From Pseudoscleropodium purum (lineage: Eukaryota > Streptophyta > Bryopsida > Hypnales > Brachytheciaceae), in NCBI GenBank assembly GCA_963969395.1, contig OZ017796.1, positions 40,662,243-40,726,242 of the forward strand: DNA of 64,000 nucleotides. The letters run 5' to 3'. A program made the translations under genes and the position numbers. Under the pieces are notes generated by a model. That model made no database searches. It was not told where the DNA came from and worked only from the letters and a program-made list of their open reading frames with translations. Position 1 is the first letter of the stretch. Every line of letters begins with the position of its first letter. Below are positions 1-64,000 of this stretch, piece after piece.

Positions 1-3000
1 TGAGCTCCATATATCATAAGCAACTAAACAATCAAACATCTAAATTCACATCTCCACAATTCCTATGGACGCCAATCCACATCTCCTCTAACCTTAGCCC
101 CACTACTTTCTCCTGCAGCTTTCCGTTCAAAATCTTCATTATCGGAGTCATCTTCATTGTCGGAGTCATCTTCATTGTTGGAATCAAGTATTGTTGTCTC
201 CTTCAAGTCTTCTCTCGAAGTAGGTTTATTCCCTTCTTTCGAATTTAATTTTTCTTTTTTTACTTTGACAGAACGATTAAAGGCTTTTTGAATAGGAACC
301 TTTCTTTTCTTTCTATTTGACAAAGTAGCAACATTTTCATCAAGAGGGGTCCTATTCTTCATTGGAGAGATAACAAAAGGTTGCATTTCTCTTTTCGCTT
401 TCACCTTACTCGATTCTTAAACCATCAATCTCGATGTAGGGTCGACATGTCCATGAACGGTTATCTCCACTTTGGCTTTCTTTTGAAGTAATAGAGTGTC
501 GTTTGTTGATTTGATGGGTTCTTGCGCCATTCCTTTTCCTAAAATGCAAGCACGCAAAGATGCCAATGGCATCCGATTACTATCCGTATCACTTAGGCTT
601 GTAGGTGATGACGCTACTTTCCGTAGATTACCGCCTGTAGAAATTTCTTTGGAAATGTTCATTAGGCGTTTTTCATATCCAAAGCTCTAAAAATCATTCA
701 ATCGTGTGCTAACAAACTTCAACGGTATTGGTGGAAGAGCACTAGATCTTGGTACTTCAAAAATTGACTTCATTGGCTCTTTTTCTTTATCACTCTTCAC
801 AATTGCCGAATTTGTGACTGTCATCCCAAATGAATCGCTATTTTTTTGTACCGCAATATTTGGTTCCCTCTCATCACCACTATTGTTGCCCACATCTTTT
901 GGAACGTCCACCTCTATGACCGCATCTTCTCTTTTGTCGTTTCCTTGCACTATATTTAATGCCACAGATGGAGATTGAGAAATTAAAACTTCTTCATTTC
1001 TCCCATCATCACCAATAGTATTTTCATTGATTTTCACCTCTTTGGCAATAGCGTTTGCCTTTTCCGATAGAATGTTTTCGCTATTCAAGTATCCCATCTC
1101 ATTGCAATATGCAGTTAAAGAAGGTAGATTCTCCTGTACCTCTACATTGTCCTTATCTTCATAAAAGGTATATGCATCGTTTGCATTGTCGGGAACAACA
1201 TCCTTGCGGTTTAGATGATAATCATGCGAATCATTCACCAAATCGAGAAAGCCTTCCATAACGTCTTCATCTCCCCATGCTGTCGCACGATTGAAGTCAT
1301 CTCCGCCATCTACAACTGAAAGGGCCCTTTCCAAATCCTCGTCATCATCGTCTTCTAACGTCGGTCTATCTGAATCCTCTGATTCCATCGGATCCACATT
1401 ATCATTATACCATTTTTTTCATCTTTTTCCTTCGATGCGTTTAATACTTTGGAATTGGTATACATGTACACCAAATCCGCTGTTCTCTCCGGCTTCAATT
1501 TATTTCGAGATTTGTTGTGAACAAAAGAATAGTTGCTCCAATTTCGTTCACATGAAGATGATGACACCGGTTGAGCCAATATCCTCTTTGCTAATGGAGC
1601 TATAAACTTGCCACATGCACCTTCAAAATCCCACCAAGCATGTGCGGACAACATTTGATCTCCCGGATTCAACATATTGTGGAATGGAGGTTCCTTGTGT
1701 CGAAAAGCCACAAATTCCTTCACCACTGCTGTATATTCATCCGGTTTACATATTCTCTCCAAAACTTTTTTACATCCTGACATTGCATCTACGTCATCCG
1801 CTAGCTCTTTGTTATGAAGAAGGTATGGATTCAAAAGAGCTGCGGTTGATTGGAGATCGTTGTCCACCATTTTTCTTCGGGCATAAAAAGACTGTACCAA
1901 TGGAATTGCAAGTTCTTCTAGCAAACAAAATGGTGGACTTTGTAATCCGTTCACGTGTTTCTCTAACTTCCTCATGATATGCATCACCTTCCCCATGCAT
2001 GGTGATTTTGAATCCAAATCGCGGAGTGCACATATGATTGGTTCAACCATCTCCACATAATTGATGGACCAATTCCAAAAATAGTCATCAAGAACAATTT
2101 TCTTTACTACTAAGGCCAAGTCTTTTGGTTGGACTTTGGCTCCACGTTTCTTCTTGAGAGTATGTACATACTTAAGCCATTGCGGATCTACCACCGTTTG
2201 TTTCAATGCTCCTCTCAATTTTGTCAAACGCTCCATCATGATAAATTTAGAGGCGAACCTTGTATCTCTAGGCATCAAGAGACTAAGATTTGGCGAATAC
2301 TTTCGCAATGGAGCTAGCGGCATATGTCTCTTTCTGATAAATTTAGCTACAAGAATTCCTTTATCCAATTTGGAAGCAATTCATTTCTGTGCAGCCTAAT
2401 CCTTTAACAACAAATTCAATGCATGTACCACGTACCCTTGGTAAAAAATATGAGGATATTTTGCAGATATTACATCCCATGCGGACGGATTCACGGGAGC
2501 ATTATCCGTAGTTATTAACACAACGTTCTTGGACCCCACTTGTTCAATGAACTTTTCCAACACAGTTGTCAAGTACTCCGCATTTTTTCACAACCACTTG
2601 TATCCACAGATCCAAGAAATTCTTCACCTGCGGATGATACAAGCATGGCATTGATGAGAGGTCGATTAGTCACTGAGCTCTATCCATCAATAGATAATGT
2701 TGCTTCAAATTTTCGAATGCTATCTTCGGTCCGTACATTCAACTGTATCTGAATGTTGGTCTTCGCCTCATTCAACAATTTGTACCGAAGGTTGTGGTAT
2801 GAGGGAGGAATGTATGGCCTACCAAACGCAACCGTTTTCTTCACTACTTCTTTAAAAGCTGGATTCTGAGCCACGGAAAATGGTATGTTCGCCGAATAAA
2901 AAAAATTTGCCCACATTGAATGTAATTTGCGTCTATGACCTTCTTCAAACCCATTCACTAAGCTGCCTTGCCTCTGAGGCCTAGAACTTGATGCCCTCGG

Positions 3001-3701
3001 GGTTTCACGTTCAACAGAAGCTTCCGTACTCAAAGTCATTTCAGTTGTGGCACATACCATTGATACCAATTCTTTGGACGTTGGACAAGAGTCTTCGTGG
3101 TCATAATGCGACACAGCCTTTCCGGCCGAAAACTCTTGGACATCTGAAGGGCCAGGGTTGCCATCCACATTGTCCATTACAACGCGTTTTGGAAAAACTC
3201 CTTCGCAATGCCGAAATAAATCTCGAACTACCATTGGTAATTGTAGACAAAGGCTCACCCCTTTATCACGTATACCTCCAAGCCCAGGATAGCCTAAGTG
3301 GCTGAACATACGGCTGAGTTTTCTTGACATGATCGCTTTGCAAAGCCTACATTTTACTTACCATCTTCTGGCACACTATACCAAGGAGAAAAATCCCCCG
3401 TCGGTTTGGCCACCATACTGACAAGTGTATGTTTTACCTCAATTTCAAAAGAAACCAATAGAATATTTTAAATTTGAAACCCACAACGTGACAATGTATA
3501 CAATATCAATGAAATTAGTCACACAAAGCTTTGAAAATCAAAGCCCCATCGTCCACCGAACTATGCATTACCAAGCAAGAGACACAATAAATTGAAGCTC
3601 ATAGCCCTTGGAAATCTTAGCATTCGATTTTTCGAGATTGAATACAAAAGCTTCTCTTCAAACATTTATAGTCCCCTCTAGAAAATTTAAGGTTCATTTT
3701 T
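1..3701. repeat. Left arm of 3.7 kb perfect inverted repeat
   Basis: This arm is the reverse complement of 10597-14297. Every pair of matching coordinates sums to 14298, so there are no indels across the arm. All translated frames are identical between the arms, and the non-coding stretches I compared also match exactly. The arm runs off the left edge of the window. At 3701/10597 identity stops abruptly, but homology continues for about 70 bp with several mismatches and an indel in an A-run. The arm carries one copy of the hAT transposase pseudogene. Confidence 0.95.
63..3416 (-). pseudogene. hAT-family transposase pseudogene (BED/DUF659/dimerisation), left copy
   Basis: This is a mirror copy of the pseudogene at 10882-14235, with the same domain order and the same lesions. 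In-frame stops lie at 2680-2682, 2396-2398, 2381-2383, 687-689 and 417-419. Single-base losses in A-runs lie at 2583-2588 and 1413-1419, and the frame is broken just before the BED-like zinc finger. It is transcribed leftward, away from the spacer. No lesion is private to this copy, so the gene was already dead before the inverted duplication formed, or the copies have since been homogenised. It cannot encode a full transposase as read. Confidence 0.88.
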
Positions 3702-3737
3702 TAAGGTTTACATTCAAAAACAACCAACGGCGCATAC

Positions 3738-3957
3738 GGGGCTGAAGCGGATGGATGGACAGGACGGTTTGTCGGACGGGTCAATCGGTCAGACAGGGCG
3801 GTCGGATGGGGCGGTTAGCGGTTGGACGGCGCGGGCGAGCAGACACGCCAGATGAGTCGGACGGACAGGGTGGACGGGCGATTGGATGCGGCGGACGGGG
3901 CGGTCGGGCGGACAGACCAGACGGGGAGGATGGACAGGGCGGACGAGGTGGACTTCG
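3738..3957. repeat. CpG-rich CGGACGG/GGCGGACGG array upstream of left transposase copy
   Basis: The block contains many overlapping GGACGG, GGCGG and GACAGG motifs in an otherwise AT-rich region. It sits 5' of the left transposase copy. It is recognisably related to the block at 10331-10590 in front of the right copy (shared CAGCCCCGT and GCCGTTG steps), but it is clearly diverged, unlike the identical arms. It may be hAT subterminal or promoter sequence. Apparent open frames on both strands are products of the low-complexity composition. Confidence 0.75.
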
Positions 3958-4445
3958 CATTGCCATTAGTCATTAGAAAATTTTATATTGTTATGTAATT
4001 TGAAAGTTACACAATCACAAATGAATGCATTCACGTAAAATAAGATGTACATATAAAAATATTTTTATATGCAAATGAAAATATAACATCTTTATATATA
4101 AATATATATGTATAAAAAAAATACATGGAAATATAGTTCCAATATCACTATTGAATCCTATACGATCTTTTTAAGATCTAAATCTTTCACATTCTTTTTT
4201 GTTTTTAAACAATGAAAGGACCATTGTTTTTAAAAAACAAAATTCTCTTCAAATCCTACTTTTCACCGGATGGACTACTACCTTCTCCCAAAACAAAAGG
4301 AAAATCTATTGTACCGAAGAGTTTAGCAGATGATTGATGAGTTGACCGTTGTTGACTTGGATGGACTATTCACCCTCCAGATTGAACTTCGATGTCCACC
4401 TTATGAAATTGTTTCTTGGTTTCCAAAGAGAAGTCATCGTCCTCT
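3958..4445. other. AT-rich stretch, no gene seen
   Basis: Sequence rich in A/T with short ATAT runs around 4090-4130. I see no coding signature and no hAT terminus (CAGGG or similar) that would close the left transposase unit. Confidence 0.5.
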
Positions 4446-4643
4446 TCACGCTTCCTTTTTTGGTGATAAATCGACTTCGTCTGCCTTCAAGGTTCTCAAG
4501 TTGCTCTCCACACGATCTACCATTGCTTGAACAACTTCATCATCTCCTTTCCCTTGCCATGTTGTGAGGCAGTCTCCATCCAATAGGAAAGCCTTCCAAT
4601 GCCCTATAATATTGCCAATGTGCCTATCAAATGCTGCTGCCAC
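4446..4643 (-). pseudogene. Unrecognised coding-like fragment
   Basis: A 65-codon frame with a normal amino-acid mix and a C-terminal stretch rich in acidic residues and lysine. I do not recognise the family. The same strand upstream (towards 4970) has further coding-like pieces broken by stops. It may be a remnant of a captured or older gene between the left transposase unit and the hAT terminus at 4974. It is as likely to be chance as real. Confidence 0.25.
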
Positions 4644-4973
4644 ATCTACAGATGAATGTCATGTGCTTGTTTGTCCATTTGTATCGTAGACAACACGAAC
4701 TTTTGCAGCCTCTTCCAACTTCGACAATAGAAGGGCCCTACCTACGAGGGTGTGGTCGTATGCCTTATATTGCTGGTCCAACTCTTTTCTATGGTTCACC
4801 TCCACCTAACTATCTTCAGGTCCTCTCTCCACTTTTTTATCTGGAAAACGAAAGAACTTTTCGTGTTGCAAGCTCCAATCTCCCCCCATGTTGCGACAAA
4901 ACATTTCACAGGCCACGTCATTTACGATTCCTTGAGCCCGCAATTCCACCTTTCTATTGTGAGTCATCTACAC

Positions 4974-5160
4974 TAGGGTTGACACGACGTTCGGACGCGA
5001 ACGCTGTGTCCGCAGCGTTCGCTGACATTCGCAATCCCCGCGGACGCAGCGTCCGCCAGGACCGCCCCGTCTGCCCCGCCCGTCCGCCCCGTTCGCTTTG
5101 ACGGCCCTATTTCCCCCAACCGCCCTACCCAAACTGCCCCGCGGTCACTCCCTTAATCTT
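4974..5160 (+). mobile_element. hAT-type left terminus with CpG-rich subterminal region
   Basis: It begins TAGGGTTGACA, one base different at the start from the CAGGGTTGAC end used by this family. Inside, a GAACGCTGTGTCCGCAGCG stretch is nearly identical to the left half of the small hAT element at 41957-42213. CpG-rich CCGCCCCGTCCGCCC-type sequence follows. The 8 bases outside (ATCTACAC) do not match those outside the right terminus at 14710 (CCAAGGAA), so the two ends cannot be shown to delimit one insertion. Confidence 0.65.
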
Positions 5161-5594
5161 TAAACAATTAAATGTTAAATGAAGTGCAATGGTTCGCTTA
5201 AAACAATGTCTCTTATAAGTTGAAAGATTATAAAGTTTGACCATGAGTCCATGATAGTCTTGAAACTATGAAAAAATTCCAATTCATTTTCAAAAGGCAA
5301 ACTAAAAAAGTTTGTGACTTCAAATATATATATATATATACTATTTAAAATATCAAGATCAATACAAATACAAACATAATCAATATGTGCAAAATATATT
5401 GAATTTAATATAGAATACCATACATAGTGTACATTTGGCTAATTGCACATATAATTTTTTTCATTCCAACTCTATATTTCTAAACTAATTTTTAATGCCT
5501 ATATAACCTATTCAACTACTACTTTTGCACTACCAATCTAATATAAATGGCGGAAATGTTCATCTGGCATCGGCCAACGATATGTATTAGAAAA
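5161..5594. other. AT-rich stretch with (TA)n microsatellite, no gene seen
   Basis: This lies downstream of the kinase pseudogene and inside the hAT terminus at 4974. It contains an (AT)n run near 5325-5341. It could hold the kinase gene's 3' untranslated region, but no defined signal is visible. Confidence 0.5.
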
Positions 5595-7031
5595 TCACGT
5601 AATCACTTGGGCCAAACTAATATTTTCATCGTCAGTCTTCGAAGAAATGCACTTCAAGTAAGCATAAAACACTTTTGCAAAGTCATGAAAGGCAAATTGT
5701 GTCGCACTAGGTGTTTTTCGTAGCACGTTGAAATACGCCTCTAACATGTTGTTTCCATTCATCCGCCGAGCAATTTTTCGAATGGCATACTCTTCCGACT
5801 TACGTGAATACATCGAAATGACTTCCACATTTGCACCTGCTTTATGCAAATATGCAATACGTGGATCCATCCACCATCTCCTCTACAAAGTTTGTTTCAT
5901 CTCATCTGTTGATGTGAATGTGTACAAAGACTTCATTGGGTGAGAAGCTAAGGTGGTTATGCCCCAATCGCAAACTCCAATATACACACGTGACTCATCC
6001 TCTGGAAAATGCAACAAGATGTTGTCCGGAGAAAGATCATTGTGCAAATGTCCAGCAAGATGTACTGCATACATTATATGCATAAACGCCCATGTCAACT
6101 CCGTGCGCTTCTTCCGATATCGTCCTAAATGGTGAGTTTTTACAACCTCCTCTTCGGTTGGATTCATATACATCAAACGGATTTGAATGTTGTTTGGAAA
6201 GTTCTTATCCATATTTAACATTTATCGAAGAGTTCCACCATTCCACCAATACGCATAACCTTCACACGTCGTTCCGTGCACCGCAGCAAACCGTATCACA
6301 CCCGCGTGTGGAATTCGAACAGCCATTGATTCGTTTTCATGTTCTAGCTTTGCAAGATCGGGTCGAGTTTGGTGGTGAATGGATTTCTTTGCCGTAAACT
6401 CCCAATAAGGAAGTATTCCTAGGCATCCTTCAATACGAACCTTTCGAATCGTTGCATATCCACCTCTCATTGTTCTATCATCAACAGCAATCACGCGTGT
6501 TGTATCTGGAAGTGCTATGAGGTGCCGTTTGGTCCTTTCCGCTTTAGCAACTCCATCATTGCTTTTCCACCAACCAATTGAACCAACTTGATTGTGCGTT
6601 TTGGCGAATGGAGCACATCGCCCCCTAAACAAGTCCGCTTTCAGAATCACTTTTTCAAACTGGGCGTCATTGGGTCGATATTCCTTGCCATATTTAACCA
6701 AAATGACTTTGGAATTCCACAAAGCGTCATAAACCTTGTTCTCCAAACATTTGGTGAAGTACGTTTTATGCATTTCGTCATGCCACTTCGCCACATTCAA
6801 TGCATCCAACAACATCTGTGTCATGTCTACCTTGAATTTAGACACGCACTCCTCTTAATATCTGATGTACTTATTGTCTAAAGACAATGTTGTTTCCAAT
6901 TCATAAAATTGAACGATGCGCTCAATCATGAATTTTTTGCATTCCTCCGAAGGACTTTGGCGAGCTACCTCCAAGTTTGAAGGTCCCTCTTCATGTTTAA
7001 GCTTCGCAACCTTCTTCTTCCCCTTCGTCAT
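5595..7031 (-). pseudogene. Protein-kinase-like gene inside hAT-type DNA, three in-frame stops
   Basis: A single reading frame runs from ATG at 7031 to the stop at 5595 (about 478 codons), interrupted only by in-frame stops at 6855-6857 (TAA), 6222-6224 (TAA) and 5883-5885 (TAG). There are no frameshifts. Visible kinase features in order are a glycine-loop-like RGGYATIRKV, a hinge-like YAYWWNGGTLR, a catalytic loop HNDLSPDNILLH (N in place of R in HRD) and CDWG in place of DFG. A lysine-rich N-terminus and about 190 residues without a recognised domain precede the kinase part. It is transcribed toward the hAT terminus at 4974, with a CpG-rich array upstream at 7199-7560. This mirrors the transposase gene layout. 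Function is unknown; it could be a captured host kinase or an accessory gene of the element. Confidence 0.7.
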
Positions 7032-7198
7032 CGTGACAAATGAAACTAATATAGATGAAATTTTCTAATTTAAAATTGAATTCAAGTGCAAGTGTTCAAA
7101 AAATTGGCAATAAAGAGGCCCCAATAAACCACTCTTGCCTTGCCTCGGAAAGGAGCTAATAGAGGATGAACCACCAAACTCTCCGCTCCACCTTGCAT

Positions 7199-7560
7199 TC
7201 ACAAGGGGCAAAGCAAAAGTGACAATGCGAACGGCCCGTCTGCCCCTCTTATAAGGGCGGACGGCCTGTCCACCCCATCGGACGACCCTAAACCGTCCGC
7301 CCGATCGGACGGGCTCGGGGTGGCGGACGGATCGGCCGTCCGCCTCCCCGAAACCCTAGAACCCCGTCCGCCCAATCGGACGGCCATGGGCGGACAAATC
7401 TGGCGTCCGCCCGATCGAACAATTCGGGGGGGTAGACACATCGCCGTAACGAGGCGGACGGGTATCGGGGCGGACAGGGCGGACGGATATCGGGGCGGAC
7501 GGGGGTCTGGGCGGATGGGGCGGACGGGGCGGTTTGACCCTAAAGCGCTCCGACGTCCAT
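7199..7560. repeat. CpG-rich CGGACGG array upstream of kinase pseudogene
   Basis: A dense array of GCGGACGG/CCGTCCGCC motifs with three or more GATATCGGGGCGGACGG-like units near 7455-7500. It lies about 170 bp upstream of the kinase ATG, as the arrays at 3738-3957 and 10331-10590 lie upstream of the transposase copies. The right edge (GTTTGACCCTAA at about 7532-7543) vaguely resembles a hAT end, but no target duplication supports it. Overlapping frames in this block are low-complexity artefacts. Confidence 0.7.
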
Positions 7561-10171
7561 ATTTTGCACGATAAACAGAGGTCTTCATGGCACTGTATAG
7601 TTCAACTAACTTTTCATTCATTCATTGTAAAATTTGAAATTAAAAAAGGTAGCCTTCCTTTATGACTAAATTTATGAATTCTTGGTAAATGATATTTTTG
7701 TATAAAGATATGAGCTAAAATGTGCAAAAATTCACGAAAGGATTGCGACGTTTAATATATGTACCCAAATATTCACGTTGCATTGTGTATAAAGCAATTG
7801 TAAGAAGGTAGTTGAATAAAAATTCTACTATTAAATTGAATTAGTTGACGTCTAATCACTTAGTAAATCGCTAAATGTCTAAGTCTTTGCAAGTGTGTTT
7901 TGGCTATCGAAAAAGAGCATGGACTTATAGTTATCCCCAATGAAGCAAATTGTTCTTTTTCCAAAATCTAACGGTATAGATGTTTAGCCCCTAAAGTTCT
8001 TTTCACTAAAAACACTTCAAAACTGCCATTAGTAGTGCAAATACCAAGTCTTGGAAGAAAAATAATTTTGGGCATATGTAACCGTAGGATCTTGTAGTAA
8101 ATTAGTTGGAAAAGATGTGGAAAAAATTTTAGACAAATCCACCATTTGGATTGTAAGGTATTAGATATTGAGTGTTTCATTTAAGGGGGCTACTCAATTA
8201 TGTCTATTAATGAACAATTGGTAGGCTAACAAACCTAACTTAGCATGTATTTTAATATTTGTTGCAATTGTTTTAGGAATATTATAACATAATACTATTA
8301 TAATATTCTTATAAATGATATAATACTAAATTATTTCAAAATCAACAACATTTGAACACAATCTGTCAATCTTGTCTTCCATACTCCTTTAATGATATAT
8401 ATATATAAATATATATACATATATAAAATATATTAGATAAATCAACATGAACAAATCAATGATTATATATTTCATAGATCTATTCTTCATCAATCAAATA
8501 AGAGTGCATGTGCAAATATAGACAAAGATGGTTTCTCCATTTGTTCCCAAAAATTAAATAAACAAATAGAGAAAGATATGAAGTGAATGTTACTTGGAGA
8601 ATTGAAGGGAAAGAAATTGAAGTACTCAATTGCATTTTATTAAATTGAAAAATTGCATGTGGATGGTATGAATTAATCTTCATAGATGCTAAATTCATAC
8701 AAGTTGCATTTCAACATTTATGATTTATGTAATTGATTGAATTGAAAGCTCTTGTAATTACATTTTCAAATTTTCGATTCAATCATTCAAATTTGCAAGA
8801 GTGATTTATGATAGATTTATAACTTTAAATGTGAAAGCATTCAATGTCTTTATGCATTTGTTCATCAATATATTAATTTTAAAAAAATAATATATATTTT
8901 TTATAACATATGCATAAATCATTGCATTAAAAAAAATAAAAACTAAGAGCCAAGCCAAATAGGCTGGTCAAATGAAGAGAACAAGAGAACAAAAGCTCTA
9001 CGAGAAAGCAAAGGAAAAAAAGAACATATCAAAAGGATTCAAAGGAAGGAGCAAGATGCATTCTTGCAAGACCGTAGAATACATAATGTGATAATGATTT
9101 CAAAATCCAAACACAAATATATTTTCTATTTCAATGAGAATCAAAAATGAACTTCCCTGCTCTCAAAGATTGTACAATGTACACGTTATACAAAACGAAC
9201 ATATAACAGAAAGAGTAGAAGACATCGTTTATCATGATTGAAAACTGAAATGATTTTTTGTTTCTATGTAGAATATTTTATGAAATGTAACAATGTATTT
9301 AATTATCATAGTAATTGGTAGAAATCTTTGTGCAATACATAGAAACATTTCATTCATGTGGAGTTTTTTCATTTATTTAGGATTAAAATTGAAGTATTAT
9401 ACTTTACAAAGTACAAACCAAAAACAATACCATATACCTAAGTTCAAAAGTTTGCAATTGTTTCGTGAATTCATTTTGAATACTCAAACGAAGAAATATT
9501 TTATAATCAATATCTTGTTCATTTGAATCATTTCAAAAATCGAATTCCGAATTCAATTCCTATTTATAATAGAAATTATGTTTGTCAATTTTTTAGATCT
9601 TTAAACAATGAACCCTCTTTTTTAAAATTAATATTTAAAAACATCTGAAATAAGAATATTGGAATTACCCTTCAAAATAAATATAGCACATGCATAAGTG
9701 TATAATGTATTCTACTCAACCAACTCAAGTAACGAATTTTTTCTATGTTTTTAAGGAAAAATATAGCCATACATGATTTGAAAGTTAAAACATTGATTTT
9801 TTTTCTTCGTTTTCAAATCTAATCAAAATTTCATTAAAAAATATGAAAGACTCGATGTTCATTTGAAGATCGTGATGCACTTCTAATCAGAAATCACAAC
9901 CTTTCATTAAATATCATGAGGTTGAAATCCATTAAACTGTTATTCTAATTATGTATTGAGGCCTTTTTAAAAAATTTCATTTGCTTACGATGAAAAAGGA
10001 ATTGATTATTTCTGCAAAACATTTGATTTCCTAATGAACTTTAAAAAAATCCCCACCATCTTCAGATCTTCTCAAAACCTATTTAGAAGGATAATATGAG
10101 TAAATAATCCAAACATATTCAACTTAATCACATTCCCCTCATTCGTAAAACAATTTAGGAGAGAAAAGAAA
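7561..10171. other. 2.6 kb AT-rich spacer, no gene seen
   Basis: Long A/T-rich DNA with (TA)n near 8396-8440. The short frames on both strands have no recognisable motifs, and I found no terminal repeats or tandem arrays. It separates the kinase unit from the right transposase unit. Confidence 0.5.
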
Positions 10172-10208
10172 AGGTTTAGGGTAATTAGGGTATAGGGTTT
10201 AGGGTTTA
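10172..10208 (+). repeat. Short interstitial telomere-like TTTAGGG motif
   Basis: The stretch reads GGTTTAGGGTAATTAGGG followed by TATAGGGTTTAGGGTTTA. It is a degenerate run of the plant telomere heptamer with three to four partial units. It sits about 120 bp before the GC-rich block upstream of the right transposase copy. It may equally be a telo-box-like promoter motif or chance. Confidence 0.6.
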
Positions 10209-10330
10209 CATTTAAAAAAAAAAAATGATAAATCAATTACATTGATCCTCATTTAGCAGTGATTATTAGGCTGTTTTTTTTTGAAATGTTACCGATCTTT
10301 TTGAGTAATATCGGCCTCATAGGATGCTCC

Positions 10331-10590
10331 AATGGACAGCTGGGCGGACGCCGTCGGCAGTCAGTGTTTAAGTGGGGCGGTCGGCATGTCCAAAACGCAG
10401 ACAGCGTCGGAAGGCGGACAGTGCGGACAGTCCCGTCCGCCGTGTCCGACCGCCCGTCCGGCCCATCTGGCCTGTCCGCCCAACCACCCTGTCCGACCAC
10501 CGTGTCCGACCCGTCCGACCCGTCCGTCCGCCCGCTCGCCCACCCCGTCCACTTCAGCCCCGTCCGGGCCGTTGCTTGTTTTTGAACGGA
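10331..10590. repeat. CpG-rich CCGTCCGCC array upstream of right transposase copy
   Basis: Many GTCCGACC, CCGTCCGCC and GGCGGAC motifs, many CpGs. It is the counterpart of 3738-3957 but diverged. The last bases (CAGCCCCGTCCGGGCCGTTG) align with the left block with several mismatches, directly next to the perfectly identical arm. It may include the promoter of the transposase gene. Confidence 0.75.
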
Positions 10591-10596
10591 AACCCT

Positions 10597-13500
10597 AAAA
10601 ATGAACCTTAAATTTTCTAGAGGGGACTATAAATGTTTGAAGAGAAGCTTTTGTATTCAATCTCGAAAAATCGAATGCTAAGATTTCCAAGGGCTATGAG
10701 CTTCAATTTATTGTGTCTCTTGCTTGGTAATGCATAGTTCGGTGGACGATGGGGCTTTGATTTTCAAAGCTTTGTGTGACTAATTTCATTGATATTGTAT
10801 ACATTGTCACGTTGTGGGTTTCAAATTTAAAATATTCTATTGGTTTCTTTTGAAATTGAGGTAAAACATACACTTGTCAGTATGGTGGCCAAACCGACGG
10901 GGGATTTTTCTCCTTGGTATAGTGTGCCAGAAGATGGTAAGTAAAATGTAGGCTTTGCAAAGCGATCATGTCAAGAAAACTCAGCCGTATGTTCAGCCAC
11001 TTAGGCTATCCTGGGCTTGGAGGTATACGTGATAAAGGGGTGAGCCTTTGTCTACAATTACCAATGGTAGTTCGAGATTTATTTCGGCATTGCGAAGGAG
11101 TTTTTCCAAAACGCGTTGTAATGGACAATGTGGATGGCAACCCTGGCCCTTCAGATGTCCAAGAGTTTTCGGCCGGAAAGGCTGTGTCGCATTATGACCA
11201 CGAAGACTCTTGTCCAACGTCCAAAGAATTGGTATCAATGGTATGTGCCACAACTGAAATGACTTTGAGTACGGAAGCTTCTGTTGAACGTGAAACCCCG
11301 AGGGCATCAAGTTCTAGGCCTCAGAGGCAAGGCAGCTTAGTGAATGGGTTTGAAGAAGGTCATAGACGCAAATTACATTCAATGTGGGCAAATTTTTTTT
11401 ATTCGGCGAACATACCATTTTCCGTGGCTCAGAATCCAGCTTTTAAAGAAGTAGTGAAGAAAACGGTTGCGTTTGGTAGGCCATACATTCCTCCCTCATA
11501 CCACAACCTTCGGTACAAATTGTTGAATGAGGCGAAGACCAACATTCAGATACAGTTGAATGTACGGACCGAAGATAGCATTCGAAAATTTGAAGCAACA
11601 TTATCTATTGATGGATAGAGCTCAGTGACTAATCGACCTCTCATCAATGCCATGCTTGTATCATCCGCAGGTGAAGAATTTCTTGGATCTGTGGATACAA
11701 GTGGTTGTGAAAAAATGCGGAGTACTTGACAACTGTGTTGGAAAAGTTCATTGAACAAGTGGGGTCCAAGAACGTTGTGTTAATAACTACGGATAATGCT
11801 CCCGTGAATCCGTCCGCATGGGATGTAATATCTGCAAAATATCCTCATATTTTTTACCAAGGGTACGTGGTACATGCATTGAATTTGTTGTTAAAGGATT
11901 AGGCTGCACAGAAATGAATTGCTTCCAAATTGGATAAAGGAATTCTTGTAGCTAAATTTATCAGAAAGAGACATATGCCGCTAGCTCCATTGCGAAAGTA
12001 TTCGCCAAATCTTAGTCTCTTGATGCCTAGAGATACAAGGTTCGCCTCTAAATTTATCATGATGGAGCGTTTGACAAAATTGAGAGGAGCATTGAAACAA
12101 ACGGTGGTAGATCCGCAATGGCTTAAGTATGTACATACTCTCAAGAAGAAACGTGGAGCCAAAGTCCAACCAAAAGACTTGGCCTTAGTAGTAAAGAAAA
12201 TTGTTCTTGATGACTATTTTTGGAATTGGTCCATCAATTATGTGGAGATGGTTGAACCAATCATATGTGCACTCCGCGATTTGGATTCAAAATCACCATG
12301 CATGGGGAAGGTGATGCATATCATGAGGAAGTTAGAGAAACACGTGAACGGATTACAAAGTCCACCATTTTGTTTGCTAGAAGAACTTGCAATTCCATTG
12401 GTACAGTCTTTTTATGCCCGAAGAAAAATGGTGGACAACGATCTCCAATCAACCGCAGCTCTTTTGAATCCATACCTTCTTCATAACAAAGAGCTAGCGG
12501 ATGACGTAGATGCAATGTCAGGATGTAAAAAAGTTTTGGAGAGAATATGTAAACCGGATGAATATACAGCAGTGGTGAAGGAATTTGTGGCTTTTCGACA
12601 CAAGGAACCTCCATTCCACAATATGTTGAATCCGGGAGATCAAATGTTGTCCGCACATGCTTGGTGGGATTTTGAAGGTGCATGTGGCAAGTTTATAGCT
12701 CCATTAGCAAAGAGGATATTGGCTCAACCGGTGTCATCATCTTCATGTGAACGAAATTGGAGCAACTATTCTTTTGTTCACAACAAATCTCGAAATAAAT
12801 TGAAGCCGGAGAGAACAGCGGATTTGGTGTACATGTATACCAATTCCAAAGTATTAAACGCATCGAAGGAAAAAGATGAAAAAAATGGTATAATGATAAT
12901 GTGGATCCGATGGAATCAGAGGATTCAGATAGACCGACGTTAGAAGACGATGATGACGAGGATTTGGAAAGGGCCCTTTCAGTTGTAGATGGCGGAGATG
13001 ACTTCAATCGTGCGACAGCATGGGGAGATGAAGACGTTATGGAAGGCTTTCTCGATTTGGTGAATGATTCGCATGATTATCATCTAAACCGCAAGGATGT
13101 TGTTCCCGACAATGCAAACGATGCATATACCTTTTATGAAGATAAGGACAATGTAGAGGTACAGGAGAATCTACCTTCTTTAACTGCATATTGCAATGAG
13201 ATGGGATACTTGAATAGCGAAAACATTCTATCGGAAAAGGCAAACGCTATTGCCAAAGAGGTGAAAATCAATGAAAATACTATTGGTGATGATGGGAGAA
13301 ATGAAGAAGTTTTAATTTCTCAATCTCCATCTGTGGCATTAAATATAGTGCAAGGAAACGACAAAAGAGAAGATGCGGTCATAGAGGTGGACGTTCCAAA
13401 AGATGTGGGCAACAATAGTGGTGATGAGAGGGAACCAAATATTGCGGTACAAAAAAATAGCGATTCATTTGGGATGACAGTCACAAATTCGGCAATTGTG

Positions 13501-14297
13501 AAGAGTGATAAAGAAAAAGAGCCAATGAAGTCAATTTTTGAAGTACCAAGATCTAGTGCTCTTCCACCAATACCGTTGAAGTTTGTTAGCACACGATTGA
13601 ATGATTTTTAGAGCTTTGGATATGAAAAACGCCTAATGAACATTTCCAAAGAAATTTCTACAGGCGGTAATCTACGGAAAGTAGCGTCATCACCTACAAG
13701 CCTAAGTGATACGGATAGTAATCGGATGCCATTGGCATCTTTGCGTGCTTGCATTTTAGGAAAAGGAATGGCGCAAGAACCCATCAAATCAACAAACGAC
13801 ACTCTATTACTTCAAAAGAAAGCCAAAGTGGAGATAACCGTTCATGGACATGTCGACCCTACATCGAGATTGATGGTTTAAGAATCGAGTAAGGTGAAAG
13901 CGAAAAGAGAAATGCAACCTTTTGTTATCTCTCCAATGAAAAATAGGACCCCTCTTGATGAAAATGTTGCTACTTTGTCAAATAGAAAGAAAAGAAAGGT
14001 TCCTATTCAAAAAGCCTTTAATCGTTCTGTCAAAGTAAAAAAAGAAAAATTAAATTCGAAAGAAGGGAATAAACCTACTTCGAGAGAAGACTTGAAGGAG
14101 ACAACAATACTTGATTCCAACAATGAAGATGACTCCGACAATGAAGATGACTCCGATAATGAAGATTTTGAACGGAAAGCTGCAGGAGAAAGTAGTGGGG
14201 CTAAGGTTAGAGGAGATGTGGATTGGCGTCCATAGGAATTGTGGAGATGTGAATTTAGATGTTTGATTGTTTAGTTGCTTATGATATATGGAGCTCA
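10597..14297. repeat. Right arm of 3.7 kb perfect inverted repeat
   Basis: Reverse complement of 1-3701, with no indels. Position 14297 pairs with base 1 of the window, so the arm may continue to the right. Whether it does can only be judged with sequence left of the window. Confidence 0.95.
10882..14235 (+). pseudogene. hAT-family transposase pseudogene (BED/DUF659/dimerisation), right copy
   Basis: The likely ATG is at 10882. After a frame break before 10944 comes a BED-type zinc-finger-like segment (KCRLC, later HLGY and a Cys). A DUF659-like region follows (about 11380-11700; FFYSANIPF, SIDG then a stop where the family has Trp). Next is a region matching the family's GC..H.LNLLLKD signature, but reading GYVVHALNLLLKD. 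The hAT C-terminal dimerisation domain is at about 12655-12870 (AWWDFEGACGKF, PVSSSSCERNWS, NKSRNKLKPER). A long acidic then Lys-rich tail ends in a DSDNEDDSDNED repeat. Lesions are stops at 11616-11618, 11900-11902, 11915-11917, 13609-13611 and 13879-13881, and one-base losses in A-runs at 11710-11715 and 12879-12885. The family cuts and pastes DNA through conserved terminal repeats. This copy is dead as read. Confidence 0.9.
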
Positions 14298-14580
14298 TGT
14301 TGACAAATGACAATGGTTTCTTCAATCATTTTATTATAAAATTGTTTGTTTATTGATGATATACATCTTGCTGGATTTTTAAGTGATTTTGTTTCTAAAT
14401 CAAAATGAAATTCAACAAAAAAATTAAAAATATATTTTATATTTTAGCTTTTACATAAATAGTGATATACAACTCTATTGAATCGCAATTGCAATATAAG
14501 AAAAATCAAAATGCAAATGACTTCACTCTCAATCTCTCATTGGTGAAAACAATCAAAACAAAAAATCCAAAACGGGTTTT
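14298..14580. other. AT-rich stretch between transposase gene and hAT right end
   Basis: This non-coding stretch between the visible end of the inverted-repeat arm and the CpG-rich terminal block is probably 3' flank of the transposase gene within the element. Confidence 0.5.
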
Positions 14581-14581
14581 C

Positions 14582-14710
14582 TAAGCCGCCCCGTCCGTCT
14601 GCCCCGCCCGTCTGCCTTCCGATGACGGGAGGGACACTACGTCCGCTGGTGTCCAGACGTCCGGGTTACGGACGCTATTTTGGGGCGGACGTAGAGATTC
14701 GTCAACCCTG
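14582..14710 (-). mobile_element. hAT-type right terminus
   Basis: A CpG-rich block ending ATTCGTCAACCCTG. The last 41 bases match the right end of the small hAT element ending at 42213 with only four differences, including a shared GGACGCTATTTTGGGG. The outermost bases in reverse complement read CAGGGTTGAC, a typical hAT start. Immediately outside, CCAAGGAA continues as Tnp2-like codons, so the element interrupts a CACTA transposase gene. CCAAGGAA is the predicted 8-bp target duplication. Confidence 0.8.
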
Positions 14711-16328
14711 CCAAGGAAAGAGTCAGTGATGGGTGACGTATTTGACGTATATTTAGAGCCACTAGTAGGGGAGTTGTTGGAGCTTTGGGCTGAGGTCCCT
14801 GCCCATGACGTCACTAAGGATGTAGGTGAAAAGGCTTTTCAGTTGCATGCCATGTTGCTATGGACTATATACGACTTCCCGAGGTATGGCACAGTTAGAG
14901 GATTTTGTCATCAAGGGTGTGCAGAGTGTCCATGGTGTGGTGAAGACCTTGGTACTGAGCATTCTATTGAACTGTCCAAGCAAACTTACGGTGGGACTCG
15001 TCGATGGCTACTTGAAGATCATCCTTACAAATGAGAAGGTATAAAGGACCACTTTGATAGATTAATGGAAAACCGCTCAAAACCCTGGGTTGTGACTATG
15101 GAGGAACAAATGCAGCACGCACTGCAGTGTGAGGCATAGAAAGCTGCTAGAAATAAAGAGGGTTCCGCAAGGGACTCCTCCAAAATTTTTGGCCTGAAGT
15201 GGTTGAGCATTCTATTTAGATTGCCATACTAGAGGGTAAGTCTCTCTAAGTTTTGGCCTTTTTGAGCAGAAAATCTTAGATGGGACTTGTACGTGACTTT
15301 CCAATCACCAACTAGTTCTCCCAAGTCATTTACGAGTTACCATTATAGGGATATGTCAACATTTGACTACAAAATGACTAGTATGTAACCAAGTTGTGAC
15401 TGCAGACTTGTACCTAATCTGTTGGTCATGTCTACACTGCCAATATCTTCTCATTTGCTACATGCTAGACCTCATGCATTGTAAAATGAATCTTACCAAG
15501 AACTTTCTAAAAACCATATCAGGGAAGGACACAGTCAAAGTGCGGAGGGATCTACAACCCCGAAATGTCAAGAGGCACTTGTGGCTCACTCCACACCCAC
15601 GTAAGGCAGGGAAGATGGTGAAGCCACGAGCATCTTATGTTTTGTCCAAACAGGATTTTGAAAAGTTTGTCAAGTGCATCTAGGATTTGAAACTACCCAC
15701 GGGGTACTCCTCAGACCTTAGCAAGTGTCTTCGCAAGAAGAATTTTGATGGCCTAAAGTCGCATGATTACCATATTCTGATGCAACAAATCATGCCACTA
15801 GCTCTTCGTGATCTGATGGAACCAGGACCTTGTATGGCTATTATGAGAATGTGTAGGGTATTTTGTTGCTTGGGCACAAAGGTATACAATCTAGCAGACT
15901 TTACGTCTCTAGAAGCAGATGTGGCAGAGAGTATGGCTCTTTTGAAGATCGAATTTCTACCTTCATTTTTTGACATAATGACTCATCTCCCATACCATTT
16001 GGCAAAGAAATTGGACTTGTGTGGTCCAGTTACTGCAAGGTGGATGTATCCAGTGGAGCGCTACATGAAAGTATTGAAGAACCACATCCGAAACATAGCA
16101 CAACCAGAGGCATGCATGGCAGAGGGGTACTTGAAAGATGAATGCATTGGATTCATTACGGAGTACCTGCACAGCTTTGAGGGCTCTCACAGGTGTGTAT
16201 GGGATGAAGACGAAGAATATGGAGATGCTGAAGAAGTTTTGCAAGGGGCAAGAAGGCCGTACATGATGAGTTCCGAGTTGAGAGATGTGGCCCACCACTA
16301 TGTGCTCTCGAATGCTGCGGCCATGTAG
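14711..16328 (+). pseudogene. CACTA transposase Tnp2 with DUF4218 region, decayed
   Basis: Tnp2-type sequence starts at the hAT junction and reads GDVFDVYLEPLVGELLELW, then CHQGCAECPWCGEDLG and YGGTRRWL. After stops at 15032-15034 (TGA) and 15137-15139 (TAG) and a non-coding gap, coding resumes at about 15396 with LDLMHCKMNLTKNFLKTISG. After a TAG at 15681-15683 it reads DLKLPTGYSSDLSKC, and then the DUF4218-like part (HLPYHLAKKLDLCGPV, RWMYPVERYMKVLKNH) to 16328. Tnp2 is the catalytic transposase of CACTA elements. The 5' half is missing. Three stops are explained by Trp TGG changing to TGA or TAG. Confidence 0.85.
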
Positions 16329-17484
16329 GATTCATTCATATAAGTTAAGGAGTTCACTCTTCCATGTGATACTGTGATCCCTAGTATGGCTGAACTGTGA
16401 AGTCCTTTGTATAAGCTAGGGACATTTTGACCTGGAATCTTGTGTAGTTCTGTATTAGTTGCAGTGGAGTCATTTTCAAGTCTTGTAGACGTTGAATGAC
16501 TCGCAATCGACATAGAAGTGACTACTTCAAGTCACAGAGAAGTCATAGAACTTCCACTGCCTGATGAGAATTATTCCTAAAGTCTAGACAGCATGTCCTA
16601 CTGGGTCTATTTTGGAGTGCGGATCGTTTGCTTCCGGGTTTGATTGTATTTCCATAGATTGGCTAGGATGTGGAGGACTGAATCGCAAGAGAATTTGGAA
16701 ATGCCATCCTTAGCTGATTGGATGCAATGCAAAGTGGGAGAGTCGGACTTAGATTTGCATAACCCAGAACATATAGACCACTTTCTCCTCAAAAAGAAGT
16801 TGTCCTAGAGAGCTACTAGATATACATGAGTCACAGCATTTGGCAACCACTTTAGAGTAGAGGATGACAATACAAGATATTTGTTGAGTTACAACAGTGG
16901 GGTAGCATCCATTTTCCACGAGACTGTTGGAAATGTTGAGGAATCCTCTGTGAACTACGTGGTAGTACTTCAAGACGTACTTGAGTTGGATTATGGTGTA
17001 TTGAGTATGAAGATAATTCTGTTGCGTTGTGAGTGGGTGAAAACCATAGACAATTGAGGTAACCCTACGTATACAAAGGGCAAGGCTAGATTCCTTGTAG
17101 TGAACTTTCGGCACAGATTGCCTTGCTTGGCAAACCCGTTCATTTTCCCAAGCCAAGCTACTCAAGTTTTCTTTTCAGACATTACAAGAAGACTGGGTTG
17201 GAAAGTTGTGCTATAAAAAGAGGCACGAGCTTGACGAGAGGTCGTTGATACATATGATGCATTTATGGACACAAGAGTGGAGAGTGACGAGCTAAGAGCT
17301 CCCTATAACCTGCCAATTCCAACCGAAACGGTAAATTTAATTGGGGCGATAGAATTGTCGAAGGAAGACAACTTGTTAGCACGGGCAGGATATTAGTGTC
17401 ATTCTGATACATGAAGTGCTCATACATGCTGCCAGCCTTGTAGAGCATGTACAAGTGATTAGAGCATTAGCTGTCCTTTTTAGC
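16329..17484. other. CACTA internal non-coding DNA
   Basis: No coding signature. There are scattered AGTCAT/TGACTC motifs of the kind seen nearer the element's end. I see no gene. Confidence 0.5.
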
Positions 17485-17555
17485 ACACAAAATTTTAATG
17501 AAGCCTTGAACATTTACAGAGAGAAATTAGAAGAAGATCCAATTGTGTGGACATT
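17485..17555 (+). pseudogene. Short duplicated RPN6 fragment
   Basis: This segment encodes NEALNIYREKLEEDPIV and is nearly identical in DNA to 17752-17818, the start of the longer RPN6 fragment. A CACTA-like terminus (TTTGTGGTAGTG ending at 17704) lies between the two copies. It looks like a partial duplication made during gene capture or nested insertion. Confidence 0.65.
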
Positions 17556-17609
17556 GGTACTTAGGCAATGTATAAATACCTTGAGCACTAATTGCACTAC
17601 CTAAAAGTC

Positions 17610-17704
17610 AATGTCTGCAATAACTATAAGATGACTGAAAAATGACTATAGTAGTCATTTGACAGACAAGTGGAAGTCATCATGGACAGTCGTTTGTGGT
17701 AGTG
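17610..17704 (-). mobile_element. Internal CACTA-type terminus
   Basis: The sequence ends CGTTTGTGGTAGTG. Its reverse complement begins CACTACCAC and is followed by TGACT/AGTCAT repeats, like the outer end at 18816. This suggests a nested or rearranged second CACTA end lying between the two RPN6 fragments. Confidence 0.5.
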
Positions 17705-17742
17705 AATTTGGGGACACCTTTTAGAAAAAGCATATCCTATTT

Positions 17743-18127
17743 TGAGTCCTTGAAGAATTTAGAAGAAGCCTTGAACATTTACAAAGAGAAATTAGAAGAA
17801 GATCCAATTCTGCATTGCCATCTGTCATCGTTATACGACACTTTACTCGAGCAAACTCTCTACTGTTTGATTTGTTGCTTTTTTCGAGTGGAGATTTCTC
17901 ACATCTCTGACCTTATTGGCCTCCAAAGTGAAAATATTGAGAAGAAGTTCTCGCAAATGATCCTTGACAAGATATTGGTGGGTCCTTTGGACCAAGGAGC
18001 TCGATGTTTGATCATTTTTTATGATGTGAAACATGATGGAATATATCCTTCCACTCTTGAAACTATATCAAACATTAGGAAGGTGGTAGAAAGCCTATAC
18101 TTGAAGTCCACCAAAATAATGGTGTAA
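17743..18127 (+). pseudogene. RPN6: 26S proteasome subunit RPN6 (PSMD11) C-terminal PCI fragment
   Basis: About 127 codons end at a natural-looking stop. They match the RPN6 C-terminal PCI/winged-helix part: HLSSLYDTLLEQ, RVEISHISDLIGL, EKKFSQMILDKILVGPLDQG, CLIIFYDV, IYPSTLETISNIRKVVESLY. RPN6 is a lid subunit of the proteasome regulatory particle, and this part mediates lid subunit contacts. Only this C-terminal third is present, flanked on both sides by CACTA-type ends. It is therefore a captured gene fragment, not a working gene. Several substitutions at normally conserved places, such as CLICCFFRVEI where the family has an RLIEPFSRVEI-like run, indicate relaxed constraint. Confidence 0.85.
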
Positions 18128-18816
18128 TTTCAGTGGTGGTCTCTGTGAAGGACCTTCGTTCATTTTAAATGTTTATTATGTACTAGACGTGCACCTTGTA
18201 AACTACGCTTATATATCAGTTATTTTGGAGTCGCCATGTAGAAACGTCAAAGTCACATACTAGTAGCCCCAGAATGACTGGTGTCCACGTCAGCCCCTTC
18301 ATAGGCTCAGTGGTGGCAGTGGAAATCAATTCATTCAACACTTTGTCTTCAGGGTAGTCATTTCCGAGTTTCATTGAAGTTACCGGAAGCCGCGTCTTTG
18401 AAGTCCTAGACTAGGTACACGTTCCAAATTTTTTACTTCCTACCCGAAGTCTGCCACAACGGGCAACATTAACCACCCAAAATCATTAAGTCATTTTTTA
18501 CTCACTAAAAAGACATGCAAAGTATTATTTGGTGACTTGAAGTGACTTTTTAATGACTAAGGCGTCCACCGGTGACTTACCTCAATTCCCAACGTTATCT
18601 CGTTCCTAGGGAGAACTAAAAATCGTAGATGAAGGTCTACCTTCATTGCACCCTCGTCCGCGGTTTAGAAAAATGACTGCCAAATGACTCTTCCAATGCT
18701 GCTGCCCCAATGTTGGTGCAATTATGGAATTCGCAGACATTTTTTAGTTGTTCCGGACATATAGTCACTTTATAGTCATTTCCTCCAATCATTTATACAC
18801 TGTTTTTTTTGTAGTG
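18128..18816 (-). mobile_element. CACTA right subterminal region and terminus
   Basis: Non-coding DNA with many direct and inverted AGTCATT/TGACT copies (for example 18480-18560 and 18670-18790), ending in the CACTACAAAAAAAACAG terminus read on the minus strand. CACTA transposases bind such clustered short motifs. Confidence 0.75.
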
Positions 18817-19559
18817 TTCCAGCGCCAAAAATTGTGACATATATGTACATGAAGGTCAAAAAACTAGGGACATGTATGGCTTAATGCTTCAAAATGCACG
18901 TTGTGAAAGGTACCAAAGTATTGAAATTTAGCCAATTTTGCAAAATTGACGTTAATACACAAAATGTTCTAGCTAGGTGAAGGTAGCCTAAACCCCCTTT
19001 TCAATGTCGCCTTACTATTGTTTGCAATAGTTGCACTTGCATTGATGTTTTCATGCTTGAATTGAAGATGTGAAAAGAAAATACTTATCCCAAACAAAGA
19101 AGCTACTAGAGAATTGGAACATCATTTGGGATACCTCCATTCTTTTTTGAAATGATTAGTTTGGCTCATGATGTTTGCATAGATCTCCTATCAAGAATGC
19201 TATGTAGTGAAATGTAATGTTATTATCATAGTGATGTATGCTAGTTTAGCTACATTTTGTTAATATCTTTGAATTTGTGCTATTTTCTAAAAAATCACAA
19301 AGCTACAAAGATGGGACACATCTAGAGCCAACTGACTCTAAGTTCTTATTCACATTAGTTTAATTACCTACTTGAGTCTCTAGAAGCAATGATTAGGTTT
19401 TAGGAGTGGAATCCCGAGCTATAGTAGAGCTACGGATGGACTTGTTCTTAGGCTAATAGGACTAAGTACATAAATCATTTATTGAGAACTAATTGAAGTG
19501 AACTAACATCTAGTATTAACCAAAAAAAACATTCTTGGCATTGGCACTTCTAAAATCGA

Positions 19560-19963
19560 TTGATTATATGCTCTTGCAAGGACATTGATTGCCATGCAGT
19601 GGAAAGAGTTGGAAATCAAGTTAAATTGCAAATAGGAAAATTGATTGCACAAATTCACCTTATTGACAACAAAGACCAAGAGGTAAACCTACCAATGATT
19701 TTAAATGTGTCACTCAAGTGTTTACCAATTTTTTTTGTTTTCTTGGCACACAATGAAACAATTTCATTCAAAAGCAAATATGAGAACACAATGAACACCA
19801 CTCAAAACCCTCTAGATCCAAACCAACTAAGCAACACCAAGGGGATGCAAGCACATCCAATTAACCTTCAAACCTTCTTGAGAGCGACGAGCATTGAAAT
19901 GCCCCCAATTGAAGGCCACCTAGTTTTGCATTTCAATTTTTTTGTTATACAGGAGACAATTTA
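19560..19963 (+). pseudogene. Frame conserved between repeat copies A and B, truncated by insertion
   Basis: The frame encodes about 134 residues resembling the frame at 60375-60773. Shared stretches include LQIGKLIAQIH, NLPMILN, SLKCL, MNTTQNPLDP, NLQTFL and EG.LVLHF. The 3' end runs into the TG...CA element at 19964, so the final residues are foreign. I do not recognise a domain. It could be a gag-like or accessory protein remnant of the repeat itself, since it occurs at the same place in both copies. Confidence 0.45.
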
Positions 19964-21146
19964 TGTCGCAGCACAGGGCAGGTCAATTCCCCATTATACT
20001 CACAAAAATCGCTCTAGAGTATAACTAAGTGACTCTAAAGATCGAACCCACGAGATCCTGTGAAGTATCTAGCTCTATTAAGCAGTTAAGCTAAGTCAGT
20101 ATCCCAATCTTACTTTCCGGTCCTAGATCTAGAACCAGAAATACCACCACACCGGATAACTACAGACCGGATTACTCCTTCTTCCGGTCCTACTTACTAT
20201 CCGGTCCATACAATTACCCAAATCCCAGGATCTCACAACTTCCGATCCTGGAAATCCGTCCTGACCAATCCGGTCGGGATGGTCATCCTGTATCCGTAAT
20301 CCTATCCGGTTTAGTTTTGCCTCTGTTTCACCATCAGAGGGGTCGCCGCTTACATTTGAGAGTGGTAGGCCCACCACTCCTTCCGTGACTTATAGTGGCT
20401 GAAGACCCACTGTCCTACTTCCTAAACTCCTAAGCTAATCCGGATCCGGTTTGGTCCTTCACAACAACCCAGATAGCAATCCGGATTGTAGGTCACACAA
20501 AGACCCCACACTCGACCCTCTCGTACTACAACGACCTTGATGCTACTTCCGATCCGTGCGAAGACAGGTGGTTACAAGTGCACCCGTCCGTTCCAACATC
20601 AACTAAAGTTCTTCCGTTACCCATACGGGTGGTGAGACCTCACAGGAGATCGGACACTCGACCGGATTTCCCACCCGGGAGTTCTAGCGCAGCTAAGGAA
20701 TCCCTCCCTACCCGCCTAGCCTAACAACGGCTTTCTCACCCGGAATCTCAAACTCTAGACGTGCTGAGGAACTAAGTTCACTCCCAACTCTTCGATACCT
20801 ACTCACATGCACCTTGGATCGGAAAAGAAACACCAAGGGGAGAAATCACTCGCAAACCAACTCGTACTATCCTAACTCCACATCATACAATCCTGTCGCG
20901 CTGGAGAGAGACACACAATGAAGAGAATAGAAAAGTACAAGAAGTTTGCAAAATGAAAAACTCCCAGTTCCCATCTCAGGAACCGATTTATATACAAAGG
21001 GTAAAAACCCTAAAAGCACAAAAAGGAGCGGAAAACCCATGGGGGTCCGTCGCCACCCTAATCTAACTTCCAGTCTAACCTAATACTGTTGAGCCGGATC
21101 CGGATCCGGATCCGCTCCTACTCCTAACTGAAATCCAAAATCCTAT

Positions 21147-22805
21147 CTACCCTACAACTCTGGATCCTATTGTCGGGCTTCCGACCTCCGGGACTAGCTC
21201 CTCGAAGACTTCACTCAAATTCCGGACCCGTTCCCCCTCCGCAGGATTAGATCCGGGTGGAGACTCCAGGTCGATGGTGATATCTGGTCTCGTGCCCGGA
21301 GTCCCAGTCTGTGTAGATTTCTTGGACTCAGGAGTCCAATCCTTCCTATCCTTCTGAATGGTTGCGTCCGGAAAGAGATCCGGTAGAGAGATGTCCGAAA
21401 GATGAATACCTTTGTCGCACGTCGCTCCAGTCAGCTTCCAGCTGCTCTCCTCAATCCGGTCCGCAGCCTTCCGCCCCTCCACCATTGCCGTCTCCACCTG
21501 CTCAGCGAAGTCCGTGAGAATCCGGACCATCCGGGAACCGGATAGTTTCTTCTCTTCGTGGATCTTCTCGTCGAAGAGCTTCGCTTTGGCAGCGGCCGTT
21601 CCGGTCTCTCCCAGGACCGCCTTGATCTGCTCGGCTATCTTCCGAGTCTCCTCCGCCATCTCCCAGGCGGTTGTCACGTCTTCCTGATAGGCAAAAAGAG
21701 TTGCCTTCAGTTTATCCACCTCCTCCTGCAACCGGCGGATCTCTGCTTCCTGCTTCCGGGTTTCTTCCGGATTCGTGATGCACTCCGCCACTTGTTCCGC
21801 CAATTTGCTGTCCGGTGCCGCACCCACCAACTTGCCGATCGCCTCAAGCGTCCTGTGCTTGACCTCCCAATCCGCCCTGATGTTGCAGAGGACGTTGATC
21901 AGACCGTTGAACGGATCTTGCATATCCGGGTCTCCCCCGGAAACGGTCTTCTCGGCTTCCGGTTTCTCTTCTGGGACCGGTCTGTCTTGACCGGGAGGCG
22001 TCCCGCGCTTGTATGGAGGCGTCAACTTCTGTCGCTTGATCGGCGGCATCGGCTCCTCCTCTTCCTCGCTGGACTCCCGATCTGACCCGGAATCGGATTC
22101 GGCCTCGTCATCCGTCTCCGACTCCCCATACTTCAGGAGCACTTCCTGCGTCTTCCACACCTTCTCCTCCATGTCGGTGAGGACTTGGTTCTCCCGATAG
22201 AGGTGGAAGAGGTAAGGGCACACTAGAGTGGCCCTTTTCTTCCCAACCCTACTAACTAGCTGGGCCACGAGATCGGAAATGATCCGTGCCCAGTCCACTT
22301 TCCGGGTACCACTGAGGGCACCGAAAATAGTGTTGCCGAGGGTGATCGTCACCCTGGTCGTCTTTTCCGGGTGAAGAACCGGAACCAGGAATTGCAGGAG
22401 CCGACGGTGTCGGTCATCCACACAATCCTCGACCGCGTATCCGTCCTTCGGGTTGACGGCTCCCTTGAACTTCCCTCGGACAAACTCATCCTTCCGGTTC
22501 GCCATCCCCAAACCTCCTGCCCAGAAACCGTAAACCGCTCTCCACATCCCCTCGTTCCAGCTGACAGGAGTTCCTCTCACTGTGTTGTCAAACTGGTTGG
22601 ACAGCTTTCCGAGGAGCTCCTTGACCATTCTCTCCTCCCTAAAACCCCAGGGTTTCTCGGCAAACCCTACGCAACCCATGGATTTGAGATCATCCATGAG
22701 TTCAGACTTTTCCGGCTCTGTGGAGGGAATAACCGGAATAACTTTCCGGAGCTTCACCTCACCTGCAGAGGGGCTCGCTGGTCTAGACCTACGTAGCGGA
22801 GGCAT
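21147..22805 (-). CDS. Intact 552-codon retroelement-associated protein with coiled coil
   Basis: The first ATG after an in-frame upstream stop is at 22805. A GTG six bases earlier is not needed. The N-terminal third contains TTRVTITLGNTIFGALSG, VDWARIISDLVAQL and CPYLFHLYRENQV. This resembles the putative plant transposon protein domain found in some LTR retrotransposons. An acidic linker (DDEAESDSGSDRESSEEEEE), a KRQK basic patch, and a long heptad-rich segment (EAEIRRLQEEVDKLKATL onward) suggest a coiled-coil, possibly nuclear, protein. It has no stops or frameshifts, in contrast to every other long gene in the window. No protease, polymerase or integrase is encoded. A TATA box lies about 180 bp upstream. 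The role is unknown; a gag-like or accessory function is an inference. Confidence 0.7.
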   Translation of the reverse strand: MPPLRRSRPASPSAGEVKLRKVIPVIPSTEPEKSELMDDLKSMGCVGFAEKPWGFREERMVKELLGKLSNQFDNTVRGTPVSWNEGMWRAVYGFWAGGLGMANRKDEFVRGKFKGAVNPKDGYAVEDCVDDRHRRLLQFLVPVLHPEKTTRVTITLGNTIFGALSGTRKVDWARIISDLVAQLVSRVGKKRATLVCPYLFHLYRENQVLTDMEEKVWKTQEVLLKYGESETDDEAESDSGSDRESSEEEEEPMPPIKRQKLTPPYKRGTPPGQDRPVPEEKPEAEKTVSGGDPDMQDPFNGLINVLCNIRADWEVKHRTLEAIGKLVGAAPDSKLAEQVAECITNPEETRKQEAEIRRLQEEVDKLKATLFAYQEDVTTAWEMAEETRKIAEQIKAVLGETGTAAAKAKLFDEKIHEEKKLSGSRMVRILTDFAEQVETAMVEGRKAADRIEESSWKLTGATCDKGIHLSDISLPDLFPDATIQKDRKDWTPESKKSTQTGTPGTRPDITIDLESPPGSNPAEGERVRNLSEVFEELVPEVGSPTIGSRVVG

Positions 22806-22980
22806 TCCCACTCGAATCTACCTCACTCTCTCCTAGCCGCATGTCCCGTTCCTCACGTTCTCTCTCCGATCTCAACCGGAATCAAAACAGACAGAACACA
22901 AACGCACAAACGCCAAAAACTCAACCGCGCACGCTCAAGGTCGAGTTTCTAAAAGGGGGTGCAACAGTGAAAGCTCCTCC

Positions 22981-22987
22981 TTTTATA
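22981..22987 (-). promoter_or_regulatory. TATA box of the 552-codon gene
   Basis: TATAAAA on the minus strand (context GGGAGTATAAAAGGAGG) is 176-182 bases upstream of the ATG at 22805. This is a plausible spacing for a short leader. No other strong TATA motif lies closer. Confidence 0.55.
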
Positions 22988-23411
22988 CTCCCTGGACCCT
23001 TTCCGGTTTGTCATCATAAATCCGGTTTGCCATCATAATCCGGTCCTAGACCTAATCCGTGTTGCATTCCGTTTCCGTCGTTAGTTACTCCCAACCGGAT
23101 TAGATCCAAGAGGCCCACTACTTCACATTCCGTGCTAATTTTGAGTTTTCCTTCTCCACCTTATCGGATCCGGTTCCCTAATGACTAGTTTCCGTTCCTA
23201 TTTTGGTGTATACTAAGAAAATCAAAATTCTAAGCTGCGACAATTTACAATAGGCAAAATTGAATTTCATTATATTGGCACTATTGAGAATGCAAAAATT
23301 GTCACATTTCAACTACTCAAAGGCTTAAAATGAAATTAAGGTTGATATTAATTTAGGACTGAGAGCCGTGGATCCCAGCTTAGAAAAGTCCCCAAAAAAA
23401 TGTATACCAAT

Positions 23412-23638
23412 CCCTATAAGAAAACCTTGTTTTAGGTGACGAATTGACATCAAAAGGAATAGATTTAAGGTGACATCCGAGATGACATCAAAAAAAAAAA
23501 ACCATGTTTTTATATCAATGACAATGTCCATTGATGTTATATTGGACATCATCGTTGATATAAAAATAGGGATTTTTTTTCCAATGTCACCTAAAATCCA
23601 TTCCTTTTGACATCAATAAACTTTGGTTTCTTATAGTG
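23412..23638. mobile_element. 227 bp CACTA-type foldback MITE
   Basis: The ends are CCCTATAAGAAAACC and GGTTTCTTATAGTG, with long inverted complementarity inside (GACATCAAAAGGAAT and its complement, then TTTTATATCAA). AAT flanks both sides, and the empty site in repeat B (GCCAATG near 60910) has one AAT. A 3-bp duplication with CACTA-like termini assigns it to CACTA-derived miniature elements. It has no coding capacity. Confidence 0.8.
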
Positions 23639-24199
23639 AATGCAGAGAAACTGAAGTTGATTCCAACTTAGACCTCTGGAATACTCTCTTAAAAAGGTTC
23701 TAACAAATCAAGGCTACTCATTCCTTCCATTATTAATAAATCCATTATTGTTGGCAATGACATTAATTATTAATAATTGATTGAGAACAAAAGAGTGCTT
23801 CAATTCATTTTTGAACTAAAGATGTGAATGGAAGATGTGTGTCAAGAAAAGAAATTATCACATTGTTGTAACATCTTGGGCTTGAGATGTCTTTGTCTTC
23901 TTACAAAGAAGGCTTTGACAATAATCTAAACCAATATATGTTCATATGCTAAATTGCTTGAATTTGAGCTATTTCATGCTACTAAGTCCTTTTTTTTACT
24001 TATTTCTTTGTCATCTTTCCTCTGGAAATGCACTAGTTGCACAAATTTGAACATGGCAAGCTTGCAATGATGGTATTCTCTTCCTACATGGAATGAAATT
24101 AGGCAAACAAGAAATTCATTGTTGACTCATGGTGTATACTTTGTTATTGTCCCCACCTGGATCGATTGCATTAAATTGGAGGAAAAATGAACATAGAGA

Positions 24200-24478
24200 A
24201 TGAAGGAGGTTGTAAACCCTAAACCAGAACAAAACTCAAAAATCAAGCATTTAGTCCTACAATTGCTCATTGGTTCCGGTGTTCCAACAAAAGTAGTCAC
24301 AATATGCTATGAAGAAATTTGCAATCTAGCACAAGCACCTTCCCAACTCACAAGTGATGACAAAGCAAGAGAGAGACCTTTGACCAAGCCGAAGAATAAG
24401 ATGTTGTTTCTATTTCATAAATTTATGAACTCTAGCAAGAGAGAAAACGGTCGAAAACGCCAGGTTTTCCCAATTTGA
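24200..24478 (+). pseudogene. Repeat A internal coding-like remnant
   Basis: A 92-codon frame whose DNA has a counterpart in repeat B (61480-61780: GGTTGTAAA.CCTAAA, CAAGCATTT.GT.CTACAATTGCTCAT, GAGAGACCTTTGA). The B version is broken. No domain is recognised. It is probably part of the same transposon-like unit as the frame at 19560. Confidence 0.3.
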
Positions 24479-24924
24479 TCCTCCTCTTGTTGTTGATCTT
24501 ACTACACAAAAACTAAACTTGCTCACAACAATGACAAACAAGTAGACAAGACTGAGAAAATAGGCTAGTTGAACAAAGCCACAGCCATTGCCTTGAATGT
24601 TCTTAGCGTCAAGCATCCTTCCAATCCAGTGTGAAGGTCGTCATTAGAACAAAGTTTGTTGTTTCTCATTTTGTAGATCTGGACCTGTGTCACTTTTGAT
24701 TGGAATTAAATGATCTAATGTTGGTAACAAAGTCAGCCCCACGTTTTGTCCTTTGTAACTTTTGTCACTCATCCCATGTTTTGTTACTATTTTCAGGAAA
24801 TAAAAAAGGACCTGGTTCACAAAAGTGCGAGTAATAACTTGGCCTTCCATGGCTTCCTCCAAAAAATCTCACGTTATTCCCCCATCCATTCTTTTTCTTG
24901 AATTTTTGCATATTTTTTTGCTTA

Positions 24925-26432
24925 CATTAGAGGATTTTTGAACTCTCAAGGGGGCTCTAGGAGAGGAGGTTGGAAGGGTACTTTTGTACTTAAATGTTGT
25001 CTTTAAGGAAGAGTAATTCTCTGTACTTGCTCACTAAAAATCAAATGTATTTTCATAGGACAATAAGTTAGCTTCCAATAGGTAGGTAACGAAGACCATC
25101 ATGAAGCTTTGCATGATATATTATTTTAAATTTAGAGGTTTAACATTTTAAATTTCATCATTCTGAAATAAGGATCACACATGTACATACTTAACAAAAA
25201 TTGTATATTAGATAATTTTATTTTTTCTTTATTGTTGAGCTCAAATGATGGAAGGGAGAGGGATTTAATCAAAAATTCACTTTGGATAGGCATGGCTCTC
25301 TTTTAAAATGCAGAATGTACTTGTAGGCCATATGTGACCTTTAAAGTAATGCCGGCCCTTAAGGTCAAAACTACGTTTTTGGTAACATAGCGATTTTAGA
25401 CAACTTACTATAAATGGAATTTTTAGTTTTTTTTTGCTGAAATTTTCAAAAAACATGTGCCCAAGGAGTAGCTTTAAGGCTCAATAATTTTCATAAATTT
25501 TGAATACATGATTCAAAAGTTATTGCATAATATATAATTTTCAATGCTCGGTGGGCAACCCAAAAACTTTCTTAAAAATTTACTTTTTTTGAAAATAAAA
25601 ATTTGAAATTAATTTTCTCGATTTATGTATATGTAGAATGCTTTGAATCATTCCATTTTGATTTACAAGATGAAAGTTATGAGGTGCTCTAGTTTGTAGG
25701 TAGTCATGGATTCCCTATTCAAAAATAAACTTTGGAGTCCTTTATTTAACTCAATTTTTAATATTTTTGGAAAAAAATAAAAAGATATGATGTAAATTGT
25801 TTATAATTACATTAGCACAGTTAGGATTGAAATTTTCCAATTCCATAATTAAATTCTTAAAAATTTAGTGTTTTGAATCACTTTGTACTTCTTTCTACTT
25901 ACTAAGCATATAGTCTTCCTATATATTGTGCAATTTCAAATGATCTAAAAATTTTCATCCAACTTGACTTGAAAAATGAATCTATAGAATAACCATCATT
26001 TTGGACATTTTTGCATACAAATGTGACCTTATGAAGTGCAGCTGCTTGTATTTTTATAAGGTCAAAAAAATGATTTTTGTCACTTCAAACGTTAATATTT
26101 GCAATCTGCACAGTGGAAAATTCTGAAATTTTTCCCACATCTTTTCAAACTAGTTTACTATAAAATCTCATGGTTTTATGTGTCTTAAAATGTTTTTTTA
26201 ATCTAAAAGTTGATGCTTGTATCAAAAATGACAGTTTTAGAGTGTTTTGGGTGAAAATATAGTCTCCGACCTTTCGGGGTTAAATATTACATTATAATAG
26301 TTGGTCCTTGTTGTACTTCACACAAAATAGCAACAATCAAGTATGTACTTTAGCTACTCTTTTTTCTCCTTGCTAAATAGGAGGGCTAGTCAATCTTGGG
26401 GGCCTTCCTTAGAGCTCAAAAATCCTCTAATG
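24925..26432. mobile_element. 1.5 kb TIR element flanked by TA (Tc1/mariner-like)
   Basis: The left end is CATTAGAGGATTTTTGAACT. The right end in reverse complement is CATTAGAGGATTTTTGAGCT, with one mismatch over about 20 bp. TA lies on both sides, and the corresponding site in repeat B (GCTTATATCTC near 62218) lacks the element. A TA duplication suggests the Tc1/mariner superfamily. No transposase frame is visible, so it is non-autonomous. Inside (about 25360-26285) is a diverged copy of the element at 26786-27721. Confidence 0.65.
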
Positions 26433-26785
26433 TATCTTTGTAAATATAATATTATTTATTTCAATTTCATCAAATTCATCATAGATATACTATAATTTTC
26501 AAAAGGTCAAGCATTGGTTTGGATGGAAAAGAAAAGCCTTTGGAATTTCTCTATTCATTGTTAAGATTTTGGATGTAAAAGTACTGAGAATTTAACCCTG
26601 AAATGTTGTGGAGGATGTAGAACATCTTTTGGATGACTTCATATAAGTCTATACTCACAATAGGATTGAAGAAAAATGTTTTCTTCATCCAATTTTCTAA
26701 GAAGTTGTTTGAGTACATTTTCAGTCAATAGTATTGCAAGTTCCTTCATAATGATGTTTATTGATGTTTCTAAAGAAGAAGATGC

Positions 26786-27721
26786 TTAACCTCTAAAGGA
26801 CCAAATGTTGTTTTGGGCAACAGATTGATTTTAGGCAGGTGCATGTGAGTGGACATTTCCATATTTTTGGCCCAAATTTTAATAGAAGGTGTGAACAAGG
26901 AATATCTTTTATGTGCACAAAATTTTAGGACATTTGGAAATATGAGTCAAAAGTTATGGCCTAATATGTAGTTTATTTCTCAACTTCGGCAGTTTGGGAA
27001 AATCTGGAAAAAAACACTTTTTTCGAAAATAAAAATTTGAAATTAATTTTATAGATTTATATATACATAGAAAGCTTTGAATCATTCCATTTTGATAAAT
27101 GAGTCAAAAATTATGAGGTGTTTTAGTTTGCAAGAGGTCATGGGTTTTCTACTCCAAAATAAACTTTGAAGTTCTTTATTGAACTCAATTTTCAATATTT
27201 TTGAAATAAAATAAAATTATTAGGAGAAGATTGTTTATTACAACATTACAACCATTGGAATTGGCATTTTTCAATTCCATAACTAAATTATCAACAATTT
27301 GGTATATTGATTCATCCTTTATTTCTTTCTACTTACTATTTTTTTCCTATGTGTTGTACAATTCCAAATGATCTAAAATTTTTCAAGCCTGTAGCGAATT
27401 TGCCTTGAAAAATGAATCCAAAGAGTCGCAACCATTTTGGACATTTTCTCATACAAATGTGACCTTATGAAGTGTAGGTGCCAGTTGCCCGATTTTTTGC
27501 ACTGCCCAAAAAAGGCTTTTTGTCCATTCAAATGCCAATATCTTGCAATCTACGTAGTGGAAATTTCTGGAATTTTTTCCACGTCTTCTAAAATGATCAT
27601 ACTACAAGATCCTATGGTCGGATGTGTTGAAAAATGGTTAAATTTTTTTGATACTTGTCCTAAATGTGGCAGTTTTGGAACATTTTCGATGAAAACATAG
27701 TTAAGGAACTTTAGGGGTTAA
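26786..27721. mobile_element. 936 bp TTAA-flanked element (piggyBac-like)
   Basis: It starts TTAACCTCTAAAGGACC and ends GGAACTTTAGGGGTTAA. The ends are imperfect inverted repeats with TTAA at the outer edges, as in piggyBac insertions. The body aligns over its length with 25360-26285 (shared GAAAATAAAAATTTGAAATT and TTTGAATCATTCCATTTTGA). No transposase is encoded, so it is probably a non-autonomous family. The superfamily call rests only on TTAA and the end shape. Confidence 0.5.
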
Positions 27722-30700
27722 CCCTTAAAACATGGATCTATAACCACTTGATTTCAAGTCTCATTGCCTATTACTCTATTTACTACCATTTTGCAAATAG
27801 ATATGAATGATAAAAAATAAAATTTAGAAATGGAATCATATGTCTAATACAAGTCATAAAAATTTCAAATATTTTAGGAAAGAATTGAAATTCTTGTGAA
27901 TTTCTTAAGAAAAAAATTAAGAAATTTCATATCAAATATAGAATATACTCAAAAAATTTGAAATTTTCACCATAGAAGCATATTATATTATATAACATCA
28001 TGATATAATCCAAAGTTATCATGCCATTCTACAAGTAGAAAATCAACAAACTATGGTTGTGGGCCAAAAGTTCATATTGCTATAAAGTATAAACTATTGA
28101 AATCTACAAAATATTCAAAATTTTCACTTAGAATAGAAACTACACTTGATAATCTTAATTTTGTTAGTTAGATTCAAATTCAAAAGAAACCATTTCTATG
28201 GCTAAAATTCACATCAAGTGCAAATAGCAAGAAATGGCAAAATTACGCTACAAAGGCAATCCCTGGATTAACCTTTAAACCTTAAAAAGTAAAAAGATGT
28301 TGTAGACCATTTTTGTCTTTCAAATGACTTTACGTCAATCTATAGAATGGAAAAAATAATTTTTTCATCCAATTTTTTGGGAGAAGTTACTACTATGGCT
28401 CACAAAATGATTGTGGATTTCTTAACTCTGAACAAAGTGCTAAAATACCAGTGTCATAGAAAGTCCTACATATGACAAGAATTTTTATGTTTTTTTGCAT
28501 GTTGTTAAATCAAGTGGTGTCACTAAACCCTAAACCAATTAATTGAAACCTCCTTCAAAATTATTCTACAAATTTTAAATTTTGTAATGAAAATATTCCA
28601 AAATTCTGTTTTCAACTCTCTATGGTAGTAAATTACCCAAATCATGAGTAAATGTGTTGAAGCACACGAACAAGAAACTCTACCTCAAGAACATTTTTTT
28701 GCTGGAGCCCATATTGCCTAATCCTTTATGACTACATATCAATGCAATCTTCACCAAACTACTTGCTACAAGAATTGGTTCATTGAGAAAAATTAAACAC
28801 TCATAGTTTTGTGAGTTTAAAGGTCTACAAGAAGGATAGAGTTCTTGAAGTAGATTAAGTGCAAGCATAAGATTCATGGTTAGTGTTGAACATGGGAGTT
28901 TGTATTGGTTTAATTGATATTTTTCCTCAAATTATTGAATATTTTCTTTGAGTTTTGCTCATGTCACTGTCATATTTGTGTCTGATATAGAATTACAGAG
29001 TTTTCAACTTATTCTTGCATCAAACAAAATTGAAGGTTGCACCAAATTTTAAGATCTACAAGCTCAAGAATATATTTTTTCTAAAATTTCCAATGAAGAG
29101 TTGAAACTTTACAATCAGAGGTGCTTAGGAATGCTACATTAGGGTACAATACGTGTCATTATTTTGTACTTTTGAATCACTTCTAATTCTTCAATGATTG
29201 GTGTGGTTCTTTTAAGTAGAGCAAAAAATACACTTAAGGTTCTACTTGTGTAGTTTTTTTGGAACAAGAAGTTGTAAACTATGTAATTGTTTTTCTTGGA
29301 TTAGTTTGCTTGTGACAAGAGGTTTTCCATTTCAAGAAGTTGACCAAAAAAAAATTGAATGAAGTTTGTGAGAACTGAGCTGACTCTCATGTGGAACAAT
29401 CGGTAAATTACACTCGTTCACTTGCCCTTCTTAAATTTGCATTATTGTTAAAAAAACAATTATCTATGTCGTGATCTCTTTACCATGTTTATGTTTTCAT
29501 TGAATGTTTACTAAAAGCAAAAGTCATGGTTCTTGTTGAAAATCCTTAGAAGTGGGTGAATTTTTGTATTAGTTATGTATTCAGCTTAACACAAGCTTTA
29601 TATGAGAGGTTAAAGTGAAAATTTTATGTTTAATTGATATTCTACGCGATTTTCTTCATTTATTTGAGTTGTCATTTAAATTATTTTCAATCAACTTGAC
29701 TTAAGCTGATGAGTTGACTATGTTTGGAATACAAGAGGATGGTATTCATGCACCCTAAACTTTCCCAAGACCAAACCTTCATAATTCTTATAAGTTTCAA
29801 CCAATATATTTTGAAGATTGAATTGATATTGGTTTAGTTAGGTGAAATTATAAGGGCGGATAATTCTCCTATTTCCAAAGCATGTTTCCCATGAATATGG
29901 TATTATTTAAATGCAACATCTTCAATTGGCTTTAGTTCGTAATTTAGAATGATTTGATCCCAAGTTCAATTGATTTGGGGGCATGCATATTTCATCTCAA
30001 TAGTCAATCATTGGCAATTGACTAATTGCATTTTGTTTCATTGGAAATTAATCTCATGAAATATGTTGCTATGAATACGTTTTTTTTTCGAAACAATGAT
30101 AATGACATTTTTTCATTTATTCATTGTAAAACGCATTGAAAAGGAACCAATTTAGATTTGGTAATAGCAAGAATATTAGTAGTGTATCACAAAGATTGAA
30201 CAAACTAGCAATTGTCCAAAGACTATAGAGGTGTGTATCTCTTGCTTCATTGGCAATTCATTTGAAGAGGAATTCCTAATCAATCAATCTACAAATTGAA
30301 TTTAGTTTGAGTTCATCATGCTACTGATAATTACCACCAATGCCTTGAAAGCCAATAGTTCTTAGATTCAAGTTGAAAGCTCATCACTGGAGTCCAAGAC
30401 AAACGAACAAAGTGTATGTAATTCTTGAATCTAAGCAAACCATTTATTGCTGGAATACACTACAAATTTATGAAGCAAACGTTGTCAACAATCTGGGTGG
30501 CATTGCCTCCATCATTGTTTAAATTGTTGGAGCTATCCTCTTTGCCATACCTTGACTAAAATCTATAAAAAGCATTGGTTGATGGTGGCAAATATTGGCA
30601 GCCATGGACCTCACTATTCCTTTATTGATCCTCTTTAATAATATTTGTCCCTACAAATGAGCTTACTTTCAGTTTCTTATTTTGTCTTTCTTGAAACATA

Positions 30701-30802
30701 GATTTTACATTCTCCATTTGGAGGTACTTTTAGGATTTCAAGATTGCTACAAAAGTCTTGACTTTATTCATGAAGCACCTTTGAGCTACTTCTATTCTAT
30801 GT
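27722..30802. other. 3 kb AT-rich intergenic DNA, no gene seen
   Basis: No coding signature was found. About 27790-28220 is a diverged copy of 57010-57430 (see that entry). Short frames here lack motifs. Confidence 0.5.
27790..28220 (+). repeat. Dispersed repeat copy C1 (partner 57010-57430)
   Basis: It shares TAAAGTTCATATTGCTATAAAG-type runs, ATCAAATA.A.AATAT.CTCA and ACTCAAATTCA-like stretches with 57010-57430 in the same orientation. It is non-coding and of unknown class. Confidence 0.6.
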
Positions 30803-33684
30803 TTGTCGCTTCAGAAGCAAGAGACAATCAACCTTTCTTGTCAAGCTTATAGTTCAAGAACATCTCCAAAATATGGCATTGAATTGGTTTGCGTTCTCCT
30901 CCTTGCATCATATGCTATTAGAATTATTTTGAATCCATTGTACAAATTTTTAGGCCCCGGGTACTGCAACACAAGAATTTGGGGGCTTGCTCAATACCAC
31001 TAAAATGGTTGCAAATCACGGCTCTCCACTTGTCAAACCTTGTGTCTTGAACTTCATGGATGGAAAGACGGTGATCTTGGTCTCTCATGAGCTCTCTCTA
31101 TCTTGTGAGACTTCTTGGCCTCAATTTTATTATGAATCAGAATATCATGTTTTTTGTGCACAAATTATCCAACAAACCTTGCAAAAATATGATATACTAA
31201 GTTTAACTAAACATTAGATGTAATCTACAAGTTTGGATTAGAGTACGTCTCTTGTGGCTTGTAGTCCATTATTAATACCTACTTCATAGAATTTGTAATT
31301 GTGGTGATTGTAGGAGGACCGTTGTTGTTGATGGAACTTAGAAGTATTTTGCAAAGGAGTGGAGCCAACGTATTCTGGATAATTGCAAATAAGAAGAAAA
31401 CCACTTCTGATTTAGTGGTCCTCTTGTTAAAGAAAAAGCTACTCAACCATAGAATATAGGTGCTTTTCCACCTAATTATGCCCTTTTGCTCTCATGTCAT
31501 TAATATCTTGCTATTCACTCACTTTTTGTGGTTGAAAAAGTTGTTGAAAGTCAATGTGAAGTTCCTTTGTTCCTTTCAAATAATGGCCACAAGAGGGATC
31601 AAGACTATCGTGGCAATAAGAATGGCAAACTTGGTCATACTCAATATTGTTGTCGTTGGAAAATGGATTGATACAATTCTTGATGGTGACATGAAGTACA
31701 AAATGTGTTGACTAAGACATTGTCATGGATACATGAGATGCGGGGTCACTATTTTGCAATGGAGTATGTGAAACACCTTCCTAAAGCAGCAGGGATCATG
31801 ATTGATTCTCATGCTACTCTTGAGTACTAGTGGACATGCACCAAACATTGCCTAAGGTTTGTACAAGGTGACTTTAGAAATAATGTATAGGCTTCAATAG
31901 GAAATTAGTTGGTAATTGGTTGTCAAGTCTTTCAAGGTAATGTGCATACTTTTTTAGGGATCTAGTTCTTTCCAAAGCAAGACTCTTAGTTGATAAAAAT
32001 GCATCCATCTTTGAGTGCATTAAAAAGCATTTGATATAGTCATCCATTGCTATAATATCATGCCATTTTCTTTTGTTGTTGCATTGCATCATTTTTTTAA
32101 GCTATTTGATGGAGCTTGCAAATTCTTATGGTGATTGAATTTACAAGAATAATATTGAACTATATCCATCTTCTTTACTTATGTTATTAGCGTATAGAAT
32201 ACATTAGATATGAGTCAATTTCAATAGTATTGGTAGTCTAGAAAAGTCCTAAGAATTAGAAATTTGATATCTCACTACATGTTATTGCTTTTAGATTTAC
32301 CATGCCCAAGATATATGTGATGCACTTGGGCAACAATCAACAATTAATGCGAGTTGCTAAGGATACTATTACAAGATTTTCTATGAGGCAACATGTGTGC
32401 CATATGCTTAGAATTCATGATGATGATGATGTTGTTTTTGTGATGATAAATAGTATGTCCTCAACAATCTTATACAACCCATGTAGATTATCTAACTGTC
32501 ATATCTTTTCAAATATTGCACAAGTGACATTGCTTGCTTATCCATGCAAAAAATTCCTTTGTGGATTAACTTTTTAGATATTGTTACCCATTGTTAATAA
32601 ATGGTAATAAGTAGTTGAATATTTGGACTAATGTTTGTGGAGATTCAAAGAAGACTCTTGCATTGATTTGTTTGGATGATTTGAACATAGGTGTCTCGCG
32701 TGGCAAAGGATAAGACATGTTTCTTAGGGCTTTTGTTGATGGGGTGAACTTGGTCAAGCAAATTAACATTAGGCAAGAGAAGAGTCAGAAGATAGTCTTT
32801 TCTATGCTTGCTTTACTAGTAGGAAGTGATTGGATTGCTCCTTCTTATGAGTTGATGCTTCGCAACTTTGTTGGAAAGCAAAGTACACTTCATAAACAAA
32901 TCATTGAAGATTGTTTCTTATTTAGTAGCCTCTGATGTACTTGTGCAAAATTCTCAGGTAATTTGTATGTTGACCTTGTTCCAAGACATTAGTGGTGTCA
33001 CCTTGCTACCAAAAATTTCTATTTTTGTAAGTACTCATTTGTAGAAAACCATCATGGTGTTCAATTGAGCCTAAGAAGGCTTTCTCAATAATTATAGCAT
33101 CATACAAACAATCATTTTGAATATTTTTTGTGGATGTATTGTAGGATCGAGGTGAGTGTTTTGGACGAATCACAATTGAGGCCATGGCTTTTCAATTGCC
33201 AATATTGGTGAGTTTGAATCATCAACATGCTTTTAGAACACGTGGTCATTAGTAGCTTTTGACTATAGTATAACTTATTGTCTTGTTTATGATATCATGC
33301 ACTTCATATTTTCTAAACTACCTAGGAACTACTACCATTGGTCCTACTATAGATTCAATATCATCAAGTGTTGCTTTTTAATTCTACTAAATTCAACACT
33401 TATGTGACTTATACTTCATACAGGGCACTACAACAGGAGGAACGTTAGAGATTGTTGTAAATGGAAGTATTGGGAGATTGCATCCAATAGGAAAGGAAGG
33501 GGTGCATATATTAGCACAAAATATCAGGGATTTAACTCTTAATAAGTCACTACGGATCAAGATGGGTGGCAAAGGATATGATAGAGTGAAACAAAATTTT
33601 ATGGAGTGTCATTTGTACGAGAGACTTGGCCTTGTATTGCAAATTATTCTATCTAAATTTTTTGTCCAACATCATGGCATTTAG
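30803..33684 (+). pseudogene. GT4-type glycosyltransferase gene, exon-intron layout kept, decayed
   Basis: It resembles the plant UDP-glycosyltransferase superfamily protein group of GT4-like enzymes (At1g75420/At1g19710 type). Pieces in order are a possible membrane-anchor segment (about 30803-30960), TVILVSHELSLS (to about 31104), GGPLLLMELRSIL (31314-31459), then LVILNIVVVGKWIDTIL and WIHEMRGHYF..EYVKHLP (about 31580-31840). MPKIYVMHLGNNQQLM starts at 32302, and DMFLRAFVDGVNLVKQI..VGSDW ends VLVQNSQ at 32956. DRGECFGRITIEAMAFQLPIL is 33145-33207, and the last exon 33424-33684 has TLEIVVNGSIGRLHPIGKEG. GT/AG junctions remain at several edges. Damage includes a frameshift near 31700, a TAG after ATLEY near 31830, and a 2-bp insertion plus CAA-to-TAA near 32700. 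The family is Golgi-type; the substrate is unknown. Confidence 0.8.
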
Positions 33685-35230
33685 GTGAAGGTTAGTCCTT
33701 TCTATGAGCTTGCTCAAATATTGGTACAATTTTCTACACTTCTAGTCTTTGGGAAAGCTTGCTTGCCATTAAAAGAGAAAAAATGGTGAAATTAGCTTGT
33801 TTATTGTGAAGCAATTTTGTTAACATTTCCTTAGCAATGAACAATTTGATTACAAATTGCTTAAAACATTAAAGCTAGTAAAGAAAATCTTTTGCTAAGC
33901 AACTCAATCCCAAGAGTTATACATATTGTCATGAAGACTCTTATTTTAAGTTTTCAACCCATGTTTATCATTCTTCAAATTCAATTGTTGGAATTCCAAA
34001 CATGTAGTTTGTTATATATCGCAACATTGGCATTTACAATATTAATTGGGACTTTTAAACAGGTTTGCTATGAATCTACTATTTTGGTTTCTAAAGCTTT
34101 GTGAAGTTGAGAATCATAGAATTTTGGTGCTTTAAATCACACCCATATAACAAATTTGATGGTCCTAGAGGAATTGATTAGAGGCATATCAAAATTAGAG
34201 GCGTCTTTAAATTGCTCCATATAATCAAGCATTTAAGAGTTTTAAAACTGAGGTAAGGGCCTACGAATAATTTTTTCATATTTTTCCTGTTGACATAAGT
34301 GGAAATTGTATTTTACTACACATCACATACAAATGCCAAGCGAAAACCTTATTGTTTGACCAAAGAGAGCTCCAAAAGTCTGAAAATTTTCATTTATTTT
34401 TTTCTATTCTCCCTAAACCTGACCAAACTGCAAAGTTATACTCAAACTAAGTTAAGCCAAGCCAGGAGGAGGCATATTGAGAGTCCAGGTGACTTGAATA
34501 TCTTCGCCGACCCCAAGGTGAGCAGAGAACATCCAATTGGCATCCAATTTTGCCAAAATTGGTTCTCTGTTTCTGAAAGATTTCTTGAGAAGATTCCCGG
34601 CCATAGTCCAAGAGGGAGTCTTACAGCTTGCGCGATGGCCACACCGATTTCAAAGTACACGGAGGAGGTCAAGTCACACAATCAATCCTTTTCATCTGAG
34701 GTTTAGAGTTTCACTCATTAGTTTCACAGCTCTACGTCATTTCCTGAACCTATATATCATCAGTGGGGTGTGGAATGCACACCAACAGTTGCAAAGAGTC
34801 GGCGTAGTTGACGACAGCAATTGAAGACAATTACTACAAACTATTCTGCTTAAGTCCGTCCTCTGAGCCTGCATGAGGAGCGCAACAATGATTTGCATTA
34901 TGTGTTAAGAATTTGTTGCATATTGGGTGATTCATGCTTGTTACGCATTCAATTTCATAATGTGCTGAATGTTCAGCACTTTGGAATGTTGTGCAGGGCT
35001 TTGATTGAATTGGTGTTCTGTTGTGTGGTGCAATGTCTGAACCTGAAGCGCCGAGACCAAGAGGTTTGAGTTTTAGGACTCTGCCTTCCCAACAATCCAT
35101 TGATTTCTTCTACTTGTTTGGGTTTCATCTGCTTGTGATGAGATTCAAGAATTGTTCGGAGATTGTTGGGCACTCAAGGATTTACAAGAATTTGGCCCTA
35201 ATCTTGGCATCTTTCCGTTGTGTAGGGTCG
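33685..35230. other. Intergenic DNA, no gene seen
   Basis: From about 34300 the base composition becomes more balanced. The frames at 34299-34824 and 35021-35230 are probably 5' flank of the F-box locus; none has a recognisable domain. Confidence 0.4.
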
Positions 35231-36414
35231 ATGGACATGGACACTTCCATATGGAGTGAGCTCCCGTTTGAAATGGTGGGACATGTGTTGTCTTTCTTGC
35301 TTTTGCCTGCTGTGTGCAGAAACCACATTGTGTGCAAGAAATGGAACCAGCTTATCCAAAGTGACAAGTTAATTTGCTGCTCTACATGGACAACACGCGA
35401 GGCAATGTGGAGGTCCATCTTTCAATGCCATCAATTTGAGGCATCGAGGGTCTGCGATCCATGAAGAAGATCAAGCGGGGTTTGGTGCTGCCTCGACTTG
35501 AGCGCCAGACGGTGGTATGAGTACACTCATTGTAATTCATGAAACTTTCCATAGATTTTGGCATGTTTTGGATGCGAACGTGATGCTGCATCGTTCTTTC
35601 AATTATGAGATATTCAAGAAACAAAGCGTCTTTTCAGGGGCTGAAAACCCAGGTTGCTTTCTATGAATGCAACTTTGGCACACAATTTTCAGTTGAAGCT
35701 GGTTTAGTGTTTTACCACCTTACATCATGTTTGACTTCATTTCACCCAGGTACACATTTGACGAAGATAGTAATGTCGGTCATTTCGTTTCTGGGGTTCA
35801 ATCCATAGACGGGGGTTTGGTGTGCCGTTTGCAGCTGCCGCATCCTGAGCCTAAACTGCTTATGGTCGCAGACAGCACATCGTTCAAGATTCTCCTCATC
35901 AACCACGACTTCAATACTAGTATCCAGATTCTGGACGATCCTCTCCTCACGTCCGAGGAACGGTAGAAGATTCAGTACGACCCCTTGATCCATGTATATG
36001 AGCCCGGCACTTGTGAATGGAAAAGCATCGTCAACACAGCTTGGATCATTGAGCATGGTGGACTTGGGCACATCATTAGCATCGTCATGCACCAAGGTTT
36101 TTGGTACGTTCTATTTCTAAGGTTCAGCTCTGAAGGAGATGTAGACTCAGTCTGGAGGCTGCTGAGGTACAATCTCACATTGGAGTCATAAGAAAATGTG
36201 GATGGTTGCACCTATAGCTTCATCACTTCTTCGCTTGTTGTCAGCTACGACTGCTTGTTTCTGGTGCTATGGTACATTCAAGGAGAAATGTTCGGATTAC
36301 GACTTATCTGAGGAGTTGTTTTTTGAAGTGCGAGAGATTCGAACCCATGATATGACGCAAGAGACGGTGCTGAAGCTATCACAGCAGATGTGATGGCGAG
36401 TTTTGACATCAAAA
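35231..36414 (+). pseudogene. F-box protein gene, decayed
   Basis: The frame from ATG at 35231 encodes an F-box: SIWSELPFEMVGHVLSFL, then LPAVCRNHIVCKKWNQLI. F-box proteins are substrate receptors of SCF ubiquitin ligases, binding SKP1 through this motif. After a frame break near 35440, the downstream part resembles the F-box-associated/kelch-like half, with LVCRLQLPHPEPKLLMVAD, IHVYEPGTCEWKSI and HQGFWYVLFL. An in-frame TAG at 35964-35966 and further stops at 36189-36191 and beyond interrupt it. The preceding TTGTGTAG could be a splice acceptor for an upstream exon. The target is unknown. Confidence 0.6.
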
Positions 36415-38462
36415 CTGGGTCCCCATTTGGTAAAAGTCCGTTCATTAAGCATGTCACAGGCATCTGGAAAGCCGGAATTATTTGATTTGGTGGCTCGTTC
36501 CTGGGATTATGGCTTGCCTTCAAATCCTTTGGGGCAAGGGAATGAAACGAATCTATGTATACGGTAGTGCATGGATTGGGAAGCACATGAATCTTCTTCT
36601 GCCTTGGAACACAGATTGGTGACTGCAAGGTGACTGGATGGCATGCCAAAGCTATGCAGAAGCTCCAGCTGAAGGTTGGAAGCCACTAAATAGCTGAGTC
36701 TGTGCATGTTCTTTGGTAGCAACCAGCTCTTGTTATGGTGAAGAGCGTGCACGTTGCAAGGAGTTGGTTGGTGTGGCAGATTCACTTCATGACTGGAGGT
36801 CGACTTTAAGTGTACTGTACAGTACAAGACCAGGTTTGTGCGGAACTTTTTCTTGAAGACGTGCGATTTGTATTTGCACTTCAAAACTTGGAAGTTACAA
36901 ACAGCTGTAAATATCCAGAGGAATTTCAATACTTTTACAGCAAATAATTTCATGTCTTTTGAACACTTGAGTCGAACGTCTGATATATTATTCTGGAAAT
37001 GAAATTGAACGAGGGTCTCATCCCTGGAAAAACAATACACTAGACAAGGGTTTGTCAATTTGAGTGGATTGTGCAAGTCATATACTCAGTTGCAGGAAGT
37101 CAACTTATGCAAGGCTTTTGACATTTCTGATATTAACATTCATCCACGTAATGGATAGAAAATATCACATTAGTACATATCACATATCCATAATTCTTTT
37201 CATCCAAGATTTTCTTAATTTGAAGCTTTCTAGCAAAAAATTTTATGTTTTGATGTCAATTCTTCGTCAAATTAATATTTTTTGGTGCAATCTAGAACTA
37301 AAAGTCAATTCATGAGTTTTGAATTGGATTGGTCCATCCATTGCAAATGGAGTTACATGAAAAAATAGATCAAGGATATAATATAATGGAATGTGATATT
37401 GAATTGGGATGAGTATGCAAGCCTTTTAGAATGTAATCATTTTGTAGCCTTCATACTGCAACCATTTAGAAAAATATTGTGGCAATGTAGGTGAGTTGCA
37501 TAACCATTATAGAATCATTTTGTATGAGTTTTGAAGGAATCTAAAGGCAGTTATGGGCTTGAGGTAAACCACTTCAAGTATTCATGAATAATTTGTGTTT
37601 TGAAAAAAAGATTTGCTTCCACTTCCTACAATATATTTATTAATCTATACTCCTTTTGTCTCAAAATAATTTTAGAGTTGATACTCACCTAGACTTTTCC
37701 TAGTTTTCTACTAGAAACCATACATTTATTTTGAAGCAAAGAAAGTACTTAAAATGACATACCAAATACACTAGGCCTAGAAAAGGAGGCTCAACAAAAA
37801 AAGTTCACCCTCTACCTCAAAATCTAGGTTCATACAAATAAATATGGATACATATACATATATGCACATACATGTATTTCTCTCTATGGATATAAATACA
37901 TACATAAGGATGTGGATACGTGAATAGACATGAGTTATCTCATAGCTTTTGAATATTTGACTTGAACATTTCATGTATTATTCCTAAAATTGAATGGGTC
38001 TCATCCCTAAAAGAACAATAAATTGAACTAAGGTCTTTTCAGTTTAAGTGCATAGTACAAGTTATTACTATGCCATCAAATGTATCCCATCTGTTTTTTT
38101 ATACAATTTCTCTACCTTAAAAATATTTGATACTTCTTCAACCCTCAAAGAAATCAAATTAAAAGGGTAAATACACCTATTGTAACCCCTTTCTAAAATC
38201 GACCCCTAAAATTCTTGCCTAAAAATGTATTGAATCAATCTTCTCATGAAAGCCAAGGGTTTGCTTATTTTTACAACTTTGAAGTTTGTTCGTTTAAGAT
38301 TATTGTCTCAAAAAGTATAGAAGAAGGGAATCTCAAATATAGTAATCTTTTAATTTCCAATGAGATCCACCAAAAATGAGGCAATTTAATAGTAGGAACA
38401 ATACTCTGTTGCTTATTTGGACCCAATCAGGCGCAGTAACGTTACCTTACATCCAAAACTGA
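36415..38462. other. Intergenic DNA, no gene seen
   Basis: The first 600 bp may still be 3' flank of the F-box locus. The rest is AT-rich with short ATAC/TATAC runs near 37840-37900. No coding signature or terminal repeat was recognised. Confidence 0.45.
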
Positions 38463-38801
38463 TTGTTGTTCATGGCCACCCCTCTTGGCCCCCGGACGAA
38501 CACTTCCACTTGTCCAGCTCGCTTCGCATCCAAACTGCACTACACTACACTTCTTGAGCTTCGCAACTTCTTTGATGCAATTCAGTCTCTAATCGGAATG
38601 GGTTTGTCATCACGACGCAAACACGAGCATTTTGAGGATTTTTGCGCAGAGTGTACTTCACTAACTCGCAAACTTGCAAACTTGGTGGTGGTGGTGGTGA
38701 CATTGGATTCTCCAGACCTTCTCCCGAGTCTTGAAACGATTGTGAGTGCAATGGCAGCTATGGCATGGCATCTGCATCTTACGTGCGAGTCCCCGAAATA
38801 A
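38463..38801 (+). CDS. Unrecognised 112-codon frame
   Basis: The sequence is more GC-balanced than its surroundings, with a helical-looking stretch (LLELRNFFDAIQSLIGMG) and a Val run. No family is recognised. It could be an N-terminal helical exon of a gene, perhaps of the kinase type seen at 44727 but in the opposite orientation, or chance. Similar balanced composition continues to about 39730. Confidence 0.25.
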   Translation: MLFMATPLGPRTNTSTCPARFASKLHYTTLLELRNFFDAIQSLIGMGLSSRRKHEHFEDFCAECTSLTRKLANLVVVVVTLDSPDLLPSLETIVSAMAAMAWHLHLTCESPK

Positions 38802-39444
38802 CAAGGCCACTTGTAGTTTCAGATCAATCGAATTCGTAGCAGCTTGGATTACGATACTCCTTATCTCTTCCCACTCGTCGTGTGCTGATTAGTAATACTT
38901 TGAAATTTTGTGTTTGCATAAATTTCTGTACAGGTTTCAAAACAAGTCGTGCAATTCTAGCGGGAACCAGTTCTGCTTGGATTGGAAGGATGGGTAGGCT
39001 TGTAAGAATTGTGCAAGGTAGAGAAGGACTCTATTTATGCTTGATGGGATATTAATGCACGAAAATATGTGTTATTGGATATTATATCAATTTGTTAGAA
39101 AATATTTGGAGATTGAAGTAAGAGGGACTCAAGAGCCCATTAAGCCATGAGTATTGCGTCTAGTGTAGTATTGCAGCTTGACTGATCTACAACCTAGAAT
39201 TTGATCTCATTTCTTACAAGTCACATGTTTGCATAACAGGTAAGTCTGGCGTTGTGAATGAGTGACTTTTCAGTCCTGCACAATTCGATTCTCTTCTTTA
39301 GTTAGAATCACAGAGTTTCTAATTGACAGAAATAGACTCTGTATGTAACATCAGTTTGCTGCGGGAATTGAATAGAATCAGGGTTCAGGGATCTGAGCGT
39401 GTGGACAATGCAGGGACACTTGCAGACGCTTCAATGATTCTCAT

Positions 39445-39732
39445 GTGAAAATGGTAATGGAAAGGGGGAGCAGTTGTCATGCGTCAGCTGCAGTACGAGG
39501 AACAAACGAAGTCCTCACAGCAAATGAATCCATAGAGGTGCCGGAAGTGAGGCCTTCGTTTTGTTTCATAGCCGAGGGCAACATGTGGCTGCTGGAGTTT
39601 GAAGCATCCGAGCTTCGAGTGCTTGCTCATCCATGGCTTGTTGAGCATTTCATACCATTCTCGAGTAGTGCTGGGCTTGCATCCTTTCCCCGAGTAGTAA
39701 ACACAAATAAATGGATAAATAACATGATGTAA
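39445..39732 (+). CDS. Unrecognised 95-codon frame
   Basis: The frame has coding-like composition, with FCFIAEGNMWLLEFEASELRV in its middle. No domain is recognised. It might be a gene remnant together with the frame at 38463. There is no supporting splice or promoter evidence. Confidence 0.25.
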   Translation: MKMVMERGSSCHASAAVRGTNEVLTANESIEVPEVRPSFCFIAEGNMWLLEFEASELRVLAHPWLVEHFIPFSSSAGLASFPRVVNTNKWINNMM

Positions 39733-41956
39733 GAACTACTAATGGAAACTACAACTTTAGATCCATGTGGCATATATTTCAAGCTTGCTACTTTTGAACC
39801 ATGATAATTCATGACTTGTGAGTAAGCTTACTTTCAAGTATTGAACTCAGCATATTTGCAAAGTTGCGTGAAAGGAAGTGAATGTCAGCCGATCATTAAA
39901 TCTTGGATGCCATGATTCTCTGTTGATGGGCCCAAGGAGTGAGATAGAAGCTGACGCCAAGAATGCTCTGTTTTAATTGACTGTGTTTGGCTCGTATATG
40001 ACCTACAAATTGTTTCGTTTTGTTTGATTCATTTCGTGGACAGTAAATTAATTGTGGAAATTGGACTGGTGGCTGATCTTGTAGGGTGCTCAGTCTCGAT
40101 AGAAGGGTGAATTTCATGGGGATTTGACAATGGAGTATGTGATGCCATTCTCATCTTAGGTACTTTTTACGATAGGAGTACTCTAGAGGACCCAGAATTT
40201 TAATGATGGTTGAAGGCGGCGAAGTCCTGGAGTGAACCCTTAGTGTGTTGATTAAAACCGAAGGTTGAATGAGATTAACCCCAGAGCGGTGCCCTTTTCT
40301 TATACTTTCTTTATTTGATCCTCAACGGGATGACCTTGCTGCCATTCTAGCCTTAGCACAAACCTACCAGGTCTCATTTTCCTCTGTTCTCTAGGGTTTG
40401 TGATTTGTAAGGATCTTCTTAGATAACCTGGAGCCAAGTTCAAGGGTCTTCAAAGCATTGGGAATGGAGGAAGAAATCCTAATTATAGTATGTTGGGTTT
40501 TATCCTTTGAGTCCAGTTTAATACAAATTTGATATTTCTCTTGAAATTTCTTATGCACATTGTTAAGTTTGAGGCACACACAGTAGGAGATCCAACAAGG
40601 GTGAGCTCAAATTATTCTCACAACATGAAATCATGAATGCAATACTCGACTAATTCTGCCGAGCATAATGATCAATGATCTTGTTTCAAATTGATTGATT
40701 TGTACTTCAATTTCTTTTGGAATTATGCTTTAAAGTTTTAAGTGTGTCCAAAATTCTTACATGCATTAGTGAATTTGATTTCGTAGGAATGGGAAGACCT
40801 ACACTCTAGCAATTGAGGTACCAAGATCCAAGTGCTTATGTTCCATTCTTCACCAAAATCCTTTCCATTAGTTTGAATGTTTCCTTGTCATGAGCATTGT
40901 GGTGGACCATGAGCATTGTAAGTCACCATTGTTGACATTCGTTGAGAAGTTCAAGAATTTGTGAAATATCTATTTGTGTCAAATCTTGTCAATTGTAATG
41001 TTGTGTAAGGAAATTTCAGTATTAATCTTAGAATTTGTAATTCCAGCTTAGGCAATTGTAAATGTAAATCCTATCAATTGTTATGTGGTTGGATTTCTAG
41101 AACACATCGGGGGTGGATTCTCTTTTCGTGAGGCAATCCTTCTACAACATTCTTAATTCTCCCATTTTCTTCCCTTATGAAAGTTGCATGGTCCACGAGG
41201 GTATAGAAAGGTATTTCCAGTCATTGCCTCTTACAAAGCTACAAGTATTGTCCAATGATTGGGCTTTTTGGATGTCCGAAGCCTTGCCCATGGCACCTCT
41301 ATACAGATCCATGGTTTGTAAGTATCATGTGGGCAACTATCATATAGAGGTCAAACCTTGTTTTTCGCAATGAAATTCTGTTTCATTTGTTGTTATAAAT
41401 AAGTAAAGCTGAAACCTCTCTGCCTGGCCTGCTTATCAACCGTGTCTGTATTTTGTTATCTGCACTAAAAATTATCATTTGTGTAAGAAATAAAAAACCC
41501 TACCATGAATTCCTGAAATCCGGCCAAGCATTTCAACAGCACAAGTTCCAAGCATTGGAATAGACCCTACGCTGACAAATACTTCATAGTTCCTAATAAC
41601 TTAGTAAGTTCTTCATGTGGGAATGATTTAGTTGCAACTGCACACAGCAGATCCAATGTAGGATATGGTAGGATCCATTATGTTTCAAAAATAAATAAAG
41701 AAGTCGACCATATAAGGGAAAAGAGGGGTCTATAGATAGTTGAGTGCAGCTAAACTTTAGTAAGAAATTTTGACAGAAAGAGAAATGACGAATACATCAT
41801 TAGAAATTTTTTGGAAATTTTCCAACACAGCATGCATTATCTAGGAATTTCCAAACCGAAAGGTCCATAGGTCACTATTCCTAATCATAGAGAGGAGGTG
41901 AAACAAATTTCAAAATGTCTTTTAATTGTGCAAGTCAGTCCCAAATGTCATAGAAG
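39733..41956. other. Intergenic DNA, little support for genes
   Basis: An 86-codon frame at 41113-41373 (SFYNILNSPIFFPYES, LQVLSNDWAFW) has a plausible amino-acid mix but no recognised family. Otherwise the stretch holds nothing I can name. Confidence 0.35.
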
Positions 41957-42213
41957 CAAGGTTGTCCGGACATCCGGATGCGGACGCTGTGTCCGCAGCG
42001 TCCGCCCCGTCCGCCCGTCCGCCCGATTACGGCCGTCCGATCGACGCGCGGACTGATCTGGTCCGCACGATCAGGGCGTCCGCCTCGGGCCGTCCGCCCC
42101 GTCCGTCCGCTTTCCGACGGCAGTCGGGACGCTGCATCCGCCAACGTCCGTGCGTCCGGACGTCCGGAAAACGGACGCTATTTTGGGGTGGATGTTGACA
42201 TTCGTCAACCCTG
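41957..42213. mobile_element. 257 bp non-autonomous hAT element with 8-bp target duplications
   Basis: It starts CAAGGTTGTCCGGACATCCG and ends ATTCGTCAACCCTG. CATAGAAG lies immediately on both sides (41949-41956 and 42214-42221), a perfect 8-bp hAT duplication. The left half shares GGACGCTGTGTCCGCAGCG-type sequence with the terminus at 4974. The right 41 bp match the terminus ending at 14710 with four differences. The body is almost pure CGTCCG/CCGTCCGCC-type array. It encodes nothing and would depend on a transposase of this family. Confidence 0.92.
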
Positions 42214-42221
42214 CATAGAAG

Positions 42222-42960
42222 AGTGAATCTCTGTACTTTTCTAATTTATATCTTGTCTTAAATTTGAATATACTACTAGATAGCTAACTTGATTTTCTTA
42301 AAAATGAGCTCAAGTTCAAGTGACTTTTCACATTCCAATGTCTAGAAATGACCATCCTAGAAATGGATCAACCCAATTTAGATTGCTTCAAAATATAAGG
42401 ATTAAAATACTATAAGTGATGCAAATACTATTCCCTACAAACTCAAAAAATGATTTTACAATAAGGTTTCTTGATTGTTTAGTATTGCAAAGTAAATGCA
42501 AGTTCATTGATTGAGAAGTTCAATCTAATATCTCAAAGTGACATGTAACACAATATTTAGAGCATGATGATAGTAGATCAAGATTAGTGCAGGAACAATA
42601 TAATTTTGGGTGCCTTACATTCTTACCTCATAGTTCATGCAAAGTCATGACATGTTTTTTGTGCACTCTAAGCATCAAAAGAACTTACTAGACGTACATT
42701 CTTTTTAATGAGCCCTAAGTTATCCTTCAAAATGAAATTAATAAGGACATACACATAAAATACCAAGAAGCATTTTTTTTTTTTAAATGTCACATTTGAA
42801 TACTACTGAACCTACATAAAATGATCATTCACAATGAAAACAATCTTTCTCCAACAAACAAGAAGAAGAAAATAACCAACAATAAGTTTTGAACAAGAAA
42901 CTCATTGATATTTGTAGTTTAAAGTAATTGATTAGAAACTATTCTATAATATTGTGTAGA
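42222..42960. other. Intergenic DNA, no gene seen
   Basis: AT-rich, with a T-run near 42772-42784. It probably contains the 3' flank of the kinase pseudogene. Confidence 0.45.
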
Positions 42961-44727
42961 TCAACACATGATATCATTTGCTAGTGACTCTATCCACCAA
43001 TATGGAAGGAGCTTCTTCATAATGTATCCGGACCATGGAAACACACTTTTCAAAGGTGTAAATTTGTCCACGCTATACAAGGAAAATGTAGAAATTGTAG
43101 ATTTTGAAGTATAATATGGCAAGTGCTTGCATAAGTCGCATGCTTTGTCTTGGTTTCTTCGAATGTCACGCTTGCTTGTTAGTTCTTCATTACATACATC
43201 ATGCCGATTTATAGGTATAGAAGGCCAACTTTGTTTTTCTTCCTCCCAAGCATTCCAAATGGACTGCCAATTTGCAACTTCCTCCGGATTAGAATTATCT
43301 GGCACATCAATATTATTTTCCACAAAACCTTCTCGCATTTTGTTGATAACAATGATTTCTGTGAGTCGACGAAATGGCATACATTCAGGAACAAAGAGCG
43401 GACCTGTAGAACAAAACATTTGCCATGTGGATTGAATGGTATTAAGCAATACCATCCTTGAGAGACCTTCACAAGATGGAAGAATAGGTTGCTCTAAAAA
43501 TGATTGCAACCCAAATTGAACCTTAAATTGCTCAAGAGCATCACCAAATTCAATAGCCCATATAGCAAAGTCCTCTTGGTTGTACTTGTTAGAAATTGTA
43601 CAAACAAACTCCTTCAATTCTAAGAAATTGGATTCAAGGCTAGAATTCCTTAGCTGAAGGCTCTCATCATTACAACTATCGAATATTGGATTGTACAACT
43701 TTGTTCCTTCAACAAAACCTTTCAATTCTGATACAATATCAATAAAGGATGGTCGAGCATCAAAGTCATGATGCCAGCACTTGTTCAACAACTCTTTCAT
43801 TTTGGGATTGAGATTTAAAGGTAGCTTTGGCCTCTCACCAAACAAAACCACATCATAATCACTCAACCCAATGCCCTCGAATGGAATGTGACTTGTCAAA
43901 ATCTCATAGCAAGTCATTGCAAAGCTATATACATCTGATTTTGTAGTAAACGGAAGGGTTCTCATTAAGTCTCTATGAATAGATGTGTCAACACTTCCTG
44001 TATTGTAAAGATGTGTGATATCTTTTAAGCTTTGCAAGATTTCAGGAGCTCTCCAAAAACCTGTTCCAAAAACTGTAAGTGAAATATCGAAGTCACAATA
44101 AATACACTTGCCGGAGTGTCATCATCTTCGCCGATATTCTTAATAAAGATGTTGTCTGCCTTGAGATCACGATGTACGATATTGAGTAGATGCAAATGAG
44201 CCATGCCTATTGCAAGTTGGATGATGATCATCATTGCAATGGGACCATGGAAAGGTCTTCCCTTGTAAATTCCTTTCCTCATGTGCTTGTCAATACAATC
44301 ACGAAGACTGGAGTCATATTTCTCCATGGCAAGGCAGAAGGAGTCCTTATAAATGAAATAGCCATAGAATTTGCAAATAAAATGGCAATCCAAATAGCAA
44401 GTAAAGAGCTCTTCTGGCCATTGACCAAAGCGACCCTCAAGAGGCTCGCCTTTGAATTTCTTTACAGCCCACTGCCCAACTACTGTTGCCAGTTCTTTGT
44501 TGTTCAGTTCTTCTGAGAGAACCCGTTTTGTAAATTTTGCCTTGACCACCTTCTCCAATCTGCTCATGCAATTGAATATGATCGCTCACAAATTTTGATA
44601 CCTTCTTCCCTGGAAGTATACGAACGATATTCTCTCCAGGTTGTGGTACATTGTCAATAGAAGTCCAATACAAGCTCGTCGAGGATGAAGCTTCGAAATG
44701 CTCCTGCCAGACGTTTAACAAAGTCAT
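42961..44727 (-). pseudogene. TKL-like protein kinase gene with C-terminal extension, two frame breaks
   Basis: In order on the minus strand it has a glycine loop IGEGGQGKIYK, then after a frame break the ATP-binding-lysine region QWAVKKFKGE. The catalytic loop IVHRDLKADNIFI follows near 44150. After a second break it has CDFD at 44086-44094 where active kinases usually have DFG, then GTGFWRAPEIL, TTKSDVYSFAMTCYEIL, GERPKLPLNLNP and CWHHDFDARPSFIDIVSEL. About 200 more residues of unrecognised sequence run to the stop at 42961. The catalytic-loop and lysine motifs suggest descent from an active Ser/Thr or dual-specificity kinase. The breaks lie near 44480-44560 and near 44105. Small introns are possible at these points, but no clean GT/AG pairs were seen. 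Confidence 0.75.
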
Positions 44728-46949
44728 ATCAATGTTGCAAGGTTTGAGCTGAATCCATGCTTTTGAACATCATGCTTGTTATCTTCAAGCCACAACTCCT
44801 ACATGTCATATTACTTTCATATAAGAAGAAACTACAAACATCATTGCATACAAGAAGAAAGTGCATAACATACTGGTACTTTCAAGTGAAAATGTAATTA
44901 TCCCAATTCGTTTTTAGCATGCGCTTCAGAGACTGTGCTGTTCATCTAAAGCACTACCACCCCACCATGTAGTAAGTTTGAAACCATGTTGTAAGGCTGC
45001 ATAAGTGTCAAGCTCTCAACTACAAGTACTGAACTAAAGACAAGCCAAGGCCTCTATCAAGGATAATATCGGTGACATGAAGTTAAAAGAGGCAAATGGA
45101 TGCAACATTTGTCTAACAGAGGCGCTCATTCAGCATCCTCATGAAGAGAATATGAGCAAGATATATCGTTGCCCAAATACTTCTACAATTGCTAGCTACA
45201 ATTTCTCCACCCTAACAGCCTAACCACATTGTAGACGTAAAAGATGAATGCAGAAAGAACCATGGCGAACAATGAGCATTCAGGGAACTTGAAAATCAAG
45301 ACTCTAGAAGGTAGAGAAGAGCAGGTCTCTCAAACACAATCCCCTGCACAGGTCTCACTTGATGCTTAAAAGAAGTAATCTATCCAGATTGCATTTCTTT
45401 AAAACATATAACAGATAGCACAAGGGTAAAGTTTGCAAAGAAATACCAAACTCACAAGACATTGCTCATGGATTCCCCACATTGAAGTGGTGAACCCATC
45501 GTAAAACTCTGGTGGTGGGTTTCAAAATCAAGCCCACAATGTACAAGGAAGTAACAAAATTTTCGGCAAAAATCAAGCAAATTATACAATCCTCAGCAGA
45601 GAATAATTCAGCGCCAAACAAAACTCAGAATTGCATTGCTCAAACGACAAATCAAACTTGAAATGCAGGATCCTCTCAACTACTTACTGAACAGAAGTCA
45701 AATGTTCATTGTTTGCAAACGATCAGAGATCAATGATCTGGACTACTTTACTACTGAACGGAAGTCTCTCCTCACTCCTCAACTTCATTTAAAGATCTTC
45801 AAAAGGTGGTGGTGGTGGTGCTGGGGATTTAGTGATTTGGTCGTATAGTACACTGACTCTAGAGTCTGCTTTTAAAGTTCAGAAACCGAAGCATTCACGA
45901 ATACTTACATTCGGAGATTCCTTTCAGCTTATCACTTACACGACAAGGTTCTACGTCATACAGCATTTGATCTCTGACCCTAGAAACAGGTTTCCAAAAA
46001 TCGACAGTTCAAACATTCAGTTATACTTTCACAGGTTCTGATATTATACATTCAATTATACTTTCACAGCGTCTGATCAAAATTCCACTACACGATGAGG
46101 TTCTGACCATGCGACATTTGGTCAGTGATCCCACGAACAACTTCCCAAAATTGAAATTCTAGACGAATTCTAATGCCTCTAAGCAATCCTTCCGACCTTC
46201 CACAATACCACCAAAACGAGGTCCTACGTCATGTAACGGAAGTCGACAACGAAAGCTACACAACACTTTCAGTACTTTTCTTCAAGCTACTTTCAAAGAA
46301 AGAAAAGGATCAGATAGGATTCAAGCAACGTATAGAAATACCAGTGAGCACAGATCGACAGATAAATAATCTCCAGCTAGTACTTCAGATCGGAACTGGA
46401 ATTCGATCAACATCGAAAGCTGCACATGAAGCTAGTTTCCTCGGAAGTGCTCATCAAACAAAATGCAGATTCAAACGAAAAGGATTCGATTCGAGCAAGG
46501 GCTGGAAAAATGAGGGAAAACGCAGCGCACAATAAATTTCCCGATCTCTGTTCGCAAACAAGCAGGGATTCATAACCTCCACTCATTACTCGATGAAACT
46601 CAACAACGAAAGCTGCACAGTACGTGTCTCTTCCCTCAAACGAACTGCCAAAACAGAAAAGGATCTGACTGCAAGCAAGGCACGGTGTATTACCAGAGGC
46701 TCCAGATTGCAGGTCCGGCCTTCAAGCCTCCAGCTCCATAACGCAGTTAGTCTTCGATTCAACTATATCATCAACCTCGAACAGTTCGAAACCGCAGCAC
46801 CATGCCAGCTTGTCCAGTGGCGCAGTACACCAACCAAGCACCAAAAATCCCGAGCACCAAAAACAGTCCACGAAACCACGAAATCCAGAGCACCCAAGAG
46901 ACCAAGAGACTGCGAAACCATCTCCGAACAGTCTGAAGCGCTTCTGCTG
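44728..46949. other. Upstream of kinase; no gene confirmed
   Basis: Balanced composition from about 45000. Frames at 46173-46535 and 46593-46958 look like composition effects. The stretch could contain untranslated leader or missing 5' exons of the kinase gene. A GGTGGTGGTGGTGG run is at about 45804. Confidence 0.4.
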
Positions 46950-47240
46950 AAGCAATGAATCTAGGGTCCCAACCCTTAACTCCGAAGACGTCGGCTCGGC
47001 GTGGACTTCAGCACTTGGCGGGGAGGGCAGATTTAGAAAGACAATTTGGCGCGCGATTAGCCCGAGGAATAAGCGAGACGTTAAGTACCCCCCATCGAGC
47101 TTTTGAGGGGTACTGTTGGCAGTGGGCCCTGCCCGAGTTGCCCTGCCCTGACACTTCCCGGCCCACCACTTCTCCTCCCCACCCCCACCACAACCTGCAA
47201 ACACAGTCTTCAGTCTCCTCCCACCTCCCAGCAAAAAGAA
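46950..47240. other. GC-rich segment, possibly promoter or repeat edge
   Basis: Locally GC-rich, with several CpGs and C-runs on the + strand. It includes a 42-bp segment (47176-47217) repeated in inverted orientation at 49234-49275. The frames on both strands here are probably not genes. Confidence 0.35.
47176..47217 (-). repeat. 42-bp segment repeated inverted at 49234-49275
   Basis: On the minus strand it reads AGACTGAAGACTGTGTTTGC followed by a G-rich GGTTGTGGTGGGGGTGGGGA-like run. The partner on the + strand has two differences. It may be two copies of a small element edge in opposite orientation. Confidence 0.65.
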
Positions 47241-48098
47241 TGTCTTGAATCTCGTGTGGCAAGTTAAGAGTAGTGTCGATCAAGGATAGAATCAATGATC
47301 CAAAACATACTGATCTCCACGTGCAGGGAAATTTTTATATCCAGTTTTAGTCTGTTTTGTCGTTGTTCTCAAAGTATCAAGAATCATGCTGGACGTGAGG
47401 CCGGGTCAGAAAAATGGAATTACTGGATAAGACAGTTTGGAAGCATTTGTTAGGCACTGATATTTTGATTTATGCTTCTTGAAAGTAGTCATCAAATAAA
47501 GTAGGGATTGATATATTGGAGGGCACTCAGAAGCAAGTCCGTGAGATCCCTTGTTGCAGCTTCTAAGATGATAGACGGTATTGTCGATCCAAACATCGTT
47601 GTTTCTGCATGGGATGAAATCATTCCCATTTCATCTCTCTAAAGCTTGTAATGGAATATGTCGAATGCATACAAGGCAAAGCATTATTCGAAGCCTTATC
47701 CAAACCCGAACGAAACAGATGTTGTGATAGCCATTTTTGACAGCTGGGATATCAAACACACACTGGCCTGAGAATCGCAGGTCGTATTTACTTGATCTGG
47801 AAGCTTGCTTGAGCATGTCTTGACATACTTGTATGCAATTTGGACACCTTATGTCCTCAATTTTGTCCTCAAGTACTGGACAAAGGTGGTCAAACTGAAA
47901 GAAGACCAAGAGGCCATGGAGTATTTTCCAGAGATTTAGCCATTCAACCTGGGCTTTACTGCCGTAGGTTTAATGAACCCTGAGATGGAGTACGTTGCAC
48001 TCTGTTTCTTTTGGAGGTTAACTTATAGTAACAAGAACTCTTCCAACACATGTATAGAGCGCACATAAAATGTTCAGGCATCATCCCAATTCGAAATT

Positions 48099-48389
48099 TT
48101 GCCTTTCATCAGGAAGGCGCGGGATTATTCTGGTCATGCGAGAAATTCGACCTGTTGGTCGAGACAGGCGAGTCCTCTTGGCGTCGAAAGTTGCCACCCA
48201 AATATTAGAATCGATCATTCTTATCGTAATTGCCTCTTCCACTGTTATACTTTCCAGAACCAGAGGCCAAGTGAGGAGGATTGGGCGACTAGGAAAGGGA
48301 CTGGGCAAGGGAGTGAGCATGGAATTCATGGATGGAAGGAAGCTTACTTCAAAATTCCCGTCATCAACCCAAAGGGAACAACCCGGTAA
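48099..48389 (+). CDS. Unrecognised 96-codon frame
   Basis: A frame with normal composition (PSEEDWATRKGTGQGSEHGI, then HGWKEAYFKIPVINP). An overlapping frame at 48070-48510 competes with it. I recognise no family. It might be an exon or retroelement remnant. Confidence 0.25.
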   Translation: MPFIRKARDYSGHARNSTCWSRQASPLGVESCHPNIRIDHSYRNCLFHCYTFQNQRPSEEDWATRKGTGQGSEHGIHGWKEAYFKIPVINPKGTTR

Positions 48390-48668
48390 GATATGGGAGG
48401 GTAGTCAAGCTCACAGCAAGGGACTAACTTACAAAACCAGGCTCCACAAACACAGACAGGCAACTCTTAATAAGCTTCACTTAACAATCCAAGCCTCACA
48501 TAGAAAGTAAATAAGCACTTGAAACCTTAAATGCCAAAGCCTTTGGTTCGAATGATGTACTGTTTCCCCCCTTCAATGGAAATTGTCCAGCTGTTTGAGG
48601 GAAAAAAAATTTTAAACACAAAGCAAACCCTAAATGCCAACCCGTGAAGAGTTTGTCATCTTTGACAT

Positions 48669-49213
48669 AAGGTAAACCTAGCTATGACAGGCAAATCACC
48701 CATGACAGGCACCTAGGGAACTCCCCCATTACAATCTTCTATCAACCCATGAGAAACTTTTTCTTAAAAATGGAATTAAGACTGCATTATGTTGATTTGC
48801 AGTTGTCATCAAAGCCTTGGGATATGGTTATGGAGTTATTAGTAACTATGATAGAACATTGACACTTTTTAAGTGTAAACTATTACTAAGAAGTTATTTC
48901 TTTATGTCATGTCCATGTTAGGAAATCTTGTAACCATGTTAGAGAATGTTATGACTGTTTTGGGTGGTAAGATGACCATTATGGAAACACTTTTTTGTTA
49001 ATTTTAGATAGTCCACAGACTTTTTTGGGCCAACTGGACTGCAAACTTCGAAAATTCTTAAGAAATTCATATTTTGTTGAAAAAATAAAATTGTAGTTGC
49101 TTCTTTCATTTCTCACATTTGTCTTTGTGTGGAAAAAAATCTTATTTTTTTTGTTAATGGCATAAGGACAGATCAACCATTCTGCCTGTCATAGGCAAGT
49201 TTACCTTACCTCA
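48669..49213. mobile_element. 0.54 kb TIR miniature element
   Basis: The left end AAGGTAAACCTAGCTATGAC and the right end in reverse complement AAGGTAAACTTGCCTATGAC form an imperfect terminal inverted repeat of about 25 bp. CATGACAGGCA-type motifs lie inside. The body aligns with 52312-52782 (for example GTTGAAAAAATA.AATT, TTGTAGTTGC/TTTAATTGCAC). No coding capacity. The target duplication is not clear. Confidence 0.6.
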
Positions 49214-49805
49214 AGAGATGTTCCGCAGTGTAAAGACTGAAGACTGTGTTTGCAAGTTGTGGTGGGGGCGGGGAGAATAAGGTCGTGATCCACGATGCGA
49301 TGTACGTAGTCCATACTTCCCTCTTCGTGAAAGTCAACGGCGATGGACAGGGTGTCACAGCCAAAGAGTGTTTTGGGCGAATTTTCAGAATTGAAAAATG
49401 TGCCTTTTCCATATCCCGAAAGTCAACCCCTTTCTGAGAGCATTCCCACCCGTCCTCTAAAACGGATGACCTCTCTTTTGTGGCCTCCAAAATCGCCCCA
49501 CCCGTCCTCCAAAATAGATGGCTTCTCTCCGGGCCTTGCTTGGAAGTGGTGGTTGGCTTCCAAAACAAGGACCTTTTGGAGGCTGGATCACGGCCTCCAA
49601 ACCCGCCTCCAAAACATGAAGAGACAAAACACTACAAATCTTTCCACAAAAGCGCCCAATGAAACCTTCATGTGAATCCCTCCCATGAAACTTTCCTGCA
49701 AAACCCCGAGGCTTTTTGCACTCCAGAGCCAGCCTATGGGTGAGGCACCTCAGTTGCCAAGGCGGATAGTCTCCTTCATTGGCACCCAAATCCGCCTGCA
49801 AAATG
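49214..49805. other. GC-richer repeat-like segment with CCTCCAAAA motifs
   Basis: It contains at least five CCTCCAAAA/CCTCCAAAC motifs between 49480 and 49620, and related TTTTGGAGG. Frames on both strands overlap here, and none has a recognised domain. It probably belongs to an unclassified repeat. Confidence 0.4.
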
Positions 49806-52311
49806 CAAGAGCGGTGGGCATGTTCTAAATCATCACTTTCAAACGAATTTTTGCCCCCAACAAATCCAGGCTAGGAAAAAGGCTATTGTACACAAAATAA
49901 AAAAATTAGGTTGCCTTCCTCCAACAAAGTTAACGTCAATTTTGATAAAGTAGTGATATTTTGGCCTCATTTTTTTACCAAGCATTCAAAAAATCTATGA
50001 CAAGTGTAGATATAGAAATCTAAAAAATTTAAAGATTTTAAAATTCTAGAAATGGTATAGATTTCTAACCGCATAGTCAAAATTATCTAAGACAACTTAT
50101 ATACGGGACATTCGTAGTTACCCAGCTTACAATGGAAATTAATCAGTGACAACTCTTCAGTCCAACCTTGACATAAATGGACATGCATGGCAAATTGGTG
50201 CAAGTCCATTGAAATGGTGCGGCCTAGACAGGACTTCCTCTGAAGAAAATACAAGCATCACCTACTGTAGTTTACTTGTATAGCTTGATTAATAGTCAAG
50301 GTGCAATAGTGTAGAAGTAATGGGAAATAAATATTGACATATAATATGATCAACTTTAAAAAATCGTATAAAATGAGAATAAATTCTCCAAAATGTCTAA
50401 TGTAGCATTGATTCATTTAGGGCAAGCATTATTTCTTCTCTATTGATATGCTACATGTCTACATGATTATTCACTTATTCATGAAACTTTCTCAATTATT
50501 TTAAATGGATGAAGACAATGCACTATTCAAGGTATCCAGCATTCATTCATCTAAAGATTGGATGAAATTTTAGGAAACAAAATGATTGTTACTTAAGGCT
50601 AGTAAGTGATTAGCAAGAAGTTTCATCACACTAAATTGTCTATAGTTAGTTAAAAACATCAAAATACCTATTTTCTTGAGACTTCGTAATTTTTCAGTTG
50701 ACTTCTTCTACTTATAGAATATTTGTGCTATATTTTCCTTGGGGACAATTTTATTGCAAGTGTATATATTGGCCATATGTTTTTTAAAGTTCAAAAATTG
50801 TTTTTCTAATTTGAAAGTATTCCAAAAATAAATCATGATTATTGCAATCAATAATTAATAATGCAACAAAATCACTAAGTGTTTCTTACAATCATCCTTG
50901 AGGATTTTGTGCAATTTTTAGGGACAATTAAAAAACTTGAATTTGAGATCATCTTTAAAAGACTACACAGATTGCCAAATATTATTTTGAAGTAGGAAAA
51001 TGTTTATTTTGCATACAAGCTGAAAGTGTCCTTCTATATCCAAACACTTTTTATAAGAATCTTTGTTTTGCGATGTAATTATTTGATCCAAAATCTTTAA
51101 AAATTAGAAAATAATTTTTTTAAATACATGTTTAAGTGATTTTACAAAATAAAAATCTTTAAAATCCAATTTGTTAAATTTTGCAAATAGTTTTTGGAGA
51201 GATTTTTTTGACTTCAAAAAATCATAGAAACACATTGTATTCAATAATCTACTATTTTTAATTCTCTATTAATTTTCAAAAAATAAATTTATAATTTAAA
51301 TCCATAATGGAAAATTTATTTAAAATGATAGATTGATAATATTACACATGCCATTTTGACCATCTAGAACAAGTATAGATTTTAAACCATGTAGTGTAAA
51401 CCATCTTAAAAAAATATAGATTTCAAAACAAGTAGTCTAAATTGTACAAATGCTGAAGTTATGGAATGGCACCATTTTAATGAAATTTGCCATCATACTA
51501 GTGTACTTTTTTCATTGTCACAACCAAAATAAAAGTGAAGTAATTTTTTTAATTTTACTTATCTCTAAAAACTTTGTAAATCCAAACATCACAAAAAAAA
51601 AAGCTTATGCATCCCTCCTTGCCAAGCACTTTTTAACGGCACCAAGAATGTGACCAAGGAACATGTGGTTGTGCCCTATATTGTTGCAACAATCCTTCTA
51701 AAATTAAAATTTAATTTTTTAATTCATTAAAACTTTGAAATTCAATAACTTTCACATTGTAGTGTGATTGTGTGAGAAATTGCATGCCTAATACAATCAA
51801 AAAGATTTATGTATAAAAAAATGCAAGGGCTTTGTTTTGTAGTGTTTGAATAATTGTAGAAAAGTTATAATTTTTTAATGTAAAAGATAAATTCATTCAA
51901 TTTTTTAATTAAAAAAGTCTTTAACTTTCAAATCATAGGTCCAAACCCTACAAAATTGGCACAAATAGAAAGCTCTATATACAAAGGAGTGTAAGGGCTT
52001 TATTTTGTGGCATTTGGACATTTATACCTTGGATAGTTTGTTTTGGAGAGGTAAATGGAGTTTTAGATTGGTATTGGTGTTGGTTATAAACGCTAATATG
52101 TGACAAATAAATCTAACCAATCTCAACAAAATTTCAAGTCATAATATAGATAAGAAATAAATGAATAAATAAGTGATTTAAGAAAATCCTGTAATTCACA
52201 AAAAAACTAGCATGGATGATTTTCCATACTCAAAACACTTCAAGCATTAGAAGAAATTTCAACCCTTTGGAAGATTGTGAGCTTTGAGGGCATTTGTGGA
52301 ATTACCAACTA
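49806..52311. other. 2.5 kb AT-rich intergenic DNA, no gene seen
   Basis: No coding signature. The 67-codon frame at 51450-51653 has no recognisable motif. Confidence 0.5.
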
Positions 52312-52782
52312 AGGTAAAATGGCCCATTGTGCGCTAAATACCCATTGAGGACACCCAGGAATAATCCCATTGTGGTTGTTTTTTAAAGAATGAGATTTAA
52401 GTCATAATCAATGCCTTAACTAACCGGGATGGAGTACTTAGTGACCACATTAGGAACTTTCAGCTTTTTAGTGTTAGTTCATTATATAACATCACTATTC
52501 TAGGGCTTCCATATTAGAAATTATTGTGACTATTTTAGATGAGTTTGATAAACATTATGGATACAATTTTTGTTGGTCTTGGGGTAGTCTAGAGACTCTT
52601 TTAGGTGAAACACTTCAAATATTCATAACAAATGCATACTTTGTTGAAAAAATATAATTTTAATTGCACTTGCCATTTTTGACACTTGTTTGCACATGAA
52701 ATTTTTTTATTTTATTTCAACAATGACATGGAGGTAAGCTCCCCATTTAGTCCAAAATGGGATGTCTCACTTTACCACGTGA
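52312..52782. mobile_element. Second, diverged copy of the 0.5 kb TIR element
   Basis: The ends are GGTAAAATGGCCCATT (left) and GGTAAAGTG...CCCATT (right, reverse complement). The internal sequence matches 48780-49190 in the same orientation at moderate identity. Non-coding. Confidence 0.5.
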
Positions 52783-55004
52783 GTGATTTGATGTAATTAC
52801 AATTATGCCATATCAATAGTTGATTGTTTAATTATTTTTTAAAATATAAAATATAATTTTTTTTTTTAAGTTTGGAATATTGGAATTTTTATTAACTTTA
52901 ATTTTTAATAATTAAATAATCTGATCAGCTATGTAATATTCCCAATGTTGGGAAAAAGATTGAAAAGGCCTCCTAAAAGCCTGAAATCTCTTCTAATGGA
53001 AATAATCTTTCAAGGGTGTTTTAGAAACAAAGAACTAGCCAATGAGCCACCAACTATTTTATTTATGGACCATGGAATTTTCCATTATTAATTCCACATC
53101 AATGATAAGTAAACCCACATAGTAATACATCCACTTAAGAAAATCTATCTTGGAAATAGATTCTTCTTCCTATACTAACTATAGGCATATTAAACTTCAA
53201 CATTCCTAATGAGGTAGAACATGCTAATGTTTTGAATCACCTAATTCTAACATCTATAAGATCTCCCATTTGAGCCAATCTTCCACCTGTTTCCACAATG
53301 TATTAGTCATTTTCTTTAAACAAGCAATTGGATGCAATTGTTAAAGAATGACGAGAAGTTCACATTTATTTATGAATGGTTTAGGGTTAACAAAGAAGTG
53401 GTGTAGTAAATGTTAGTTTACATGACCTTAGTTGTAAATAGATGCTTGTCAAAACAAGTTGTTGCTTCAACCAATAAAAGAAGTGCTTGTAGATTTTTGA
53501 ACTTGTGCTTTTAAAACACCCATCAAATGCGATTGGAGTCATTGATTTTGAACTTGTTTTAAGATGGTCATGACCCCCATTTATTAATGGATTTATATTT
53601 TTGTACCAAATGTGTTTTAAAATTCATATCAATTTAAGTACTTATGACATTAGTATGATTGTACTTGTATTTTGTTCAATTCAACTAATTCTTTCTCTAA
53701 AAAATATGTGCAACAATAAGCACATTGCACAACATATCCAAATTGTCAGTCTAGGTGGTCATAGGTTGTTTTACCTTACTGCTTGCTTTAAGCCTTCAAC
53801 TTTTTTGCAATCTCAGCAATGTACTTTCCTACCTCAGTTTCGCCACCAAAAGAGCCCCCAGTCTTCTCAGACATCCCAACAATATTTTCATCCGGTCATT
53901 GAAGGGGACAATAATCATGCCTTGATGTAACAATTGTATAACAAATGCCAATCTAAAGCTCAATTCCAAGTAAAAAAAAGTCAATCATATAAAAACAAGC
54001 ATAACACCAACAATGCAAGCTCCATTTTCAATCCAAAATTGACATGTAAACTAATAAATAAATGTAGAACCATCAAGGATAATTCTAAAAAATGATACAA
54101 ATAGGATGGAATTTGCAAGAGAGAGAATGAAGTTGTAAATAGAAATTAAGCTTAAACTTAACTTTGAACCATTTTATTTTTGCTTTTATGTCACATAGAG
54201 CATCTCCACTAGCAAATGGTGGAATGGTGCTAGTTTTTCAAAACTTGATGTGTTTCAATGCAAAGGAAAGGATTGCCTAAATACCACACCTCCACTAGCA
54301 CATAGCAAAATTCCAACCACATAACACCATCATAAATATGATCAAAGCCTCTAGTTATCTATATGTTGGTATCATGGCATAGGTCAAATACATGAGCATT
54401 AGTGCTTGATGTATAGCACTTGAGTTTTGATATGGCTTGTGTTGGCAAATTAACACATCTTTAATTGGTGGAATGGACAAAATCAACCATAAACTTTTTG
54501 CTAGGGCAATATCCTACACCCTGATGGAGATGCTTTCAAAATTAAAACTTCACTTATGAAAATGCAATAAAAAAAGTTTTCTAAATATATTTGTAATGCT
54601 ACATTAAGTGGAATTGTTACAATATTCTTACATGATATTTTGTTGACAAACATGGTCAAGCTTGCATTCATTATTTCAACCAAGGATTTTGTTTTTCTTT
54701 CTTTCATTTGCAATTCTCACATGGTTGCATTACATCATTGGTTGTACTTGGACAAAATAGAATTTCTCCATTTTTCATGAGGGTTAAATGTGTCATAAAT
54801 TTGTCCCAAACACCACCTATCATCTATTGATTGGTTTAAGAGGACATAGACTTTTTAAGATCTGATGTCAAAATTATTCAATTTCAATTTCAACACTTGC
54901 TTGTTGGATTTGATCCTTATATAGTTTCTAGAAACAAACTTGAATGTTGAATTTGGTATAGAAAGTGTAAAAACAATCAAGAGATTTATGAGGAAAGTGG
55001 ATCT
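52783..55004. other. AT-rich intergenic DNA, no gene seen
   Basis: No recognisable coding sequence. The 109-codon frame at 53601-53930 ends in a Gln/Ser-rich stretch and looks like chance. Confidence 0.5.
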
Positions 55005-55375
55005 TACGTTGAAGGATCTAGAAGCCCTTCTTTCTTTCCATTGTCAATGAAGATTCTAGCAGGCTTTCTAGCAAGCATTTGAGCCCTTTTATTGGCATGC
55101 TTATTCCCAATGGGCTTTCTAGCATTGTCCATTTCATTAGATTCTCCAAGAAATGCCTGAGCCGTTTCAATGATGTCCAAAAAAGCCTGGAACTAACCCA
55201 TCATCGCAAATTGATCCATAATTGCATTTGTCCAATCTTTGGATAAGTGAAATAAATACCCATCAGGAGGAATTAAATTCTTAGCTTTATGCACTGGTAC
55301 ATCCAAATGCTCCATAGTCTCTTTAGTCTCCGGAAATTGACACTCCAATGGCAACACTATTATTTTTGAATGCAA
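55005..55375 (-). pseudogene. Unassigned coding fragment with one in-frame stop
   Basis: A continuous frame on the minus strand runs through a TAG at 55193-55195. Upstream it has KNLIPPDGYLFHLSKDWTNA. Downstream it has FQAFLDIIETAQAFLGESNE, ARKPIGNKHANKRAQML, and a final GKKEGLLDPS. A proline-glycine-lysine-rich step followed by basic residues is reminiscent of NAM-associated or Harbinger MYB-like proteins, but the match is weak. The stop could be a Trp TGG changed to TAG. Confidence 0.4.
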
Positions 55376-57009
55376 CTTATGTACCCATCCATTTATTACT
55401 CTTTATAATAAGTGCACCAATTTAAGTGCATCAGAGTTGCTTTGCTTTAGGGGGAAGTGACATTAGTAAGTGAATTTGAATGAATTTACGCTAATTAAAC
55501 ACCTTTAGATTAGGTTGACACCTTAATTCCACTACTAACATCAAGTATACATGGGCATTTGAGAATTTCAAATTTCAAATTCCAATGAAAGAACAAGAAT
55601 GCTACAAACAAGAGCATGCCACTTCTAAATTAGATTCACTTCCTAGCTACTACCACTCCTAATACCACAACAAATGGTCAAGACCTTTTAGTACCCAATG
55701 AAAAAACTTTTCATTTTGTCTTCACCTTGCAAGGATGCACGCCCCATGATCAAAGTACTCACCAAAATACTCCAATTATTGCACCAATAGGTGCCTTCTT
55801 TGTTCCAAAAGTGAATAGTGAAGTCATCTACCGGACATTTTACAACCAATTCCAAATACACCACTACGTACTAGATTAGGTTCAGTCTCTGCTAAGAGCA
55901 CTTCTAACATTACATGCGAATGGAAGGTCTCAAATTCAATGAATGAAAGCGAGTCTGAGCAATCAATTCAAGTGTACCATTGAAAAATATTCAACTATCC
56001 GCCGGTTATGCAACAACAAAATTGAAATGGACATTCAATCACTCAACCAATTAGGATAGGCTACAGTAGCATTCAACAATTATAGAGCGGGACATTGAAT
56101 GGTACCATCGACACAACTTACTTCGTACACTTGGCCTCGCACGCCCTCAATAGAATTGACACCCTTCTGAATCTCCTTGGCGCTGAGCAGCAGAGTTTTT
56201 CTTTAATGGGTAAATTTTTTCACGTGGTCGGGAATGTGCCTGCAACGACATCAAGTTCCACACAAGAGCGTCAAGATTGGAATCCAGAACATTCCGCCAT
56301 CCAACACACTCACAAGAAACTAACTCTCATTGCCTAACTTCAGGATCTCGTGTACGTTGGGGCCATTAACTCAAACTGCTAAAAGAAAAACTTCTTCTCG
56401 GAGCATGTGCAGACTCTGGAATGCAACTCTATCATATAGCATTCCGAAATCTTGGTCACCACAGAACCAAGAACTGTACCCTCAGCAACATCGACACCAC
56501 GCTCTCTCGATCTGACTCTCAATTTCAATCTCCGGCTCCCTTGTAATTCAAGCTCCAACTCTACAGGCAGTCTGGAGGATTACAATTCTAATCCGCCACA
56601 GCCAACACATTCAGTAGACCCATGGAAAGACCCAAGCGACCATTCGCCATAGCCAGAAAGCGGAATCCCCAAATCTTCAGAAAACGAAACAAATGCTGAA
56701 TGAATCGACCTCCATAAAACACACGACGCAGGAGCCAGTCAGACAGAAACATACATCCAGCTTGCAAGGTTGATTTCGTTGGTGACCATAGTGGCTTGCG
56801 GTTGGACGCAAATCAAAACCGCGACTGGTTGCGAAGGTGAAGCTCAGATGCTCGGGTGTTGAAGACGAAGGCACCGACAGCAAAATGAAATGCAGCACTG
56901 GAATGACGAGAGTCATGCACATTATATTACAGTCCAGCCCTGGAAGGGCTGGCCCATGACCACGGATTTCAAACCTCACTGGCCATCACTCTGTTTGCTG
57001 TAATTTTGC
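55376..57009. other. Intergenic; GC-balanced island 56080-56980 without a recognised gene
   Basis: The composition of 56080-56980 is more balanced than its surroundings. Frames at 56095-56337, 56330-56515, 56452-56652 (+) and 56677-56979 (-) compete, and none carries a known motif. It could be a promoter or first-exon region of an unrecognised gene. Confidence 0.35.
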
Positions 57010-57430
57010 AATTTGATATACATGAAATTTTATTGATTTATTTTCCAAAGATGAAGTCATGTGTCTAGTACAAGTTTCCAAATTTTCCAAATTTTTTGGG
57101 AAAATGTAAATTTACTATGAGTTGGGTTTTTTTTAAAGAGAAAAAAAATTTCGTATCAAATACAAAATATTCTCATAAAATCTTAAATTTTTATTGCAAA
57201 TGCATATGATAGTGGAGAACATCATGGTATTAACCAAAGTTGTTGTATCATTCTAGATTTAGACAATTAACAATCTATGGTCATGGGTCTAAAGTTCATA
57301 TTGCTATAAAGCATTGAAATGTAAGAATGTTTCAAAATTTTCAATTAGAGGAGAAGCTTGACTTCATAAGCTTGACTTCATAAGCTTGACTTCATTAGTT
57401 GGACTCAAATTCAGAAAACATTGTTTTTGT
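57010..57430 (+). repeat. Dispersed repeat copy C2 (partner 27790-28220)
   Basis: Diverged direct copy of 27790-28220, with shared AAAGTTCATATTGCTATAAAG. It differs by a 14-bp unit tripled inside it (57354-57395). Confidence 0.6.
57354..57395 (+). repeat. 14-bp tandem repeat, three copies
   Basis: AAGCTTGACTTCAT occurs three times in a row with no mismatch. It lies inside repeat copy C2 and is absent from C1. Confidence 0.9.
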
Positions 57431-58013
57431 AGTTGAAATTTTCAAAAAGAATAAATAACACCAAAGTACACTAGAAGGGTGATTTGTGGATAATTTAGTA
57501 TCTTCTTTTCTAGAAAAATCAATAATATTATAATGAGGGAATTTGGAATATTCCAAATTTCAGTTCAAAATTCATTTTTATGGGTACCCAATAGTACTAA
57601 AAACCTCCAAATTGGCAAGTGTAACAAAATCAGGGTCTATTTATGGATAATAAAACATTCTTAAAAAACTTCGAACTTCCAAAAATTATGATAATTTCAA
57701 TTAAAGACATAAAATTACCAAATTTTTTTGTAATCCCCATGATTTCTATCTCCCTATATGGCAGAAAATTTACATTGCCTTATGTTGCTCCAAAACATGC
57801 ACAGAACCGCTTAAGTGGTTGACTATGGGTGGTTCTACCATATGTGTTTCACATTTTCCACGTGCTTTCTATGTTCATACTGTATCTCATGATTTTGATT
57901 CTTTTGAGTTGTCACATTGATCCATCTGTTTGTTTAATTTTCTAAGGGCAAGGACGCCTTGCTAATGAATTGTATATAACTTAGGATTGCTGTTGGGTAC
58001 ATCAAGGGATGTG

Positions 58014-58140
58014 GCACCTGGCTTTCATTCTTTCATCAGTTCCATTACTTGAAGCCCATGCATCGGAAAGAGCAACTAACTGGCTTCTAAATGAAAACAC
58101 CCTCGTGAGATTAGGTGAAGAGCTTGATATGCAAATTTAA
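58014..58140 (+). pseudogene. Possible terminal exon, unrecognised
   Basis: An open stretch reading LAFILSSVPLLEAHASERAT, then NWLLNENTLVRLGEELDMQI, to a TAA. The composition is protein-like, but no start codon is present and no family is recognised. It could be the last exon of a decayed gene whose earlier exons I cannot see. Confidence 0.3.
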
Positions 58141-59254
58141 AGCTTTATTGTGATTAATTGTTTACTTTTGAAATCACTGATATGAGGTCTTTAGTGTAAT
58201 GCAAAGACAGATATGGATTTTTGATTAATACAATAGCATCAATTAACTTTACAGCGACCAAACTAATGAATAGATCCTAGACTCGGTTCTCACATGAACT
58301 CTTTGACAAGGTTTGATCTTTGACAAGTGTTAAATAAATTTATCGCCAATTTCAATAATGAAATTGGTGATATTCCATGCACCATTTTCAAATAACTTGC
58401 AGAACCACATAACAAGTGCCCATAGAGACGAATATTCATATGTAAATTACTCCATACAATCTAGCATGGAGCCATGTGCATTGTCCATTGTGAAGCTTGA
58501 ACCATGCCCTCTCATGGTTCCCTAAATCATTTCATTTCTTTCTTTTTTTATTGGAGGTCCACCCCCCTTTTCAATAGACTTCTGCCAATTTGACAAAATT
58601 GAACTTATGATTTTTGTTTGTGATGGATGTGTGGTGCAATGCATTGGAATTACAGTGATGGTTCCCAAGGTCTAGCCCATTGGAATGAGATGAGGTCTGA
58701 GTGGGCCTTGTACAAGATAGGTCTACAACAGTGGCTAATTCATATCAACATAAACAGCATGAGCTAGGACAGTCACTTGGGCCAACTGAAATTAAAGTTC
58801 ATTAACTTACCAAAAGAACATTCACGCCACCATTGCCAATGAATGCCACATGGTGGTGGTGGAGTGGGCTCCCAAGTCCCAACTCCATCATCTTGAAGAT
58901 TAGTAGCATCATGTTCCGTCTTGCCCAGTTCCTCTTCCATATGCCCAGTGGGCACATCATCTTGAACATGAGGTGCCTTCAGTTTGAATCCCATCTCACT
59001 AAGGTTTACCAGCTTTGCATAATTTGGTAGTTTCTAGAGTGTGGAAATGGTTTAGGTAGAGGCCAATTTTGTCATATTCAAAGCACCAAGGTTATGACAT
59101 TCAACTTCTAAAACTAGGAACAATACTGACTTGGGGACATCTTGAAAATGGTCAACTGGGGTTAAATTTGACCAACTTAAGGAAGCTGCTGTGGATTCCA
59201 ATTTGTGACCCTCGAATACATCACATGGTCAATTTTGTTAAATTAGCACGATTC
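58141..59254. other. Intergenic DNA, no gene confirmed
   Basis: The frame at 58773-58994 on the minus strand has an even residue mix but no known motif. Nothing else is supported. Confidence 0.4.
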
Positions 59255-62200
59255 CAGTGTCAAAGATTGTGCCATATGTGTACATGAATGTCAAAAAATT
59301 AGGGACAGATATGACTTAATGCTTCAGAACGTATGTTGCGAAAGGTGCCGAAGTAATGAAATCCAGCCAATTTTATGAAATTGATGTTAATATACAAAGC
59401 ATTCTAGCTAAGTCAAGGTCGTCTAGGCACCCTTTTCAATGTAGCTTCACTATTGTTTGCAATAGTTGCACTTGCATTATGCAAGCACCAAAGTTTTCAT
59501 TCTTGAACTGAAGATGTGAAAAGGAAAGACTTGTCCCTAACAAAAATGCTATGCTATAAATGTAATGTTATCATCATAATAATGTATGCTAGTTTACCTA
59601 CATTTTCTTAATATCTTTGAATTTGTGTTGTTTGCTAAGAAATCACAAAATTACAAATATAGGGCACATTTAGAGCCAGCACATTCTAACTATATACTCA
59701 CATAGACAAAGATCCTACAACACAATGCATCATGGCACAAGTTAAAACGACAAAATTGAATTGAGATCCCGAAAGAAGTTCAAGTTAAAAAAGATTGCCA
59801 AATGAAGAAGAGTGCAATACTGTATGTTGTCGGCTATGGTAACGTTGGCGTTGCAATTGCACCTTCAAGCAAGTGCAAATGGATGTCACAAATGCACTCT
59901 CCTCTAAAGTTGTCCCTAGATGTGCTGTGCAAATGGATGTTGATAGGGTTTACCAAACAAGGTCAAATGCTCAAAGCACTTCAGCTACCCTATTCAACAG
60001 CATGAGGTGAAACCAACCTTCGAAGTTGACATAGTGTTGCAATACAGTTTGCAGAAGTTTGGTGGCAACATAAGTGGTAAGAAAAATAAGGAAAAGCATA
60101 TTCTAATATCCTGAACCTTACTTGTTTAATTACCTACTAGAGTCTTTGGGAGCAATGATTAGGATTCAAGGGTGGGTGGGGATCTGGAGCTACAACAAGG
60201 CCATGGATTGACTTGTTTTTAGGTTGGTAGGACTGAGTAAATAATTTATTAAGCACTGATTGAAGTGAATTAACGTCTAGTATTAACAAGGAAGACACAT
60301 TTATAGCACCGGTACTGCTAAAATTGATTAATCATATGTTCTAGAAGAGAAACATATTCTTGCAAGGACATTGATTGTCACGCATTGTAAGGAATCAAGT
60401 TAATTTGCAAATAGGAAAATTGATTGCACAAATTCACCCTATTGACAATAAGGATCCAAAGGTAAACTTGCCAATGATTTTAAACATGTCACTCAAGTGT
60501 TTAACAATTTTTTTGGTTTTTTTAGCACACAATGGAATAGTTTCATGCAAAATCAAACATGAGAGCAAAATGAACACCACTCAGAACCCTCTAGACCCAA
60601 CTCTACTAAGCAATAGTAGTAGAACGCAAGCAAATCCAACTAACCTTCAAACCTTCTTGAAAGCAAAGAGCCTTGAACTGCTTGCACTTGAGGGCCTATT
60701 AGTTTTGCATTTTGAGTTTCTAGCTACAAAGGGGACAATTTACAATAGGCAAAAACCAATTTCAATACATTAGCACTATTGAGAATGCGAAAAATGTCAC
60801 ATTTAACTACTACTCAAAGGCTTGAAATGAAATTAAAGCAAATACAAATTTGACATTGAGAGCCTCAAAGCCCACCTCCAAAAAATTAGTAATGAAAATG
60901 TATGCCAATGTAAAGAAATCGAAGTTGATTCCAACTTGGACCTTTTGAATACTCTCTTGAAAAAGGTTCAAATAAATCAAAGTTGTCCATTCCTTCCAAT
61001 TTTAGTAGCTCCACTATTGTTGGCAATGGCATTAACAATAGTTCATTGTGCACAAACAAATGCTTCAATTCAATTTACTGAACTAAAAATGTGAATAGAA
61101 GATGTGTATCAAGGAAAGAAATTATCACACTATTGGAAAATCTTGGACTCAAGATGTTTTCATCTCTTTGCAAAGAAGGCTTGGACAGTAAAATTATAAT
61201 CTAAACCAATATATGCTCATATGCTAAATTGTTTGAAATTGAGCTATTTCATGCAACCGAGCCCTTTTTTATTATTATTTCTTAGCTAGCTTTCCTCTGA
61301 AAACGCACTTATTGTACAAATCTGAATATGACAAGTTTGTAGTGATGGTACTCTCTTTCTAGATGAAGCAAAAGTAGGTGGATAAGAAATTCATCACCGA
61401 CATCCAACGTACACTTTGTCATTGTCCCCACTTGGATTGATTGTATAATAGCAAAGGAAAAATGAACAATCACAGAAATGAGGGAGGTTGTAAATCCTAA
61501 ATTCAAACAAAACTCAAAAATCAAGCATTTGGTTCTACAATTGCTCATCAATTCCGGTCTCCCATAGTTCTAGTCTCCTATAGTTTTAGTCTCCCAACAG
61601 AAGCGGCCAAAATACTACAAAAAAACTTGCAATCTAGCATAAGCACTTGCTCAGCTCACAAGTGATGACAAAGTAAGAGAGAGACCTTTGATTGAGCCAA
61701 AAAGTGAGTTGTTGTTCTTTTTTTAAGAGTTTATAAACTCCAATAAGAAAAAAAATGGTCAAAACTCACTGTGAGGTTTTTTCAATTTGATCCTCCTCCT
61801 GCTCTTTTACTATGAAAAAACTAGACTTGTTTGCAACAATGACAAACAAGCATTCAAGACCAAGAGAATAGGCAAGTTGAACAAAGCCACAACCATCACC
61901 TTCAATGTTCTTGGAGTCAAGCGTCCTTCTAGCATGAAGGTTGTCACTAGAACGAAGGCTATTGTTTTTCATTCTAGAGATCCAAACCTGTGTCTCTTCT
62001 CTCTGGAAATGATCTAAAGTTAAGTAACAAGGTCAGCCCTATATTTTGTCTTTTGTGAATTTTTTCATTCATTCCACGTTTTGTTGTTATTTCAAAGAAT
62101 GAAAAGTGACCAGGTTTGAAATAGTGTGTGTAGTAACTTGGCCCTCCACAGCTCCCCTCAAGAGATATGACGCTATACCCTCGTCCATTCTTTTTCTTGA

Positions 62201-62280
62201 AGTTTGCATATTTTTGCTTATATCTCTATAAATATAATATTATTTATCTCAATTTCATCATAGAGATAGTGTGGTGTAGA
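59255..62280 (+). repeat. Dispersed repeat copy B (partner 18817-26500)
   Basis: It aligns with copy A in the same orientation and supplies the uninterrupted sequence at each of A's insertion sites. It differs from A by an extra stretch of about 400 bp around 59700-60110. Both copies are decayed. The unit is probably an old transposon of unknown class. Confidence 0.75.
60375..60773 (+). CDS. 132-codon frame conserved with repeat A
   Basis: Counterpart of 19560-19963, with the same order of motifs (LQIGKLIAQIH, NLPMILN, SLKCL, MNTTQNPLDP, NLQTFL, EGLLVLHF). This is the uninterrupted version. It could be the translated part of the repeat's own gene, but I recognise no domain. The N-terminal start is uncertain because upstream sequence has diverged. 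Confidence 0.4.
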   Translation: MSRIVRNQVNLQIGKLIAQIHPIDNKDPKVNLPMILNMSLKCLTIFLVFLAHNGIVSCKIKHESKMNTTQNPLDPTLLSNSSRTQANPTNLQTFLKAKSLELLALEGLLVLHFEFLATKGTIYNRQKPISIH

Positions 62281-63540
62281 TTTGAATTGGCGTGGAAATA
62301 GTCATAGACTAATAGCAATTTCATTCCAAAATCACTCATGATTGTTGCCTTGGAATTTGTTATAAATTGGACTTACACTTGAACCTTTTGTATCTCACCA
62401 TCTCACCATTCATCAATAAGATAACTACACCTACATGCGTCCCAAAAGCTACTAAGCATTGTTCTTATCATTAAAAAGTTGCCTATTTTGTGGTTGGATC
62501 TTGTTGGGAGTCATGAGAGTGTTGTAGATTCTCTTCTTATGTGTTTATTGGACATTGGATGTGTAAACTATGAATTTTCAAAGTGTTGAGAAAAGGTTTA
62601 TACAAAACTGAACCAAGGCTCTCATGAAGAGAGGGTGTATAGCTTAGGTAAGAATCTCTAAAGATCGATTTTTGAAAGGGGTCATAGTTACCTTAAATGT
62701 ATCATCTTAGATGGATCTTAAACTTATATGCATTGATGATTTAAGACTTTTAAGGTTTTCAATACATTAATCATGAATAAGAAGAACCGGAGATCAAATT
62801 GCTTGAATTGGGGCATGATATTAGAATGAGCATTTGTTGTTGAGGCAAGAATTCGTAACATTCAATAGTTGCCTTCATGTCCATTCCTTTTCCCTTCATG
62901 CACCTTGCTCATTACAGTGAGCCTCCACTTGTCCACTTGTCTATTGATGAAGTACTATTGCTCAAAAACATCTATTGTAGAACCAACGGCAATGATAGTA
63001 CATGCTACTGAATATTATGTTCTTTTTTCACCACTAATGTGTTTAATAGAAATACAATTAAAAGTTGAGGGAATTTATCCATAGGTTGTTGACTATAATG
63101 AAAGAATACTCTTTGGGGACAAAAAAGAATGAATACTCAGTCATTACTTCTTTAAATGAAGTATTTAGTTCATTTGCATCTAAAAAATGATTTCTTCCAA
63201 CTAATTCTTATACTTGCTTCACTTGCACTTGCTATCAATTGTATAGTTAGAGAAGTATGAAACCTAAGTTTTCCTAAAAATAAAGCAATTAGTTAAATGT
63301 GTAAGAGTATAGATGTCAAAACAAACATATACTACTGAGTAAAATATAATATTAATCCATAAATTAAGTTTACAATGAATAAGTGTTTACTTATATACTA
63401 ATCTCTGTCTAGCTTTTACTTTAACTAACTAAAAGTAAACTTTAAGTTCTATCTTTAAACTGAAATTATCTTAGACTAGCGAGTGTACATCCGAGCTTCT
63501 AACTGGGCTTAGCCCATGACATATGCCTCCTCCTCCGTAA
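62281..63540. other. Intergenic DNA, possible 3' LTR of adjacent gypsy element
   Basis: Downstream of the gypsy stop (reading leftward) is a purine-rich GGAGGAGGAGG tract and then TGTCATGGGCTAAGCCC, which could be a polypurine tract and LTR start near 63521. The LTR's other end cannot be located without its partner. The rest of the region shows no gene. Confidence 0.35.
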
Positions 63541-64000
63541 CTAAGAAGGGAGGAGAAGATCTACCCAAGGAACAACTAAACCTGCATCGCGCAAAGAGCG
63601 CTCATAATCATCCAAGGCCACTGCATCTTGCAAATGACGTAATGGTTTCCAAGTGGGCTCGAGCCAGCCAAGCCATTTCACAAGTAATTGCCAACTACGT
63701 CCTCGGCGCCGATGTCGCAATACCCGTTCAATTGTGTACTCGCCGTCATTATCAGTAGTGGCATCTGAAGGATCTAGTGGATTGTGCAAAACAATACCAG
63801 GCTCATTATCATGTGCCAATTGAGATTGATGAAAGCCATGAGTCATAAAAAATGATGACATACCTGTGGACTGCGTTACCCAATTATTCAATGCCATCAT
63901 TGCTATTGGCAACTGAAGAGCCCAATCGTCTTGTTCAAATGCAGTGAAGATGCGAAGGTATGTTTCAAGCTCTTGATTGGCATGCTTCGTTGCACCGTCC
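63541..64000 (-). pseudogene. Ty3/gypsy chromovirus polyprotein end: integrase part joined to chromodomain
   Basis: The frame enters from the right edge. It reads the end of an integrase core (DGATKHANQELETYLRIF, then DDWALQLPIAMMALNN, TGMSSFFMTHGFH). Within about 35 residues it reaches a chromodomain (EYTIERVLRHRRRGRSWQLL, VKWLGW, EPTWKPLRHL) and a stop at 63541-63543. Integrase joins retroelement DNA to the host genome, and the chromodomain guides it to marked chromatin. The C-terminal integrase part that normally separates them by about 100 or more residues is missing, so this copy has an internal deletion. The visible reading frame is otherwise open. Confidence 0.85.

Follow-up and report, generated by a model that had tools for sequence, protein, structure and literature searches.

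A two-gene hAT transposon family in a moss genome with a predicted protein kinase as its accessory gene

The window analysed here is the whole stretch of 64,000 nucleotides, corresponding to positions 40662243-40726242 in a 313-Mb assembly of 52 contigs, which was the genome searched for related sequences. Positions 4974-14710 of the window very probably hold a hAT DNA transposon of two genes, here called class A, in a copy that is rearranged and inactivated, with the following features:

4974..5120, + strand: 5' end, made of the terminal inverted repeat TAGGGTTGAC (4974-4983) and a subterminal GTCCG/CGGAC array (family end motif, genome matches)
5541..7031, - strand: accessory gene for a predicted protein kinase, 497 codons with 4 in-frame stops and no frameshift, reading toward the 5' end (codon comparison, relatives)
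7230..7560, - strand: GTCCG array upstream of the kinase, with 11 CGGAC and 4 GTCCG on the + strand (motif count)
7560..10320, no strand: AT-rich spacer separating the two divergent genes (sequence)
10320..10600, + strand: GTCCG array upstream of the transposase, with 10 GTCCG and 3 CGGAC, and the point where class A and class B diverge (motif count, copy comparison)
10882..14235, + strand: hAT transposase gene with DUF659, hAT dimerisation region and long C-terminal tail, broken here (Pfam, open copy)
14570..14710, + strand: 3' end, made of a subterminal array and the terminal inverted repeat GTCAACCCTG at 14701-14710 (end motif)

Copies of the class A family measure about 9.6-10 kb and follow one order, namely hAT end, kinase gene, GTCCG array, AT-rich spacer, second array, DUF659-hAT transposase gene and hAT end. 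There is a strong case that the class A element combines a DUF659-type hAT transposase with a divergently transcribed protein kinase, each having its own GTCCG array upstream. Inverted repeats of the form CAGGGTTGAC, with GTCAACCCTG as the 3' counterpart, delimit the element, and its CAGGG/TAGGG-type start is as in the hAT superfamily. An earlier note on this DNA had placed hAT-type ends at 4974 and 14710, and these are indeed found as TAGGGTTGAC and GTCAACCCTG, respectively; the CpG-rich array that it described upstream of each gene is also borne out by counting. In particular, the window element contains 43 GTCCG/CGGAC motifs, grouped in arrays, one at each end and one ahead of each gene, and their sense is mostly constant relative to each gene (11 to 4 on the kinase side and 10 to 3 on the transposase side). 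A genome-wide search with 24 bases of the 5' end, in the form that they have in the copy L026, gives 533 matches, and the reversed control gives 0.

The hAT transposase that was thought to read toward the end at 14710 is recognised by a PF05699 match in the window piece and, in L026, by PF05699 (E 7.6e-9) together with PF04937, DUF659 (E 7.9e-32), both above their cut-offs; the N-terminal BED zinc finger PF02892 gives E 0.055 in L026, which is below cut-off. In the window the gene is damaged, with 5 in-frame stops and four gaps, three of a single base and one of 9 bases. The L026 transposase continues for 466 residues after the dimerisation match. Tails of 251-538 residues follow this region in the close relatives P0064-P0110 where measured (45 of 47), with the exception of P0071 (43 residues), and distant relatives of the transposase occur in vascular plants, the named ones with 0-194 residues where measured, a comparison limited by the length filter of the search. 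The Ser/Thr and acidic content of the tail is unremarkable, and the acidic share is no higher in long tails than in short ones.

The other gene had been noted as a kinase-like frame on the minus strand at 5595-7031. The frame is real while its extent was too short, as the gene covers 5541-7031 and a stop had ended the noted frame early. Comparison with an open genomic copy gives 0 insertions or deletions over the 497 codons and 4 in-frame stops, in agreement with the description of a gene interrupted by stops only. HND and DWG do occur in the window frame, as reported; they are not altered motifs, since, judging from the sequences of the family, they are its normal motifs and the catalytic residues are retained. 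Indeed, K215, E234, D332, N337 and D355, which from general kinase motifs we take to be the VAIK Lys, the helix-C Glu, the catalytic Asp and the Mg-binding Asn and Asp, are invariant in 41 sequences, that is, the kinase and 40 database relatives at 23-73% identity. Since the L026 kinase scores 22.1 bits against PF00069, under the Pfam cut-off of 31.7, its assignment is based on fold and residues; PF00069 is matched at E 0.01 by 40 of the 41 family members, with 2.5e-15 as the best value. A sequence search of the PDB with the kinase returned weak kinase matches alone (best E 0.0012), and the solved folds nearest to the predicted one are of TK/TKL type, including FGFR2, EGFR, RIP2K and BRAF, at 10-17% identity in the matches listed. 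By its predicted fold and retained catalytic residues the accessory gene is classed as a protein kinase. It differs from these TK/TKL kinases in having HND for HRD and DWG for DFG throughout, and in about 165 additional, helical residues at its N-terminus, for which Pfam gives no match; the comparison with solved structures bears almost wholly on the part after residue 167. In two lists of kinase relatives, no organisms are named other than Ceratodon purpureus and one bacterial MAG, in a search that reaches only relatives with short exact words in common, and we take the MAG relative to be contamination; no kinase relative with readable genomic context was confirmed in viral and prokaryote collections.

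The earlier note had allowed that the kinase might be found at ordinary host loci only; it is instead a repeat. A 112-aa piece used as query has 1138 candidate places in the genome, and the best 150 of the 1138, which were scored, all show at least 89% identity. No second kinase subfamily was found in the genome with the queries P0053 and P0020, the 82 and 87 scored rows being alike in identity to the query. Copies of the kinase do adjoin an end of the 4974 type, as in seven of the eight best places the match to the window starts at window position 4972-4975, the eighth being the window itself. Twenty copies were fetched, chosen for long open kinase frames, and 17 of those were extended. The end motif is present in 19 of the 20; the transposase lies in one unit with the kinase in 16, in blocks 89-95% identical to the window, and four have a different right half from window position ~10433 onward. 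L019 is a copy with kinase and transposase and an internal deletion.

For 17 of the 20 copies (all but L013, L025 and L027) the two ends were identified, and nine of these 17 (L009, L014, L016, L017, L021, L022, L023, L024 and L026) are flanked by exact 8-bp target duplications, compared with 0 of 272 in a swapped-flank control. The flanking 8-mers differ by one mismatch in L010 and L028, by two in L012 and L015, and by at least three in L011, L018, L019 and L020 (4 of 17). Among the class A units with both ends located, exact duplications surround 6 of 13, at separate places; complete units with kinase, transposase and 8-bp duplications, which were sought on the strength of the window copy, are thus at hand. 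One of them, L026 (10,004 bp), is flanked by CAAGATGG as an exact duplication and carries both genes open (kinase of 497 aa, transposase of 1121 aa), and among the 12 class A copies listed it is the only one in which the whole transposase frame is open. The two-gene hAT unit, put forward earlier as a candidate, recurs in 16 of the 20 fetched copies, and its structure and past mobility are established. The window itself holds a short member of the family:

41949..42221, + strand: 257-bp non-autonomous derivative (41957-42213) with exact CATAGAAG duplications, its left end like that at 4974 and its right end like that at 14710

Since this derivative pairs an end of the 4974 type with one of the 14710 type, it is independent evidence that the two ends belong together.

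The two genes also go together across the genome, in a comparison that does not depend on the chosen copies. Indeed, 35 of the 119 listed transposase places have a divergent kinase partner within 14 kb among the 224 listed kinase places, with 6 more pairs on the same strand, while random shifts of the listed places give 2.4 pairs on average and 7 at most. Of the 84 transposase places that have no listed kinase partner, eight, hand-picked and all on the + strand, were checked: four have kinase sequence at the expected distance, one has element sequence alongside, one has class B sequence and two have nothing recognisable. The kinase is common and not universal among transposase copies, which would fit old, truncated and recombined copies, though elements free of the kinase may exist. 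One may ask whether kinase and transposase are rather two different elements, adjacent or nested by chance, given that the outer 8-mers of the window element differ and that several elements are nested at this locus. Kinase and transposase together are enclosed by exact duplications at 6 separate class A places, which speaks against this, as does the finding that 31 of 35 close pairs are divergent, mostly with similar spacing, so that we regard it as extremely improbable; for the family it is ruled out by the duplications, and it holds only for the rearrangement of the window copy.

That rearrangement is apparent from the surroundings of the element in the window, where two further pieces lie to its left:

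1..3816, - strand: second, inverted transposase half, 99.2% identical to 10482-14297
3888..4973, - strand: class B remnant (3' part of the RING-like gene and 3' region), 92.8-93.5% identical, adjoining the end at 4974 on its left

The inverted half has its 3' end 412 bases left of the window (-412) and is cut off in its array. The right flank of the element is the start of a CACTA-type gene with DUF4218 at 15687-16328, presumably TNP2. As the earlier note had observed, there is no match between the outer 8-mers ATCTACAC and CCAAGGAA. An inversion between the two inverted copies was considered and rejected, as it does not give back a target duplication, the outer 8-mers at -412, 4974 and 14710 being all different. 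Since all three differ, the unmatched flanks reflect a rearranged copy and not a fault in the two-gene idea.

A similar organisation is present in class B. Three of the four fetched copies of this type (L021, L023 and L024) measure 11.7-11.9 kb, all with exact duplications. They retain the kinase, in the identical place and orientation as in class A, while a RING-like gene and a third gene replace the transposase, so that the kinase gene lies inside a mobile unit at independent insertions of both classes. The RING-like gene encodes up to 1075 aa, with zf-RING_11 at E 2.7e-5, below cut-off; the third gene, on the minus strand, has no Pfam match in the piece searched, and class B units contain no recognised transposase. 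For the RING-like gene there are 720 candidate places in the genome, and 32 of the 110 scored pair divergently with a listed kinase, while no listed kinase place has a RING-like partner and a transposase partner at once. Full-length kinase rows are without a stop in 35 of 87 cases, and in 7 of 17 among the rows paired with a listed gene B; class B kinases are no more decayed than the others. The remaining copy, L011, is a hybrid without a duplication, whose kinase half matches that of the class A copy L012, ~20 kb away and inverted, at 98.4% identity. It switches to class B inside the array ahead of the second gene, and on this sequence evidence the GTCCG arrays look like sites of exchange between element halves.

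Comparison of the open kinase copies bears on whether the gene is maintained. Shared substitutions have an N/S of 1.16 compared with a neutral value of 2.47, and 0 of 1000 simulations are as low, while for once-seen substitutions the values are 2.12 and 2.56, with 102 of 1000 simulations as low, so that these are not clearly depleted. The test left out L011, whose kinase gene is identical to that of L012, and its copies were picked for long open kinase frames, which may introduce a bias. Depletion of amino-acid changes in shared substitutions, though not clearly in singletons, is a signature that points to a kinase under selection and not a relic. In parallel, the class A and class B kinase consensus sequences (class B being L021, L023 and L024) differ at 18 positions, 7 N and 11 S.

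These values have to be set against a passenger reading, in which a hAT picked up a host kinase on a single occasion and carries it with no role in transposition. Plant DNA transposons capture kinase fragments, class B shows that the family takes up other genes, and the once-seen substitutions are nearly neutral. A passenger would, however, sit poorly with the depletion among shared substitutions, with a gene, place and orientation constant across both classes and with catalytic residues invariant in relatives so diverged, and no host-type source is among the relatives named by the search, itself limited to those with short exact words in common. Thus, capture without function appears improbable.

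Several aspects of the moss element are shared with known systems. Plant hATs with DUF659 transposases (Ac-like, with named vascular-plant relatives among P0114-P0144) likewise combine DUF659 with the hAT dimerisation region, and known plant hATs have CAGGG-type ends and 8-bp duplications. To our knowledge, known plant hATs have one gene each; the moss element adds a kinase gene, a long-tailed transposase of 1121 aa and four terminal and internal GTCCG arrays. Two-gene units exist among other plant DNA transposons, namely En/Spm (TnpA, TnpD), MuDR (mudrA, mudrB) and PIF/Harbinger (transposase and a Myb-like protein), which likewise join a transposase and an accessory gene and in some cases have repeat arrays near their ends; as far as we know, the accessory proteins either bind DNA or have a biochemistry not yet known, and are not kinases, and none of these transposons belongs to the hAT superfamily. 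VANDAL elements, which are Mutator-like, encode VANC anti-silencing accessory proteins, again an accessory gene possibly protecting the element's own copies, while VANC is no kinase. We know of no other hAT with a kinase as accessory gene. The element is therefore a hAT by its ends, duplications and transposase, and the kinase-type accessory gene sets it apart from the others known to us. No kinase-bearing hAT was found in the literature at the level of titles and abstract openings, subscription papers and preprints being outside this scope, and a term search of the main text of PMC9247546 was likewise negative.

As for its role, the kinase would be catalytically active and would serve the element. 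The route ranked first, which we hold at somewhat less than an even chance, is that it phosphorylates the transposase, perhaps via the long tail, or the transposition complex; the tail as substrate is a guess. Phosphorylation may then set the timing and place of transposition, with the transposase cutting and pasting both classes through their common ends and class B units moved in trans by class A. The GTCCG arrays at gene starts and ends could, speculatively, be bound by the transposase in a way that also controls transcription. The kinase might instead serve the element through an effect on the host, countering silencing, in the manner of the VANDAL anti-silencing proteins, or shifting the cell-cycle or DNA-repair state, with the RING-like protein of class B as a second host-directed factor, and this is possible, though short of probable. 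It would accommodate the kinases of class B, which decay no faster despite the lack of a recognised transposase (7 of 17 compared with 35 of 87 without a stop), the addition of a RING-like protein (zf-RING_11 below cut-off) and the predominance of G>A and C>T among the changes (451 of 618, counted per copy), as expected of methylated, silenced copies. However, a kinase acting on a transposase supplied in trans would explain class B equally, and the fetched class B copies were chosen for open kinase frames. The kinase may also have some role other than these two.

A wider and decidedly tentative picture would be that of two interdependent hAT classes with one selected kinase, exchanging halves by recombination in their GTCCG arrays, in which phosphorylation, and possibly ubiquitylation through the RING-like, ubiquitin-ligase-like protein, controls transposition or host silencing, with a kinase-transposase partnership old within mosses. 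If true, transposition or silencing would be under a novel type of control encoded by the element itself, a conserved kinase inside an abundant hAT family. In another sample, a relative of the kinase (P0033) and one of the transposase (P0071) come from the same source, with a longest contig of 27639 bases for both, and these equal lengths suggest that the two lie on one contig.

Among the places listed in the moss's own genome, family copies lying 2-50 kb apart are mostly inverted relative to each other, with 19 inverted versus 6 direct neighbours for the kinase, 8 versus 1 for the transposase and 5 versus 0 for the RING-like gene, tallies that overlap one another. Several neighbouring pairs among these places have equal scores, and the window holds an example of an inverted pair, listed here with its other features:

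1-3816 and 10482-14297: neighbouring transposase-half copies, inverted
14711-16328 (+): transposase region of CACTA type, containing DUF4218
21147-22811 (-): open reading frame, 554 aa long
42961-44567 (-): kinase-like gene, distinct from the hAT kinase, adjoining the 257-bp non-autonomous hAT derivative

The excess of inverted neighbours may derive from a mechanism of transposition or rearrangement, or from local conversion.

The class B copies L021, L023 and L024, in which no transposase was recognised, carry the RING-like protein gene together with a third gene, whose product is acidic and rich in Gly, Tyr and Ser, and their target duplications are exact.

As for other kinases, the protein P0002 from a Bacilli bacterium MAG (NCBI, IMZ40_01335) shares 71% identity with the kinase frame of the window and probably stems from eukaryotic DNA contaminating that MAG. 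The second kinase-like gene of the window, where PF07714 exceeds the cut-off in both frames and PF00069 in one, resembles a normal kinase of host type and may contain introns.

The CACTA-type region, which presumably includes a TNP2 part, is apparently broken, and the 554-aa frame has no Pfam match. Several blocks of another repeat are common to 18817-24927 and 59252-62223, in equal orientation and at 75-82% identity.
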